Origin: Latrodectus hesperus
Lineage: Eukaryota > Arthropoda > Arachnida > Araneae > Theridiidae
DNA: 64,000 nucleotides
Assembly (NCBI GenBank): GCA_037975125.1
Contig: CM075860.1
Coordinates: 20,028,822 to 20,092,821 of the forward strand
Direction: 5' to 3'
Positions within the stretch are counted from its first letter, which is position 1, and each line of letters starts with the position of its first letter. The notes under the pieces were generated by a model. That model saw only the letters and a program-made list of their open reading frames with translations. It was not told the DNA's origin and made no database searches. Made by a program: the position numbers and the translations under genes. Positions 1 to 64,000 of the stretch are shown in pieces.

Positions 1-446
1 AGACCATTTACAAGGGTACGATATGCCAAAGTATTGGAAATCGGAATGAAAACAGTATTTCTGAATTATGCGTGTCATTGCGATTCACATTATCGCGCTT
101 CAGTATAGCTTGTATAGCGCTTCGGCAGTCGCTATACAAGTATTCGGTTGGTTGGTTGGTTGGTTGGGTTTTATGGCGCAAGGTCCAAAATCGGACATTA
201 CAAGTATTCGGAAACTTTTGTCGAATATAATGTTTTCATTACACATTTTTCCAGATGTTTCTTCACCTCGGACTCAGCAAGAATTAAGAGAGACGATTCG
301 CTTCGTAAAGAGACGATGGCGAGAAGACCATTTACAGGGGCCACGGTATGCCCAACATTTGAAGAATGGAATACGAACGATGTATCGGAAAGAATCAAAA
401 ATGAGCTTGAAGAAATGTCGCAAAAGTATGTATGGCGTTAGTAAGT
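1..446 (+). other. Unidentified segment with a broken reading frame
   Basis: I do not recognise this segment. A plus-strand frame stays open through about 440 and encodes, from the ATG at 316, a short hydrophilic peptide beginning MARRPFTGATVCPTFEEW. The upstream part of the frame is interrupted by the retroelement micro-insertion at 148-198, and the downstream part stops where the Tc1 relic begins near 447. The sequence at 1-30 (AGACCATTTACAAGGG) recurs in altered form at about 325, suggesting an old local duplication. The segment could belong to the viral insertion further right or to the host; nothing seen decides this. Confidence 0.3.
148..198 (-). mobile_element. 51-bp 3'-end micro-insertion of the non-LTR family
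   Basis: Only the last ~51 bases of the retroelement are present: the TTGG tail, the GGGTTTTATGGCGCA block and the inner hairpin stem GTCC...GGAC. The insertion is flanked by a perfect 13-bp direct repeat, TACAAGTATTCGG, at 135-147 and 199-211. This is a genuine target-primed insertion that stopped almost immediately, not a deleted larger copy. The outer hairpin arm GCTGCGCC is absent, so reverse transcription ended inside the terminal hairpin. Confidence 0.85.
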
Positions 447-1616
447 CCATCGTACCGGCCCATTAAAACAAGAGAATGAAGTCGTAAGAAATATTTCAAG
501 ACTGCATTACTGTTCCCAAGACGAAAGAAATCCATTACTGTTCCCAGAACGAAAGAAGCGTCGGTCGAGACCCCATGACTGTTAGCAGGATATGGAATCG
601 ATGGGTTCAGGACAATCATACGGAACGTCATGTAGGATCACAGCGACCCCCCATCACTAACAGCAGAGAAGACAGACATCTTATCCGCATGATCACAAGG
701 GATCGTACAGCCACGTCACGAATCCTGAGTCGAGAAATGGAGTCATTTGAAAGGAAAAAAGTTTCTGCTCGAACAGTTCGAAGACGTTTGCAGCCGCATG
801 GATTGTCTGCACGGCGACCATGGCTTCGGTTACCATTGACGCTGCGTCACAGATAGGAGCGCCTTCAATGATGTGATCAGCGACGAACCTGGACGCGGGA
901 ATGGCATCACGTCAACTTTACAGATGAATCTCGGTTCTGTATACAGGACCATGATGGCCGCATCCATGTTTCGAGGCAACGTGGAGAACGCGCATTGCCA
1001 GCTTGCATTGGACATCGCCATACTGGCCTATCTGCTGGAGTGACGGTATGGTGTGCCATTGGATACATGTCTCGATCACCTCTTGTTCACATTACCGGTA
1101 CTTTGAACAGCAACCGTTACATTTCCGATATGTTAAGGCCCGTGGCTCTGCCCTATCTTCAAGGCCTCCCTAATGGTTTGTTTCAACAGGATAATGCACT
1201 ACCCCATGTTGCCCGTACTGTTCTGAACTTCCTTGATATAGAACAGGTTCCACTGTTAGCACGTTCTCCTGACATGTCACCAATTGTGAACGTGTGGTCA
1301 ATGGTTGCCGAGCGATTGGCATGCCATCACTCACCATTAACTACTGTCAATGAACTGTGGCATAGTGTTGAAGTTGCATGGACTGAGATCCTCGTACATG
1401 CCATACAATCTCTGTTTGACTCCATGCCTAGGCGGATAAATGCTGTTACTACAGCCAGAGCTGGCTGCTCTGGGTACTGATTTCTCAAGATCTATACATC
1501 CTAATTTCCTGTAAAACTAATCACTTGTTCTTTCCAATATAATGCATGTGTCCAATAAATATCGTTCTGTTATTTGCATTCCTTCTTGGTGTAGCAATTT
1601 TAATGGCCAGTAGTGT
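447..1616 (+). mobile_element. Degenerate Tc1-like DNA transposon
   Basis: The right end reads CAATTTTAATGGCCAGTAGTG and its reverse complement is recognisable in weathered form at about 450-468 (TACCGGCCCATTAAAAC), so these are the remnants of the terminal inverted repeats. The body carries a broken Tc1-family transposase. The length, about 1.17 kb, is shorter than usual for the family, in keeping with internal loss. No clean TA target duplication can be assigned at the left end. Confidence 0.7.
575..1480 (+). pseudogene. Tc1 transposase pseudogene
   Basis: Two open pieces in different frames (575-856 and 995-1480) together cover most of a Tc1 transposase. The first holds the helix-turn-helix DNA-binding part, including an SARTVRRRL segment. 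The intervening bases still encode NFTDESRF, with the first catalytic Asp. The second holds LFQQDNALPHVA (second Asp) and SPDMSPIVNVW. In that last motif the Glu expected in PIENVW is Val, so the DDE triad is lost as well as the reading frame. The frame break lies between about 845 and 910. In an intact element the product would bind the terminal repeats and cut and paste the element; this copy cannot. Confidence 0.85.
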
Positions 1617-1671
1617 ATTTATCTTTTCTGCCTATATATTTATTAATTTTTTAACTAAGTTCTTTTAATAC

Positions 1672-1742
1672 GAACACTCTTCGGGGAATTGCTCGAAGAT
1701 ATTTAGACATTTGCCCTTCGAGCATGTAAGAAAAGAGTGTTC
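1672..1742. repeat. Two-tier inverted repeat (hairpin)
   Basis: Outer arms GAACACTCTT (1672-1681) and AAGAGTGTTC (1733-1742) are perfect complements. Inside them, GCTCGAAG (1691-1698) pairs with CTTCGAGC (1716-1723), leaving a 17-nt loop. The two nested stems make a cruciform-capable structure. Its role is unknown; it could be the relic of a small inverted-repeat element. Confidence 0.7.
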
Positions 1743-1869
1743 ATTTTGCATAGCTGGCCATGTCTTTCCTGATTAAGACGTAGTCCCTGTGCCTTCTTCT
1801 TCTCTTTTGCATCTTATATTTTAGGATTTTTCCAATTTTATATATCTGGTTTCAATATTCTTCATGTTT

Positions 1870-1872
<3 letters not shown>

Positions 1873-1918
<46 letters not shown>
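1873..1918. repeat. (TA)n microsatellite
   Basis: About 23 uninterrupted TA dinucleotides, followed by AG and then a T-rich and A-rich run. Simple repeat only. Confidence 0.95.
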
Positions 1919-1920
<2 letters not shown>

Positions 1921-2411
1921 TAAAAAAAAAGTTTTTTTGGCGATTGCTGTCACAGGAAACTTGTAAATTCTCGTCCGTACTGGTTGTCCTGTGGACAACA
2001 TTTCCACGTCTATTCTCTGATGTTATTCAACATCTACAGAGGTCAGAAGAAAGTTTGTCCGAAATAATCTGCTGACTTTGAGTTGATGGAATACGATCTT
2101 CTAAAACACGATTTTCCACAAGTGCTGCCGGAAGATTTTAAAAATGAACGGAGACAAAAGAATGGTTGGTTGGTTGGTTGGTTGGGTTTTATGGCGCAAG
2201 GTCCAAAATTGGACATGCTGCGCCAAGAATAAGTTTTATGTAACTTTATTTCATTTTAATTATTTTTTTATTTATTTTCAAAAACCCAAGCAACATTAAA
2301 ATATTAAAAAACAAAAATAAGTGTATATATTATATTAAAATCTAGTTATAAAATATAGAAAATGAAAATAACAATTATTTGTATAATTTTTTTTAAAATC
2401 TAAAATACAGA

Positions 2412-5400
2412 TTAAATATAATGTATAAAACCTATTGCCCTCAAGAAAGCGAATAGGTTTTTATGGGGTGGATCCCCTATTATATCAAATAAAATTATAA
2501 AATCAGTTTTAAAAAAGTGTAAGCGTTGTTGGTTAAAATCTGGACATGATATTAAAATATGATAAACAGTATAAGGTTCATCACACGTTTCACACCAAGG
2601 ATTTAATTCATTCAAAAACAAATGTCTGTGTGTGAAACGTGTGTGTCCGATACGAAGGCGAGTCAATCTAACATCTGCACTTCGTACCGGTAAAACTGAC
2701 AATGAGATGAGGGATGAGAAAATGGTATGTAATTTGTTGACGACCTGCAAGTTCCATGATTCTTGCCAAAGACCATATATAAAAATTTTTATAGTCTTTC
2801 TCACATCTGAGAGAGGAACCGATGGTAATATTGGATCTGATGCAGCCTTAGCAGCTGCATCTGCTCTCTCATTTCCTTCAAGACCCATGTGGCTTGGTAT
2901 CCAACAAAATACAATTTCTTTTCCCTTGCCAGCAAGGGAATCCAATGCTTTAAAAATTCTCGACACAACAGGATGACAAATAACGCTATTGTTTTTCAAG
3001 GCTTCAATAATACTCATGCTGTCAGTATATATACAATATTGATGATAGTCATCTGTATTCACATGCTGAAGCGCGTAGTAAATGGCAGTTGCTTCAGCAG
3101 TAAAGATGGAGCAGGATGGATGTAGGCTGTAATTAAAATCTGTATTATTGGTAAAAATTCCACAGCCCACATGTCCTGCTGTTTTAGAACCATCTGTGAA
3201 TACAGGTTTATATGATTGATACTGACAGCGATGAGAAGTATATAGCTGTTGAAAAACAATAGGTGTTGTGTCGGATTTTTTGAACTGAGCAAAGGTATTT
3301 ATAAAGGTATTTGTTGGTTCATACCAAGGTGGATAGAGAAATTGATCAATTGACTCTATCCGAACATCACATAGGTCTGTGAGCCAAAGATGTGATTTGG
3401 CTCTTGTGAGAAAAGGTGGGATGCTCAATGACCGAGAATCATATAGTTTTTTAAGAGAGGCATTAGGTACCATGGAACGTAGTGGATGGTCATGGGTCGA
3501 CATGATTTTAGAATAATAATTGAGAGACTGCTGCATTCGTCTCAGGTCTAACGGTAATTGATGACATATAACGTATAGACTCTGGACGGGGGATGTGCGA
3601 AATGCGCCTGAACATATTCTCAGAGCAGAATGATGGATAGTGTCCAGTCTGCGTAAAACAGAAGACCTAGCGGATCCGTAAACAACACAACCGTAGTCTA
3701 TGCGGGATAAAATTAGAGATTGGTAAACTCGGAGGAGTGACGTGCGATCAGCACCCCAAGATGTGTTTGAAAGCACCTTGAGGATATTGAGCGATCGCTC
3801 GCACTTCTTCCGCAGATATAATATATGCGGAAGAAAGGTTAATTTACGGTCAAATATCACTCCGAGGAATTTTACCGCACTGACCACAGGTATAAGTGTT
3901 CTGTTTATACGAATAACGGGATCATTGTGGAGGCTAGTCTTCCTGCAGAAATGGACACAATTGCTCTTGCTAGGAGATAGTGTATGGCCATTCTCAGCAC
4001 ACCATGCAGCAATTTTATTAACAGATGTTTGTAATTGTCTCTCAATTAAATTCATGTTAGACCCTTCACAAGATATTTGCAGGTCATCAACATACAAAGT
4101 ACCATGTACAGGAGGTGAAAGTTGATGAAGTATGGTATTGATATGAATATTAAAAAGTGTGACACTTAAAATACTTCCCTGAGGAACACCTTCAGGTTGG
4201 TTAAAAGTATTGGACAAAAGGGTACCAATACGAACTTTAAAACCACGGGAGCGTAAAAAGTTTTGTATAAATATCGGCAAATTACCCCTAAAGCCAAAAT
4301 CATACATCCTACGGAGAATTCCATATCGCCATGTACGGTCGTATGCCTTCTCGATGTCAAAGAAAATGGAGACCAGATGGTTCCTCCGCACAAAAGCATT
4401 GCGGATTTGGGTCTCCAAATATGTGATATTATCAAGAGTGGATCTCCCTTTGCGGAAGCCACTCTGATTAATATGTATACATTTATTTTTTTCTAAGACA
4501 TATACGAGACGGGCGTTGACCATACGTTCGAGAGTCTTACACAAGCAACTCGTCAGAGCTATTGGTCGATAACTTGAAGGAACAGAAGGATCCTTATTAG
4601 CCTTAAGGATCGGAATCACTATTGCTTCGCTCCAAAGTGATGGAAATTGGTTTTCAGTCCAGATCCTATTATACAAAAACAGCAAGTTCAACAGGGAATC
4701 TGGACTTAAATGGCGAAGCATTTGATAGCTGATTCCATCTGGTCCTGGGCTAGTATCATGGGCCTGCTGTAATGCTCTCCTCAATTCCAACATCCGAAAT
4801 TCACAGTTGTAAGGCAAAGCTTGTCCATGGTTGAAACGAATTGGTGTTCGCTCAGCACGACTCTTTGTCCTTAAGAACGAAGGACTATAAGAGTCGTTGC
4901 TTGAGACGCTAGCAAAAGTTTCACCAAGGACGTTAGCGATGTCCTTAGGAGAAGAGTATATAGCAGCACCGGATTTCAAAATAGGAATTGAAAATTCTCT
5001 ATATATTCCATTGGCTGCTTTCACTCTTCTCCACAACTGTTTACTGGATGTGGAAGAAGTAATTGAGGATACATAGCGAGACCAGGATACCTTCTGACTT
5101 CGACGACGAGCTCTGCGAGCTAATGCTTTTGCTCTCTTGAAGGCGATAAGATTCTCCGTTGTGGGGTACCTCCGAAATAACCCCCATAACTTCCTTTGTT
5201 TTCTATAAGTTTGTTGGCATTCTTTGTTCCACCAAGGTTTGCAACGCCTGTGTGTTGTAAAGGAACTCTTGGGAATTGACACATCAGCTGCATTCAATAT
5301 TGCTTCGGTGACCTTATATATGGCATCATCAATATCATCGATCGTAACCATTTCATTATCAATAACTGCCAATTGTGTAAATAACGTCCAATCCGCCCGA

Positions 5401-6059
5401 CTGTACACGTAAGTAGGTAAGCGTTGTCTTACACTACTACCTCCAGTCTGGGAGATGACGAGAGGAAAATGATCGCTGTTATGCAGATCATTTCCTACTA
5501 TTAAATTTAACAATGGCAGAAGAGATGGAGAACAAATGGCCAGATCGAGAGAGTGAAATGTTCTTGTGGGTACATGGAAATATGTCTTCTCGTCGGTATT
5601 AAGCAGACAGAGACTATTATCTGAAATAAACCGCTCTATCTGCCGACCGCGAGAATTAGTATCATCACTTCCCCACAAAGAACTATGGCCGTTAAAGTCA
5701 CCTAACAACAGAAATGGTGTTGGCAGCTGATCTATTAATGCATCGAGTTCCTCTTGGCGGATGACATCATGTGGTGGTAAATATAAACTACAGACTGTTA
5801 ATAAGCATGCAGTATGAATTCTTACAGCAACAGCCTGTAGAGTAGTATTCAATGGATGGGCAGTGCTGGGAAAAGTATTAGATGTTAATATACAAACACC
5901 TCCAGACACTGCACCATCGTCACCACAGTCTTTTCTAAAGCTTTTAAACCCACGCATGGAAAAGTTACTGCTGGACTTCAGGAATGTTTCCTGAAGTGCA
6001 ACACATGCGGGGTTGTAGGCTGAAATTATAGACTTGATGTCATCATGATGAGAACGCAA
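2412..6059 (-). CDS. Retroelement ORF2: endonuclease-RT-RNase H (copy A, intact)
   Basis: The product (1215 aa) performs target-primed reverse transcription in the nucleus. The N-terminal 210 residues are an APE-type endonuclease, with ALQETFL, LLGDFNGHSSLWG and NSDHFPLV. The RT follows, with SSYRPIALTSCLCKTLERM, FFDIEKAYDRTW (motif A), GVPQGSILSVTLF (motif B) and YVDD near residue 656. RNase H begins near 952, with the acidic set D956, E989, D1013 and D1067 and the His of IPSHMGLEGNERAD. The C-terminus has a CETC-x7-H-x4-C knuckle near 1156. It starts 29 bases after ORF1 ends. No stop or frameshift interrupts it, unlike the copies in D, G, H and I. Confidence 0.95.
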   Translation of the reverse strand: MRSHHDDIKSIISAYNPACVALQETFLKSSSNFSMRGFKSFRKDCGDDGAVSGGVCILTSNTFPSTAHPLNTTLQAVAVRIHTACLLTVCSLYLPPHDVIRQEELDALIDQLPTPFLLLGDFNGHSSLWGSDDTNSRGRQIERFISDNSLCLLNTDEKTYFHVPTRTFHSLDLAICSPSLLPLLNLIVGNDLHNSDHFPLVISQTGGSSVRQRLPTYVYSRADWTLFTQLAVIDNEMVTIDDIDDAIYKVTEAILNAADVSIPKSSFTTHRRCKPWWNKECQQTYRKQRKLWGLFRRYPTTENLIAFKRAKALARRARRRSQKVSWSRYVSSITSSTSSKQLWRRVKAANGIYREFSIPILKSGAAIYSSPKDIANVLGETFASVSSNDSYSPSFLRTKSRAERTPIRFNHGQALPYNCEFRMLELRRALQQAHDTSPGPDGISYQMLRHLSPDSLLNLLFLYNRIWTENQFPSLWSEAIVIPILKANKDPSVPSSYRPIALTSCLCKTLERMVNARLVYVLEKNKCIHINQSGFRKGRSTLDNITYLETQIRNAFVRRNHLVSIFFDIEKAYDRTWRYGILRRMYDFGFRGNLPIFIQNFLRSRGFKVRIGTLLSNTFNQPEGVPQGSILSVTLFNIHINTILHQLSPPVHGTLYVDDLQISCEGSNMNLIERQLQTSVNKIAAWCAENGHTLSPSKSNCVHFCRKTSLHNDPVIRINRTLIPVVSAVKFLGVIFDRKLTFLPHILYLRKKCERSLNILKVLSNTSWGADRTSLLRVYQSLILSRIDYGCVVYGSARSSVLRRLDTIHHSALRICSGAFRTSPVQSLYVICHQLPLDLRRMQQSLNYYSKIMSTHDHPLRSMVPNASLKKLYDSRSLSIPPFLTRAKSHLWLTDLCDVRIESIDQFLYPPWYEPTNTFINTFAQFKKSDTTPIVFQQLYTSHRCQYQSYKPVFTDGSKTAGHVGCGIFTNNTDFNYSLHPSCSIFTAEATAIYYALQHVNTDDYHQYCIYTDSMSIIEALKNNSVICHPVVSRIFKALDSLAGKGKEIVFCWIPSHMGLEGNERADAAAKAASDPILPSVPLSDVRKTIKIFIYGLWQESWNLQVVNKLHTIFSSLISLSVLPVRSADVRLTRLRIGHTRFTHRHLFLNELNPWCETCDEPYTVYHILISCPDFNQQRLHFFKTDFIILFDIIGDPPHKNLFAFLRAIGFIHYI

Positions 6060-6088
6060 ACCATGGCAGTTCCAAGAAACAAAGGAAG

Positions 6089-7264
6089 TTATTTTTGAAA
6101 TTGAAAAGCTCCTTTCCCGGAGCTGGAAGGCATGTCATCTGACATCTCCTCGAGTGACAGATCTTCGTCCGAGGGATGTAGATATACGGCGTCAGCCTCC
6201 AGGTTTAAGGCTTTACGGGTGGATATGGAGGGCCTAATAATGCCCTCTTTTGCTGATTTTAGTTTTAAAGCCTTTACGGCTTTAGATTTAGCCATTGGAG
6301 CTTTTCTACGGAGAGTGGTTGCAGATGTTGTTTTTGACTTTTTCTCAGATGTAGGGGGTAATTTAACTATTGGAAGTGAAAGAGCATCCGTTTGCGTACT
6401 AGCCGTTCTGGTGACCTTGGCGGCGACAGATGCATAGCTAACTCCTGCTTGAGGTGTGCGTGCCATAACAGCACGTCTTGCCTCAGGATATGAGCAGTTA
6501 TTCTTAACTTTGGTGGTAGTGATCTCTTTTTCCAGTATCCAGATAGGACAAACTCTAGCGTAGGAGGGGTGGTCACCCTTACAGTTGACACACCTCTCCT
6601 TTGCAGTACAAGACGAACTGTCGTGGCCAACTGCTGCGCAGCGAGCGCAAGTCAGTTTGCCCCTGCAAGCCGCTTTAGAGTGACCAAATCTCTGGCACTG
6701 GAAACAACGCAAAGGATTTGGTATAAAAGGCCTGACGGATAGATGCATATACGCAGCTTTAATATGCTGCGGTAGGTCTGGCGTCGCAAATGTCAGGATT
6801 AGATGTTTAGTATTAATAACTTTATCATCTCTCCTGACAGTGATGCGTTTTACAGCACAGACCTTTTGATCTTTGAGATTTTCTAAGATCTCGTCCGTAG
6901 GCGTATTTAGCAAATCCCTGGCGGATACCACACCACGTGAAAAGTTAAGATTAATATGAGGTTGGACAGACACCTCAAGGTTAGCAAGCATGTTCATGCT
7001 GCTTATAAGAGTAGCTTGTGCTTCTGAAGCAACTTCGACCATTAAATCTCCAGAACGCAGCTTTCGAATGCTCTTCACTTCGCCGATATTGCCAGAAATA
7101 CCTTTCTGGATCAGGAAAGGGGATACATTATCAAAAGTACCCTCTTTCCGTTTTACAATGTAGAATCTTGCTTGTACTATTGTCAAAGTGTGCTCCCGTG
7201 GGAGAGAAGAGAAAGTATTTGTTTCCATATTATAAATGGAAAATTCGGGACCTGACGGCACCAC
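6089..7264 (-). CDS. Retroelement ORF1: Gag-like nucleic-acid-binding protein (copy A)
   Basis: 391 aa. The N-terminal half contains a fold-like region conserved in all copies (KEGTFDNVSPFLIQKGI, SIRKLRSGDLMVEV) that probably mediates assembly. Three CCHC-type knuckles lie in the middle, in the stretch beginning LRCFQCQRFGHSKAACRG and continuing CARCAAVGHDSSSC and CVNCKGDHPSYARVC. The tail is Lys- and Ser-rich, with an acidic end (SDEDLSLEEMSDDMPSSS). The family role is to coat element RNA and deliver it to the target. The start is the ATG at 7264; an ATG 36 bases downstream (METNTFSSLPREHT) aligns with the start in other copies and may be the true start. Confidence 0.9.
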   Translation of the reverse strand: MVPSGPEFSIYNMETNTFSSLPREHTLTIVQARFYIVKRKEGTFDNVSPFLIQKGISGNIGEVKSIRKLRSGDLMVEVASEAQATLISSMNMLANLEVSVQPHINLNFSRGVVSARDLLNTPTDEILENLKDQKVCAVKRITVRRDDKVINTKHLILTFATPDLPQHIKAAYMHLSVRPFIPNPLRCFQCQRFGHSKAACRGKLTCARCAAVGHDSSSCTAKERCVNCKGDHPSYARVCPIWILEKEITTTKVKNNCSYPEARRAVMARTPQAGVSYASVAAKVTRTASTQTDALSLPIVKLPPTSEKKSKTTSATTLRRKAPMAKSKAVKALKLKSAKEGIIRPSISTRKALNLEADAVYLHPSDEDLSLEEMSDDMPSSSGKGAFQFQK

Positions 7265-7912
7265 CCACCACCGAGTCCAACAAGGGGATGCAGACCAGCT
7301 GCACCAGTGCTAGCCAGGTCCTATACGCTCACAGTACATCCCTGAAGTGGCCTCCACCCTTAACGAGTCACCCAGTAGATGTACCGATCGCTTGATCCAT
7401 AAAGCCGATTGATGTGCTGAGGACCACAACACACCTCCCGTTTACCTGAAGCAGAGGCCAAAGCAATGTGTTGGTCTCCGGAGGCCTCAATTACCAGGAT
7501 CCTCCTTTCCAGGGACACGGGTCTCCACGCACGGCAAACACGTGGGTGATTTAGTCCTCAAGAGTAGCTAATAGCAACAGAGCGGCGAAAGCTACTCAAG
7601 GGGAGCCCTCAACCTCTTACGAGGCAACCACACTGAGGGAGAAGAGGAAGAAAAAGCAGAAGAGTAGAGTAGAGAGGAAAAGAAAGAAGAGGACAGATCA
7701 CTGGGGCACCTCGGGATTGTGACACCCGTGTTTACCTAAAGAAGGTAAACCCCCTGAGGGGCGGAGACAAAAGAACGAACCGGAGCCAGGATGTGACATT
7801 CCTTTCGTACAAGGAAAATGCAAGTCTTTTTTCCGAGCCATTCATATTGCGGATCTGCGAACACAAATTGAACACAATGCGAACACTCATTACACTGTTT
7901 GTTAAAGGTGAA

Positions 7913-8444
7913 GGTTGGTTGGTTGGGTTTTATGGCGCAAGGTCCAAAAATGGACATGCTGCGCCAAGAATAAAGTTTTGTAAGAGTATTTTTTTATTTA
8001 TTATTATTTTTTTTACTCATTTGTTTTTCATATATATACATTTAAACCCAAGCAACATTAAAATATTAAAACACAAAAACTAGTGTATAAGTCATCTTAA
8101 AATGTTTATTTTAAATAAAATAAATCAAATATATATAAAATCTTAAAATGTAAAAATATAAATCATATAAAATTTAAAAAACCTATTGCTCTCAAATAAG
8201 CAAATAGGTTTTTGTGGGGTGGCTCCCCCAGCAAATCAAATAGAGTTAAAAGGTTTGTTTTAAAAAATTTAAAACGGTAGACGTTAAAAGTAGAGCATGA
8301 TATTAAAATATGATAAACAGAAAATGGTTGATCACACGCCTCACACCATGGATTTAAATCACTTAAAAACAAATGTTTGTGTGTGAAACGTGTGTGTCCG
8401 ATACGAAGGCGAGTTAATCTAACATCAGCACTTCGTAACGGTAA
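7913..8444 (-). mobile_element. 3' fragment of the non-LTR family (B), left border of the viral block
   Basis: The fragment carries the TTGG tail, the terminal hairpin, the AT-rich 3' UTR and the last part of ORF2 (8163-8372, including the CEACDQPFSVYHILISC knuckle). Similarity to copy A stops at 8444, and the next base belongs to the stop codon of the first viral-type gene. No target duplication matching the far side of the viral block or of fragment C was found. The fragment was therefore truncated by a rearrangement or by the viral integration. Confidence 0.85.
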
Positions 8445-8672
8445 CTATTGAATTTTCATAGCAGCTATGATGTCGTCCATCCGTTCACACGTGTAACGGT
8501 ATTTGAAATATTTGAACACTGTAATCGATAGCAAAGCTACAAAAATGACTATCGTGAGAATGATGAAATGGAAATAACAATGCTGTGATTGAATCGTCAA
8601 AACGCCAATAGAGTACAAAAGTCCACCAGCCAATGTCAAGATTCCAAACGGTTCGAGTTGTCCCACGTTCAT
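8445..8672 (-). CDS. Small two-pass membrane protein
   Basis: 75 aa starting MNVGQLEPFG. Two hydrophobic segments are visible, about residues 9-27 and 36-55, followed by a basic, charged C-terminus. Its ATG overlaps the stop of the upstream gene in an ATGA, so the two are probably co-expressed. Its stop codon lies exactly at the junction with retroelement fragment B. I do not recognise the family. Small double-membrane-span proteins are common among envelope genes of large nuclear arthropod DNA viruses, but that assignment is by context only. Confidence 0.55.
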   Translation of the reverse strand: MNVGQLEPFGILTLAGGLLYSIGVLTIQSQHCYFHFIILTIVIFVALLSITVFKYFKYRYTCERMDDIIAAMKIQ

Positions 8673-8986
8673 TCTGATTCAAGTAAGCGTTTGGCTAGAA
8701 CCAAGTTTTTGTACACTTGATTCCAGAAAGACTCATGAAGAGCTAGTGACTGTCTCAGTTCGAAAGCAAATGATTCATACTGTGGAAGCGTGACCGCAAA
8801 TCCGATAATGGTCGAAGGCATATCGGTAAGTGCTGTTTGACCACGTAAGAAATTTTCCACTCGTTCATAAATTTCAGACCATGGTTCGGATTCAATTGCT
8901 ACAGCGACTTTGGGTGAAACGGAATAGAAGAAATGAATGATTCCAGATAAAGTGGTGTCTACGATTTCTTCGCAAGAACGTGTCAT
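8669..8986 (-). CDS. Hypothetical protein, viral block
   Basis: 105 aa if translation begins at the ATG at 8986. An in-frame ATG at 9010 would add eight residues, but the bases between the two contain AATAAAGAGAACC, the TAAAG motif seen before several other genes here, so I prefer the inner start. The product is soluble-looking and predicted mostly helical, with one Cys (CEEIV). It ends in ATGA overlap with the two-pass membrane gene. No family recognised. The divergent neighbour at 9080 starts 93 bases away. Confidence 0.55.
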   Translation of the reverse strand: MTRSCEEIVDTTLSGIIHFFYSVSPKVAVAIESEPWSEIYERVENFLRGQTALTDMPSTIIGFAVTLPQYESFAFELRQSLALHESFWNQVYKNLVLAKRLLESE

Positions 8987-9079
8987 GGTTCTCTTTATTT
9001 CTGAACACATATTTCATATTTTCCATTTAAAAGGAACGTGCGGAAGATTGACAAGCTCATTCAAAAGTAAAGAGATCAC

Positions 9080-9361
9080 ATGGAAAGACGTGTAGAAGAT
9101 ATTCTCCAAGCGGACGACCAAGATAAAGTAACTGATTCATTTGGATCCTTCGAACGTTCACTTGCTCTGCTGGTGTTTGGTATTTCGTCTTTACCAGTCT
9201 TGATTGTTACGATCGTTTTCCAGTTTGCTCATCAACATTTATACAAGACACTTGTCGCATCTGTGCTGTTTGCTCTCATCTTGTTCTTTGTCATTCATTT
9301 TCGATTCCAAGACATTGTGTTTCTTGTGAACAAAATTCAACATGCACGAATACGAATTTAG
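9080..9361 (+). CDS. Small two-pass membrane protein upstream of lef-4
   Basis: 93 aa. The first ~25 residues are acidic and charged (MERRVEDILQADDQDKV). Two long hydrophobic helices follow, at about residues 27-48 and 57-75, then a short basic end. GTAAAGAG lies 13 bases before the ATG. The 3' end overlaps the presumed start of the LEF-4-like gene by 20 bases in another frame, a compact arrangement typical of a viral genome. The family is unknown; an envelope role is inferred only from the membrane helices and neighbours. Confidence 0.55.
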   Translation: MERRVEDILQADDQDKVTDSFGSFERSLALLVFGISSLPVLIVTIVFQFAHQHLYKTLVASVLFALILFFVIHFRFQDIVFLVNKIQHARIRI

Positions 9362-10513
9362 ACTGGTCGTGAAGAACGAGTCCAGTCTCTTTCCAATCTT
9401 ACAAGATTTGCCGACCACCAAAGAATGCGTCTATTTTGCCAAGCCACATTTTCGTTATCGTCGTGGAAAGTTAGAAATAAAAAAATCGTCGATGTCCAGG
9501 CCGTATACCACGATGGATTTTGGTTTAAATGGGTTCATTCGATTGAATTGCCGTTTGAAAGATGGCCGAAAACGATTCATGAAAAATTTATCAACAGTAC
9601 TGGAAATGCACAAGACGCGTTTCAATGCCAAGTGAGAAAGCACGTTCAATTGGACGATTATGCTAAAGTGTATACTTTTTATCAAAATGGAAAATATCAA
9701 CTCGTTTTCGAATGGGAATACGGAATGTTTTCAGAAGAACCAAGTGTGATTCCTTACGATTGCTTGTTCGATAAACTTTCCGCATATAGGAGCATTTATA
9801 AACGTTTCGAGCCGTTCGAATACAAATGGTCCGGCCAATTGAACGAAACCATGACTAGAAAACGGGTCGAGTGTATTCGAGAACAGCCCGATCAAGAAAT
9901 GTTGGTCGCTCACAAATGGGACGGACGATTTGGTATTGTTTACAGTTACAAAGATCACGTTAAAGAAAAATGGGAAGGTCATCGACAAGCATTAATAACT
10001 GGTTTGTCACTCGGAGACGGATTCGCATTTGCGGCAGAACAAATGTCGAAAGATTTAATCATTTTGTTAGACGTGTATCAAGTACGAGGATGGCCGACCG
10101 CTGGATGGAATAGACGAGCCATTTTGATGGAATTTTTACCGAGTCTTCAGCTACCCAACGGATTTCGAGCACAATGTTACGCTAAACGTGTACAAGATTT
10201 AGTTTTACCCGCCTCGTTGAGAACGGATGGTTTCATTTACCATGATGTCGAAAAAGATATTGCGTATAAATGGAAACCAAAACATTCGATCGATGTTGTC
10301 TATCACAATGGCTATTTTTTAATGAATGACAAAAAATTCAAGTGTCTCGAGAATCGGGCCAAAATGAAAAATGGTTGTGTCTACGAAGTTTCCACTGAGA
10401 ATGGCAGAGTTTTACGAAGACGGCACGATCGTTTCACTGGGAACACAATGAACCAAATTGCCAAGATATTTGAATGTACAACTTGGAATGGACCAAAGAT
10501 AGAACATTTATAA
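9342..10513 (+). CDS. LEF-4-like mRNA capping enzyme (one frameshift)
   Basis: This would be the viral RNA 5'-triphosphatase/guanylyltransferase subunit of a baculovirus-type polymerase. The guanylyltransferase signature is full: HKWDGRFG with the nucleotidyl Lys (codon at 9914), a motif III-like LIILLDVYQVRGW, RTDGFIYH (motif IV) and YKWKPKHSIDV (motif V). Glu-rich strands typical of the metal-dependent triphosphatase are seen at the N-terminus (HEYEFRLVV) and at LVFEWEYG. The reading frame changes once near 9478-9486, in a run of seven A's. The first ~46 codons are in one frame and the rest, open from 9425, in the next. This is either a single-base decay event or an assembly error. Total length near 390 codons is somewhat short for LEF-4. 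A capping domain from another large DNA virus is the alternative. Confidence 0.75.
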
Positions 10514-10659
10514 AATATAATTTATATTTTGTATTTTTACAATTTTTATTTCTTGTATAAAATCGGAGATTTTTTGTGACAGAGCTCATTCTTAGTGCTG
10601 ACTGTGTTTCAAGCCATTGCTTATTTTTTGTTGCTCTGAGTTTGAATAGATAAAGAAAG

Positions 10660-11643
10660 ATGAATTACTCGAGTCTAGTGGAAAATGTCCTGGCCGTTCC
10701 GGCTCTTGCTAAAGCGATTCAAGACATGGAAGCTAAAGGATCAGCACTCAACTTGGTTCGATCAGACTGGAAACAAAGACTTGAAAATCATTTAACTTAT
10801 CAGCGATTCAAGAACCGTCAAGACATGTATCGTCCAAGGAAGAAAAATTCCTATTCTGAATCACAAGTTTTAATGAATCCCGAAAACGATAAACTCAAGT
10901 TGATCATCGTGGGTAATTGCTTGATTAGTCAACCGTTTGACAAGAAAACGATGGATACGAGTTTTTCAATCTTTATGAATGATTCTGAACCTTTAGAGAT
11001 GGCATCCAAAGCCATGACGGCTGATGTGAGAGACTTCACATTCGTGAACGAATTCAAATTATTCATGAATAATTGCAACGCGTTGTCTTGTCGATTGTGT
11101 TTAAAGTCCAGGAAATTCTTCGAAAATTTTGGATACGTTTTGCCATACGACAATCCGTGTATAAAAACGACATTTGTGTTTGATGGCGAAAACGTTGTGG
11201 CTCGATTTGGAACACTGATGAAAGACATTTTCAAATCAAGATTTTTGGCAATTCTTGAAGTCCATCTCAACATGAGATATTTCTTCCAAAGAGACAATAA
11301 ACAAGTGGTTCGAGTTGGTGGCCAACTGGCTAAGATCATCGGATTTAATGAAGACAAGCTTGCTGAAGAAGAAGAAATATTCTTAGGAACATTGGAACCA
11401 GTGAAACCAATGGATCAGGAAGAAGAAATAAGAGATGAAATGTTGAGTAGACCATTATTCGAAGAATATGATGAAGTCGTCAGCAATAAGCGAAGTTTGG
11501 AAAACGATATTTTGATTGAAACAACGGTTGACAAATCAACGGCATTGTTTGAAGAAGAAATAATTGAAGCCATGCCAAAGTCGTGTAAGAAACCTCGATT
11601 CCAAGACGAAGTCATAGTAGAAGAATCATTCATGAAAATCTAA
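10660..11643 (+). CDS. Hypothetical protein with acidic tail, viral block
   Basis: 327 aa. The start is fixed by an ATG preceded by GATAAAGAAAG. The N-terminal third is basic and rich in Lys/Arg. A central stretch, CNALSCRLCLKS, with a further Cys about 20 residues on, could bind metal or form disulphides. The last 90 residues are strongly acidic (EEEEIFLGTLEPVKP, DQEEEIRDEM), with a KKPR patch near the end. I do not recognise the family. It lies 146 bases after the LEF-4-like gene on the same strand; its length is like that of a major capsid protein of this virus class, but no motif supports that. Confidence 0.55.
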   Translation: MNYSSLVENVLAVPALAKAIQDMEAKGSALNLVRSDWKQRLENHLTYQRFKNRQDMYRPRKKNSYSESQVLMNPENDKLKLIIVGNCLISQPFDKKTMDTSFSIFMNDSEPLEMASKAMTADVRDFTFVNEFKLFMNNCNALSCRLCLKSRKFFENFGYVLPYDNPCIKTTFVFDGENVVARFGTLMKDIFKSRFLAILEVHLNMRYFFQRDNKQVVRVGGQLAKIIGFNEDKLAEEEEIFLGTLEPVKPMDQEEEIRDEMLSRPLFEEYDEVVSNKRSLENDILIETTVDKSTALFEEEIIEAMPKSCKKPRFQDEVIVEESFMKI

Positions 11644-11911
11644 ACAAAAAAAATTAATAAATAAAAAATAAAATAAAAAAATAAATGAAAAATAAAATAA
11701 TAAAATAAAAAAAATATTTTTTTTTACTTGTTATATATACATAACTTCTTTTAATCTTCATTGCATTTACTTTCGTGCTTTGCTGGAATTAAGTCATCGG
11801 ATCCAAGTCTTTCATAGTCTATGACGCTTTATTTAAGATTGTCTTGGCTTACTGAGAACACGTTTCTTCTATCTTTATGAAACATTTTATTTTGCATTGG
11901 CTTTGTCCATC
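11644..11911. other. A/T-rich intergenic spacer between convergent genes
   Basis: The first ~75 bases are A-rich (AATAAA repeated many times) and contain several possible poly(A) signals for the upstream plus-strand gene. The rest has no ORF of note. It separates the plus-strand gene ending at 11643 from the minus-strand gene ending at 11912. Confidence 0.6.
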
Positions 11912-12805
11912 TCATCCAAACAAGCAATCAGCCGTTCTTCCGCCTTTCAACACGCTCTTCTTACTATACGATTCCGGAATGTCGTTCAAAGTTACACGTT
12001 TTTGCATGATTTCTTTGGGAACCGAGTTGACCACTTCATCCAAGTATGATATGTGACACCTGTCCGCGCCAAAGACGACCAATGGCAATGGATGAGAAAC
12101 GTCTTCACTAGCGACAAGACCAATGCCTTTTTTCCATTGCGTGTTGTACACAATTGGATCGAGAACTTCACCAAATCCAAAATGATGAGAAAATATGCAC
12201 TTGCTCAAAAAGTACAACATGCACGTATCCAGACCGTGAGCTTCGACCACTTTATTATTTTCATTGAACAAAGCTATTCGGCTTATGTATTGATAATAAT
12301 GTTCCGTTTCAATTCTCGTTTCGGAAATTGCCGTCTTGGAATGAATCATGGACAGAGCTTTTGACATGAGACGATCCTGTCCTTCGTATGGTCCCAAGTT
12401 GGCGTTTTTGCCACCGGCTGACATGTTACGAATCGTCTCAAGCACGTATCGATGGCAAACTTGGAAATCTTTCCGATTGGCAATCTGGCGCATGAATTCT
12501 TCAATATGTGGATTCATCGTGTACTGGACGTCGTCCAATTGCTTTGGTTGAGAATGATAATGCTTGTCGAAAAATTCGCGTGTTGGAATGATGACACAGT
12601 TTCGCTTAAATATTGTCCCTTGAACTGGTTTGAGAAAGCCACCGACGAACTCGTGGCTCATTTCTGTTTCGATGACATAATGTTCAAGCTCGAGACCATA
12701 GATCTCACGCAAATGTTTGGCACACATTAGATGTGTAATGTGTGTCCGCTTCTTGCCAGAGCATTCAGCCTTGTTAAAATTAAAGATGCACGTTGTCGAT
12801 TCCAT
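11912..12805 (-). CDS. Hypothetical protein, weakly SET-domain-like, viral block
   Basis: 297 aa. The N-terminus has Cys/His residues (TTCIFNFNKAECSG, THITHLMCAKH) followed by LREIYGLELEHYVI and IFKRNCVIIP. This order loosely resembles viral SET-domain proteins, where a zinc-binding lead precedes a YGL segment and the domain's first strands; the key substrate-binding residues are not convincing, so this is a weak inference. A GIGLVASEDV segment lies near residue 230. The gene is head-to-head with the membrane gene at 12821, and AATAAAGAGAC immediately precedes its ATG. Otherwise unrecognised. Confidence 0.5.
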   Translation of the reverse strand: MESTTCIFNFNKAECSGKKRTHITHLMCAKHLREIYGLELEHYVIETEMSHEFVGGFLKPVQGTIFKRNCVIIPTREFFDKHYHSQPKQLDDVQYTMNPHIEEFMRQIANRKDFQVCHRYVLETIRNMSAGGKNANLGPYEGQDRLMSKALSMIHSKTAISETRIETEHYYQYISRIALFNENNKVVEAHGLDTCMLYFLSKCIFSHHFGFGEVLDPIVYNTQWKKGIGLVASEDVSHPLPLVVFGADRCHISYLDEVVNSVPKEIMQKRVTLNDIPESYSKKSVLKGGRTADCLFG

Positions 12806-12820
12806 GTCTCTTTATTAAAG
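12806..12820. promoter_or_regulatory. 15-bp head-to-head intergenic region with TAAAG on both strands
   Basis: Only 15 bases, TCTCTTTATTAAAGA-like, separate two divergent start codons. Read leftwards it gives AATAAAGAGAC-ATG and read rightwards TTATTAAAG-ATG, so each gene has its own TAAAG motif overlapping the other's. It probably holds both transcription starts. Confidence 0.5.
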
Positions 12821-13411
12821 ATGATGCTAAAGAGCTTTGTGAAAAAGAAACCACGTATCAATAAAGAGTTTGGTGCATTCGATGTCAAAGTAAAGAACAA
12901 AAGACGTCTTCGTAATCTCTTGAACAAGGACAGTAAATTACGTCAAGTGACCAAGACCGTTTTCAGCAAGAAAGGCATGACGGCTGTGGCTGCAACAACC
13001 GTTTTGGGAATTGGTGTCAGCAAGATCATCGAATACATTGAATCCAATTCTGGCTGTTTCCTCAAGAAAATCGATGGTGAAGTTTGCAAAGTGCAATCTC
13101 TTAGTTGTTGTCAACCTGAAGCCGTCGAAGGATTATCATTTTGCAAGAACATTGATCAAGATTTGAATCAAGCTTGTCACGGATTCGATGAAGAGAAAGA
13201 ACAATCATGTTGTCGATTGTGCGACTGTGAACACTATGGTTGTTTACCCGGACAAGATATGGAATGTCGTCGTCCAACAGTGGCTGAAGCACTTTCTTAT
13301 TATGCTCAAGGCGCTGCAAAATCCTTGTTCAATTGGATTTGGATACCATGGCTTTGGATTATGTGTTCATTCTTCATCGGATTCATCGTGATTCGGAAAA
13401 TAACAAGATGA
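12821..13411 (+). CDS. Cys-rich membrane protein, possible envelope/PIF-type protein
   Basis: 196 aa from the ATG at 12821; an upstream in-frame ATG at 12731 lies inside the divergent gene and is unlikely. The N-terminus is very basic. A hydrophobic segment (about 54-72, AVAATTVLGIGVSKII) precedes a region with twelve cysteines between residues 79 and 149, and a Trp-rich C-terminal membrane helix spans about 171-191. The Cys-rich domain between two hydrophobic segments recalls per os infectivity factors such as PIF-5 (ODV-E56) of nudiviruses and baculoviruses, but I cannot confirm that family by eye. The stop overlaps the next gene's ATG (ATGA). Confidence 0.6.
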   Translation: MMLKSFVKKKPRINKEFGAFDVKVKNKRRLRNLLNKDSKLRQVTKTVFSKKGMTAVAATTVLGIGVSKIIEYIESNSGCFLKKIDGEVCKVQSLSCCQPEAVEGLSFCKNIDQDLNQACHGFDEEKEQSCCRLCDCEHYGCLPGQDMECRRPTVAEALSYYAQGAAKSLFNWIWIPWLWIMCSFFIGFIVIRKITR

Positions 13412-13908
13412 TTGAACAACTGAAACAGCTGTGTATTCCCAACGACAATTTCATGAAACAAGTAAGACAAGATTTGGATCTCGATGAGATTCCACACGTC
13501 AGAGCACCCTTTGAACCATTTGAATCTTTGGTCACGTACGAACTGGTTCAAAATCCTAGAGTCAAGACGATTGCGCGAGCGTACATAATCCAATTGCTAA
13601 AAGACAAGGAGAATTTGGGCTACTTGTATTTTCTCGATGGTCAGCAAATGACGACGCCATTGAACATTCAAGTGAATCCAGACATTGTGATAGAATGTCG
13701 TCGAAGTCATCAAATAAAGCAAATGATCGATGACTTGGCTGCTGAAATTGCTTGCAAAAATTCTAGTACGTACGACATTACGAGATTAGAACTCTTGTAT
13801 TTTTTCGTTCGGCTTGTGAATCCACACTTGAATTGGATTACGGTCGATTTTGTGTTACAAGGAAACAAGAATCATGCTCATCTTGTAAGAGCTCAAGTCA
13901 CCAAGTGA
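13408..13908 (+). CDS. Hypothetical protein, viral block
   Basis: 166 aa from the ATG at 13408, which overlaps the stop of the Cys-rich membrane gene. An in-frame ATG at 13333 would overlap that gene by 79 bases and is less likely. The protein is soluble-looking, with an acidic and aromatic N-terminal part (DLDLDEIPHV, FEPFESLV) and a hydrophobic C-terminal third (LELLYFFVRLVNPHLNW). Unrecognised. The ATGA coupling suggests one transcript with its neighbour. Confidence 0.5.
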   Translation: MIEQLKQLCIPNDNFMKQVRQDLDLDEIPHVRAPFEPFESLVTYELVQNPRVKTIARAYIIQLLKDKENLGYLYFLDGQQMTTPLNIQVNPDIVIECRRSHQIKQMIDDLAAEIACKNSSTYDITRLELLYFFVRLVNPHLNWITVDFVLQGNKNHAHLVRAQVTK

Positions 13909-14445
13909 ACCATATTTTAAGAATGATAAGAAAGAAGACTATCATGCACTTATTCGTGAAGAATCAACAACACACCCGATTTTTATCCGACAGTATAAGT
14001 ACTATCCGTTCTTTGTCGAACATTGCTAGAATCTATTAAAACATGTCTCTGGTCTGTGCAGAACTTGTTCGATCGGTCAATAATCGTGATCGCTTTGTCA
14101 AAAATATCCATTAGATAAGATGGGAAAAACATTTCATTAACTCGAAGAATATTGAAAGACAAAACAATTAGTTAAAGTATTAACAAAAAGTAACGAGACA
14201 TATAATAAGTGAAAAAAAATAAAAAATAAAAATAATATGTGTATTATTTTTATTTTATTTTTTTTTCACTTATTATATGTCTCTTGTATTTTCCTTTTAT
14301 TTGTCTTCTCTTTTTCAACATTCTTCTCATCAATGCCTCGTTCAAGTTCTTTCAGCAAGTTGTATTTTTTGGTTCTTCATCAGTGATCTTCCAATGGTTC
14401 CAGATAAACAAGTCTTCAATTCTTACTTTATTAGTCCTTGTGTTC
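13909..14445. other. Intergenic region between convergent viral genes
   Basis: It contains only very short ORFs (for example 13922-14039, basic, 38 codons, and a 23-codon frame at 14043) and the large hairpin at 14195-14283. Both flanking genes end here, so transcription termination and polyadenylation are likely functions. The short frames may be the decayed end of a lost gene. Confidence 0.5.
14195..14283. repeat. 89-bp near-perfect hairpin between convergent genes
   Basis: The left arm begins GAGACATATAATAAGTG at 14195. Its complement, ending CACTTATTATATGTCTC, lies at 14267-14283. The A/T tracts between differ only in length (8 versus 9, and 6 versus 4 bases). The arms are about 43 bases and the loop is 4 bases (TGTG, 14238-14241). 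The position suits a bidirectional terminator or a palindromic replication/enhancer element like viral homologous regions; the sequence does not distinguish these. Confidence 0.8.
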
Positions 14446-15672
14446 TTACATGATTGAACAAGACGAATCGCTCTCACTGACATCATCGTCTTGTAATCGA
14501 ATTCGATTCACGAAATCTTTTTCTTCTAGTGTCATGATCAATGTGATTTCGTCTTCTGTTAATATAACGGCTTCGTTCTTTGTCGGTTTTGTATCGATGT
14601 TTATTCGAAAGCAAATCTTGTGTTTCGCAAGTACGAGAGCAAGCTTGAGAACATCTGATCTCACCATGATTGATTGATTGTAATGTCGTGTAAAGAAACT
14701 GGTCCATTCCTTTACGAGATACGGTAAACGTAACTGTTTCGCATAAGCGTCTATGTCCTTTGCTTTTGTCAAGCACCAAGCTCCGAATGGCACGTCTTTG
14801 AATGCGACACGATGCAATGAGAATTGGCTGTTGAGCCTGAATGTTTCAATCACTTGAATTCTACGATCTAAATTCAGTGTCGATTCGTTCACTGGTGTCA
14901 AAAGATATTCTACATTGTTTTCGTGAAACCATGACGCACGGCCTTCTAGAACGGGCTCTCCGAAACAAAAGAATGAATCCAGATAGACAAAACCAATAAC
15001 GACAGCATCGATGGTCACTTTGATCAAATCTTGAGGCAATTCCAGCACGTCTACTACGAAAGATACGGGCGTCCAGCACGTCGACGGAACGTGATTGTAC
15101 TCGATGAAATGTTCGTATGGTTGTAGAATTTCGATAACTGTGTTTGGACGATTGCCGTTGACGGAGATGGCTATCACTTGTTTATTGTCAGATGGTTTCA
15201 TGCGCATGCCTTCGAATGTTATTTGAAACGGCCATTCCATAATTAGTCCCAAGTCTTTCAGATCCCGTTTGGCTTGGTGATGAAACGATACCAGCACATC
15301 ATGAATCAAGCAATGAGGTCGAGTTGCACTTTGACGTTTGTAAACTTGACCATGTGAAACGAGACTCGTGTCTGGAAACTTGAATTCTCGAACAGGTTGT
15401 ACGTCTAGAAATTTTTGTGTTACGATTGAACAGTCCGTTGGAAATGGGATCTCTAGAACGTTTCGTCGATTCTTCCATTCGGACGCGACGGGCGCAACGT
15501 GTTCGGCTGATTCACTTGACAAGAAACACAAACGATACAATCCAGTGTTATAATTATTATTCGTGTCGAAAAAACATTTACCCGGTTGAGGAATATCTTG
15601 TTGGTCAAGATATAAGATGCAATTCTTGTGTGGGTAAAAATGTTCATAGGCTGGACGGACAATACCTTGCAT
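14446..15672 (-). CDS. Hypothetical protein, viral block
   Basis: 408 aa from the first ATG at 15672. The open frame extends to a TTG at 15765, but a GATAAAGAAC motif lies inside that extension, about 60 bases upstream of the ATG, which supports the later start. No transmembrane helix or clear motif is visible. The middle is rich in aromatic residues and the C-terminus is acidic (DDDVSESDSSCSIM). Its size is near that of the P47 polymerase subunit of nudiviruses and baculoviruses, but I see no motif that would justify that name. It is convergent with the gene at 13408 and divergent from the RING gene. Confidence 0.55.
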   Translation of the reverse strand: MQGIVRPAYEHFYPHKNCILYLDQQDIPQPGKCFFDTNNNYNTGLYRLCFLSSESAEHVAPVASEWKNRRNVLEIPFPTDCSIVTQKFLDVQPVREFKFPDTSLVSHGQVYKRQSATRPHCLIHDVLVSFHHQAKRDLKDLGLIMEWPFQITFEGMRMKPSDNKQVIAISVNGNRPNTVIEILQPYEHFIEYNHVPSTCWTPVSFVVDVLELPQDLIKVTIDAVVIGFVYLDSFFCFGEPVLEGRASWFHENNVEYLLTPVNESTLNLDRRIQVIETFRLNSQFSLHRVAFKDVPFGAWCLTKAKDIDAYAKQLRLPYLVKEWTSFFTRHYNQSIMVRSDVLKLALVLAKHKICFRINIDTKPTKNEAVILTEDEITLIMTLEEKDFVNRIRLQDDDVSESDSSCSIM

Positions 15673-15835
15673 GTAATGATCCACAATGCTGGGATCTCGA
15701 ACAAAATATGATGTCGCGTAAATTCTTCTGAAATGTTCTTTATCTGAAACAGAATTTATAGTCAAGTTTACGCTCTAATTATTTTTCAGGACATACGCAA
15801 AGTGTCTAATGCAATTGTGCATGCGTCGATTAGCA

Positions 15836-15870
15836 TATATAAGTCAGCACGTTTCTCCGCCAGAATCATT
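15836..15870 (+). promoter_or_regulatory. TATA-initiator promoter of the RING gene
   Basis: TATATAAG at 15836-15843 is followed, with its A 32 bases from the first TATA base, by TCATT at 15866-15870. This matches host RNA polymerase II core spacing and gives a leader of about 11 bases before the ATG at 15879. Unlike most neighbours, no TAAAG precedes this ATG, so it may be an early gene read by host polymerase. Confidence 0.6.
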
Positions 15871-15878
15871 CTGCCAAA

Positions 15879-16373
15879 ATGCCTTACGATCAACGTATTG
15901 TTGAGCTTTTGAATGAAATTATCGAGCGTCAAACTGTAATTGACGAAAATCGGAATGAAATTTTTAGAAGTTTAAGTGTTATTCAAATTATGATTGCCAC
16001 TCATAATTCAATTAGACGTCCAAGACTTCGACGCTTGACAACACAAAGACAGACTAGACGCCATAGAACTAGATCGCGTCCGTCTCCAGTTCAACGACAA
16101 AATTCTCCAGTGGAAAATGTGGACGTCACTGAAGGAAGTTCATATTTAACACCAATTGAAATTGAAACGTTACTTGAAACGACCTTTTATTTGCGAGCAA
16201 TGGAACCAAGCAATGATTCGTGTCCAATTTGTTTATTGGATTTTGAAAGAATGGAAGACGTCAAACATTTGCAAAACTGTCAGCATCTGTTTCATGATCG
16301 TTGTATACGGGAATGGTTGAATCTCAGCAGGAATTGTCCAGTTTGTAGAGAACCAGTTATGGGAAATCAATAA
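15879..16373 (+). CDS. RING-H2 finger protein (probable E3 ubiquitin ligase)
   Basis: 164 aa. The first 45 residues form a likely coiled coil (ELLNEIIERQTVIDENRNEI). An Arg-rich linker follows at about 46-75. The C-terminal RING is complete: C115-x2-C118, C134-x-H136, H139-x2-C142, C153-x2-C156, the C3H2C3 RING-H2 pattern. Trp146 sits in IREW, where E2-contacting fingers have an aromatic residue. The family transfers ubiquitin from an E2 to substrates, and RING proteins are frequent in large arthropod DNA viruses. There is no membrane helix. The compact intronless frame and its position support a viral copy; capture from a host is possible. Nothing appears broken. Confidence 0.85.
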   Translation: MPYDQRIVELLNEIIERQTVIDENRNEIFRSLSVIQIMIATHNSIRRPRLRRLTTQRQTRRHRTRSRPSPVQRQNSPVENVDVTEGSSYLTPIEIETLLETTFYLRAMEPSNDSCPICLLDFERMEDVKHLQNCQHLFHDRCIREWLNLSRNCPVCREPVMGNQ

Positions 16374-16517
16374 GTTCGAAACAAGATGGTTTTTTTCTTC
16401 TTTTTTTAGACCATTTAGAAAAAAAAGATAAGGAAAAGATAAGATAAGATAGGGTAAAGAAATGGCGGAACTTCGCCATTTTTTTACGACGGAATATTTG
16501 CCAACTTTGAATTATAT

Positions 16518-16931
16518 TCATTTCGAACATCCACTGCATGGTTCCATGGAATTTAAAGGTTTGTCCACTATACGACTGTACAAACGACAAGAGTTGCAAT
16601 CATGCCATTTGTTACCACCATACAATTGGACTTGGTTTCTTACACTTCGAACGAAAAGCTTTGATGGATTCAAAATGTAAGAATGATATTTACACGTGTC
16701 TGGACCTTCTTTGTTTCCGTACGAAAATGGACATGTACTGAGATGATATTCGCCAGGATAAACTTGAACCAATTTGATTTTAACATTTGGTGAGTGTTGA
16801 GACACCGTTTGTGCCATGATTTGGAATCTTGAAATCTTCGAAAGAAACGTGAGCCGATCGATTTGATCTTCATTCAACAATTCTTGTTCTAAAGAATCGA
16901 GCAAATCATCAACATGATTTGTGGCACCCAT
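16518..16931 (-). CDS. Small protein with a possible zinc ribbon
   Basis: 137 aa. The N-terminal 45 residues are acidic and helical (DDLLDSLEQELLNEDQIDRL). Six cysteines lie downstream, the last four as C112-x2-C115 and C132-x2-C135, the spacing of a zinc ribbon; C67 and C80 may belong to a second site. Zinc ribbons at the C-terminus are known from the TFIIS-like factor LEF-5 of baculoviruses and nudiviruses, but this protein is short and the match is only in layout. A shorter plus-strand ORF (16462-16680) overlaps it and has a TAAAG before its ATG, so the coding strand is not fully settled. Confidence 0.45.
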   Translation of the reverse strand: MGATNHVDDLLDSLEQELLNEDQIDRLTFLSKISRFQIMAQTVSQHSPNVKIKLVQVYPGEYHLSTCPFSYGNKEGPDTCKYHSYILNPSKLFVRSVRNQVQLYGGNKWHDCNSCRLYSRIVDKPLNSMEPCSGCSK

Positions 16932-17012
16932 TCTTCTTGTTTATTGACAAGAAAAGCTCGTTCGAAGGAAGACAAGAGAAGAACGTAACGTCCTAATAAA
17001 CGTCTTCTCAGT

Positions 17013-18563
17013 TCACATTTTATTCATCACAAACTTTTCAACCAAATGTTTGAACGATTCTTCCGACATCAAGTCTGTGTGATGCAAAACGTGTAACACA
17101 TCTTTTTCCACAACCAAGTCTCCATCAATTAGACGACCGAGATAGTCCACGTGTAAACCTTGTAAATTGTACACGCTTTTCGAATATCCGTATCCAGGTT
17201 CCCAAATTTTTCCAGTCTTTTTCAAAGCTTCATTGGCCGTGATGGCGTGTGCTACAAACTCGATTGGATTCAAGCCTTTCCAAAAACTACTGGCCACGTC
17301 TATTCCGCTTTGCCAACCAACTCGTGCAAACATTTGGTACAAATGTTCAATGGATCCTTTCGCTCCCGAAATGACTTGAGTGATCAAGCATTCTTCTTGT
17401 TTCTCAAGAGCGACACGTTCAAATTGTTCCGGTTCTATCTCGGACAAGCGAATCATTTCTTTTAACGTGAGAGCAAAACATCTTTTCGTTTGAAACGCAT
17501 CAAGATAAAAAGTTCTCAATCGATCAAAACAACGGAACGATTCTTCGGATCCGTACAAATCATAAATGACGCGCATGGTCTTGGTTAAATCTCGACATTT
17601 GTACGGCAAGAAATCGATCTCATCATAAAACAAGGAGAATGCTGCCAACATGTCTTGACTCGGTGATAGTTTGATTCCCATGACAAAACAACCCATTTGC
17701 ATCTGTGGATTCAGAAGCGTAGCACATTCCGCTTGTGATTGAACGTTGGGCACCATGTACACGTTACACTCGTCTCCATCGAAATCAGCGTTCATGGCTT
17801 GAACGATTTCCAGTGGAATACCAAAGCAATCGTGCGACCATGCTTGAACTCGAAGACCAACAAAATTTCCTGGTTGTAAAGATGGCATACGGTTCAAAAT
17901 AATCCATTTGTCATTCAGTCCGAACATTTTCACAAAACGATCTGGAATTTTGATCTCGTTTGGACGTAAACTTGCATCGGGTACGATCATTCCTCTCATG
18001 GATAACGTGCATCTTTTTCCAAAAGCGACTTGTCTGATCAACGTAGCTTTACCACAAGATCTTCGTTGCAAGCTTCCATAATTTAAAGGCGCTTCTTGAA
18101 TTTGCTTGTAGAACAAATCCACTTTACTGGTCGGCAAAATATTACTTGTTCGACTTGTCACTGGAAGACGACTGACAAATTTCATGACTTTCTCGTAAAC
18201 GAGTGTTGAAGCCACTTGCCAATAAATTGGATCCGGAACAATCAAAAATTCTTGGTTTGATTCGATTTTAGCGTTCTTCATCATACGTTTCAACTGAGGC
18301 AAGACAAATTCGAAATCTGGTGTCGGAATGGCAATTGACTGGACTGAATAATTGGTTGTTCGACCATCGTAATAAAATGAATCACAGCACGTTGTCCAAG
18401 CCGCTTCTGTAAATTCAAGATTTTTGTGACAATTCAAACATTTGGTTGCAAACTCGTGTCGTTTTCTCCAAGCTTTCAAAATAGCAATGAATTCGGATGG
18501 TTTCTTTTTTAATGGATACGATTCCAATTGCAAAAGAGACAAGGAATACTTTTCAACAGCCAT
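17013..18563 (-). CDS. LEF-9-like RNA polymerase large-subunit homologue
   Basis: 516 aa, intact. It would be the catalytic beta'-type subunit of a viral DNA-directed RNA polymerase for late genes. NADFDGDECN at residues 258-267 supplies the three metal-binding Asp (260, 262, 264). Just before it are NRMPSLQPGNFVGLR and a segment ending FGKRC-x-LSMRGMIVPDASL, in the order of cellular RPB1. CLNC at 42-45 and CC at 59-60 may form an N-terminal zinc site. The length equals that of baculovirus LEF-9, far below the >1400 aa of cellular, poxvirus or asfarvirus RPB1, hence the name. A split RPB1 from another virus group is the alternative. GGATAAAGC directly precedes the ATG. Confidence 0.75.
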   Translation of the reverse strand: MAVEKYSLSLLQLESYPLKKKPSEFIAILKAWRKRHEFATKCLNCHKNLEFTEAAWTTCCDSFYYDGRTTNYSVQSIAIPTPDFEFVLPQLKRMMKNAKIESNQEFLIVPDPIYWQVASTLVYEKVMKFVSRLPVTSRTSNILPTSKVDLFYKQIQEAPLNYGSLQRRSCGKATLIRQVAFGKRCTLSMRGMIVPDASLRPNEIKIPDRFVKMFGLNDKWIILNRMPSLQPGNFVGLRVQAWSHDCFGIPLEIVQAMNADFDGDECNVYMVPNVQSQAECATLLNPQMQMGCFVMGIKLSPSQDMLAAFSLFYDEIDFLPYKCRDLTKTMRVIYDLYGSEESFRCFDRLRTFYLDAFQTKRCFALTLKEMIRLSEIEPEQFERVALEKQEECLITQVISGAKGSIEHLYQMFARVGWQSGIDVASSFWKGLNPIEFVAHAITANEALKKTGKIWEPGYGYSKSVYNLQGLHVDYLGRLIDGDLVVEKDVLHVLHHTDLMSEESFKHLVEKFVMNKM

Positions 18564-18675
18564 GCTTTATCCTAAAACGCGTCGTGGTGATGAGTACTAT
18601 CCAGGTAGAGGCTTTTCTCGTAATCCTTTAACAAAGGACCAAGTGTACGCCCGTGATCGCTCAGATTTCTCTTAA
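18562..18675 (+). CDS. Short basic ORF at the right viral border
   Basis: 37 codons with a hydrophilic, Arg- and Tyr-containing product (MLYPKTRRGDEYYPGRGF). Its ATG overlaps the LEF-9-like ATG on the opposite strand (CATG). It stops six bases before the junction with retroelement fragment C, so it may be the 5' end of a truncated gene or chance. No TATA or TAAAG is visible on its strand. Confidence 0.25.
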   Translation: MLYPKTRRGDEYYPGRGFSRNPLTKDQVYARDRSDFS

Positions 18676-18680
18676 TCAGC

Positions 18681-19897
18681 TGGTTTTCGCTCAGCACGAC
18701 TCTTAATCTTTAAAAACGAAGAACTATAAGAGTCGGAGCTTGAAACATTAGCAAAAGTTTCACCAAGGACATTAGCGATTTCTTGAGGTGAAGTGAATAA
18801 AGCAGCTCTGGACTTCAAAATGGGAATAGAAAATTCCTGATAAATCCCATTAGCCGTTTCACTTTCCTCCATAACTGCTTACAAGGTGTTGAAGATGTTA
18901 TTGAAGAGATATAGTTAGACCAAGATTCCTTCTGACTTCGACGACGGGCTCTGCGAGCTAATGCTTTTGCTCTCTTAAAGGCGATAAGATTCTCCGTTGT
19001 AGGGTACCTCCGAAATATCCCCCATAACCTCCGTTGTTTCTTATAGGTGGTTTGACACTCAATATTCCACCATGGTTTGCGATGCTGATGTAATTTAGAG
19101 GAACTTTTGGGAATTGATGCTTCTGCAGCTGTAATAATTGCTTCAGTGACTTTATATACTGCGTCATCAATACTCTCTATCATAACCATTAAATCCGTAA
19201 TAACTGCTAATTGAGTAAATAATGCCCAATCTGCTCGACAGTACACGTAAGTAGGTGCAAGTTGTTGCACACTACTACCTCCAATCTGAGAGATGACATG
19301 AGGAAAATGATCGCTGTTATGCAGATCATTTCCTACAACTAAATTTAACATTGGCAGAAGTACTGGAGAACAAATGGCAAGATCGAGAGTATGAAACGTT
19401 CTTGTGGGTTCATGAAAATACGTTTTCTCGTCGGTATTAAGCAGACAGAGACAGTTATTAGAAATGAACTGCTCTATCTGACGTCCGCGAGAATTAGTGT
19501 CATTACTTCCCCACAAGGAATTATGACCATTAAAGTCACCAAGCAACAAAATTGGTATTGGTAGCTGATCAAGTAAAGCATCGAGTTATTCTTGGCGGAT
19601 GACATCATGTGGTGGTAAATACAAGCTGCAAACTGTTAGTAAACACGTTGTGTGCATTCGTACAGCTACAGCCTGTAAGTGTGTATTTAAAGGATAGGCA
19701 GTGCTGGGAAAGTTATTGGATGTAAATATGCATACTCCTCCAGACACTGCACTATCGTTACCACAGTCTTTTCTAAAACATTTATACCCACGCATGGAGA
19801 TATGGTTTGCAGACCTCAGGAAAGTTTCCTGAAAGGCAATACATGCAGGGCTATAAGCTGATGTTATAGATTTGATGTCATCAAAATGTGAGGGCAA
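18681..19897 (-). pseudogene. Truncated ORF2 endonuclease domain (copy C)
   Basis: The frame from 19897 encodes the APE-type endonuclease (MPSHFDDIKS..., AFQETFLRS). A TAA replaces a Glu codon at about 19586, just before the GDFN motif. It resumes as LLGDFNGHNSLWG and SDHFPHVIS, then drifts into another frame and ends at the viral junction. There is no RT. Dead. Confidence 0.85.
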
Positions 19898-19933
19898 ACC
19901 ATGACAGTTCCAAGAAATGTAAGGAGATTATGT

Positions 19934-21067
19934 TTAAGATTGAAAAGCTCCGTTCCCGGAGCTGAAGTGCATGTCATCTGACATCTCCTCGAGCGATAGA
20001 TCATCGTCCGAGGGATGTAAGGAAACAGTGTCAGAATCCAGGGATGAGGCTTTAAGGGTGGATATAGAGGGCCTAGAATTGCCCTCCTTTGCAGATCTTA
20101 GTTGAAAAGCCTTTAAGGCTTTAGATCTTGCCGTCGGAGCTTTTCTAAGGGGAGTAGTTGAGGAGGCAGATTTTGGCTTTTTCTCAGATGTAATGGGTAA
20201 TTTAGCAATGGGGAGTGAGAGAGCATCTGTTTGTGTACTTGCCGCTCTAGTGACTTTAGCAGTAACAGTCGCATAGCTAATACCTACTTGAGGTGTTCGA
20301 GCTGTAACAACCCGTCTCGCCTCAGGATAGGAACAATTATTCTTAACTTTGGTGGTAGTGATCTCTTTCTCCAATATCCAGATTGGACAACTTCTAGCGT
20401 AGGAGGGGTGGTCACCCTTACAGTTGACACACCTCTCCTTTGCAGATCAAGATGAACTGTCGTGGCCAACTGCTGCGCAGCGAGCGCAAGTCAGTTTGCC
20501 CCTGCATGCCGCTTTGGAGTGTCCAAATCTCTGGCACTGGAAACAACGCAAAGGATTTGGAATGAATGGCCTAACGGATAGATGCATATACGCAGCTTTG
20601 ATATGCTGCGGTAGGTCTGGCGTCGCAAATGTCAGTATGAGATGTTTTGTGTAAATTACATTTCCATCTCGTCTGACAGTAATGCGTTTTACAGCGTAGA
20701 CCTTTTGCTCTTTTAGATTTTCTAAAATTTCGTCCGTAGGCGTGTTAAGCAAATCCTTAGCGGATATCACACCACGTGAAAAGTTAAGATTTGTATGAGG
20801 GCAGACGGATACCTCAAGGTTAGCAAGTTTACTCATGTTGCTTATCAGACTTGATTGCTTGTCTGATGTGACTTCTATCATCAAGTCACCAGAACGTAAT
20901 TTTCGCATGCTCTTCACTTCTCCTATTGATCCGATAATTGCTTTATGAATGAGGAAAGGGGATACAGAGTCAAAAGTACCCTCTTTCCATTTCACCACAT
21001 AGTATTTTGCCTTTAAAATAGAGAACATATGCTCCCGTGGGAGAGTTGAAAAATTGATAGTTTCCAT
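19934..21067 (-). pseudogene. ORF1 of copy C, one nonsense mutation
   Basis: Same Gag-like protein as copy A, starting METINFSTLPREHM at 21067. A TGA near 20446 replaces the first Cys of the third CCHC knuckle region, splitting the frame into an N-terminal part with two knuckles (to 20447) and a C-terminal Lys/Ser-rich part (19934-20374). Otherwise collinear with intact copies, so recently lost. Confidence 0.85.
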
Positions 21068-21601
21068 ATGTAAGAATGGAAAATTCGGGACCTGACGACA
21101 CCACCCACCACCGAGTCCAACAAGGGGATGCAGACCAGCAGCACCAGTGCTAGCCAGGTCCTATACGCTCACAGTACATCCCTGAAGTGGCCTCCACCCT
21201 TAACGAGTCACCCAGTAGATGTACCGATCGCTTGATCCATAAAGCCGATTGATGTGCTGAGGACCACAACACACCTCCCGTTTACCTGAAGCAGAGGCCA
21301 AAGTAATGTGTTGGTCTCTGGGGGCCTCAATTACCAGGACCCTCCTTTCCAGGGACACGGGTCTCCACGCACGGCAAACACGTGGGTGATTTAGTCCTCA
21401 AGAGTAGCTAATAGCAACAGAGCGGCGGAAGCTACTCAAGAGGAGCCCTCAACCTCTTAAGAGGCAACCACACTGAGGGAGAAGAGGAAGAAAAAACAGA
21501 AGAATAGAGTAGAGAGGAAAATAAAGAAGAGGACAGATCACTAGGGTACCTCGGAATTGTGGCTACCGTGTTTACCTAAAGAAGGTAAACCCCCTGAGGG
21601 G

Positions 21602-22057
21602 CGGTGGCTTCAGGAATGTTCCCTGGTTAGCCATACATGCGGGGTTGTAGCGAGAAAAGATGTATTTAATGTCATCAATTTAAGGGTGAAATCCACAATT
21701 CTATGAAACGAAGGAAGATATTAACGGAATATAACCTAACCCTAACCGTTGTCACTGTTCCTCACTGATACCTCAAACATTAAATCTTCATATGAAGGAT
21801 GCAGTTTGACAGTGTCTGCATCCAAAAACAGAAGAGTTTTCCTGTTGTTAAGAAAGGCTTTCGAGGGCCTTCCTTAGCAATTTTTAATTTTCTAGCTTTT
21901 AAGGATTTTGATTTTGTCAAAGTTGATTTGCCGTTTACTGGTGTGGTTACTTCTAATGATTTTTTTTTTTGGGGAGAAAGCTAACGGAAGAAACAGACTA
22001 TGATTTTGTTTGGGTGCTGCACAAAAGGGTTATTTTCTTTGCTATAGTTCCATAACT
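21602..22057 (-). mobile_element. Decayed relative of the family, right part at 27697-27895
   Basis: Bases 21606-21750 match the ORF2 start (CTTCAGGAATG...CATGCGGGGTTGTAG) and 21750-22057 match the ORF1 end, with many indels. The same old copy continues at 27697-27895 (ORF1 middle, TCAGTTATGCGACC on its own strand). Copy D is inserted between the two parts, so this is the older host element. No function remains. Confidence 0.65.
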
Positions 22058-22334
22058 AACAAAAGGAGCGGGTTGGTTGGTTGGTTGGGTTTTATGGCGC
22101 AAGGTCCAAAAATGGAAATGCTGCGCCAAAAATAAAGTTTATAAGCATATATTTAATTAAATTTTTTATTTTATTTTATTTACATTATTTATTTATTTTT
22201 TTTTAAAAAAACCCAAGCAACATTAAAACTTTAAAAAACAAAAATCAGTGTATATATTTTACATTAAAATCCAATTATAAAATATAAAATGAAAATCAAA
22301 AATATATATATTTTTAAAATTTAGAAAACACAAA

Positions 22335-25300
22335 TTAAATATTATGTAAAAAACCTATTGCCCTCAAAAAGGCAAATAGGTTCCTGTGGGGTGATTCCCC
22401 AAGTAAATCATGTAATGTTAAAATATCACAGTTAAAAAAGTGTAAACGATATTGGTTAAAATATGAACATGAAATTAAAATATGATAAACAGTGAATGGT
22501 TCATCACACGTTTCACACCAAGGATTTAATTCGTTTAGAAACAAATGTCTATGTGTGAAACGTGTGTGTCCGATACGAAGGCGGGTTAATCTTACATCAG
22601 CACTTCGTATCGGTAAAACTGTTAATAAGGTGATGTATGGAAATATGGCATGCAATTTATTACTGACCTGCATGTTCCATGACTCCTGCCAAAGAGAATG
22701 GATTAATATTTTAACATTTTTTCTCACGTCAGACAAAGGAACTGATGGAAGACACGGGCCAGATGCAGATTTAGCAGCTGCATCAGCCCTTTCATTACCA
22801 TCGAGACCTACATGACTTGGGATCCAGCAGAAAATAATGTCATATCCCTTGCCAGCAAGGGAATCTAATGCTCGGAAAATTCTAGACACAACAGGATGAC
22901 AGTCAAAACTGCTGTTCCGCAAAGCTTCCAACACACTCAAACTGTCAGTGTACACACAGTATTTAGAGGTATCAGTTGTATTCATCTGCTGAAGTGCTTG
23001 ATAAATGGCAGGTGCTTCAGCAGAGAAGATGGAACAGGACGGATGGAGGCTGTAGCTAAGAGTTTTATTCTCAACAACTACAGCACAACCAACATGTCCT
23101 GCAGATTTAGATCCATCGGTGAAAACCGGTGTATACGTGGTATACTGACAGCGATGTGAGGCATATAGCTGCTGGAAAACAGTAGTTGCTGTGTCTGATT
23201 TTCTATAACGAGCAAAAGCATTAATGATTTGAATCTGTGGATCATACCAAGGTGGATGTAGAAGAAAGTCCGTTTTGTCAAAACGGACATCACATAGGTC
23301 TGAATATAATAAGTTGGACTTTGTCCGAGTGAGAAAAGGTGGAATGCTGTATGAACGTGCGTCATACAGCCTTATAAGTGCAGGTGTAGTAGTCATGGAA
23401 CGTAATGGATGATGAGGGTTAGACATGATTTTTGCATAATAACTGAGAGACAGCTGCATTCGTCTCAGGTCTAAAGGCAGTTGTTGACATATTGCATATA
23501 GACTCTGGACGGGTGATGTGCGGAATGCGCCTGAACAAATTCTCAAAGCAGAGTGATGTATTGTATCCAATCTGCGTAAAACGGAAGACCTAGCAGATCC
23601 ATACACAGAACACCCATAGTCAATACGAGATAAAATTAATGACTGGTAGACACGAAGTAGTGCAGTGCGATCAGCACCCCAAGATGTATTAGAGAGCACC
23701 TTGAGGATATTAAGCGATCGCTCGCACTTCTTCCGCAAATGAAGAACATGCGGAAGAAAATTTAACTTTCGGTCAAATGTTATACCCAAAAATTTTATCT
23801 CGTTGACAACAGGGATAGGTGTACTATTTATATAGATAGTAGGATCATTATGTAGGCTGGTCTTCTTGCAGAAATGGACACAATTACTCTTGCTAGGAGA
23901 CAAAGTGTGGCCATTCTCAGCACACCATGCAGCAAGTTTGTTGACGGTTGTTTGTAGTTGTCTCTCAATTAAACGCATGTTAGAACCCTCACATGATATT
24001 TGCAGGTCATCAACATAAAGTGTGCCATAAACAGGAGGTGAAATTTGATGAAGAATGCAACTGATGTATAGGTTAAAAAGTGTGACACTTAAAATAGAGC
24101 CTTGGGGTACACCCTCGGCTTGAATAAAAGTATTGGACATAACTGAACCAATACGAACTTTAAAACCACGGGAGCATAAAAAATTTTCTATAAATATTGG
24201 CAAATTACCCCTAAAGCCAAAATCATACATCCTACGGAGAATTCCATAACGCCAAGTACGGTCATAAGCCTTCTCTATGTCGAAGAAAATGGAAACGAGA
24301 TGATTCCTCCGCACAAAGGCATTGCGAATCTGCGTTTCCAGGTATGTAATATTATCAAGAGTGGACCTTCCATTACGGAAGCCACTCTGATTGATGTGGA
24401 TACATTTATTTGTTTCTAAGACATAGATGAGACGGGCATTGACCATACGTTCGAGAGTCTTACATAAGCAACTCGTCAGAGCAATTGGTCGATAACTTGA
24501 AGGAACAGAAGGATCCTTATTTGCCTTAAGGATCGGAATCACTATTGCTTCGCTCCAAAGTGATGGAAATTGGTTTTCAGTCCAGATCCTATTAAACAAA
24601 AGCAGCAAGTTCAACAGGGAATCTGGACTTACATGGCGAAGCATTTGATAGCTGATTCCATTTGGTCCTGGGCTAGTATCATGGGCCTGCTGTACTGCTC
24701 TCTTCAATTCCAACATCCGAAATTCACAGTTGTAAGGCAAAGCTTGTCCATGGTTGAAACGAATTGGTGTTCGCTCAGCACGACTCTTTGTCCTTAAGAA
24801 CGAAGGACTATAAGAGTCGTTGCTTGAGACGCTAGCAAAGGTTTCACCAAGGACGTTAGCGATGTCCTTAGGAGAAGAGTGCACAGCAGCTCCGGATTTT
24901 AGAATAGGAATAGAGAATTCCCTATACATTCCATTGGCTGCTTTCACTCTTCTCCACAACTGTTTACTGGATGTGGAAGAAGTTATTGATGATACATAGC
25001 GGGACCAAGATTCCTTCTGACTTCAACGACGAGCTCTGCGAGCTAATGCTTTTGCTCTCTTATAGGCGATAAGATTCTCCGTTGTGGGGTATCTTCTGAA
25101 GAGCCCCCATAACTTCCTCTGTTTCTTATAGGTGTTTTGACATTCATTATTCCACCAAGGTTTGCAACGCCTGTGTGGTATAGAGGAACACTTTGGTATT
25201 GATGCATCAGCTGCATTTATAATTGTTTCAGTGACTTTAGATACGGCATTATCAATATCATCGATCATAACCATTTCATTATCAACAACTGCCAATTGTG

Positions 25301-25982
25301 TAAATAACGTCCAATCTGCCCGACTCTACACGTAAGTAGGTAAGCGTTGTCTTACACTAATACCTCCAGTCTGGGAGATGACGAGAGGAAAATGATCGCT
25401 GTTATGCAGATCATTTCCAACATATAAATTTAACAATGGCAGAAGAGATGGAGAACAGATGGCCAGATCGAGAGAATGAAACGTTCTTGTGGGTACATGG
25501 AAATAAGTCTTCTCGTCGGTATTAAGCAGACAGAGACTATTATCTGAAATAAACCGCTCTATCTGCCTACCGCGAGAATTTGTATCATCACTTCCCCACA
25601 AAGAACTATGGCCGTTAAAGTCACCTAACAACAGAAATGGTGTTGGCAGCTGATCTACTAATGCATCGAGTTCCTCTTGGCGGATGACATCGTGTGGTGG
25701 CAAATATAAACTACAGACTGTCAACAAGCATGAAGTATGAATTCTTATAGCAACAGCCTGTAGAGTAGTATTCAATGGATGGGCAGTGCTGGGAAAAGTA
25801 TTAGATGTTAATATACAAACACCTCCAGACACTGCACCATCATCACCACAGTCCTTTCTAAAGCTTTGAAACCCACGCATGGAAAAGTAATTGCTAGACT
25901 TCAGGAATGTTTCCTGAAGTGCAACACATGCGGGGTTGTTGGCTGAAATTATAGACTTGATGTCATCATAATGAAAACGCAA
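22335..25982 (-). pseudogene. ORF2 of copy D, two nonsense codons
   Basis: The whole length (1215 codons) aligns in one frame with copy A, from the endonuclease start at 25982 to the terminal knuckle. A TAG replaces Tyr near 25326 (end of the endonuclease). A TGA replaces Arg near 25022, at a site where copy A has CGA, as expected from methyl-CpG decay. RT (YVDD) and RNase H are otherwise intact. Only two changes separate it from activity, so it is a young copy. Confidence 0.9.
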
Positions 25983-26011
25983 ACAATGGCAGTTCCAAGA
26001 AACAAAGGAAG

Positions 26012-27184
26012 TTATTGTTGAATTTGAAAAGCTCCTTTCCCGGAGCTGGAAGGCATGTCATCTGACATCTCCTCGAGCGATAGATCATCGTCCCAGGGAT
26101 GTAATGAAACAGCGTCAGCCTCCAGGGTTAAGGCTTTACGGGTGGATATTGAGGGCCTAATATTGCCCTCTTTAGCAGATTTTAGTTTTAAAGCCTTTAC
26201 GGCTTTAGATTTAGCAATCGGAGCTTTTCTACGAATAGTCGATGTGGATGTTGATTTTGGCTTTTGTACAGATGTAGGGGGTAATTTAACAATCGGGAGT
26301 GAGAGAGCATCCGTTTGTGTACTAGTCGTTCTGGTGACTTTTGCGGCGACAGTTGCATAGCTAACTCCAACTTGAGGTGTTCGAGCTGTAACAGCCCGTC
26401 TCGCCTCCGGATATGAACAGTTATTTTTAACTTTCGTGGTTGTGATCTCCTTTTCCAGTATCCAGATAGGACAACTCCTAGCGTAGGAGGGGTGGTCACC
26501 CTTACAGTTGACACACCTCTCCTTTGCAGTACAAGACGAAATGTCGTGGCCAACTGCTGCGCAGCGAGCGCAAGTCAGTTTGCCTCTGCATGCCGCTTTA
26601 GAGTGACCAAATCTCTGGCACTGTAAACAACGCAAAGGATTTGGAATAAATGGCCTAACGGAGAGATGCATATACGCAGCATTAATATGCTGCGGTAGGT
26701 CTGGCGTCGCAAATGTCAGGATCAGATGTTTAGTGTTAATAACCTTATCATCTCTCCTGACAGTAATGCGTTTTACAGCGCAGACCTTTTGCTCTTTAAG
26801 ATTTTCTAGTATCTCATCCGTAGGCGTGTTAAGCAAATCCTTGGCGGATATCACACCACGAGAAAATTTAAGGTTTGTATGAGGCGAGACAGACACCTCA
26901 AGGTTAGCTAGCATATTCAAGTTCACAATCTGAGCTGCTTGAATTTTAGAGACAACTTCAACCATTAAATCACCAGAACGCAATTTTCTAGTGCTCTTCA
27001 CTTCACCGACTGTGCCTGTTATAGCTTTTTGGATGAGGAAAGGGGATACTGTATCAAAAGTACCCTCTTTCCTTTTAATTACATAAAACTTTGCATTTAA
27101 TAGTGAAAATGTTTGCTCCCGTGGGAGAATAGAAATATTACTTTCCATATTTAAATTGGAAAATTCGGGACCTGACGTCACCAC
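26012..27184 (-). CDS. ORF1 of copy D, intact
   Basis: 390 aa, Gag-like, with the same three knuckles as copy A; the first reads LRCLQCQRFGH, with Leu where copy A has Phe. The N-terminal domain, Lys-rich linker and acidic tail (WDDDLSLEEMSDDMPSSS) are all present. A start 36 bases downstream (MESNISILPREQT) is equally plausible. It may still be translated, but the copy lacks a working ORF2 of its own. Confidence 0.85.
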   Translation of the reverse strand: MVTSGPEFSNLNMESNISILPREQTFSLLNAKFYVIKRKEGTFDTVSPFLIQKAITGTVGEVKSTRKLRSGDLMVEVVSKIQAAQIVNLNMLANLEVSVSPHTNLKFSRGVISAKDLLNTPTDEILENLKEQKVCAVKRITVRRDDKVINTKHLILTFATPDLPQHINAAYMHLSVRPFIPNPLRCLQCQRFGHSKAACRGKLTCARCAAVGHDISSCTAKERCVNCKGDHPSYARSCPIWILEKEITTTKVKNNCSYPEARRAVTARTPQVGVSYATVAAKVTRTTSTQTDALSLPIVKLPPTSVQKPKSTSTSTIRRKAPIAKSKAVKALKLKSAKEGNIRPSISTRKALTLEADAVSLHPWDDDLSLEEMSDDMPSSSGKGAFQIQQ

Positions 27185-27895
27185 CCACCACCGAGTCCAA
27201 CAAGGGGATGCAGACCAGCTGCACCAGTGCTAGCCAGGTCCTATACGCTCACAGTACATCCCTGAAGTGGCCTCCACCCTTAACGAGTCACCCAGTAGAT
27301 GTACCGATCGCTTGATCCATAAAGCCGATTGATGTGCTGAGGACCACAACACACCTCCCGTTTACCTGAAGCAGAGGCCAAAGCAATTTGTTGGTCTCTG
27401 GAGGCCTCAATTACCAGGATCCTCCTTTCCAGGGACACGGGTCTCCACGCACGGCAAACACGTGGGTGATTTAGTCCTCAAGAGTAGCTAATAGCAACAG
27501 AGCGGCGAAAGCTACTCAAGGGGAGCCCTCAACCTCTTGCGAGGCAACCACACTGAGGGAGAAGAGGAAGAGAAAGCAGAAGAGGGGAGGAGAGAGGAAA
27601 AGAAAGAAGAGGACAGATCACTGGGGTACCTCGGGATTGTGACACTCGTGTTTACCTAAAGAAGGTAAACCCCCTGAGGGGAACAAAAGGAGCGGGAATG
27701 CGGGAACTAACTATATCACAAGCTACTAAATAGGAAACATTTTTTTATTTTGATGGTGACAATTTTATTTTCAGCTGAAGAATGCAGCTGATGCATCAAT
27801 ACCATTTTGGGTAATTTAATAAGGGGAAGTGGAACCGATTCGGTTTGTGTACCAGCTGATTTGGTGCCTTTTTTTGCAGCGGTCGCATAACTGAT

Positions 27896-28432
27896 GGTTG
27901 GTTGGGTTTTATGGCAAAAGGTCCAAATAAGGACAAGCTGCGCCAGAATTTTATTTATTTAATTTTTTTTTCTATTTTTTTTAACCAATCAACTTTTAAA
28001 ATTCCGATAAAAATATAAGTATTATTTATAAGATTAACAAAAATAATAAATAGACAAACACCCAACATATAAAAGAATAAATTATATCTAAAACATCTAA
28101 AATAAAAGGCTAAACTAAATCTGTAAAATGTCAAAAGTATTTATTTTAAATTGTTTGATTTAAAATTATATATAATTTATAAAATCAATGCTTCTTAAAA
28201 ATACAAAAATATTTTGATGCGAAGGTTCGCCCAGCAAATCCCGCATCGTTAAAATATCTGTCTTAAAAAATTTAAAACGATGTTGGTTAAAATCAGAACA
28301 TAAAATTAAAATATGAAACACAGTGTATGGTTCATCACACGTTTCACATCAAGGTTTTAATTCATTTAGGAATAAATTCTTATGAGTGAAACGTGTGTGT
28401 CCAATACGAAGGCGGGTTAATTTAACATCTCA
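27896..28432 (-). mobile_element. 3' fragment of a second subfamily
   Basis: Tail, hairpin variant GGTCCAAATAAGGAC, and the final ORF2 segment. It is almost identical to the 3' end of copy I (47070 onward) and differs from copies A, D and G, so at least two subfamilies are present. It ends at 28432, where an opposite-strand fragment begins. Confidence 0.85.
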
Positions 28433-30592
28433 TGCTTCAACATTTGAGTCCAGACTCATTGTTGAACTTACTTTACCTGTTCAATAGGATCTGGACGGAA
28501 AATGAATTTCCATCTTTATGGCAAGAAGCAATAGTGATTCCTGTCCTCAAGGCTGGTAAGGATCCTTCAGACCCTTTAAATTATCGATCAATTACTCTGA
28601 CGAGTTGCTTATGTAAGACTCTCGAACGTATGTTCAACGCCCGTCTCGTATATGTCTTAGAAAAAAATAAGTGTATACACATTAATCAGAGTGGCTTCCG
28701 TAAATGGAGATCCACTCTTGATAATATCACATATTTGGAGACCCAAATCCGCAATGCCTTTGTGCGGAGGAACCATCTGGTCTCCATTTTCTTTGACATC
28801 GAGAAGGCATACGACCGTACATGGCGATATGGAATTCTCCGTACATTATATGATTTTGGCTTTCGGGGTAATCTGCCGATATTCCTAAAGAATTTTTTAT
28901 GCTCCTTTATCTTTGACCGACTATTATCTTTGACCGAAAATTGACCTTTCTTCCGCATATTTTAAATTTGCGGAAGAAGTGTGAGCGATCGCTTAATATC
29001 CTCAAGGTGTTGTCAAATACATCTTTGGGTGCAGATCGCACATCACTACTTCGAGTTTATCAGTCATTGATTTTATCCCGCATTGACTACGGAAGTGTTG
29101 TTTATGGATCGGCTAGATCTTCTATTTTATGAAGACTGAACACAGTTCATCACTCTGCTTTGAGGATATGCTCTGGGGCATTCCGCACATCACCCGTCCA
29201 GAGTCTATACGTTGTATGTCACCACTTACCGTTAGACCTGAGACGAATGCAGCAGTCTCTGAATTATTATGCTAAGATCATGTCGACCCCTAATCATCCG
29301 ATTCGTTCCATGGTTCCAAATACCTCACTCATAAGACTATATGATGCTCGTCCAATGAGCATCCCTCCGTTTCTCACACGAGCCAAATCACATCTGTGGC
29401 TCACAGACCTATGTGATATTCGGATTGAGTCTGTCGATCAATATGCTCATCCGACTTGGTATAACCCAACATATACTTTTATCAATGCCTTTTCTTACTA
29501 TAGAAAATCTGACACAACACCTATTGTTTTTCAACAGCTATATTCTTCTCATCGCTGTCAGTATCAATCATACAAACCTGTATTCACAGACGGTTCTAAA
29601 ACAGCAGGACATGTGGGCTGTGGAGTTTTTATCAATAATACAGTTTTTAGTTACAGCCTACATTCATCCTGTTCCGTCTTTACTGCTGAAGCAACTGCCG
29701 TCTGCTACGCGCTTCAGCATGTGAATACAGATGATTGTCATGAATTTTGTATTTACACTGACAGCATGAGTATTATTTGAGCCTTGAAAAACAATAGCGT
29801 TACCTGTCATCCTGTTGTGTCGAGAATTTTCACAACATTGGATTCCCTTGCTGGCAAGGGATACAAAATAATATTTTGTTGGATACCAAGCAACGTAGGT
29901 CTTGATGGAAACGAGAGAGCGGATGCAGCTGCAAAGGCTGCACAAGATCCAACTTTACCATCGGTTCCGCTCTCAGATGTTAGAAAGGGTGTAAAAAGAT
30001 TTATATATGGTCTTTGGGAAGAATCATGGATCTTGCAGGTCGGAAACAAACTGCATAGCATTTTCCCATCTCTCACTTCAATATCAATTTTACCGTTACG
30101 AAGTGCGGATGTTAGATTGACTCGCCTTCGTATCGGACACACACGTTTCACACACAGACATTTGTTTTTAAGTGAGTTAAATCCTTGGTGTGAAACGTGT
30201 GATGAACCTTACACTGTATATCATATTTTAATCTCATGTTCATATTTTAACCATATGCGTGTAAACTTTTTTAATACAGATATTTTAGCTTTACCTGATT
30301 TGCTGGGGGAACCACCCCACAGAAACCTATTTGCTTATTTGAGAGCAATAGGTTTTTTAAATTTTATATAATTTATATTTATACATTTTAAAATTTATCT
30401 AAATTTGATTTATTTTATTTAATATTTTATTATATATAGATTTCAAATTTATTTATACACTCTTTTTTGTTTTTTAAAAATTTTAATGTTGCTTGAGTTT
30501 TCAAAAGAAAAAAGTAAATAATATTCTTCGAAAACTTTATTCTTGGCGCAGCATGTCCATTTTTGGACCTTGCGCCATAAAACCCAACCAAC
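28433..30592 (+). mobile_element. 5'-truncated non-LTR fragment, plus strand
   Basis: It begins in the RT domain (MLQHLSPDSLLN), runs through RNase H and the CETC knuckle, and ends with the terminal hairpin and CCAACCAACCA near 30592. An internal deletion near 28905-28940 removes about 200 codons, including the YVDD motif. Stops at about 29130 and 29780 break the rest into open pieces at 28432-28944, 28941-29132, 29160-29780 and 29784-30371. No convincing target duplication was found. Confidence 0.9.
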
Positions 30593-31540
30593 CACCACAT
30601 ATTTTAAAAATTTAAAAAATTTCTAAATTATCAAAATTAGCTCTTAATTTTGTACTTAGTCATTTTTTCAAGCAATTTCTCAACTTTGTGAATTAATTTA
30701 AATTTTTCCTTAATAGTGACATTCTTAAAACCACTTTCTATTAAAAAAGTACCAAAAACAATTTTCTCCGCCGCAAAAAGCTAAGCAATAAGCCAAAAAC
30801 TTCTCATTTTATAGCCATCTTTCTATTAAAATTCTTAATAGCGTAACGTTAAAAAACGTGTATTTTCACATGAAAAACATTGTGAATTTTTATAAATTTT
30901 TTAATCTCTTAACAGTAATCCTAGTATTTTTATTCTGATAATTTGAATTTTACTCTTCATAACGATACCAATATTATTAAGCTAGCTATTTTAGTTTTAA
31001 AGTTATGATTTTTTGAAAGTTATATACCAAATAATTTTTTCAACGTAATATAATTTAGGGAATTCCCCTTTTTCATAGTAAACAAAGTGAAAGTTGTAGT
31101 GTTTTCCCTAGTCTTCTTTTCCTCCGATTTTTAAAAGCCAATCCCACATATACATTAATATTATTAGTGCCGATCCCACATAGGGATTTTAATGTTTTTC
31201 TAACTTTAGCATCTCTTACAGTGCCAATCTCACGTTATTTTTTCTAATCCCACTATAGGTTTGTAGCATTTTAATATTAATAATGTTATTTTGATTTCTT
31301 TTGTCTATTGAGTTGTAGGGACTGTTCCGGGGTATATTTCGCCACTAAATTAAAATTTTTATCATTAATATTATAATTTTTCTTTCTAATTTATATAATT
31401 TTAATCTAATTTTTTAAATTTTTAATAAATTTCCGTAGTATTTATTATTTTCAGGTCTTTTCCTAGGGCTGTTTTTGTTTAACCTTTATGGAATTTTCAC
31501 ATAGATTACTCTAAAAGCATTTATAATTTGCTATCTTTAT
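30593..31540. other. AT-rich sequence, possibly the start of element F
   Basis: No gene seen. Very A/T-rich, with scattered TATA-like words and a CCCACAT motif repeated at about 31144, 31168 and in altered form at 31230. The upstream limit of element F cannot be placed within it. Confidence 0.4.
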
Positions 31541-31559
31541 ATCCTAACTAGCTATCATT

Positions 31560-32275
31560 AGTTCTGGGTTCGAATCAGCATTAAGTCCCCTTTAACCAAT
31601 AATTAATAGCTAAATTCAATATTTTTTTCCTCAATTTCATACTTTTAGTATTTTTAAAGATTAATAAATTTTTCCAAAATAACTTACAGTAGTTCTGGGT
31701 TCGAATTAGCATTAAGTTCTCATTAAGTAATTTCAACAGCAAAACTCAACTTTTAGTCCTTAATTTTTCACATTCAAAATTCCTTAAGGTTTTTTATATA
31801 TTCCCAACAAGTTATCAGTAGTTCTGGGTTCGAATCAGCTTTAAATTCCCTCTAGGTAATCATTTATAGTAAATTCAACAATTTTGTCCTCAATTATTAA
31901 AACTTTAAAATCTTATAGATCATTTATATTTTCCAACTAGCTAACAATAGTTCTGGGTTCGAATCAGCATTAAGTTCCTTTTAGACTTTAATTTACAACA
32001 AAATTCACTAATTTTGTCCTCTTTATTCACATTTTAAAATTTAGGAAAAAGGAAAATAGCACCATAACCTCTAAAATTGTTCAAACGTAACTTGGCCTAT
32101 CGCGATTGGTTCTGGGTTCTAAACAAAATAATTTCAAATTTGTTGAATTTCCCAGTCTCTTAAAGGCCACACTAAATCAATTAAATTTTAAAACTTTTTA
32201 ATTTAGTTCAAAACTAAATAGCACTAATCTGTTTTTTATCCAATAAAGTTTGAGTCGTTCTAGGTTTGAACTGAA
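31560..32275 (+). repeat. Tandem ~130-bp leader monomers with GGTTCGAAT boxes
   Basis: The core AGTTCTGGGTTCGAAT occurs at 31560, 31691, 31820 and 31949, spaced 131, 129 and 129 bases, with degenerate versions near 32108 and 32255. Each is followed by CAGCATTAAGTT-like sequence in front of an A/T-rich filler. GGTTCGAATC matches the RNA polymerase III B-box. The array ends 70 bases before ORF1, as expected of promoter monomers in a non-LTR 5' UTR. Confidence 0.8.
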
Positions 32276-32345
32276 TAAACTTCAATACTTTAAATTAAGT
32301 AACTTACTAAATAATTTCAAAACTTTTAAACCTTTTAATTCCTAA

Positions 32346-33558
32346 ATGGCGTCATCTCAACAACATTGCAAAACACCATCACTTACATTACCTAGGAAAT
32401 CAACATCTTTAATGGACATTTCATCAATGAATCAAGACACATCAACAACGTGCATTTCTCCTACAAGTTCAATTGAGGAACTTAATAAGTTAATCACTCC
32501 CCAAAGTACATTATTGGAACAAAGCAATAAAGATAAAATCTCCACTCCTCAAATATTAATTCAAAAACTGAAAAAAATAATTCTATGTAAAAAAGGTGAT
32601 AGATATCACCTTCCTAAAGATGCACGCATTAACACTCAACAACTACTGGATCAATTATACAACTATACTATGGAACCACCAAATACCCAAAATGATATTA
32701 ACTCAAATTTAGACTTAATTCCACAAATAAGTGAAAATATAAAAGAACTAAAAGAAATTACAATACCCAAATTATTAGACAACATTAATGAATTAAAAAG
32801 AAACTCGCAAGTCTCTTCCAAACTAACAACAACAAATCAAACTTACAGCGATATCTTGATGAAAAACACCTCCGTCATTATAAAAAAACCCTGATAAAAA
32901 AATCACACACATATTGAAATCGATAGACACGACAATCCGCCCATCAGGAATCTATAATAGGAAAAACCACCTAGAAATTAAATGCAAAACAGAAGAAGAT
33001 ATGAATAAATTAAAGGATACTTTAAAACAAAAGAAATTAGAAGTTGAAAATAAAAAACCACAACTTTAAAGAATAATAATTTTGAACGCAATAAATTTAA
33101 TAACAAAAGAAAAAATAATAGAAACTCTAAAAGAAGAACTTAAACTGGATAATACAGAAAATCTAATTAAACTAGTCTCTCATAGAAAAACAGCGAGCAT
33201 ACATAACCTTTGGAACTTTGTGTTGGATTTACCTAGACCACTCGCATTTAAACTATTAAAATCTAAATTTCTGTTAATCGGTCTTGCAAAATATGAAATA
33301 GATACTTATAAAACAGTCAAACGCTGCCAAAAATGTCAGGACTATAGTCACCACACTACAGAGTGTACGATCAAAAACACATACTGCGCCAAAAGTAGCA
33401 AAACTCATCATATAGATCATTGCAAATCTGACCAGTATTTCTGCATAAACTGCATAGAAGCAAACCGAAACGGAGCACACTTCCCAATAAATCACAGTGC
33501 ATACGATATAAACTGCCCATCATACCAAGAATTCTTAACCAATACATACTATTATTAA
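32346..33558 (+). pseudogene. ORF1 (Gag-like) of element F, frame-broken
   Basis: The first open part (32346-32894, 182 codons) is polar, rich in Thr, Ser, Asn and Gln, with a possible coiled-coil segment near ISENIKELKEITIPKLLDNI. A stop at 32892 and a frame change interrupt a short region, after which 33082-33558 encodes CQKCQDYSHHTTEC, the first of a set of zinc-knuckle-like Cys/His motifs, and NCPSYQEFL at the end. This layout matches nucleocapsid-type ORF1 proteins. The domain between 32895 and 33081 still shows coding character (RQSGIYNR-like). Confidence 0.75.
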
Positions 33559-35594
33559 TGTCTCAACACAAAAATAATGACTTTAATTTAACAATTAATC
33601 AGAATAACACAAACCTAACAAATCTAACTTTTGATACATTAAAATTTCTACAAATAAACTTACAGAAGAGCCGAGCCGTTCAGCACAATCTCAACTTTTA
33701 AAAACAGTAACAGAATCTAACTACCAAATTATCTTAGCTCAAGAACATTACAGTCTCAATAATCAACTTAGAGGTATTCCTCTACCATGGAAACCAATCT
33801 ACAGCACAAGCTCTAATGCACCTAAATGTGTCACCATCATAAACTTTCCAAAAAATCCAATAATCCTCATAAACGAATTTGACCTAGTAATCATACTATT
33901 AAATCTTCTTCCAACCCCCCTTTTAATAATAAATGTTTATGCCTCACCATCTGGCACTTTGAATACATTACTTAACAAAATTTCTCCTTTCCTCCAAATT
34001 TATTCATCTCACCTAATATTAATAGGAGGAGATTTCAATGCGCAAAACTGCATATGGAATTATCCAAATAACAACTCTAGAGGAATCCTGCTTGAATCAT
34101 TTATTTCTACCAATAATTTAAATCTAATAAATTCCTCACCATGTCCACCAACCTTTACAGGTCCTAACGGCATAGGCTGGCCGGACCTGACTCTATCCAA
34201 TGATAGACTTCTACCTTTCTTAAAAAACTGGACAGTACTGGATGATCCATCATGCTCACATCACAATTACATTACATATGAAATAAATAAACATTCGGAA
34301 GTTTCATTCAATAGAAGATACAATTCAAAAAATAATAGAACAAAATTTAAAAAATTATTAAAAGAAAACCTAACTCCACTCCTAAACGACATAAACCAAT
34401 GCGCATCAAAAACACAATTGGAATCAATAACAGATAACCTCATTAAAACAATAAAAAATTGCGCAGAAAATTCCTTTAAAATAAGAAATCACAGTAAAAC
34501 ATATACACTAAAATGGTGGAATACAGAATTACAAATTCTCAGAAACAAAACCAGAGCCCTAAGAAGAAAATTCAAATCGTCACAAACACAAGCTGATAGA
34601 ACACACTATCAATTACAATTTAAAAAATCCCTGGCAACATATAAAAAAGAAATCATAAAAACCAAACTCCAAAGCTGGCAGAAATTCTGCACCAACTCTA
34701 ATTCTCCATTTGGAATACTAAGCAAAATAGCCACTAATAAAATTTTCACACCAACTTCTTTTATCCCCCTAAACACAATAAAACACACCACAAATCTCCC
34801 AAATGACATCTTTGAAGAATTATTAAACAATTCTTTTCCTCCAATATCAAACAACACATCCTTTTCACTCATAACCCCAACAACAAATAATGAAAACTAA
34901 GACCCAAACTTCACAAAAACAGAACTTTTTCATGTAATAAAAAATCTAAATAATTCAAAAGCACCGGGAATCGAAGGAATAGACAATTCTATTATAAAAC
35001 TTATTTACCAAATAGCATCAAACTTCTTACTCAAATTCTACAATAAATGCTTAAATTTGAACCACTTCCCAAGCCATTTCAAGATAGGTCAGGTTATTTT
35101 CTTTCTATCCATCCCGAAAGGCAAAAATCCCTCCATCCCGAACTCATACAGACCTATAAGTTACTTTCGGCCCTGGTTAAAGTTTTAGAAAGATTAATTG
35201 TTAACCGTCTTAAACATTATTTAGAAAAATCTAATTATCTTAGTAAAACACAATTTGGATTTCGTTCTAATTTATCTACCGAGCACGCACTATTAGCAAT
35301 TAAAGAACAAATTGAAGTAAGGTTGGTTGGTTGGTTGGGTTTAGTGGCGCAAGGTCCAAAAACGGACATGCTGCGCCAAGAATAGAGTTTAGAAGTAGAT
35401 GTTTTATTTTATTTATTTATATATTTTTTATTTATTCTTATTATTTTATTTTATTTATTAATTTATTTTAAAAACCCAAGCAACATTAAAATTTTAAAAA
35501 TCAAAAATCATTGTATATATATATATATTAAAATCAAATCACACATAAAAGCAAAATCAAAATATATATACTTTTAAAGTTTAAAATATGTAAA

Positions 35595-38500
35595 TTAAAT
35601 AAAATGTATAAAACCTATTGCCCTCAAAAAGGCAAATAGATTCCTGTGGGGTGGTTCCCCAAGCAAATCAAATAAGGTTAAAATACCACAATTAAAAAAG
35701 TGTAAACGATATTGGTTAAAATATGAACATGAAATTAAAATATGATAAACAGTGAATGGTTCATCACACGTTTCACACCAAGGATTTAATTCGTTTAGAA
35801 ACAAATGTCTATGTGTGAAACGTGTGTGTCCGATACGAAGGCGGGATAATCTTACATCAGCACTTCGTATCGGTAAAACTTTTAATGAGGTGATGAATGG
35901 AAATATGGCACGCAATTTATTATTGACCTGCATGTTCCAAGACTCCTGCCAAAGATCTTGAGTAAATTTTTTAACACACCTTCTCACATCCAACAAAGGA
36001 ATGGATGGAAGAGATGGGCCGGATGCAGATTTAGCAGCTGCATCAGCCCTCTCATTGCCATCGAGACCTACATGACTTGGGATCCAACAGAAAATTATTT
36101 CATATCCCTTGCCAGCAAGGGAATCTAATGCTCGGAAAATTCTAGACACAGCAGGATGACAATCAAAACTACTGTTCCGCAAAGCTTCCAACACACTCAA
36201 ACTGTCAGTGTAAACACAGTATTTAAAGCTATCACTTGTATTCATCTGCTGAAGAGCTTGATATAAAGCAGTTGCTTCAGCAGAGAAGATGGAACAGGAT
36301 GGATGGAGGCTGTAGCTCAGAGTTTTGTTCTCAATAACTACAGCACAACCAACATGTCCTGCGGATTTTGATCCATCTGTGAAAACTGGTGTGTACGTGA
36401 TGTACTGACAGCGATGTGAGGCATACATCTGCTGGAAAACAGTAGTTGCTGTATCTGATTTTCTAAAACGAGCAAAAGGATTTATGATTTTAATCTGTGG
36501 ATCATACCAAGGTGGATGAGAAAAATACTCCGTTTTGTCGAAACGGACATCATATAGGTCAGATAGTAATAGATTAGATTTTGTTCGTGTGAGAAAAGGT
36601 GGAATGCTGTATGCACGAGCGTCATACAGCCTCATTAGTGCAGGTGTAGTAGGCATGGAACGTAATGGATGATGAGGGTCAGACATGATTTTTGCATAAT
36701 AACTGAGAGACAGCTGCATTCGTCTCAGGTCTAAAGGCAGTTGATGACATATTGCATATAGACTCTGGACGGGTGATGTGCGGAATGCGCCTGAACATAT
36801 TCTCAAAGCAGAGTGATGTATTGTATCCAATCTGCGTAAAACGGAAGACCTAGCAGATCCATACACAGAACACCCATAGTCAATACGAGATAAAATTAAT
36901 GACTGGTAGACACGAAGTAGTGCCGTGTGATCAGCACCCCAAGATGTATTAGAAAGCACCTTGAGGATATTAAGCGATCGCTCGCACTTCTTCCGCAAAT
37001 GAAGAACATGCGGAAGAAAATTCAACTTTCGGTCAAAAATTATTCCCAGAAACTTTATCTCGTTGACAACAGGGATAGGTGTATTATTTATATAGATAGT
37101 GGGATCATTATGTAGGCTAGTCTTCCTGCAGAAATGGACACAATTACTCTTGCCAGGAGACAGCGTGTGGCCATTCTCAGCACACCATGCAGCAAGTTTA
37201 TTAACTGATGTTTGTAGTTGTCTCTCAATTAAACGCATGTTAGAACCCTCACATGATATTTGCAGGTCATCAACATAAAGCGTGCCATAAACAGGAGGTG
37301 AAATTTGATGAAGAATGCAACTGATGTAAAGGTTAAAAAGTGTGACACTTAAAATAGAGCCTTGGGGTACACCCTCGGCTTGAATAAAAGTATTGGACAT
37401 AACAGAACCAATACGAACTTTAAAACCACGGGAGCATAAAAAATTTTCTATAAATATTGGCAAATTACCCCTAAAGCCAAAATCATACATCCTACGGAGA
37501 ATTCCATAACGCCACGTACGGTCATATGCCTTCTCTATGTCAAAGAAAATGGAAACCAGATGGTTCCTCCGCACAAAAGCGTTGCGGATTTGGGTTTCCA
37601 GGTAAGTAATATTATCAAGAGTGGACCTTCCTTTACGGAAGCCACTCTGATTGATATGGATATATTTATTTGTTTCTAAGACATAGATGAGACGGGCGTT
37701 GACCATACGTTCGAGAGTCTTACACAAGCAACTCGTCAGAGCTATTGGTCGATAATTTGAAGGAACAGAAGGATCCTTACCAGCCTTAAGGATCGGAATC
37801 ACTATTGCTTCGCTCCAAAGTGATGGAAATTTGTTTTCAGTCCAGATCCTATTAAACAAAAACAGCAAGTTCAACAGGGAATCTGGACTTAAATGGCGAA
37901 GCATTAGATAGCTGATTCCATCTGGTCCTGGGCTAGTATCATGGGCCTGCTGTAATGCTCTCTTCAATTCCAACATCCGAAATTCACAGTTGTAAGGCAA
38001 AGCTTGTCGATGGTTGAAACGAATTGGTGTTCGCTCAGCACGACTCTTTGTCCTTAAGAACGAAGGACTATAAGAGTCGTTGCTTGAGACGCTAGCAAAG
38101 GTTTCACCAAGGACGTTAGCGATGTCCTTAGGAGAAGAGTATATAGCAGCTCCGGATTTCAAAATAGGAATTGAAAATTCTCTATATATTCCATTGGCTG
38201 CTTTCACTCTTCTCCACAACTGTTTACTGGATGTGGAAGAAGTTATTGATGATACATAGCGGGACCAAGATTCCTTCTGACTTCGACGACGAGCTCTGCG
38301 AGCTAATGCTTTTGCTCTCTTATAGGCGATAAGATTCTCCGTTGTGGGGTATCTTCTGAAGAGCCCCCATAACTTCCTCTGTTTCTTATAGGTGTTTTGA
38401 CATTCATTATTCCACCAAGGTTTGCAACGCCTGTGTGGTATAGAGGAACACTTTGGTATTGATGCATCAGCTGCATTTATAATTGTTTCAGTGACTTTAG

Positions 38501-39238
38501 ATACGGCATTATCAATATCATCGATCATAACCATTTCATTATCAACAACTGCCAATTGTGTAAATAACGTCCAATCTGCCCGACTGTACACGTAAGTAGG
38601 TAAGCGTTGTCTTACACTACTACCTCCAGTCTGGGAGATGACGAGAGGAAAATGATCGCTGTTATGCAGATCATTTCCTACTATTAGATTTAACAATGGC
38701 AGAAGAGATGGAGAACAGATGGCTAGATCGAGAGAATGAAACGTTCTTGTGGGTACATGGAAATATGTATTCTCGTCGGTATTCAGCAGACAGAGACTAT
38801 TATCTGAAATAAAACGCTCTATCTGCCGACCGCGAGAATTAGTATCATCATTTCCCCACAAAGAACTATGGCCGTTAAAGTCACCTAACAACAGAAATGG
38901 TGTTGGCAGCTGATCTATTAATGCATCAAGTTCCTCTTGGCGGATGACATCGTGTGGTGGCAAATACAAACTACAGACTGTCAACAAACATGATGTGTGA
39001 ATTCTCACAGCAACAGCCTGTAGAGTAGTATTCAATGGATGGGCAGTGCTGGGAAAAGTATTAGATGTTAATATACAAACACCTCCAGACACTGCACCAT
39101 CGTCACCACAGTCTTTTCTAAAGCTTCTAAACCCACGCATGGAAATGTTATTGCTGGACTTCAGGAATGTTTCCTGAAGTGCAACACATGCGGGGTTGTA
39201 GGCTTAAATTATGGACTTGATGTCATCATGATGAGAAC
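35595..39238 (-). pseudogene. ORF2 of copy G, one early nonsense codon
   Basis: Aligned with copy A, codon 14 (Ser in ISAYN) is TAA near 39204. From the next ATG at 39140 the frame is open for 1181 codons to 35595, with GDFNGHSSLWG, FFDIEKAYDRTW, YVDD, RNase H and the terminal knuckle. The endonuclease would lack its first ~35 residues, including the QETFL glutamate, if translation restarted there. Nearly intact, so young. Confidence 0.9.
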
Positions 39239-39271
39239 GCAAACCATGGCAGTTCCAAGAAACAAAGGAAG

Positions 39272-40447
39272 TTATTGTTCAATTTGAAAAGCTCCTTTCC
39301 CGGAGCTGGAAGGCATGTCATCCGACATCTCCTCGAGCGATAAATCTTCGTCCGAGGGATGTAAGGAAACAGCATCAGCCTCCAGGTTTAAGGCTTTACG
39401 GGTGGATGTAGAGGGCCTAATTTTGCCCTCTTTTGCAGATTTTAATTTTAAGGCCTTCATGGCTTTAGACTTAGCCATCGGAGCTTTTCTACGTTGAATA
39501 TTTGTAGAGGTTGATTTTTGGCTTTTATCAGATGTAAGGGGTAATTTGACTAGTGGAAGTGAAAGAGCATCGGTTTGTGTACTAGCTGTTCTGGTGACCT
39601 TGGCGGCGACAGATGCATAGCTAACTCCTGCTTGAGGTGTACGTGCTGTGACAGCCCGTCTTGCCTCAGGGTATGAACAATTATTTTTAACTTTAGTGGT
39701 TGTAATCTCTTTTTCCAGTATCCAGATAGGACAACTTCTAGCGTAGGAGGGGTGGTCACCTTTACAGTTGACACACCTCTCCTTTGCAGTACAAGACGAG
39801 CTGTCGTGGCCAACTGCTGCGCAGCGAGCGCAAGTCAGTTTGCCCCGGCAAGCCGCTTTGGAGTGTCCAAATCTCTGGCACTGGAAACAACGCAAAGGAT
39901 TTGGAATGAACGGCCTAACGGATAGATGCATATACGCAGCTTTAATATGCTGCGGTAGGTCTGGCGTCGCAAATGTCAGTACGAGATGTTTAGTATTAAT
40001 AAACTGCCCATCTCGTCTGATAGTGATGCGTTTTACAGCACAGACCTTTTGATCTATGAGATTTTCTAAGATCTCGTCCGTTGGCGTATTTAGCAAATCC
40101 TTGGCGGATACCACACCACGTGAGATGTTAAGGTTCATATGAGGTTGGACGGACACCTCAAGGTTAGCTAGAGTATTCATGCTGCTAATCAGAGCTGCTT
40201 GTGCATCTGAAGCAACTTCAACCATCAAATCACCAGAACGAAGTTTCCGAATGCTCTTTACCTCGCCGATACTGCCACTGATACCTTTTTGGATTAGGAA
40301 AGGGGATACATTATCAAAGGTACCCTCCTTCCTTTTCACAATGTAAAATCTTGCCTTTATTAGCTTAAAAGTATGCTCCCGTGGGAGAGATGAGAATAGT
40401 TGTGTTTCCATATTTGAGATGGAATATTCGGGACCTGACGGCACCAC
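39272..40447 (-). CDS. ORF1 of copy G, intact
   Basis: 391 aa, Gag-like, three zinc knuckles starting LRCFQCQRFGH, Lys-rich linker (KSKAMKALKLKSAKEGK) and acidic tail. Differs from copy A by scattered substitutions. Starts at 40447 or 36 bases downstream (METQLFSSLPREHT). Confidence 0.88.
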   Translation of the reverse strand: MVPSGPEYSISNMETQLFSSLPREHTFKLIKARFYIVKRKEGTFDNVSPFLIQKGISGSIGEVKSIRKLRSGDLMVEVASDAQAALISSMNTLANLEVSVQPHMNLNISRGVVSAKDLLNTPTDEILENLIDQKVCAVKRITIRRDGQFINTKHLVLTFATPDLPQHIKAAYMHLSVRPFIPNPLRCFQCQRFGHSKAACRGKLTCARCAAVGHDSSSCTAKERCVNCKGDHPSYARSCPIWILEKEITTTKVKNNCSYPEARRAVTARTPQAGVSYASVAAKVTRTASTQTDALSLPLVKLPLTSDKSQKSTSTNIQRRKAPMAKSKAMKALKLKSAKEGKIRPSTSTRKALNLEADAVSLHPSDEDLSLEEMSDDMPSSSGKGAFQIEQ

Positions 40448-42528
40448 CCACCACCGAGTCCAACAAGGGGATGCAGACCAGCTGCACCAGTGCTAGCCAG
40501 GTCCTATACGCTCACAGTACATCCCTGAAGTGGCCTCCACCCTTAACGAGTCACCCAGTAGATGTACCGATCGCTTGATCCATAAAGCCGATTGATGTGC
40601 TGAGGACCACAACACACCTCCCGTTTACCTGAAGCAGAGGCCAAAGTAATGTGTTGGTCTCTGGAGGCCTCAATTACCAGGATCCTCCTTTCCAGGGACA
40701 CGGGTCTCCACGCACGGCAAACACGTGGGTGATTTAGTCCCCAAGAGGAGCTAATAGCAACAGAGCGGCGGAAGCTACTCAAGGGGAGCCCTCAACCTCT
40801 TGCGAGGCAACCACACTGAGGGAGAAGAGGAAGAGAAAGCAGAAGAGTAGAGGAGAGAAGAAAAGAAAGAAGAGGACAGATCACTGGGGTACCTCGGGAT
40901 TGTGACACCCGTGTTTACCTAAAGAAGGTAAACCCCCTGAGGGGGACAAATTGAAGTAAATAAACAAAGTAATAACTATACAGCTCTAATAATTTTAGAC
41001 ATCAAAAAAGCCTTCGATACTCTCTGGTGGCCAATTCTAAAAGAAAACTTAAACTCTCTAAACCTCCCCTATAACATCTTAGCAATTCTTTTTAATTTTC
41101 TAGAAAACCGCTTTATATCAACAATTTATGAAAACATCGAAATAATAAAACCACATGAAAGAGGATGCCCTCAAGGATAGGTAAGTGGTCCAATACTCTG
41201 GAACACTTTCTACAATCCAATAGCTAACTACAATTATCCTTTACATTCTAAATTAATAACATTCGCGGACGATAGTCTTTTTATAATCTCAGGTCCAACT
41301 AAAGAATCTCTTAAATTCAACTGCAACGAAACACTACAAACCTTCCATGAACTCTGTTCAAAACACTTCTTAAAAATTAACCTCTCCAAATCAAATGTTT
41401 TAATTTTAGGTAAAAAAGATAAAACCTTAAAATTTAACCCCAAAATAACAATAAATAACAAAAGCATAAAACACACAAAACAACTATTATACCTAGGCAT
41501 ACAAATAGATCAAAAATTATCATTTCTTCCTCACATCCGTTCGTTAAAACCGAAACTAATTAAAATTTCTCAAACACTAAAAGGAATGTCAAACCAACAC
41601 TGGGGCCTAAAAGGAAAAATAATAAAAATTATTTATAACACAATTATAGTAAAAACGGTTCTCTACGCATCATCTTTCTGCTTTGGAACCACTAACCACA
41701 AGAAAAGTAAAGCAACTTCAAATCATTGAAACATTTTTCACACTATTAATTACTAAAAGCTTCAGAACTACTTCTACCCAGGGTCTGGAGATTCTAGCTG
41801 GAACACCGCCACTACATCTTCAAGCGCAGCAAGAACATCACAAATCTAAACTCTTTCAACATAATCATAATATCCAAATTGGTAATCATCATCTAACATC
41901 AGAAGCAATAGATAAGAAACCTAATAAAGATCACCAACATCCAGCAAACTGGCTAAAGAATCAAAAAATCTACATCCCAACCAATAATTCATTAAATCCT
42001 AAACCTCTTCATACTACATGGAATTATTATACGGATGGCTCGAAAATTGAAAATAATATAGGAGCGGCCATGGTATGTTTTAAAGGCAACCAAATTCAAG
42101 ATTCTCAGCTTTTCAAACTCCACCAATTCAACTTAATATTTCAAGCTGAAGCACACGCAATTTTAGCCTCAATTCATCACATCAAAGCAAATTCCAATTC
42201 ACCTGCAACTATCTGGACGGACAGCCTTTCAGTTTTATCTGCATTGCAAAATCCTAACCCCAACTCATCAATAATTCTAGAAATTCAACAACAAATTGCA
42301 CAAAATTCAACCCACCTTATCCAACTTCACTGGCTGAGAGCTCACAAAGGCAATTTTGGAAATGAAACAGCAGATGCGAAAGCCAAAGAAGCAACAAACC
42401 TCCCTAAAGAAAACACTCTTCAAATTCCGTGGTCACGCGCAACAATTAAATATCTTCTAAAACAGCATACAATTCAAAATTGGCAAACAGAGAGTAAGAT
42501 AAAAAGAAATGCCAATTATGGAAAATGA

Positions 42529-43303
42529 AAATTTGCATGATAAACGAAGTTAATATTTCCCATCTCTACGGTTAAATATCAAATTTAAATTTGTAACATT
42601 CATTTCGTTGACGCACAAAAATTTTTTGGTATACTTATCAAAGATTGTTTTTTTATATTCATAAACAAGTGATCTTGAGACTTGCAATTTATAAAGGATT
42701 TCGTGTTTCATTTACAGCCATTATTTTTTACTGTTACATTCAAAAATGATGTTCTTAACTTTTATTGTACTAGATTCATATAAACATTTAAAGAAGCACG
42801 CTAACAATTATAATCATTATCGTTTCATTTATCAATCCTATTCTATTCATAATTACAATAAAACTGTAAAAATCAGAATATTGTCTATCATAACATAAAA
42901 CGACTAGAGCTGTAAGCATGGCGAAAACCCTCGGAATGCGGTGCATAACAAATTTGTAGAAATCTGTTTTGTTCTATGGGATACTTCAATCGGCGGACAA
43001 CCATATTTTTGTGTCCCGATACAGGAGATAGAGGAGCGAAAAACTTATCTTTCTCTCTCTCTCTCTCAATGTTCCACTCTTGAATAATTCATGGAAAATA
43101 GATTTAAAAAATGAAAATTTCGCGTGACACACATTAATGTTTTCATGGAGGAGAGGGATGATAGTAGTAAACGCCATTGTCATGTAAAATGCAATGCGCG
43201 ACATTTTGAATAAGAGGATCGTGTGGAAAGGATGGAAAGGACGTCATTTCATAGGTATCTATCAACTGTGATATTTCAAAAGTACTGTGGCAGAATGCAT
43301 CCG
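42529..43303. other. AT-rich sequence without a gene
   Basis: No convincing ORF. A short CT repeat lies near 43053-43068. It sits between the faded end of F and the left target copy of H. Confidence 0.5.
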
Positions 43304-43565
43304 ACATTGTTTTTAGTTGGTTGGTTGGTTGGGTTTAATGGCGCAAGGTCCAAAAATGGACATGATGCGCCAAGAATAAAGTTTTGGAAAAATATTTTTA
43401 TTTTATTTAATATTTTTTCTTTCTTATTTTTTTCTTATATATATTTAAACCCAAGCAACATTAAAATATTAAAACACAAAAATCAGTGTATAAGTTATCT
43501 TAAAATGTATATATTAAATATAATATATCAAATATATATAAAATCTTTAAATGTATAAATACAAA

Positions 43566-46558
43566 TCATATAAAGTTTAAAAAACCAACTGCTCTCAAAT
43601 AAGCAAATAGGTTTTTGTGGGGTGGCTCCCCCAGCAAATCAAATAGAGTTAAAAGGATTGTTTTGAAAAATTTAAAACGGTAGACGTTAAAAGTAGAACA
43701 TGAAATTAAAATATGATAAACAGTAAATGGTTCATTACACGTCTCACACCATGGATTTAAATCACTTAAATACAAATGTTTGTGTGTGAAACGTGTGTGT
43801 CCGATACGAAGGCGATTTAATCTTACATCAGCACTTCGTATCGGTAAAACTGATAATGAGGTGAGGGATGGAAAAATGGTATGTAATTTGTTGACGACCT
43901 GCAATTTCCATGATTCCTGCCAAAGACCATATATAAAACTTTTTATAGCCTTTCTCACATCTGAGAGAGGAACCGATGGTAATATTGGATCTGATGCAGC
44001 CTTTGCAGCTGCATCTGCTCTCTCATTTTCTTCAAGACCCATGTGGCTTGGTATCCAACAAAATACAATATCTTTTCCCTTGTCAGCAAGGGAATCCAAT
44101 GCTTTAAAAATTCTCGACACAACAGGATGACAGTTAACACTATTGTTTCTCAATGCTTCCAATACACTCATGCTGTCAGTATATATACAAAATTGACGAT
44201 GATCAACTGTATTCACATGCTGAAGCGCATAAAAGATAGCTGCGGCTTCAGCAGTAAAGATGTATTATTTATAACAATTCCACAGCCCACGTGTCCTGCT
44301 GATTTTGAAACATCCGTGAATACAGGTGTGTATGATTGATACTGACAGCGATGGAAGGAGAATAGCGTTTGAAAATCAATAGGTGTTGTGTCTGATTTTA
44401 AAAACTGAGCAAAAGATTTATTAAAATCAATGGTTGGATCATACCAAGGCGGATGAGCAAAATTATCAATAGTCTCTATCCGAACATCACATAGGTCTGT
44501 GAGCAACAGATATGATTTGGCTCTAATGAGAAAAGGTGGGATGCTCATTCGTCGAGCATCAAACAGTCTTTTAAGAGAGGCATTAGGAACCATGGAACGT
44601 AATGGGTGATGTGGGGTCGACATAATTTTTGCGTAATAACTGAGAGTTTGCTGCATTCGTCTCAGGTCTAACGGTAGTTGATAAAATACAACGTATAGAC
44701 TCTGGACGGGTGATGTGCAGAATGCCCCAGAACATATCCTCAAAGCAGAGTGATGAACTGTGTCCAGTCTTCGTAAAATAGAAGATCTAATCGATCCATA
44801 AACAACACACCCGTAGTCAATGCGGGATAGAATCAATGACTGATAAATTCGAAGTAGTGATGTGCGATCTGCACCCCAAGATGTATTTGACAACACCTTG
44901 AGGATATTAAGCGATCGCTCACACTTCTTCCGCAAATACAAAACATGCGGAAGAAAGGATAATTTTCTGTCAAAAATTATTCCCAAAAATTTTATTTGAT
45001 TGAATACTTGTATTGGGATGTTGTTGATATTAATAACTGGATCATTGTGAAGGCTAGTCTTTCTACAGAAGTGGACACATCTACTCTTGCTAGGAGATAA
45101 AGTATGGCCATTCTCGGCACACCATGCAGCAAGTTTGTTAACTGCAGTTTGTAGTTATCTCTCAATTAATCGCATACTAGACCTCTCGCATGATATTTGC
45201 AGGTCGTCAACATATAGTGTACCACTTATTGAAGGTGGTAAATGATGTAGGATGTTACTGATGAATAAATTAAAAATGGTGACACTTAAAATAGAGCCTT
45301 GGGGGACACCCTCGGCTTGAATAAAAGTATTGGAAAGTACAGTTCCAATACGAACTTAAAAAACACGGGAGCTCAAAAAGTTTTGAAGGAATATCGGAAG
45401 ATTACCCCGAAAGACAACATCATATAGTGAACGGAGAATTCCATAACGCCATGTACGGTCATATGCCTTCTTGATGTCAAAGAAAATGGAGACCAGATGG
45501 TTCCTCCGCACAAAAGCATTGCGGATTTGGGTCTCCAAATATGTAATATTATCAAGAGTGGATCTCCCTTTACGGAAGCCACTCTGATTAATATGTATAC
45601 ATTTATTGTTTTCTAAGACATATACGAGACGGGCGTTGACCATACGTTCGAGAGTCTTACATAAGCAACTCGTCAGAGCAATTGGTCGATAATTTGAAGG
45701 ATCTGAAGGATCCTTACCAGCCTTTAGGACAGGAATCACTATTGGTTCTTGCCTTAAAGAGTAACTTTTGGGTATTGCTACATCAGCTGCATTTATAATT
45801 GTTTTAGTGACTTTAATAACAGCTTCATCAATACTCTCGATCAAAACCATTTCATTATCAATAACTGCCAAGTGTGTAAATGACGTCCAATCTGCCCGAC
45901 TGTACACATAAGTAGGTAGACGTTGTACTACACTACTACCTCCAGTCTGGGAGATGACGAGAGGAAAATGATCGCTATTGTGCAGATCATTTCCTACAGT
46001 TAAATTTAACAATGGCAGCAATGATGGTGAACAAATAGCAAGATCGAGGGAATGAAACGTTCTTGTGGGTACATGGAAATATGTCTTCTCGTCGGTATTA
46101 AGCAGACAGAGACTGTTATCTGAAATAAACCGCTCTATCTGCCGACCGCGAGAATTAGTATCATCATTTCCCCACAAAGAACTATGGCTGTTAAAGTCAC
46201 CTAACAACAGAAATGGTGTTGGCAGCTGATATATTAATGCATCGAGTTCCTCTTGGCGGATGACATCATGTGGTGGTAAATATAAACTACAGACTGTTAA
46301 TAAGCATGCAGTATGAATTCTTACAGCAACAGCCTGTAGAGTAGTATTCAATGGATGGGCAGTGCTGAGAAAGGTATTAGATGTTAATATACAAACACCT
46401 CCAGACACTGCACCATCGTCACCACAGTCATTTCTAAAGCTTTTAAACCCATGCATGGAGAAGTTATTGCTGGACTTCAGGAATGTTTCCTGAAGTGCAA
46501 CACATGCGGGGTTGTAGGCTGAAATTATAGATTTGATGTCATCATGATGTGAACGCAA
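43566..46558 (-). pseudogene. ORF2 of copy H, internally deleted
   Basis: The endonuclease (46558 down to about 45760) is joined directly to the RT (EPIVIPVLKAGKDPSDPSNYR...) because about 650 bases of linker are missing; the join stays in frame as a 400-codon ORF (45356-46558). RT then breaks near 45356, and a TAA interrupts the frame near 45155. The RT-RNase H connection is open at 44213-44986, a deletion of some 50 bases near 44258 removes part of RNase H, and the end is open at 43566-44216. Dead. Confidence 0.88.
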
Positions 46559-47069
46559 ACCATGGCAGTTCCAACTAATAAAGGAAGTTATTATTTAAAT
46601 AGAAAAGCTCCTCCCCCGGAGCTAGATGGCGGGTCCTCAATCGATTCCTCGAACGAAAAATTTTCGTCCGAAGGGTGAAGAGACACTGCATTAGCCTCCA
46701 GGGATAAAATGGCTTTACGGGTGGATAAGTTGGTCTTACGAGAGCCCTCCTTTCCAGATTTTAGCTTAAATGTTTTAAGGGCTCTTGATCTTGCCGAAGG
46801 AGCTTTCCGACTTGAAGGTGGTGTCGACTTTGGCGCTTGAGTTGTTGTTTGGGGTAATCTCATAATAGGAAGTGACAGAGAATCTGTTTGAGTACTAGCA
46901 CATTTGGTGACTTTTTTTGCAGCTGCTGCATAACTCATACCAGGCTGTGGCGTTCTTGAGGTAACTTGTTTTCTGGCCTCAGGGTAAGAACATTTGTTTT
47001 TCACTTTATAGGTAGTAATTTCTTTTTCAAGTACCCATATAGGGCAACTTCGAGAGTAGGAGGGATGGT

Positions 47070-50000
47070 TGGTTGGTTGGTTGGTTGAGTTTTATGGCGC
47101 AAGGTCCAAATAAGGACAAGCTGCGCCAGAATTTTATTTTTTATTTTTTCTATTTTTTTTTAACCAATCAACTTTTAAAATTCCGATAAAAATATAAGTA
47201 GTATTTATAAGATTAACAAAAATATTAAATAGACAAACACCCAACATATAAAAGAATAAATTATATCTAAAACATCTAAAATAAAAGGCTAAACTAAATC
47301 TGTAAAATGTCAAAAGTATTTATTTTAAAATCTTTGATTTAAAATTATATATAATTTATAAAATCAATGCTTCTTAAAAATACAAAAATATTTTGATGCG
47401 AAGGTTCGCCCAGCAAATCCCGCATCGTTAAAATATCAGTCTTAAAAAATTTAAAACGATGTTGGTTAAAATCAGAACATAAAATTAAAATATGAAACAC
47501 AGTGTATGGTTCATCACACGTTTCACACCAAGGTTTTAATTCATTTAGGAATAAATGCTTATGAGTGAAACGTGTGTGTCCAATACAAAGGCGGGTTAAT
47601 TTAACATCCGCACTTCGTAAAGGTAAAACTGGAAATGAAATGAGAGATGAAGTTATGGTATACAATTTGTTGGTGACTTGCATTCTCCATGATTCCTGCC
47701 AAAGTTTACGCACAAAACTTTTCACACCTTTTCTCGCATCACAAAGTGGAACGGAAGGCTGAAGTGGAGTAGATGCAGACTTTGCAGCTGCATCAGCCCT
47801 CTCGTTACCATCAAGACCTACATGTCCTGGGATCCAGCAAATGATAATATCAAATCCTTTGCACTTCAGAGAGTCTAATGTGCGAAAAATCTCCGACACA
47901 ACAGGGTGATAGTTGACATTGATATTCTCCACAACTTCTAATACACTCATGCTGTCAGTGTAAATACAAAACTTATGTGATTCTTTACTACTCACATACT
48001 GAAGCGCACTTAGTATAGCAGTTGCTTCAGCAGTGAAGATGGAGCAGGACATATTAAGGCTGTAACTAAGAGTAATATTTTCAATATAAACTCCACAGCC
48101 AACATGTCCGGCAGATTTTGAACCATCTGTAAATATAGGTTTATAAGAATCAAACTGACAGCGATGATAAGAATAGAGCTGATGGAAAACAATAGAAGAT
48201 GTGTCGGATTTTTTGAATTCTGCAAAGGGATTGATTATTCTACATTGTGGCTCATACCAGGGTGGATGTGAAGTTCGATTTGTAGCAGTTATTCGAACGT
48301 CATGCAGGTCAGACAATATGAGATGAGTTTTTATTCTAATGAGAAAAGGTGGAATGCTCCTTGGACGAGCATTATAGAGTCTTTTAAGGGCAGATGTAGG
48401 AATCATGGCACGTGATGGATGATGAGGGTCAGACATGATCTTAGCATAATAATTGAGAGACTGCTGCATTCGTCTCAGGTCTAAGGGCAGTTGTTGGCAA
48501 ATTGCATATAGACTCTGGACGGGTGATGTGCGGAATGCGCCCAAACATATTCTCAGAGCAGAATGATGGACAGTGTCCAATCTGTGTAAAAAAGAAGACC
48601 TAGCGGATCCATAAACAACACAACCGTAGTCTATGCGGGATAAAATTAGTGATTGGTAAACTCGGAGGAGTGACGTGCGATCAGCACCCCAAGATGTATT
48701 TGAAAGCACCTTGAGGATATTGAGCGATCGCTCGCACTTCTTCCGCACATATAATATATGCGGAAGAAAGGTTAATTTACGATCAAATATCACTCCGAGG
48801 AATTTTACCTCACTGACCACTGGTATAGGTGTGTTGTTTATACAAATGACGGGATCATTGTGGAGGCTAGTCTTCCTGCAAAAATGGACACAATTGCTCT
48901 TGCTAGGAGATAGTATATGGCCATTCTCAGCACACCATGCAGCAGTTTTATTAACAGATGTTTGTAATTGTCTCTCAATTAAATTCATGTTAGACCCTTC
49001 ACAAGATATCTGCAAGTCATCAACATACAATGTACCATAAACAGAAGGTGATAATTTATGGAGTATGCTGCTAATATGAAGGATAAAAAGGGTGACACTC
49101 AATATAGAACCTTGAGGTACACCTTCAACTTGATTAAAATGATCAGAATAAAATGATCCCATCCGAACTTTAAAACCACGGGAGCGTAAAAAGTTTTGTA
49201 TAAATATCGGCAAATTACCCCTAAAGCCAAAATCATACATCCTACGGAGAATTCCATAACGCCACATACGGTCATAAGACTTCTCTATGTCGAAGAAAAT
49301 GTAAACGAGATGATTCCTCCGCACAAATGCATTGCGGATCTGCGTTTCCAGGTATGTAATATTATCAAGAGTGGATCTTCCTTTACGGAAGCAACTCTGA
49401 TTGACATGTATATATTTATTTATTTCTAAGACATAGATGAGGCGGGCATTGACCATACGTTCGAGAGTCTTACACAAGCAACTCGTCAGAGCTATTGGTC
49501 GATAACTTGAAGGAACAGAAGGATCCTTACCAGCCTTAAGGATTGGAATCACTATTGCTTCGCTCCAAAGTGATGGAAATTTATTTTCAGTCCAGATCCT
49601 ATTGAATAGATAAAGTAAGTTCAACAAGGAATCTGGACTTAAATGACGAAGCATTTGATAGCTGATTCCATCTGGTCCTGGGCTAGTATCATGGGCCTGC
49701 TGTAATGCTCTCTTCAATTCCAACATCCGAAATTCGCAGTTGTAAGGCAAAGCTTGCCCATGGTTGAAACGAATTGGTGTTCGCTCAGCACGACTCTTTG
49801 TCCTTAAGAACGAAGGACTATAAGAGTCGTTGCTTGAGACGCTAGCAAAGGTTTCACCTAGGACATTAGCGATGTGCTTAGGAGAAGAGTATATGGCAGC
49901 TCCGGATTTCAAAATAGGAATTGAAAATTCTGTATAGATTCCATTGGATGTAGAAGAAGTAATTGAGGATACAAAGCGAGACCAGGATTCCTTCTGACTT

Positions 50001-50220
50001 CGACGACGAGCTCTGCGAGCTAGTGCTTTTGCTCTCTTAAAGGCGATAAGATTCTCCGTTGTGGGGTATCTTCTGAATAGCCCCCATAACTTCCTCTGTT
50101 TCTTATATGTGTTTTGACATTCATCATTCCACCAAGGTTTGCAACGCCTGTGTGGTATAGAGGAAGACTTAGGTATTGCTGCATCAGCTGCTTTAATAAT
50201 TGTTTCGGTGACTTTAGATA
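47070..50220 (-). mobile_element. 5'-truncated non-LTR copy I, nested in ORF1 of H
   Basis: A 15-bp target duplication AGTAGGAGGGATGGT lies at 47055-47069 and 50221-50235. The copy starts within the linker after the endonuclease (SKVTETIIKAADAAIPK) and runs to its tail. It belongs to the subfamily of the fragment at 27896-28432. Confidence 0.93.
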
Positions 50221-50410
50221 AGTAGGAGGGATGGTCACATTGACAGTTGACACATCTCTTCTTTGCTGTGCAGTCCGAGCTATCGTGGCCAACTGCCGCG
50301 CAACGTGCACAAGTCAGTTTGCCTCTGCAAGCACCTCTCGAGTGCCCAAAATGTTGGCACTGAAAACAACGCAAGGGATTTGGTATATACGGCCGGACGG
50401 GTAGATTCAT
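47345..50410 (-). CDS. Chimeric ORF: Gag zinc knuckles of H fused to RT-RNase H of I
   Basis: 1021 codons without a stop. Residues 1 to about 67 come from ORF1 of copy H (three CCHC-like knuckles beginning LRCFQCQHFGHSRGACRG, the last cut short at DHPSYL). The remainder comes from ORF2 of copy I: linker, RT with FFDIEKSYDRMW, GVPQGSILSVTLF and YVDD, RNase H (PIFTDGSKSAGHVG, FTAEATAI, YTDSMSVLE, IPGHVGLDGNERAD) and the terminal CETC knuckle. The endonuclease is absent and eleven linker codons are deleted at NGIYTEF. Insertion joined the two frames in register by chance. Whether it is translated is unknown; it has no promoter of its own except that of H. Confidence 0.7.
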   Translation of the reverse strand: MNLPVRPYIPNPLRCFQCQHFGHSRGACRGKLTCARCAAVGHDSSDCTAKKRCVNCQCDHPSYLSKVTETIIKAADAAIPKSSSIPHRRCKPWWNDECQNTYKKQRKLWGLFRRYPTTENLIAFKRAKALARRARRRSQKESWSRFVSSITSSTSNGIYTEFSIPILKSGAAIYSSPKHIANVLGETFASVSSNDSYSPSFLRTKSRAERTPIRFNHGQALPYNCEFRMLELKRALQQAHDTSPGPDGISYQMLRHLSPDSLLNLLYLFNRIWTENKFPSLWSEAIVIPILKAGKDPSVPSSYRPIALTSCLCKTLERMVNARLIYVLEINKYIHVNQSCFRKGRSTLDNITYLETQIRNAFVRRNHLVYIFFDIEKSYDRMWRYGILRRMYDFGFRGNLPIFIQNFLRSRGFKVRMGSFYSDHFNQVEGVPQGSILSVTLFILHISSILHKLSPSVYGTLYVDDLQISCEGSNMNLIERQLQTSVNKTAAWCAENGHILSPSKSNCVHFCRKTSLHNDPVICINNTPIPVVSEVKFLGVIFDRKLTFLPHILYVRKKCERSLNILKVLSNTSWGADRTSLLRVYQSLILSRIDYGCVVYGSARSSFLHRLDTVHHSALRICLGAFRTSPVQSLYAICQQLPLDLRRMQQSLNYYAKIMSDPHHPSRAMIPTSALKRLYNARPRSIPPFLIRIKTHLILSDLHDVRITATNRTSHPPWYEPQCRIINPFAEFKKSDTSSIVFHQLYSYHRCQFDSYKPIFTDGSKSAGHVGCGVYIENITLSYSLNMSCSIFTAEATAILSALQYVSSKESHKFCIYTDSMSVLEVVENINVNYHPVVSEIFRTLDSLKCKGFDIIICWIPGHVGLDGNERADAAAKSASTPLQPSVPLCDARKGVKSFVRKLWQESWRMQVTNKLYTITSSLISFPVLPLRSADVKLTRLCIGHTRFTHKHLFLNELKPWCETCDEPYTVFHILILCSDFNQHRFKFFKTDILTMRDLLGEPSHQNIFVFLRSIDFINYI

Positions 50411-51439
50411 ATAAGCAGCTTTGATATTGTCTGGAAGGTCTGGTGTCGCAAAAGTCAGAATGAGATGTTTTGTATTTCAGATCTTGTCATCTCTTCTGAC
50501 TGTAATGCGTTTAACAACAAAGACCTTCTGACTCTGCAGGTTTTCTAGAATCTCATCCGCCGGCGAGGTCAACAAATCTCTTGCGGAAATTACTCCCTGT
50601 GAAAAATTTAAATTGCCATGAGGCGAGACAGTTACCTCGATATTACCTAACGTTCTCATGTTACAGAGCATATTTGCCTGTGTTGAATTAGCAGCCTCTA
50701 TCAGCAAGTCACCTGAGCGTAGTTTTCTGATACCCTTCACTTCCCCAATTGTTCCAGATATTCCTTTTTGTATTAGAAAAGGGGACACATTTTCAAAAGA
50801 GCCCTCCTTTCTTTTTAAAATAAAAAACTTTGAATTTGTATTTTTTAACATTTGCTCCCGTGGGAGAGATGAAAAATTTTTATTTTCCATGTATAAAATT
50901 TAAAATTTCAGGACCTGGCCGAACCACCCACCACCGAGTCCAACAAGGGGATGCAGACCAGCTGCACCAGTGCTAGCCAGGTCCTATACGCTCACAGTAC
51001 ATCCCTGAAGTGGCCTCCACCCTTAACGAGTCACCCAGTAGATGTACCGATCGTTTGATCCATAAAGCCGATTGATGTGCTGAGGACCACAACACACCTC
51101 CCGTTTACCTGAAGCAGAGGCCAAAGCCATGTGTTGGTCTCTGGAGGCCTCAACTACCAGGATCCTCCTTTCCAGGGACACGGGTTTCCACGCACGGCAA
51201 ACACGTGGGTGATTTAGTCCTCAAGAGTAGCTAATAGCAACAGAGGGTCGAAAGCTACTCAAGGGGAGCCCTCAACCTTTTACGAGGCAATCACACTGAG
51301 GGAGAAGAGGAAGAAAAAGCAGAAGGGTAGAGGAGAGGGAAAAAAAAAAGAAAGAGGACAGATCACTAGGGTACCTCGGGATTGTGACACCCGTGTTTAC
51401 CTAAAGAAGGTAAACCCCCTGAGGGGACATTGTTTTTAG

Positions 51440-53529
51440 AAATGATCGTGAAAATATTTTTTTCATATATCATGGTGCATTAATCACTTTTTGTTTAAGC
51501 CCTCGAAATGAAACGGGAGGAATGGAAAAACCTATGTGGATTAAAATATTTGAAAGTGTCTTTCAATTAAGTAAAATTGTTTTAAAGTGTGACTTCATTC
51601 ATTAAATAAATGCGATAGTATAAAAGAGGAATTCGCAATCTTCGATATATTTGGAAGTATCTTGTAATTAATTAATAGAAATTTAAACCACTTAGTTAAT
51701 TAACTATACTAATTTTTCCAATGTTGTAACCCGTGGTGATGATTCGCCTTAATGTGTACTATTTTTGTTTTAATTATATACAAAAAAATTCTGTAATATG
51801 GTTTTTAATTTTATAAGAGAAAGAGTCTTGGTGTTCACGAAACTTTCAAATTTTTTTTTTAGAAAAGTCATACGGCACAAGAACCAGAAACACCAATGAC
51901 ATACTGAATAGTTAATTCCGTTTCTATTCTTAATCAATATTGTCTTCCTTGGTACATTGAAAATTACATAATGATACTTTCAAAGAATTTTAACTCAAAC
52001 TTCAATAATACATGCTTTTAAAATAAATACAGTAGGAGATATCTTGTTTAGTCATAGGCACTGTCTGACAACAGAAGAAATTAAAACCAAAAACTAATTA
52101 ATCAACAATTCTATATGATAATATTGTACATATTAGTTTAATTTTAACCGTTACAGAGATTTAGAAAGAAATGCTGTTTTTCCATTTCGTGCATGCATGT
52201 CAGAAGTTGTAATAAAAAAGTTTGAAAATTTTCCACTTGATTTCTTTGGGACCCGTGGTGATTATACGATCAATATCTTTTAAAATTTCTCAAATAAGAA
52301 AATATTTTTCGAATCAAATTAAGCTTAATTTTAGTGATCAATTTTCAAATTCCCAGTTATATGCTTTGGTTGAAGTACACAAATTTATTAGACAGAGATA
52401 ACTCCAAATCAAGGTGCGAAATTTTGTAATTGAAAATACCTCTTTCTTAAGGCTTTTCTTCTTTCAAACTCAGAATAGCTAGAGAGGTATTGAAAATCAC
52501 TCCAAGAAAATTTTAACACTTTTATTTAATTTATTTATTTTACGCAGAAAATTTTAGACTGCTCACACTTTTTGGTTTTACCTGGAAGTAAAAACATTAC
52601 TTTTCTTAAATAATATAAGAGATAAATACAGTGAGTTTTTTTCAGTGAAAACGCAATAAAAATGAGTTAGTTATTCAGCAAGTTTGGTAGTGATTTCTCA
52701 AGATTAATTTCCTAGTTTCTGAGCGTATCTGTGTGATTTTTATATTTTTTAAAATATTACTTTAAAATCAAAACTCATATTGAAATGGAAAAAGAAAATA
52801 AAAACTTTTTTAATATATATCTAAATTGCTGAATGACATTGTTGAAAAATTTTTCGCCTGCATATACTTTTATAAAAACTTATTTAAATAAGTTATTCAA
52901 TACGAGTTACTTTTATGTATTTTCCTCAAGGATTAGTTAATGAGTTCTATTATAAAGGGATCAAATATCAATTATTTTGCAGTTATAAATACGAAAGAGA
53001 GAGAAATTATATTAAAATCACTTAAATATCTTTTTATTTATACATTTATACATTGAATTTTTATATTATTATCTTTTTAAAGTTATAGAATCTGCTGTAA
53101 AAACAAAATTACAGTAATCTCATAAAATTGCTTACGTACAAAGTTACATTTTAAAATCCATTCAAAAGCATTATTTCTCGAAGTTTTTCTATTAAAATCC
53201 TTATAACCATTCTCCTCATACAATATAACCAAAGTTCAATAGCTTTTTTCCATTCAAAAAAAATTTACAACTCAAATTTTAACTTCTGAAAGTCTTAGAT
53301 TCAAAAAAATATAAATTTTATTCCTTTGATGCAACAACAAACATTGCAGTCATTGTTATTACTTTCTTTTGAAAGAAAATATGCATAGCACGAGTTCATA
53401 TTGATTGCAGTTTTCTAAGATTCGAGTTGCAACAAATATGAATACATCGTTCAAAACAAGGGAAATATCTTCAAAGAGAAGTATATTTTACAGGAAACGT
53501 TATTCTTTAAACAAAAATATATTTTTGCA
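51440..53529. other. Long AT-rich non-coding region
   Basis: No gene, repeat array or RNA gene is visible. Many A/T runs; stop codons are frequent in all frames. ACCCGTGGTGAT occurs twice (about 51729 and 52250) without other shared context. Confidence 0.5.
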
Positions 53530-54335
53530 TTTCTCAAACAAATTTCCAACAAAATGCAAAAAAACTTACCATTAAAAACAATATTTCATCTCATTAATAT
53601 GTTTAACCAACTATTAAAATTAAATTACTTTCCTGCATGTTGGGAAATTGCTATTATAGCCCCTATATTCAAAGGCAATGGCAAGAATCCCATGGATCCT
53701 AAGGCTTATAGACCTATCAGCCTATTGCCGGTGTTATCTAAACTCTTTGAATACTGCATCAAAAGCAGGCTAAATAATTTCATAACATAATAAATAACGA
53801 TCAATTTGGTTTTAGAGAGAAACACTCAACTTGCCACCAGTTACTGAGGGTAGTAGAGTTGATAACTAAAAATATTAAAGAAAATAAAGCAACAGCTGCG
53901 CTATTCCTGGATATTGCCATGGCCTTTGACAAAGTCTGGTTTAATGGCCTAATCTATAAAATGATCCAACTTAAATTCCCCACTCCACTAATACTAATGA
54001 TAAATAACTACTTAAGAAATTAGACAGTTTAAAGACAAAATCCACAATAGTTATTCAGAACTTACTGAAATTAAATGCGGAGTCCCGCAGGGATCTATAC
54101 TTGGGCCCCTACTCTTTTTGATTTACCTATGTGATCTACCAAAGCATAACAACGTGGAAAGATATATTTTTGCCGACGATACAGCTATTATCTCTAGGGG
54201 TAATGATAATGAGGAAGCATCACTTCCAATTAAGAAATATATTCCAGTCCTAGAGCGTTGGTTCACATGTTGGAAAATTGCCATTAATGCCAGCAAATGT
54301 GTGGCCGTTTTATTTGGTATAAAAAGGAAACCTGC
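53530..54335 (+). pseudogene. Jockey-like reverse transcriptase fragment
   Basis: Several frames together give an RT of the Jockey type without RNase H: APIFKGNGKNPMDPKAYR (motif 1 region, 53554-53787), QFGFREKHSTCHQLLR, LFLDIAMAFDKVW (motif A), CGVPQGSILGPLLF (motif B, near 54080) and FADDTAI (motif C, 54118-54462 frame). A stop at 53788 and frameshifts near 54020 and 54100 separate them. No endonuclease or ends were seen, so this is an old truncated copy. It runs straight into the 27-bp minisatellite. Confidence 0.85.
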
Positions 54336-54337
54336 TA

Positions 54338-54636
54338 TGATGAATAATGGTGGTCTTGCAGCTCTAATGAATAATGGTGGTCTTGCAGCTCTAATAAATA
54401 ATGGTGGTCTTGCAGCTCTAATAAATAATGGTGGTCTAGCAGCTCAAATAATGGTGGTCTAGCAGCTCTAATAAATAATGGTGGTCTTGCAGCTCTAATG
54501 AATAATGTTGGTCTAGCAGTTATAATAAATAATGGTGGTCTTGCAGTTAAAAATGTGGTCTTGCAGCTCAGAAGGTGGTCTTGCAGCTCTAAGGAAAAAT
54601 GGTTGTTTGACAGCTCTAAATGTGGTCTTGACGCAC
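54338..54636. repeat. 27-bp minisatellite, about 12 units
   Basis: The unit is close to AATAATGGTGGTCTTGCAGC followed by TCTAATA. The first eight units are well preserved, and the later ones lose bases, leaving GTGGTCTTGCAGCTC cores. All six frames stay largely open, so both strands give long artefactual ORFs (GGLAAL-type or ARPPLF-type repeats); these are not genes. It begins at the exact end of recognisable RT similarity. Confidence 0.9.
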
Positions 54637-56835
54637 TTGGCATGTTCCATATCAGATTTGCTAATGAACAATTGGTGATGAGACTAAGACACAAACTGTG
54701 TTAAAAAATGAGAACTCTTTAAGTAGACAATTAGCTAAAGATGTTATAATTGCTGCAACTATTTTAATCTCTGATTATAAGATTATAATACAGAATGAAT
54801 AATGATAAATACAGTAAATGAGATAGATCCATAGTTAAAATAGAAGTGATAAATAATATAATAAACAATGACTTTGTTCAAAGTTACAATGAATGAATGA
54901 TAAATATGAAGAGATGATTATTTGTCGCATTGATTTAAGGCAAGATAATTCTTAATTCAGATAGAATTGCAGTTCAGCAAGAAGTGTTTCATTGACTTCT
55001 GATCAAAACTTTTAAAGTTTCTTAAGTGACATATTGTGAAATGAAGGATGGAACCATTTCTTTCTTACTTCAATGTAATAATTGCAAGTGAATATATGGC
55101 TATCTGAGTCTTGAATCTGGTTATATGTATATTATTATTATTATAAGGTCAAGAATTTTTTGCAGTATGTCCTGAAATTTCCATGATCAGTAAGAATCGG
55201 GTTTAGAAAGAAGTCAGCAAGCAATTTTTTCTTTAAAAATTTGGGAACAAAGGAGAAATGTTTTGTAGTTTAGGGACGTGACGTCATAGTGGTCATAGAT
55301 GAACTGCACCAATCTTCTAAGCTAGAGTCTGCAACCAGACATCTGAAAAAAGGATATCAAAGAACACTTTAGAGTAGATAAAGATTTACCATCTCTAGAA
55401 TAGATTATCATGCACGAGGTTGCTATGTGGATATTTCTGCAAGGTGTCAAGTAAGTGAGAATTTATTTTAAAGTTTTATTTTATAATTGTTTCAATATTA
55501 TATCAGAAGATGATAATCAAACATTTGAAAATTTTATTTGTGAATGGCACGACATATTTTTTGTCGAGATTGACATTAACGCATTTAAAAAGACAATCTT
55601 AAGTGTGACCATTTTTGATAATTCAGGTCCAAATATCCCATGATAGAATAACAAAAATTTAAAATAGCATTTGGAATAGCTCATCATTATAGTTTCTAGC
55701 ATATTTAAATATATTAAATTTTGTTTTGTAAAGGAACTACTAATAGAAATTTTTTAATAATGTGACTAAGGTTTATTCAAAAATTTAAATTATATTCTCA
55801 TTCATATTGAAAAATGAAATTTTGTATCTGGCGAGATACACATTTCACATAAAACTCTTTATTAAAACCAGTTGAAAAGTGAATTCTTTTTTACTAATGT
55901 AATGAGTCTAAAATACTGTTAGAATGTGATTCTATTTTAAAGGAATTTCAAAATTTTGTAGTTATTTCATTTCGTAAATTGTTATGATCAAATATTTGTT
56001 CCTATTAACGATACAATGAATCCTTTTAATTTTTAACTCTCAATTAGGTAAAATTGTAAGTTATGGAAGAAATTAACTTATGCTACTCTCATGATCAATT
56101 ATCTGTTGAATCTAAATTTTCCGTGTGACCATGTCCGAAATATAGGAGTTTTTAATTATATAATAATCATAAAAGACCTATTTAGTTTTGCTGCTAGCCA
56201 AGAGTATGAATTTATAGCAGTTAAAAACAGCAAAAGAAAATGCAGCTGATAACAAAGGGCAAGTAAAAAGCTCTTGAAATTGCAAAATTACTGGGATGTT
56301 TCAGAGAAGCAATATTTATTATTCAGTTTTAATAACGAATTAAAAGTAAGGGAGGAAAAGCTTTTGATGTGGAAAGTTAACATTTTCTAACAGCATATAT
56401 ATGTGAAATTGTCTAGTTATAAGAGTTTGAAAGTAGGAAGAAATAAATTTTAAATTTATTTTTTCCCTAATTATTACTGAATAAAAATCTTAAACATTAT
56501 TTAATAGTTGTATTTATTTTGTTTTCAATATGTATATTTATTTGAAAAGGAGTTGTTATTTACATCATGAAATAATAAATAAATTAATAGATAAGAATCT
56601 AATGAAGATGATAAAAAAACTCTAAAATTAACCATTTTATAAAATGTATAATTCAGTAATGTAAAGAATAAGGGTTATCTAAATAATGCATTTTCTGTTA
56701 TAGCTGTAATTTCATTGAAAGCTTTTGAAGTGATCATTAAATAGAATTCCAGCTTACATGAAAAATATTCTAATTAATTTCTAGAATTATTTATTTTCAA
56801 ATATAATTAAAATGTTCCGTATATATATCTATGTA
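54637..56835. other. AT-rich non-coding region
   Basis: No supported gene. Short ORFs such as 55455-55643 have no recognisable content. It ends at the TA target site of the DD41D transposon. Confidence 0.5.
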
Positions 56836-56837
56836 TA

Positions 56838-58304
56838 CAGGGTGATTCAAAACAACGTGGACAAACTTACATGGTAGATCAGTCATACAACAAGGATCAA
56901 AAATCGCATATGAACCGTGGGTCGCAAACGCCTGTAGAGCGCGCTAGAGTCACGAGAGGGCGTACTAAACAAACACGACTTGAGCAAACGGAGATTGTCT
57001 TCATTCGAACCGTGGATGCGTTGGGTGTATTATGGCTACTTACACACACCGCGAAAAGGCTGACATGCACTTAATTTACGGCATGGCCAAATGTAATGGA
57101 CGAGAAGCCTTGCGAATGTATGGTGCGAAATATCCTGGTAGACAGTTGCCTAGCCGCTCATTCTTTGCCACTCTGCATCGACGATTGTGTGAAACCGGCT
57201 CGTTCGACGTGCACAAGCTGGATACTGGTCGCCAACAAACAACTCGGACGGTTGATGCTGAAGAAAGGGTTGTCCAAGAACTGGAGCGTAATCCTTCAAC
57301 AAGTACACGAGTTGTATCCCGAGTGACCCATATCCCCCAATCTACCGTCTGGCGCATTGCACATGACGAAGGACTACATCCTTATCATTTACAACGCGTC
57401 CAGGTACTGGATGTGGGAGACTACAGCAAACGTATGGATTTTGCGCGGTGGTTTTTGCACGAAAATGATGCAGACCGAAACTTCGCAGCAAGTGTTCTCT
57501 TCACTGATGAGGCTGCCTTCTCATTAGAGGGTGTGATGAACTTTCACAACCTCCATACGTGGGCGGATGAAAACCCCCATGCCATACGTCCGCATGGCGC
57601 ACAACGAAAATGTTCCATTAACGTGTGGGGTGGCATTGTAGGAGACTGTTTACTCGGTCCGTACATTCTCCCAGAAAGACTTACCGGCTCCATTTATCTA
57701 ACATTCTTGCAAGAGGTTCTACCAGAAATGCTGAATGATGTTCCGATGCCTATTCGTCGACGCATTCGATTTCAACACGACGGAGCTCCTGCACATTTCA
57801 GCACAGCCGTCAGAGCACACCTGCAGGCTACTTTTCCTGGCGGCTGGATTGGTCGCGGTGGACCGATCGCATGGCCACCACGATCACCAGATCTGTCTCC
57901 CTTGGATTTTTTCTTATGGGGATTTTTAAAAGGCCTTGTCTATGAAACACCTGTTGCAACGCCGGAGGACTTGGTAGGAAGGATTGTTGAGGCAGCAGGA
58001 TGTGTTCGAGATACACCTGGTATTTTTGAGAAGGTGCGCTGTTCCATGCAACGTAGATGCCAGGCGTGTCTCGATGCATCTGGAAGAAACTTTGAGCATT
58101 TCCTGTAAGCTCGACATTAGTTGCATGTGAGTGAGTCATTAACAATAAAGATTTCGTTTCTTCTCTTTGTGTTATGTATTTTTTTAGATGCCCTGTAGCG
58201 GCTCCGGATCGCAGTTGCGACCCGCTGTTCATATGTGATTTTTGATCCTTGTTGTATGACTGATCTATCATGTAAGTTTGTCCACGTTGTTTTGCATCAC
58301 CCTG
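56838..58304 (+). mobile_element. Intact DD41D IS630-Tc1-mariner transposon
   Basis: 1467 bp, flanked by TA on both sides (56836-56837, 58305-58306). Terminal inverted repeats begin CAGGGTGATTCAAAACAACG on the left and CAGGGTGATGCAAAACAACG on the right strand, and extend about 85 bases with only a few mismatches (through GATCAAAAATC and CATATGAAC). It encodes one uninterrupted transposase. The Asp spacing places it in the DD41D group (often called Visitor). Confidence 0.93.
57032..58108 (+). CDS. DD41D mariner-superfamily transposase
   Basis: 358 aa. The N-terminal region (about 1-100) has a DUF4817-like helix-turn-helix (NGREALRMYGAKYPGR, PSRSFFATLHRRL) and a second one (TSTRVVSRVTHIPQSTVWRI) for repeat binding. 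The catalytic core shows FTDEAAF (first Asp), FQHDGAPAHF (second Asp) and WPPRSPDLSPLDFFLWG (third Asp). Counting between the second and third Asp gives exactly 41 residues. The enzyme would excise and reinsert the element at TA. The frame is complete and ends 196 bases before the right end; the ATG at 57032 lies 194 bases inside the left end. Confidence 0.93.
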   Translation: MATYTHREKADMHLIYGMAKCNGREALRMYGAKYPGRQLPSRSFFATLHRRLCETGSFDVHKLDTGRQQTTRTVDAEERVVQELERNPSTSTRVVSRVTHIPQSTVWRIAHDEGLHPYHLQRVQVLDVGDYSKRMDFARWFLHENDADRNFAASVLFTDEAAFSLEGVMNFHNLHTWADENPHAIRPHGAQRKCSINVWGGIVGDCLLGPYILPERLTGSIYLTFLQEVLPEMLNDVPMPIRRRIRFQHDGAPAHFSTAVRAHLQATFPGGWIGRGGPIAWPPRSPDLSPLDFFLWGFLKGLVYETPVATPEDLVGRIVEAAGCVRDTPGIFEKVRCSMQRRCQACLDASGRNFEHFL

Positions 58305-58306
58305 TA

Positions 58307-58800
58307 TATTATTTTAGAAGTATGTAGTAGAAAAAGGAGTGCCTCATACCATACTTTACTTAACTGCTTAAATTATTATGTTTATTATTTATACAATTTG
58401 ATTAAAAGTATTTAGGCACATTTATTACGTTACGAATATTTAAATATATTTTATTTTTATATATTCAGAAAATTGGATTAATCTCCCTTCTTACAACTAT
58501 TTTACTCCTCATCACCTCATCTCGCTAAGGATATTATCTGACTTGAACAAGAGGTTGGTTGGATATATAAATTAACCGTATGATCAGAATAGAAAAAATA
58601 AAATTTTTATTGTTAAATGAAAATCTTTGAGCGATTAGAAAAGCTTTTGTTGTGACACGAATAATTTTGAAACAAGATTCTTTTCACGGTCATTTTATAA
58701 TTGGAACAGTAAAAAAAAAAAATTTATATGACCGTTCACCGGAAGTTATGCAAGATCGCGTTAATTGTAATAGAAAAAATAATTTTATATTTTTTCCTGC
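58307..58800. other. AT-rich sequence without a gene
   Basis: No gene seen. A lone GGTTGGTTGG near 58553 lacks the hairpin and is not a retroelement end. Confidence 0.5.
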
Positions 58801-58807
58801 CAGACCC

Positions 58808-58843
58808 TATAAAAGGAAGCCAGCCGTCTCTTGTGAGATCATT
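58808..58843 (+). promoter_or_regulatory. TATA-initiator promoter
   Basis: TATAAAAG at 58808-58815, then TCATT at 58839-58843, with 33 bases from the first T to the initiator A. Both elements and their spacing match the RING gene promoter at 15836-15870. The leader to the ATG at 58870 is about 29 bases. Confidence 0.55.
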
Positions 58844-58869
58844 TTTAGCTTCGACTCTTGCCTTACGCT

Positions 58870-59178
58870 ATGGAGAACGTATTTGACTTCTTTGAACCAA
58901 TTTACTCTCCTGCATCTCCGTTGCCTTCAGAAGACGAACCTGAAAAGTCCAAAGACAAGGAACGGGAGAATTCACCAAAGGATCCGAGAACATCAAAGCC
59001 ATCGATTGTCAACCAGCGGGAACATCAAATGCCAGTGAATGAATGCCAGTCATCAAAAGATTCCAGAACTTTTAAGAAACCGGAGAACCAGTCTTTCAAA
59101 CCAAGAAGACACGAATCAAGGCATTCGACAATTGCTAAGAAACCATATTACAACGGCCGTTCGAGACGAAGAAGATAA
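58870..59178 (+). CDS. Small disordered, basic protein of unknown family
   Basis: 102 aa from the ATG at 58870, the first ATG after the TATA-initiator pair; an earlier in-frame ATG at 58858 is also possible. The first 20 residues are acidic and aromatic (MENVFDFFEPIYSPASPLPS). The rest is rich in Lys, Arg, Ser, Pro and Glu, ending GRSRRRR, as in a nucleic-acid-binding or nuclear protein. There is no predicted fold or Cys motif. Its promoter resembles that of the RING gene, suggesting a second virus-derived segment, but a host origin is not excluded. Confidence 0.5.
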   Translation: MENVFDFFEPIYSPASPLPSEDEPEKSKDKERENSPKDPRTSKPSIVNQREHQMPVNECQSSKDSRTFKKPENQSFKPRRHESRHSTIAKKPYYNGRSRRRR

Positions 59179-59190
59179 GTGACATATCAT

Positions 59191-59941
59191 TCTGGATGCA
59201 TGGCAGTGTTGGCAATCCACACAAAATCGTATACCTTAAAAAACGGAATATTTTCTTATAGTAAAAACTGGAACGATGATTGGGAGAAACAACTTTTAAG
59301 AGATATAGAAGACATGGATGTCCGAAGACAGTATGTCGTGAACAACGAGACAAAGTCAAAATTTAGAAGAATTTGAAAGACTATCGAGCCAGTTTTATTC
59401 ACAAATCAAACAAACACAGAAGAAGAAAAGAAACATTGAAGTTTTAACGTTCTGCCGGAACGATGACTGTCACAGATGGAACGCAGTTGCTGGCGGAATT
59501 CAAAAATTATTAAAGATTAATTTTCTTATCTTTAATAAACAAAAATTATTAAAGATAAGAAAATTATTAAAGATTAATTGTCGAACCAATCAGACGTTAA
59601 AAGAAAGAATTGTTTCTTTGTGTGCGAAAAAGAACCAGGCACAATATCATCTTGCGCATTCTGCCGCATCAGATTCAAGCAACACTACGAGATCTACGAG
59701 TTGGTACCCGTTCCATTCCGACTGAATTTTTGCAAGAGACTTACACGACACTTGCTTACAGTTTCAGAAGAATCAAACGTGAAAGTATTGTCCGCATTCG
59801 GAAAAAGATTTGCTGTTGGTTTCGGAATGACCAGTCACCAAGATGCCGGCTGAATGCTGGAACAAAGAACTGGAAAATTATTGACGTTTCAGAATGACTT
59901 GGATCTCGTAATTGTCAGAAAGAAAGAAAACATTTCGTTTG
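59191..59941 (+). pseudogene. Frame-broken remnant(s) downstream of the small basic gene
   Basis: Open pieces at 59179-59376 (KNWNDDWEKQLLRDIEDM), a following piece in another frame (EFERLSSQFYSQIKQ, FCRNDDCHRW), 59578-59853 (NCFFVCEKEPGTISSCAFC) and a final segment after a TGA at 59851 (LEQRTGKLLTFQNDLDLV). They read like consecutive parts of one or two coding sequences joined by frameshifts, with the inverted repeat at 59516-59568 between them. No family recognised. Confidence 0.35.
59516..59568. repeat. Inverted repeat with 23-base arms
   Basis: ATTAATTTTCTTATCTTTAA (start of 59516-59538) pairs with the arm at 59546-59568 (TTATTAAAGATAAGAAAATT) with one mismatch and a 7-base loop. The phrase TTATTAAAGAT occurs three times nearby, so the repeat may have arisen by local copying. 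Confidence 0.7.
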
Positions 59942-60414
59942 CTCTTTTAAGACAAAAAAGAGTTTAGAAAAAATGGAAGAATAGCCCGTGACTCTTCTTT
60001 TTTTACGACAATTTATTCACACAGATTGGAATACTAAAATTCTTGAATCTTTATTTCTTCTCACATCGACCACCATGTCATTCAAAAATGGCTTTGGTGG
60101 CTCAATAAAGTTGGCTAACAAGACTCAACAATAAACAGAACGTCTGTTGGACATGAACCAGTCGTTTTGAATCCAATCCTAAGATACCATAAAAGAAAGC
60201 TTGGTGTGTGGGAAGTTATCAAATACGCTTGTTGAACCAGTCGTATGGAAATATCAACAGTCTTTATTTTCGTCTCACATCAACAGCCAAGTCATGTAAA
60301 ATTTATCCACGCACTCACGAAAATTAATTTTTTAAATTTCTTTTCTTTGTCAGAAACATAACTTTAATCTAGGAACGAATGTGATATCGTGTGTTATAAA
60401 ATTAAACTACTGCT
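59942..60414. other. Non-coding stretch with a weak direct repeat
   Basis: No gene seen. TCTTTATTT(C/T)..TCTCACATC near 60048 recurs near 60258, and AACCAGTCGT near 60159 recurs near 60235. These suggest an old ~210-bp duplication. Confidence 0.4.
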
Positions 60415-61385
60415 TGGTTGTTTTTAATGGCGCAAGGTCCAAGTAAGGACATGTTGCGACAAACAAAAGGTCGCTTTTTCTATATCCTTTGCTCAAACCA
60501 TTAAAATGTTAATATTATATTAAAATATCAAAATAAAATATAAATATGGATATCATCTAAAATGTGTAAGATTTAAAATTGTAAAATTTTCTAAAATTAG
60601 ATAAAATTAATAAAACCAATTGCTTTTAAAAACGCAAAGAGATTGCGATGTGGTGGTTCACCTAGGCAATCTTGTAAGGTTAAAATATCACTATTAAAAA
60701 ATGTGAAACGATAGACTCTGGACATACAATTAAAATATGACGCACTGTGTATGGTTCATCACATGTCTCACATTAAGGATTTAATTTACTTAAGAATAAA
60801 TGCCTATGAGTGAAACGTGTGTGACCAATACGAAGGCGAGTCAGTTTAACATGAGGGCTTCGCAGTGTTAAAATTGATAATGGAAAGATGAAATAAAGTT
60901 TGTTGCAGATTTGCAAATTCCAGGATTCCTGCCAAAGTGATTTTATGAAATGTTGAATTCCATTTCTCACATCCATTGATGGAACTGAAGGTAGAATGTG
61001 AGTAGGTGCACACCTAGCTGCTACATCAGCCTTCTTATTGCCATCTATTCCCATGTGACCTGGTATCGAGCAAAACCGTATTTTCACTCCCTTGCTAGTC
61101 AGAATATCCATCAGTTTGAAAATCTTGGACAAAACAGGGTGACAGTTATAGTTACTATTCCTCAAAGCTTCCAATACACTATTACTGTCAGCGTAAACAC
61201 AGATGTTACATGCATTTCTTGTATTCACAAGCTGAAGTGCACGATATATAGCCGTAACCTCGGCAGTGAAGATGGAACAGGACTTGTGCAGGCTGTAACT
61301 AAAGGAGGTATTATCAAAATAAACTCCACAGCCAACATGTCCTACTGTTTTGGAACCATCTGTGAATACAAGAGCTGACAGCATT
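60415..61385 (-). mobile_element. Old 5'-truncated non-LTR fragment (K)
   Basis: The tail is reduced to TTGGTTG and the terminal hairpin is degraded (GTCCAAGTAAGGAC, TTGCGACA). It carries the RNase H region (open at 60773-61384: FTDGSKTVGHVGCGVYF, FTAEVTAI, YADSNSVLEAL, IPGHMGIDGNKKAD) and a stop before the CETC knuckle. It is more diverged than other copies. Confidence 0.88.
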
Positions 61386-61860
61386 CAATCTTCCATTGGT
61401 AAACAGCTAGCAACACTTTGTCTTGGATTCATTCATCAGATACCAGAACATATACAAGTCATCAGCTTCAAGAATCAAGGGGACAAAATGGTGTATAGAA
61501 AATCTCAGGACGTTTCACGAGACCATGCTACTGATGATGAGACTATGGAACGGAGGTCAAGATGAAGATAAGATGCAGCAGTAAACATCATTGACTGATA
61601 GACTGCACAGCCTTCATCGTCAACAGCAAAGCCTCCATTGTTGATGAGACAGAAAAAATATTTAAAAAAAAAGTTTTCTTATATTTCTATCTCCTTGTCA
61701 TTGCTGCCATCATCAAAATGTCGGCACCATATGAGCTGCAGTTCTAGAGCTTTCATCATCCAAATTATCCTAGTTCCTGCTGAAGAAAGGAAGCAGCCTC
61801 GAAGAGTTCCTTTCTTTGCCGTTCCACTGCAAGCCTGCCTTCTTCCTGGTTCTAGAGGGG
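61386..61860. other. Unassigned sequence upstream of a TATA box
   Basis: A plus-strand frame continues from the retroelement junction to 61565 without recognisable content. A GAAAGGAAGCAGCC-type GA-rich stretch precedes the TATA box. Confidence 0.4.
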
Positions 61861-61898
61861 TATATAAGCTGTTCGCCAGACCGCTTCAGATATTCACT
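61861..61898 (+). promoter_or_regulatory. TATA promoter of a small transcription unit
   Basis: TATATAAG at 61861-61868, with TCAGA at 61886 and TCACT at 61894 as possible initiators, 27 and 35 bases from the TATA start. It is followed by the broken coding region at 61989. Confidence 0.5.
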
Positions 61899-61988
61899 CA
61901 CGATAAGTCCTTCTCTACTCTGTCTGCTGCTCTGCTGTTATTCCTGTTGCCAGTCCAAATCTTCTTTCATTCCTTCCAAGTCCTTAGA

Positions 61989-62465
61989 ATGGATCGTGTA
62001 TGCATGATTTTAAATTTCCAGGGATTCGAGCTGAGTTAAGTATTTTTCCCAGGGAGATGGCATATGCTGCCGGTCCACTAGTGGGATTCCTCACGATAGA
62101 CTTCGGAGAAATGATCCGGCGACCATCGGGAGAAGAGGAGAGCAACATAAAATACTGCTGCCAAAGATTATATCGATTGCCGCTATATCCTAGGACAGGA
62201 GTGGGCCCTTCCCTACAAAGAGTTGGGCTATCAGGTCCTGTGGCTGTACAACTCTGTTAAAACCGACGAAAGAAATGTCGTGGGATACAAAGGTGGCATA
62301 CATGAAAACTTCTATCTGATGAATCTCCAAATCCTGTCAGTAAACATCGAACAGTTTGGCTGCCCTGGCATGGATAAGCTCCGCCAAACGTACGGCGGTA
62401 AAGAAGATGGGTCCTGCGGCTATCATGACGTAAAGTTTGATTTTCACAGAAGCCGGGTGGCCTGA
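61989..62465 (+). pseudogene. Frame-broken gene of unknown family
   Basis: From the ATG at 61989 the product begins MDRVCMILNFQGFEL, hits a stop at 62037-62039, continues in the next frame (FPREMAYAAGPLVGFLTI) and returns to the first frame by 62223 (ELGYQVLWLYNSVK, YKGGIHENFYLMNLQ, NIEQFGCPGMDKL, CGYHDVKFDFH). The pattern of an N-terminal xxxFQGFEL strand, a YKG segment and a GCP-x3-L followed by C-x2-H recalls a repetitive arthropod protein family of mobile or viral origin that I cannot name reliably. At least two indels. Length about 158 codons. Confidence 0.5.
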
Positions 62466-62467
62466 GG

Positions 62468-62602
62468 AATGGAGAAGGTGAAACTTTTAAGGAGTTATTG
62501 GACGGATGAAAGTGACAATCTTTTAAAACAGCGAAAAGAAGAGTTGGAACGGGAGCTCCAAATCATTGAGACAAAGATGAAGTATGTCTCATCTTGGTAG
62601 AC
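62468..62602 (+). CDS. Short coiled-coil ORF, same transcript
   Basis: 44 codons (MEKVKLLRSYWTDESDNL...) with a helical Glu/Lys/Arg-rich core (LKQRKEELERELQIIETK). It begins five bases after the preceding stop and ends at TAG two bases before a strong splice donor. It could be a genuine second cistron or the remains of a longer 3' part. Confidence 0.35.
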
Positions 62603-62604
62603 GG

Positions 62605-62686
62605 GTAAGTATGCCAAGTCCTTATAAGACTCTTTGCAACCAACTAACTTAGAATCTTTTGATACGAATGATGTTTTCTTTTTCAG
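62605..62686 (+). other. 82-bp spliceosomal intron
   Basis: Donor GG-GTAAGTATG at 62605 and acceptor TTTTCTTTTTCAG ending at 62686, with a possible branch A in CAACTAACTT (62641-62650). Both sites are near-consensus. It lies after the last stop codon, in the 3' UTR of the unit as it now reads. Confidence 0.55.
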
Positions 62687-62832
62687 CTGCTTCGCTTTGA
62701 CTCTGCGGTGAGAGGTTACACGTGGACATGGACAGTACGGTGTTGTCCAAGGTTTATGAACCTTGGGTAACTATGTAAAAAATCTATAGGTTATAATTTT
62801 AAAACTTTTAATTATTGTATAATTTTAGACTT

Positions 62833-62838
62833 AATAAA
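62833..62838 (+). terminator. Poly(A) signal
   Basis: AATAAA, followed after about 20 bases by a GT/T-rich stretch (TTTTTGTGTC). It fits the end of the unit starting at 61861. Confidence 0.5.
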
Positions 62839-62894
62839 TATTTTGTGCTTAATTTTTGTGTCTTTTCTTTATGTGTGTACCCATGAGTTGAAGC

Positions 62895-62966
62895 AAATAA
62901 CCCCAGCGAGGCTTCATCGAACGCTGCACATTTGGCAGCGCCGAGGAAGACTCGCTGGGGTTATTT
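62895..62966. repeat. Branched hairpin, 72 bp
   Basis: AAATAACCCCAGCGAG (62895-62910) is perfectly complementary to CTCGCTGGGGTTATTT (62951-62966). After one mismatch the stem continues CTTC/GAAG. An inner CGCTGC (62922-62927) pairs with GCAGCG (62935-62940) around a 7-base loop. The GC-rich stem is unlike the surrounding sequence. It may be a terminal hairpin of a small DNA element or virus, or half of a lost inverted-repeat element. Confidence 0.75.
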
Positions 62967-63039
62967 TTTGGTCATTCTGGGCCCCAATATTGGAATATAT
63001 TCACACTGGGGCTTGGCCTCCAGCAAGACCACAACCTGC

Positions 63040-64000
63040 TTGGTTGGTTGGGTTTTATGGCGCAAGGTCCAAAATTGGAAATGCTGCGCCAAAACTATGA
63101 TTTAAATTTTTTTCTTTTTAAAATTTTATTTATATATTTTTAATTAACCCAAGCAACAATAAAACTATAAAAAATAAAAATAACTGTATATGAAGTAATT
63201 AAAAGCCTTAGATACATATAGAGAAATATACACAAATATATATAAAAATATATATAAATAATAAAAAAGTTTAAAATTAAATCAAATACATGGTAAAAAA
63301 CCTATTGCTCTTAAAAACGCAAGTAGGTTTCTATGGGGTGTGGATTCCCCAATAAACCACATAAAGTTAAAATATCTGTATTAAAAAAGTGCATACGTAA
63401 ATGGTTAAAACATAAACATGAAATTAAAATATAATGCACAGTATAAGGTTCCTCACAAGTTTCACACCAAGGATTTAATTCACTCAAAAACAACTGTCTA
63501 TGGGTGAAACGTGTGTGTTCGATACGAAGGCGAGTCAATCTAACATCTGCACTTCCTAGCGGTAAAATTGATAATGAGGTGAGGGATGAGAAAATGTTAT
63601 GGAGTTTGTTTCTGACTTGCAAGTTCCATGATTCTTCCCATAGGGAACATATAAATCTTTTAATACCCTTTCTCACATTTGTGAGCGGAACCGATGGTAA
63701 AATTGGATCTTCAGCAGCCTTTGCAGCTGCATCCGCTCTCTCGTTTCCATCAAGACCTACGTGACTTGGTACCCAACAAACTATTATTTTGAATCCCTAG
63801 CAGCCAGGGAATCCAATGCTGAAAAAATTCTCCACACAACAGGATGACAGGTAACGCTCTTGTTTTTCAAGGCTTCAATAATACTCATCCTGTCAGTGTA
63901 AATACAAAATTCATGACAATCATCTGTATTCACATGCTGAAGCGCGTAGCAGACGGCAGTTGCTTCAGCAGTAAAGACGGAGCAGGATGAATGTAGGCTG
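63040..64000 (-). mobile_element. Non-LTR copy J, running off the window
   Basis: Tail, terminal hairpin, AT-rich 3' UTR and the end of ORF2, including a CETCEEPYTVHYILISC knuckle and RNase H from about 63676 upward with stops and frame changes (for example a TAG near 63797). The 5' part lies beyond 64000. Not functional as seen. Confidence 0.9.

Follow-up and report, generated by a model that had tools for sequence, protein, structure and literature searches.

A truncated, rearranged endogenous viral copy, probably of Naldaviricetes, in the genome of the spider Latrodectus hesperus, most likely from a new lefaviral-type lineage

Nudiviridae (order Lefavirales), which occur in endogenous form in the brown planthopper and in parasitoid wasps, combine RNA polymerase (RNAP)-type transcription genes with PIF genes, and their endogenous members are integrated, dispersed and partly decayed. 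The spider locus analysed here resembles them in these respects. However, its PIF-5 is about half as long, matches to the Pfam LEF-4 and P47 profiles are missing, and its named relatives are all from spiders, whereas the hosts given for nudiviruses are insects and crustaceans (available text of PMC11728702). The gene neighbourhood is a further point of resemblance: in CcNV and CmNV, pif-5, an ORF of 131–159 aa and p47 adjoin one another, and in HzNV-1/2 pif-5 lies beside a fused p47-lef-9, as judged from the fusion mark in a table (available parts of PMC8472649). The ant labial-gland disease viruses CjLGDV and AgLGDV, with their endogenous elements (PMC12548425), are also among the closest known systems. 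Their hosts are ants and their exogenous genomes are known, while the spider lineage is known from endogenous copies alone. Nimavirid copies are integrated in crustacean genomes. Like the spider element, Nimaviridae and endogenous nimavirids belong to Naldaviricetes with PIF-2 and PIF-5 (excerpted text of PMC10271883); what sets the spider element apart is an RNAP subunit together with a capping-enzyme-like gene. Baculoviridae-type elements of ixodid ticks are likewise endogenous, assigned to Lefavirales and carried by a chelicerate, but they are few, the family being placed under 'Other' (10 or fewer), and no multi-gene PIF/RNAP block is reported in the available text of that survey (PMC10675110). 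The literature searched, as far as its accessible text goes, holds no report of such a lefaviral-type lineage in spiders, and the accessible text of papers mentioning both nudivirus and spider (including PMC6950620 and PMC10542567) describes no nudivirus-like elements in spiders.

Positions 8445–18680 of the window (a stretch of 64,000 nucleotides from the 1.64-Gb genome of L. hesperus) hold a compact block of intronless genes flanked by pieces of host LINE retrotransposons. Eight ORFs of at least 150 aa start there with ATG (516, 408, 362, 327, 297, 226, 186 and 164 aa); in 200 dinucleotide-preserving shuffles of the segment the longest ORF had a mean length of 118 aa and a maximum not above 240 aa, and any ORF of 150 aa appeared in 20 of them. 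Genes occupy both strands, with ATGA-type overlaps of four bases at 8669–8672 and 13408–13411 and with 15 bp between a 297-aa gene (start 12805, minus strand) and the PIF-5-like gene (start 12821, plus strand). The ORF map and the shuffles thus bear out the compact two-stranded block with ATGA overlaps and tiny gaps that the preliminary description had proposed. Of 12 starts, 2 have the baculovirus late-promoter motif TAAG in the 120 bases before them, against about 3 expected from TAAG density.

On the left, the segment adjoins the 3' end piece of a host LINE (7913–8444, minus strand; 69–92% identity to the 3' ends of the other LINE copies in the window). On the right, 18659 is the last position with homology to sister copies, and the 5' half of a LINE follows (18681–21604, minus strand; 85% identity to 4842–7764). 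By eye, target-site duplications are visible at the full-length LINEs at 2168–7761 and 22071–27681 but not at either viral border of the segment. The viral genes are joined to host DNA in a contig of at least 20 Mb (C11), with full-length LINEs on either side, and sister copies lie within contigs of 79, 110 and 128 Mb. With viral genes in continuity with host chromosomal DNA, the segment is an endogenous viral element.

The PIF genes indicate its class. A PIF-5 (ODV-E56)-like protein of about 196 aa, Cys-rich and with a C-terminal hydrophobic segment, is encoded at 12821–13411 (plus strand). The ORF at 12731–13411 matches Pfam Baculo_E56 with E 7e-4, below the Pfam cut-off; 15 of the 31 members of the PIF-5-like family match this profile at E up to 1, and the family profile, compared with PDB sequences at E up to 1, found a sole match, the PIF-5 structure 7x77 (E 0.014). 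The family median is 209 aa, against 432–479 aa in CmNV and CcNV (available parts of PMC8472649). In a sister copy on another contig (C2), an ORF 4.9 kb from the LEF-9-like gene matches Pfam PIF2 above the cut-off (E 1.7e-7); it falls outside the stretch that C2 has in common with the window or with a third copy, C672. Neither P74, PIF-1 nor PIF-3 was found among the ORFs scanned; nor was LEF-8, and no second-subunit profile matched any of these ORFs. These unseen genes, the position of the PIF-2 ORF beyond the shared stretch and the sub-cut-off score of the window PIF-5 count against the assignment given below.

Membership of Naldaviricetes, a class recognised by its pif homologues, nevertheless is well supported by the PIF-5 homologue in the window and by PIF-2 beside the C2 LEF-9-like gene. 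Together with the host-DNA junctions, they uphold the endogenous nature and the class proposed earlier, but do not single out Nudiviridae as the family. Our best explanation, to which we give a probability of about 0.86, is that the segment represents an endogenous copy, truncated and rearranged, of a large DNA virus of Naldaviricetes, most likely of a new lefaviral-type spider lineage.

The 516-aa NADFDGDE protein named in the preliminary description is present and intact at 17013–18563 (minus strand). Its size and architecture are those of a compact RNA polymerase large subunit of LEF-9 type. Its top Pfam profile is RNA_pol_Rpb1_2 rather than LEF-9, and the Pfam LEF-9 profile matched two of the 79 LEF-9-like family members, the window protein not among them; LEF-9 identity is therefore likely, short of proof. 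The LEF-9 and LEF-4 labels are putative ones, drawn from size, architecture and motifs. Of the profile matches expected earlier (LEF-9, LEF-4 and PIF), those to PIF were obtained, those to LEF-9 in these two family members, and none to LEF-4. An RPB1-type best profile with no Naldaviricetes matches among the neighbours had been named as evidence to the contrary; the former was observed, whereas the neighbours do include PIF-5 and, in the C2 copy, PIF-2.

One alternative is that the segment stems from another large DNA virus group with a shortened RPB1, whether from an unrelated lineage or from an NCLDV such as a Mininucleoviridae-like virus. When BFVD structural matches are ranked by E-value, NCLDV RPB1 proteins stand above LEF-9, and the C2 copy also encodes a D5-type primase/helicase domain (DUF5906, L113:2573-5683) and a dUTPase. 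Both of these occur in NCLDV too. Nucleocytoviricota RPB1, however, is a multi-domain protein with Pfam domains 1 to 5, and the LEF-9-like family lacks this composition: Rpb1 domain 2 is matched in all 79 members and domain 4 in 46 (29 of 45 and 17 of 34; best E 9.4e-7), but domain 3 in just two and domain 5 likewise in two, with E no better than 0.005, and domain 1 in none. The 779-aa polymerase of DhV1, which we take to belong to Mininucleoviridae, has 29% identity to the window protein over 32% of the query. Moreover, the lineage has PIF-2 and PIF-5 homologues, and other viruses are reported to have yielded no pif homologues (excerpted text of PMC10271883). An origin from another virus group is very improbable. 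The weak Pfam LEF-9 matching and the BFVD ranking do count against the Naldaviricetes reading, as does the D5-type domain, which is absent from the Naldaviricetes core list in the same excerpted source.

The LEF-9-like relatives (n = 77, 38–72% identity) were drawn from ORF collections, which favour intact genes; 12 carry an organism name, and all 12 are spiders. IMG/VR yielded no relatives to the single LEF-9-like query, the LEF-4-like query, the PIF-5-like alignment or the alignment of the 439-aa ORF described below. The LEF-9 profile did pick up 23 loci there, their RNAP matches being partial, and the one inspected (L001) has an ORF of 1069 aa. In prokaryote genomes, the search gave at least 80 loci, archaeal by title among the matches listed.

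The KWDG capping enzyme claimed earlier is present at 9425–10513 (plus strand), but not as one open frame. This 362-aa ORF, the main part of a putative LEF-4-like gene, bears KWDG, DGFIY and YKWKP, which we take to be guanylyltransferase-type motifs, and its C-terminal part has a sub-threshold match to Pfam mRNA_cap_C (E 0.15). A 97-aa ORF in a different frame (9342–9635, plus strand; starting MHEYEFRL) has no Pfam match; from its triphosphatase motif we assume it to be the RNA triphosphatase-type part, likely the N-terminus of the same gene. The Pfam LEF-4 profile found no match in either.

The left end of the segment carries a 75-aa hydrophobic ORF (8445–8672, minus strand; sub-threshold Pfam colicin immunity match, E 0.067), which overlaps the next gene, a 113-aa ORF (8669–9010, minus), by four bases, and a 93-aa ORF with hydrophobic stretches (9080–9361, plus). 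ORFs of 327 aa (10660–11643, plus) and 297 aa (11912–12805, minus) precede the PIF-5-like gene, which overlaps by four bases a 166-aa ORF (13408–13908, plus) whose C-terminal part resembles a 169-aa ORF of the sister copies. Compared with its full-length relatives, the 439-aa ORF (14446–15765, minus; 408 aa from ATG) is missing roughly 95 aa at the N-terminus. A capsid-hub (Ac142-like) protein and P47 are both candidates for it; the Pfam P47 profile did not match, and the P47 identity is unsupported. A 164-aa RING-H2 protein (15879–16373, plus; Pfam zf-RING_2, E 5e-13), a 137-aa Cys-containing ORF (16518–16931, minus; 97% identical in the C2, C13 and C672 copies, 76% in the C6 copy) and a 62-aa ORF (18487–18675, plus), which is the beginning of an ORF that runs to 199 aa in the C2 copy (L113:1328-1927) and is truncated here, complete the set.

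The LEF-9 genes of C2, C13 and C672 are mutually identical, and the window gene differs by four synonymous and no nonsynonymous changes. Homology to C2 and C672 begins only at a junction near 15721 (for C13, at 15981), and the window copy is therefore rearranged relative to the sister copies, the rearrangement lying in one or the other. The window copy is a relic, truncated and rearranged, with its LEF-4-like gene in two frames, its 439-aa gene cut short and a LINE piece at either end. A viral left end shared by C2 and C672 was considered and rejected, as the apparent end coincides with the border of a 500-base assembly gap in C2.

Instead of repeated viral integration, the near-identity of the copies may reflect the multiplication of one insertion, through recent segmental duplication, rearrangement linked to LINEs or duplication in the assembly; the chance of segmental duplication counts against the best explanation. 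LINE sequence borders the window, C13 and C672 copies, C672 is a contig of 90 kb, and C13 is rearranged relative to C2. The flanks differ, however: C672 and C13 pass into LINEs where C2 continues with more genes, PIF-2 included, and nothing in the pieces of C2 and C6 that were read matches the LINEs of the window. The window copy is also diverged and mosaic relative to C2, C13 and C672 (86% protein identity in the RING protein, 100% in LEF-9), not a simple duplicate. We regard this single-insertion reading as rather unlikely, though a serious contender.

Improbable, in our view, is domestication, in which some of the genes would be kept and used by the host, in the way that parasitoid wasps employ genes of nudiviruses. 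The LEF-9-like gene is intact, all four of its differences are synonymous (chance about 0.004, assuming that a random change is nonsynonymous in three cases out of four) and DFDGD is retained in 76 of the 77 relatives. Yet four changes are few, the collections behind the relatives favour intact genes, and young copies look intact even if unused. In addition, the LEF-4-like and 439-aa genes of the window are broken, the C6 copy carries a stop, and C85 is reduced to short decayed pieces. 

Closely matching copies in the genome and relatives in several spiders suggest an undescribed lineage that was recently multiplied in host DNA; the earlier suspicion of an undescribed source was apparently right.

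In such a virus, by analogy with related viruses, the LEF-9-like protein would form the large, catalytic subunit of an RNA polymerase that the virus encodes to transcribe its late genes, and the KWDG protein would be its capping subunit; PIF-2 and PIF-5 would act as envelope entry factors, and the RING protein would modify the host. As with these gene roles, we infer the spider host, a virion and the mode of copy multiplication. A broader reading is tentative, with chances close to even: spiders would have their own lefaviral-type virus family, the first chelicerate lineage recognised by PIF and RNAP genes, which enters and is multiplied in the germ line, and in this genome older decayed layers would be overlain by a recent burst, the three copies whose LEF-9 genes are identical. 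Its baculovirus-type RNAP and PIF set, joined with a D5-type primase-helicase, dUTPase and innexin, would be a mix outside the described families.

A multi-gene spider lineage, if true, would widen the host range of baculovirus-like viruses. It would also bear on their age, an open question for which an origin near the arthropod radiation has been discussed (available text of PMC11654684). The near-identical endogenous copies offer a system for studying the germ-line entry of large nuclear DNA viruses in animals other than parasitoid wasps. The minimal parts of both machines may be revealed by the short PIF-5 and by the compact RNAP subunit.

The compact gene block at 8445–18680 of the window contains eight ATG-initiated ORFs of at least 150 aa, the longest of 516 aa, compared with 240 aa at most for the longest ORF in 200 shuffled sequences; the block is real and far from chance. 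Its description as intronless genes packed on both strands holds, as 13 tightly spaced ORFs without introns are present. Elsewhere in the 64 kb, all that could be recognised belongs to mobile elements: many copies of a LINE family ~5.6 kb long, further fragments of reverse transcriptase, and a transposase. When 114 viral relatives were used as queries, no place outside the block matched at E 1e-3. The left edge adjoins a LINE 3′ end piece (7913–8444) and the right one a broken LINE 5′ half starting at 18681. The right border interrupts a gene: the 62-aa ORF at 18487–18675 corresponds to the beginning of an ORF that runs for 199 aa in the sister copy on host contig C2, and the agreement between the window and the sister copies runs up to 18659. 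Because of the LINE pieces at both edges and the gene cut at the right border, the segment is a fragment within host DNA, and its reading as an endogenous viral segment stands. The full-length LINEs at 22071–27681 and 2168–7761 carry target-site duplications of ~14–15 bp (judged by eye) and GGTT-repeat 3′ ends.

The class of the source virus is indicated by two entry factors. ORF 12731–13411 (+) matched Pfam Baculo_E56 at 7e-4, under the curated cut-off, and comparison with its relatives suggests that it probably starts at 12821. All five organism names among its 30 relatives are Nephila and Trichonephila. When the 31 aligned members were run singly with a limit of E 1, 15 hit Baculo_E56 (lowest E 5.6e-4), and at most two hit any other Pfam family. 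The alignment profile recovered, at E up to 1, a single chain among PDB sequences, PIF-5 (7x77), collinearly and with E 0.014. The C2 copy adds an ORF of 277 aa, situated 4.9 kb away from its LEF-9-like gene, that matched PIF2 above the cut-off (E 1.7e-7); it lies outside the stretch common to C2 and C672, while the farther sequence is again common to the C13 and C6 copies. The pif genes are described as a mark of the class Naldaviricetes, not identified in other viruses (PMC10271883). The PIF hits that the preliminary description had sought among the ORFs were thus obtained, below cut-off in the window (PIF-5) and above it in C2 (PIF-2). The block is an endogenous naldaviricete segment; Nudiviridae as the family of its source is neither shown nor excluded.

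The 516-aa protein (17013–18563, −) matched RNA_pol_Rpb1_2 (E 2.5e-14). Searched against 5.8 billion proteins, it had 92 hits. They comprise 77 relatives (38–72% identity), one protein at 26% and 14 others, of which five bear archaeal names, one is from Dikerogammarus virus DhV1 and the remainder lack organism names. The 12 relatives with organism names all come from spiders (Oedothorax, Caerostris, Trichonephila, Araneus, Argiope), and the relatives point to a spider as the host of the window as well. For the window protein and the first 78 hits, Pfam found Rpb1 domain 2 in 79/79 and, with E limited to 1, LEF-9 in 2/79 (lowest E 7.9e-5); in the 14 others, domains 1, 3 and 5 were each found in 13 and LEF-9 in none. 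Residues 178–516 of the predicted model (pLDDT 84.7) superpose on archaeal Rpo1N at 3.0 Å; bacterial subunits equal Rpo1N by Z (21 to 22), yet with an rmsd above 11. Ranked by E-value, the matches in the viral structure library are headed by NCLDV RPB1 proteins; LEF-9 of Drosophila innubila nudivirus comes 18th and an HzNV-1 polymerase 19th. At rank 26, a fragment of a baculovirus LEF-9 shows better geometry than any other of the best 50 matches listed. The protein is a compact RNA polymerase large subunit of LEF-9 type, and the name LEF-9, proposed earlier, is likely, although Pfam LEF-9 matches are few and NCLDV RPB1 heads the structural hits.

The proposed KWDG capping enzyme (LEF-4-like, 9425–10513, +) has motifs that we take to be of capping-enzyme type and a sub-threshold Pfam match to the capping-enzyme C-terminal domain, but not a single reading frame: its N-terminus probably lies in another, which means either that the gene is disrupted in this copy or that an indel has entered the assembly. 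The 439-aa ORF (14446–15765, −) has six relatives, five of 533–549 aa and one of 372 aa, the only named one from Caerostris darwini, and lacks ~95 first residues of the long ones. It lies beside PIF-5, an arrangement recalling p47, described near pif-5 in nudiviruses (PMC8472649). Its structure weakly resembles that of a capsid-hub protein of baculoviruses, which is probably Ac142; the ORF is a p47-like or Ac142-like candidate, neither being established. The RING-H2 protein (15879–16373, +) gave a clear Pfam match. A 166-aa ORF following PIF-5 (13408–13908) and a 169-aa ORF near LEF-9 in the C2 copy (L113:2060–2569) share a 58-residue stretch, 38% identical, and appear to form a small viral gene family.

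The host's own genome (1,640,936,938 bases, 2,912 contigs; the window is C11:20028822–20092821) gave eight matches to the LEF-9-like protein. Four are full-length and 100% identical (C2, C13, C672 and the window). The remainder comprise a C6 match at 84% that contains a stop, two C85 remnants that are short and decayed, and a short stretch of C11 inside a 1924-aa frame that is presumably the RPB1 of the host. The C2, C13 and C672 genes do not differ over 1551 bases, and the window gene differs from each by four synonymous and no nonsynonymous changes. The viral genes may have a role in the host, although four silent changes do not suffice to show it. C2 and C672 have 6.8 and 5.1 kb in common, at 99.6 and 99.9%; between C13 and C2 the shared stretch is 4.9 kb, past which C13 is rearranged. 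The window matches C2 and C672 over 15721–18659 only and C13 over 15981–18659, at 97%. Differing columns, gaps counted, number 4 in LEF-9, 26–32 in the RING gene and 30–32 in a 144-base spacer; this uneven divergence makes the window copy look mosaic or recombinant in origin. Over 15879–16517 these are ~6% of columns in the RING gene and ~22% in the spacer, compared with 0.26% in the adjoining LEF-9 gene.

The C2 copy further encodes neighbouring innexin (L112:7599–8471, E 7e-29) and dUTPase (L112:7042–7590, E 3e-21) genes. Viral innexins are known from polydnaviriforms. A 1036-aa ORF (L113:2573–5683) has a D5-type DUF5906/VapE-like primase-helicase domain (E 3e-7), in what is otherwise a baculovirus-like virus; this domain is absent from the Naldaviricetes core list of PMC10271883. 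In the following 10 kb (L119), Pfam gave nothing at E 0.1 for the four ORFs scanned. The same LINE family stands beside three viral copies: in the window (7913–8444, 18681–21604) and on pieces with the C13 and C672 copies (L114:4700–7201, L117:5211–9900, L116:1–2455). The C2 and C6 pieces read, in contrast, contained nothing that matched the window's LINEs.

A literature search found no paper on such naldaviricete elements in spiders, and no spider-derived name occurs among the three unclassified Lefavirales and 18 unclassified Nudiviridae taxa of the NCBI taxonomy, some of whose names give no host. Chelicerates are not wholly blank, since a few Baculoviridae-type elements are reported from ticks (PMC10675110). 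The idea of an undescribed lineage within Naldaviricetes is backed as to class by PIF-5 and PIF-2, and the source was probably a spider virus of a new lefaviral-type lineage.

The segment would go back to a large, nuclear, arthropod-infecting DNA virus that entered the germ line by integration, and its copies would have multiplied recently in the host genome; this multiplication may have come about through fresh infection, re-integration or duplication by the host. In the window copy both ends are lost and at least two genes broken, and for these reasons it cannot encode a virus alone. In a quick tree of 79 LEF-9-like proteins, Araneus ventricosus copies fall into three separate clades and those of Trichonephila clavipes and T. 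clavata into two each. Several lineages therefore occur side by side within one and the same spider species, as would fit repeated endogenisation.
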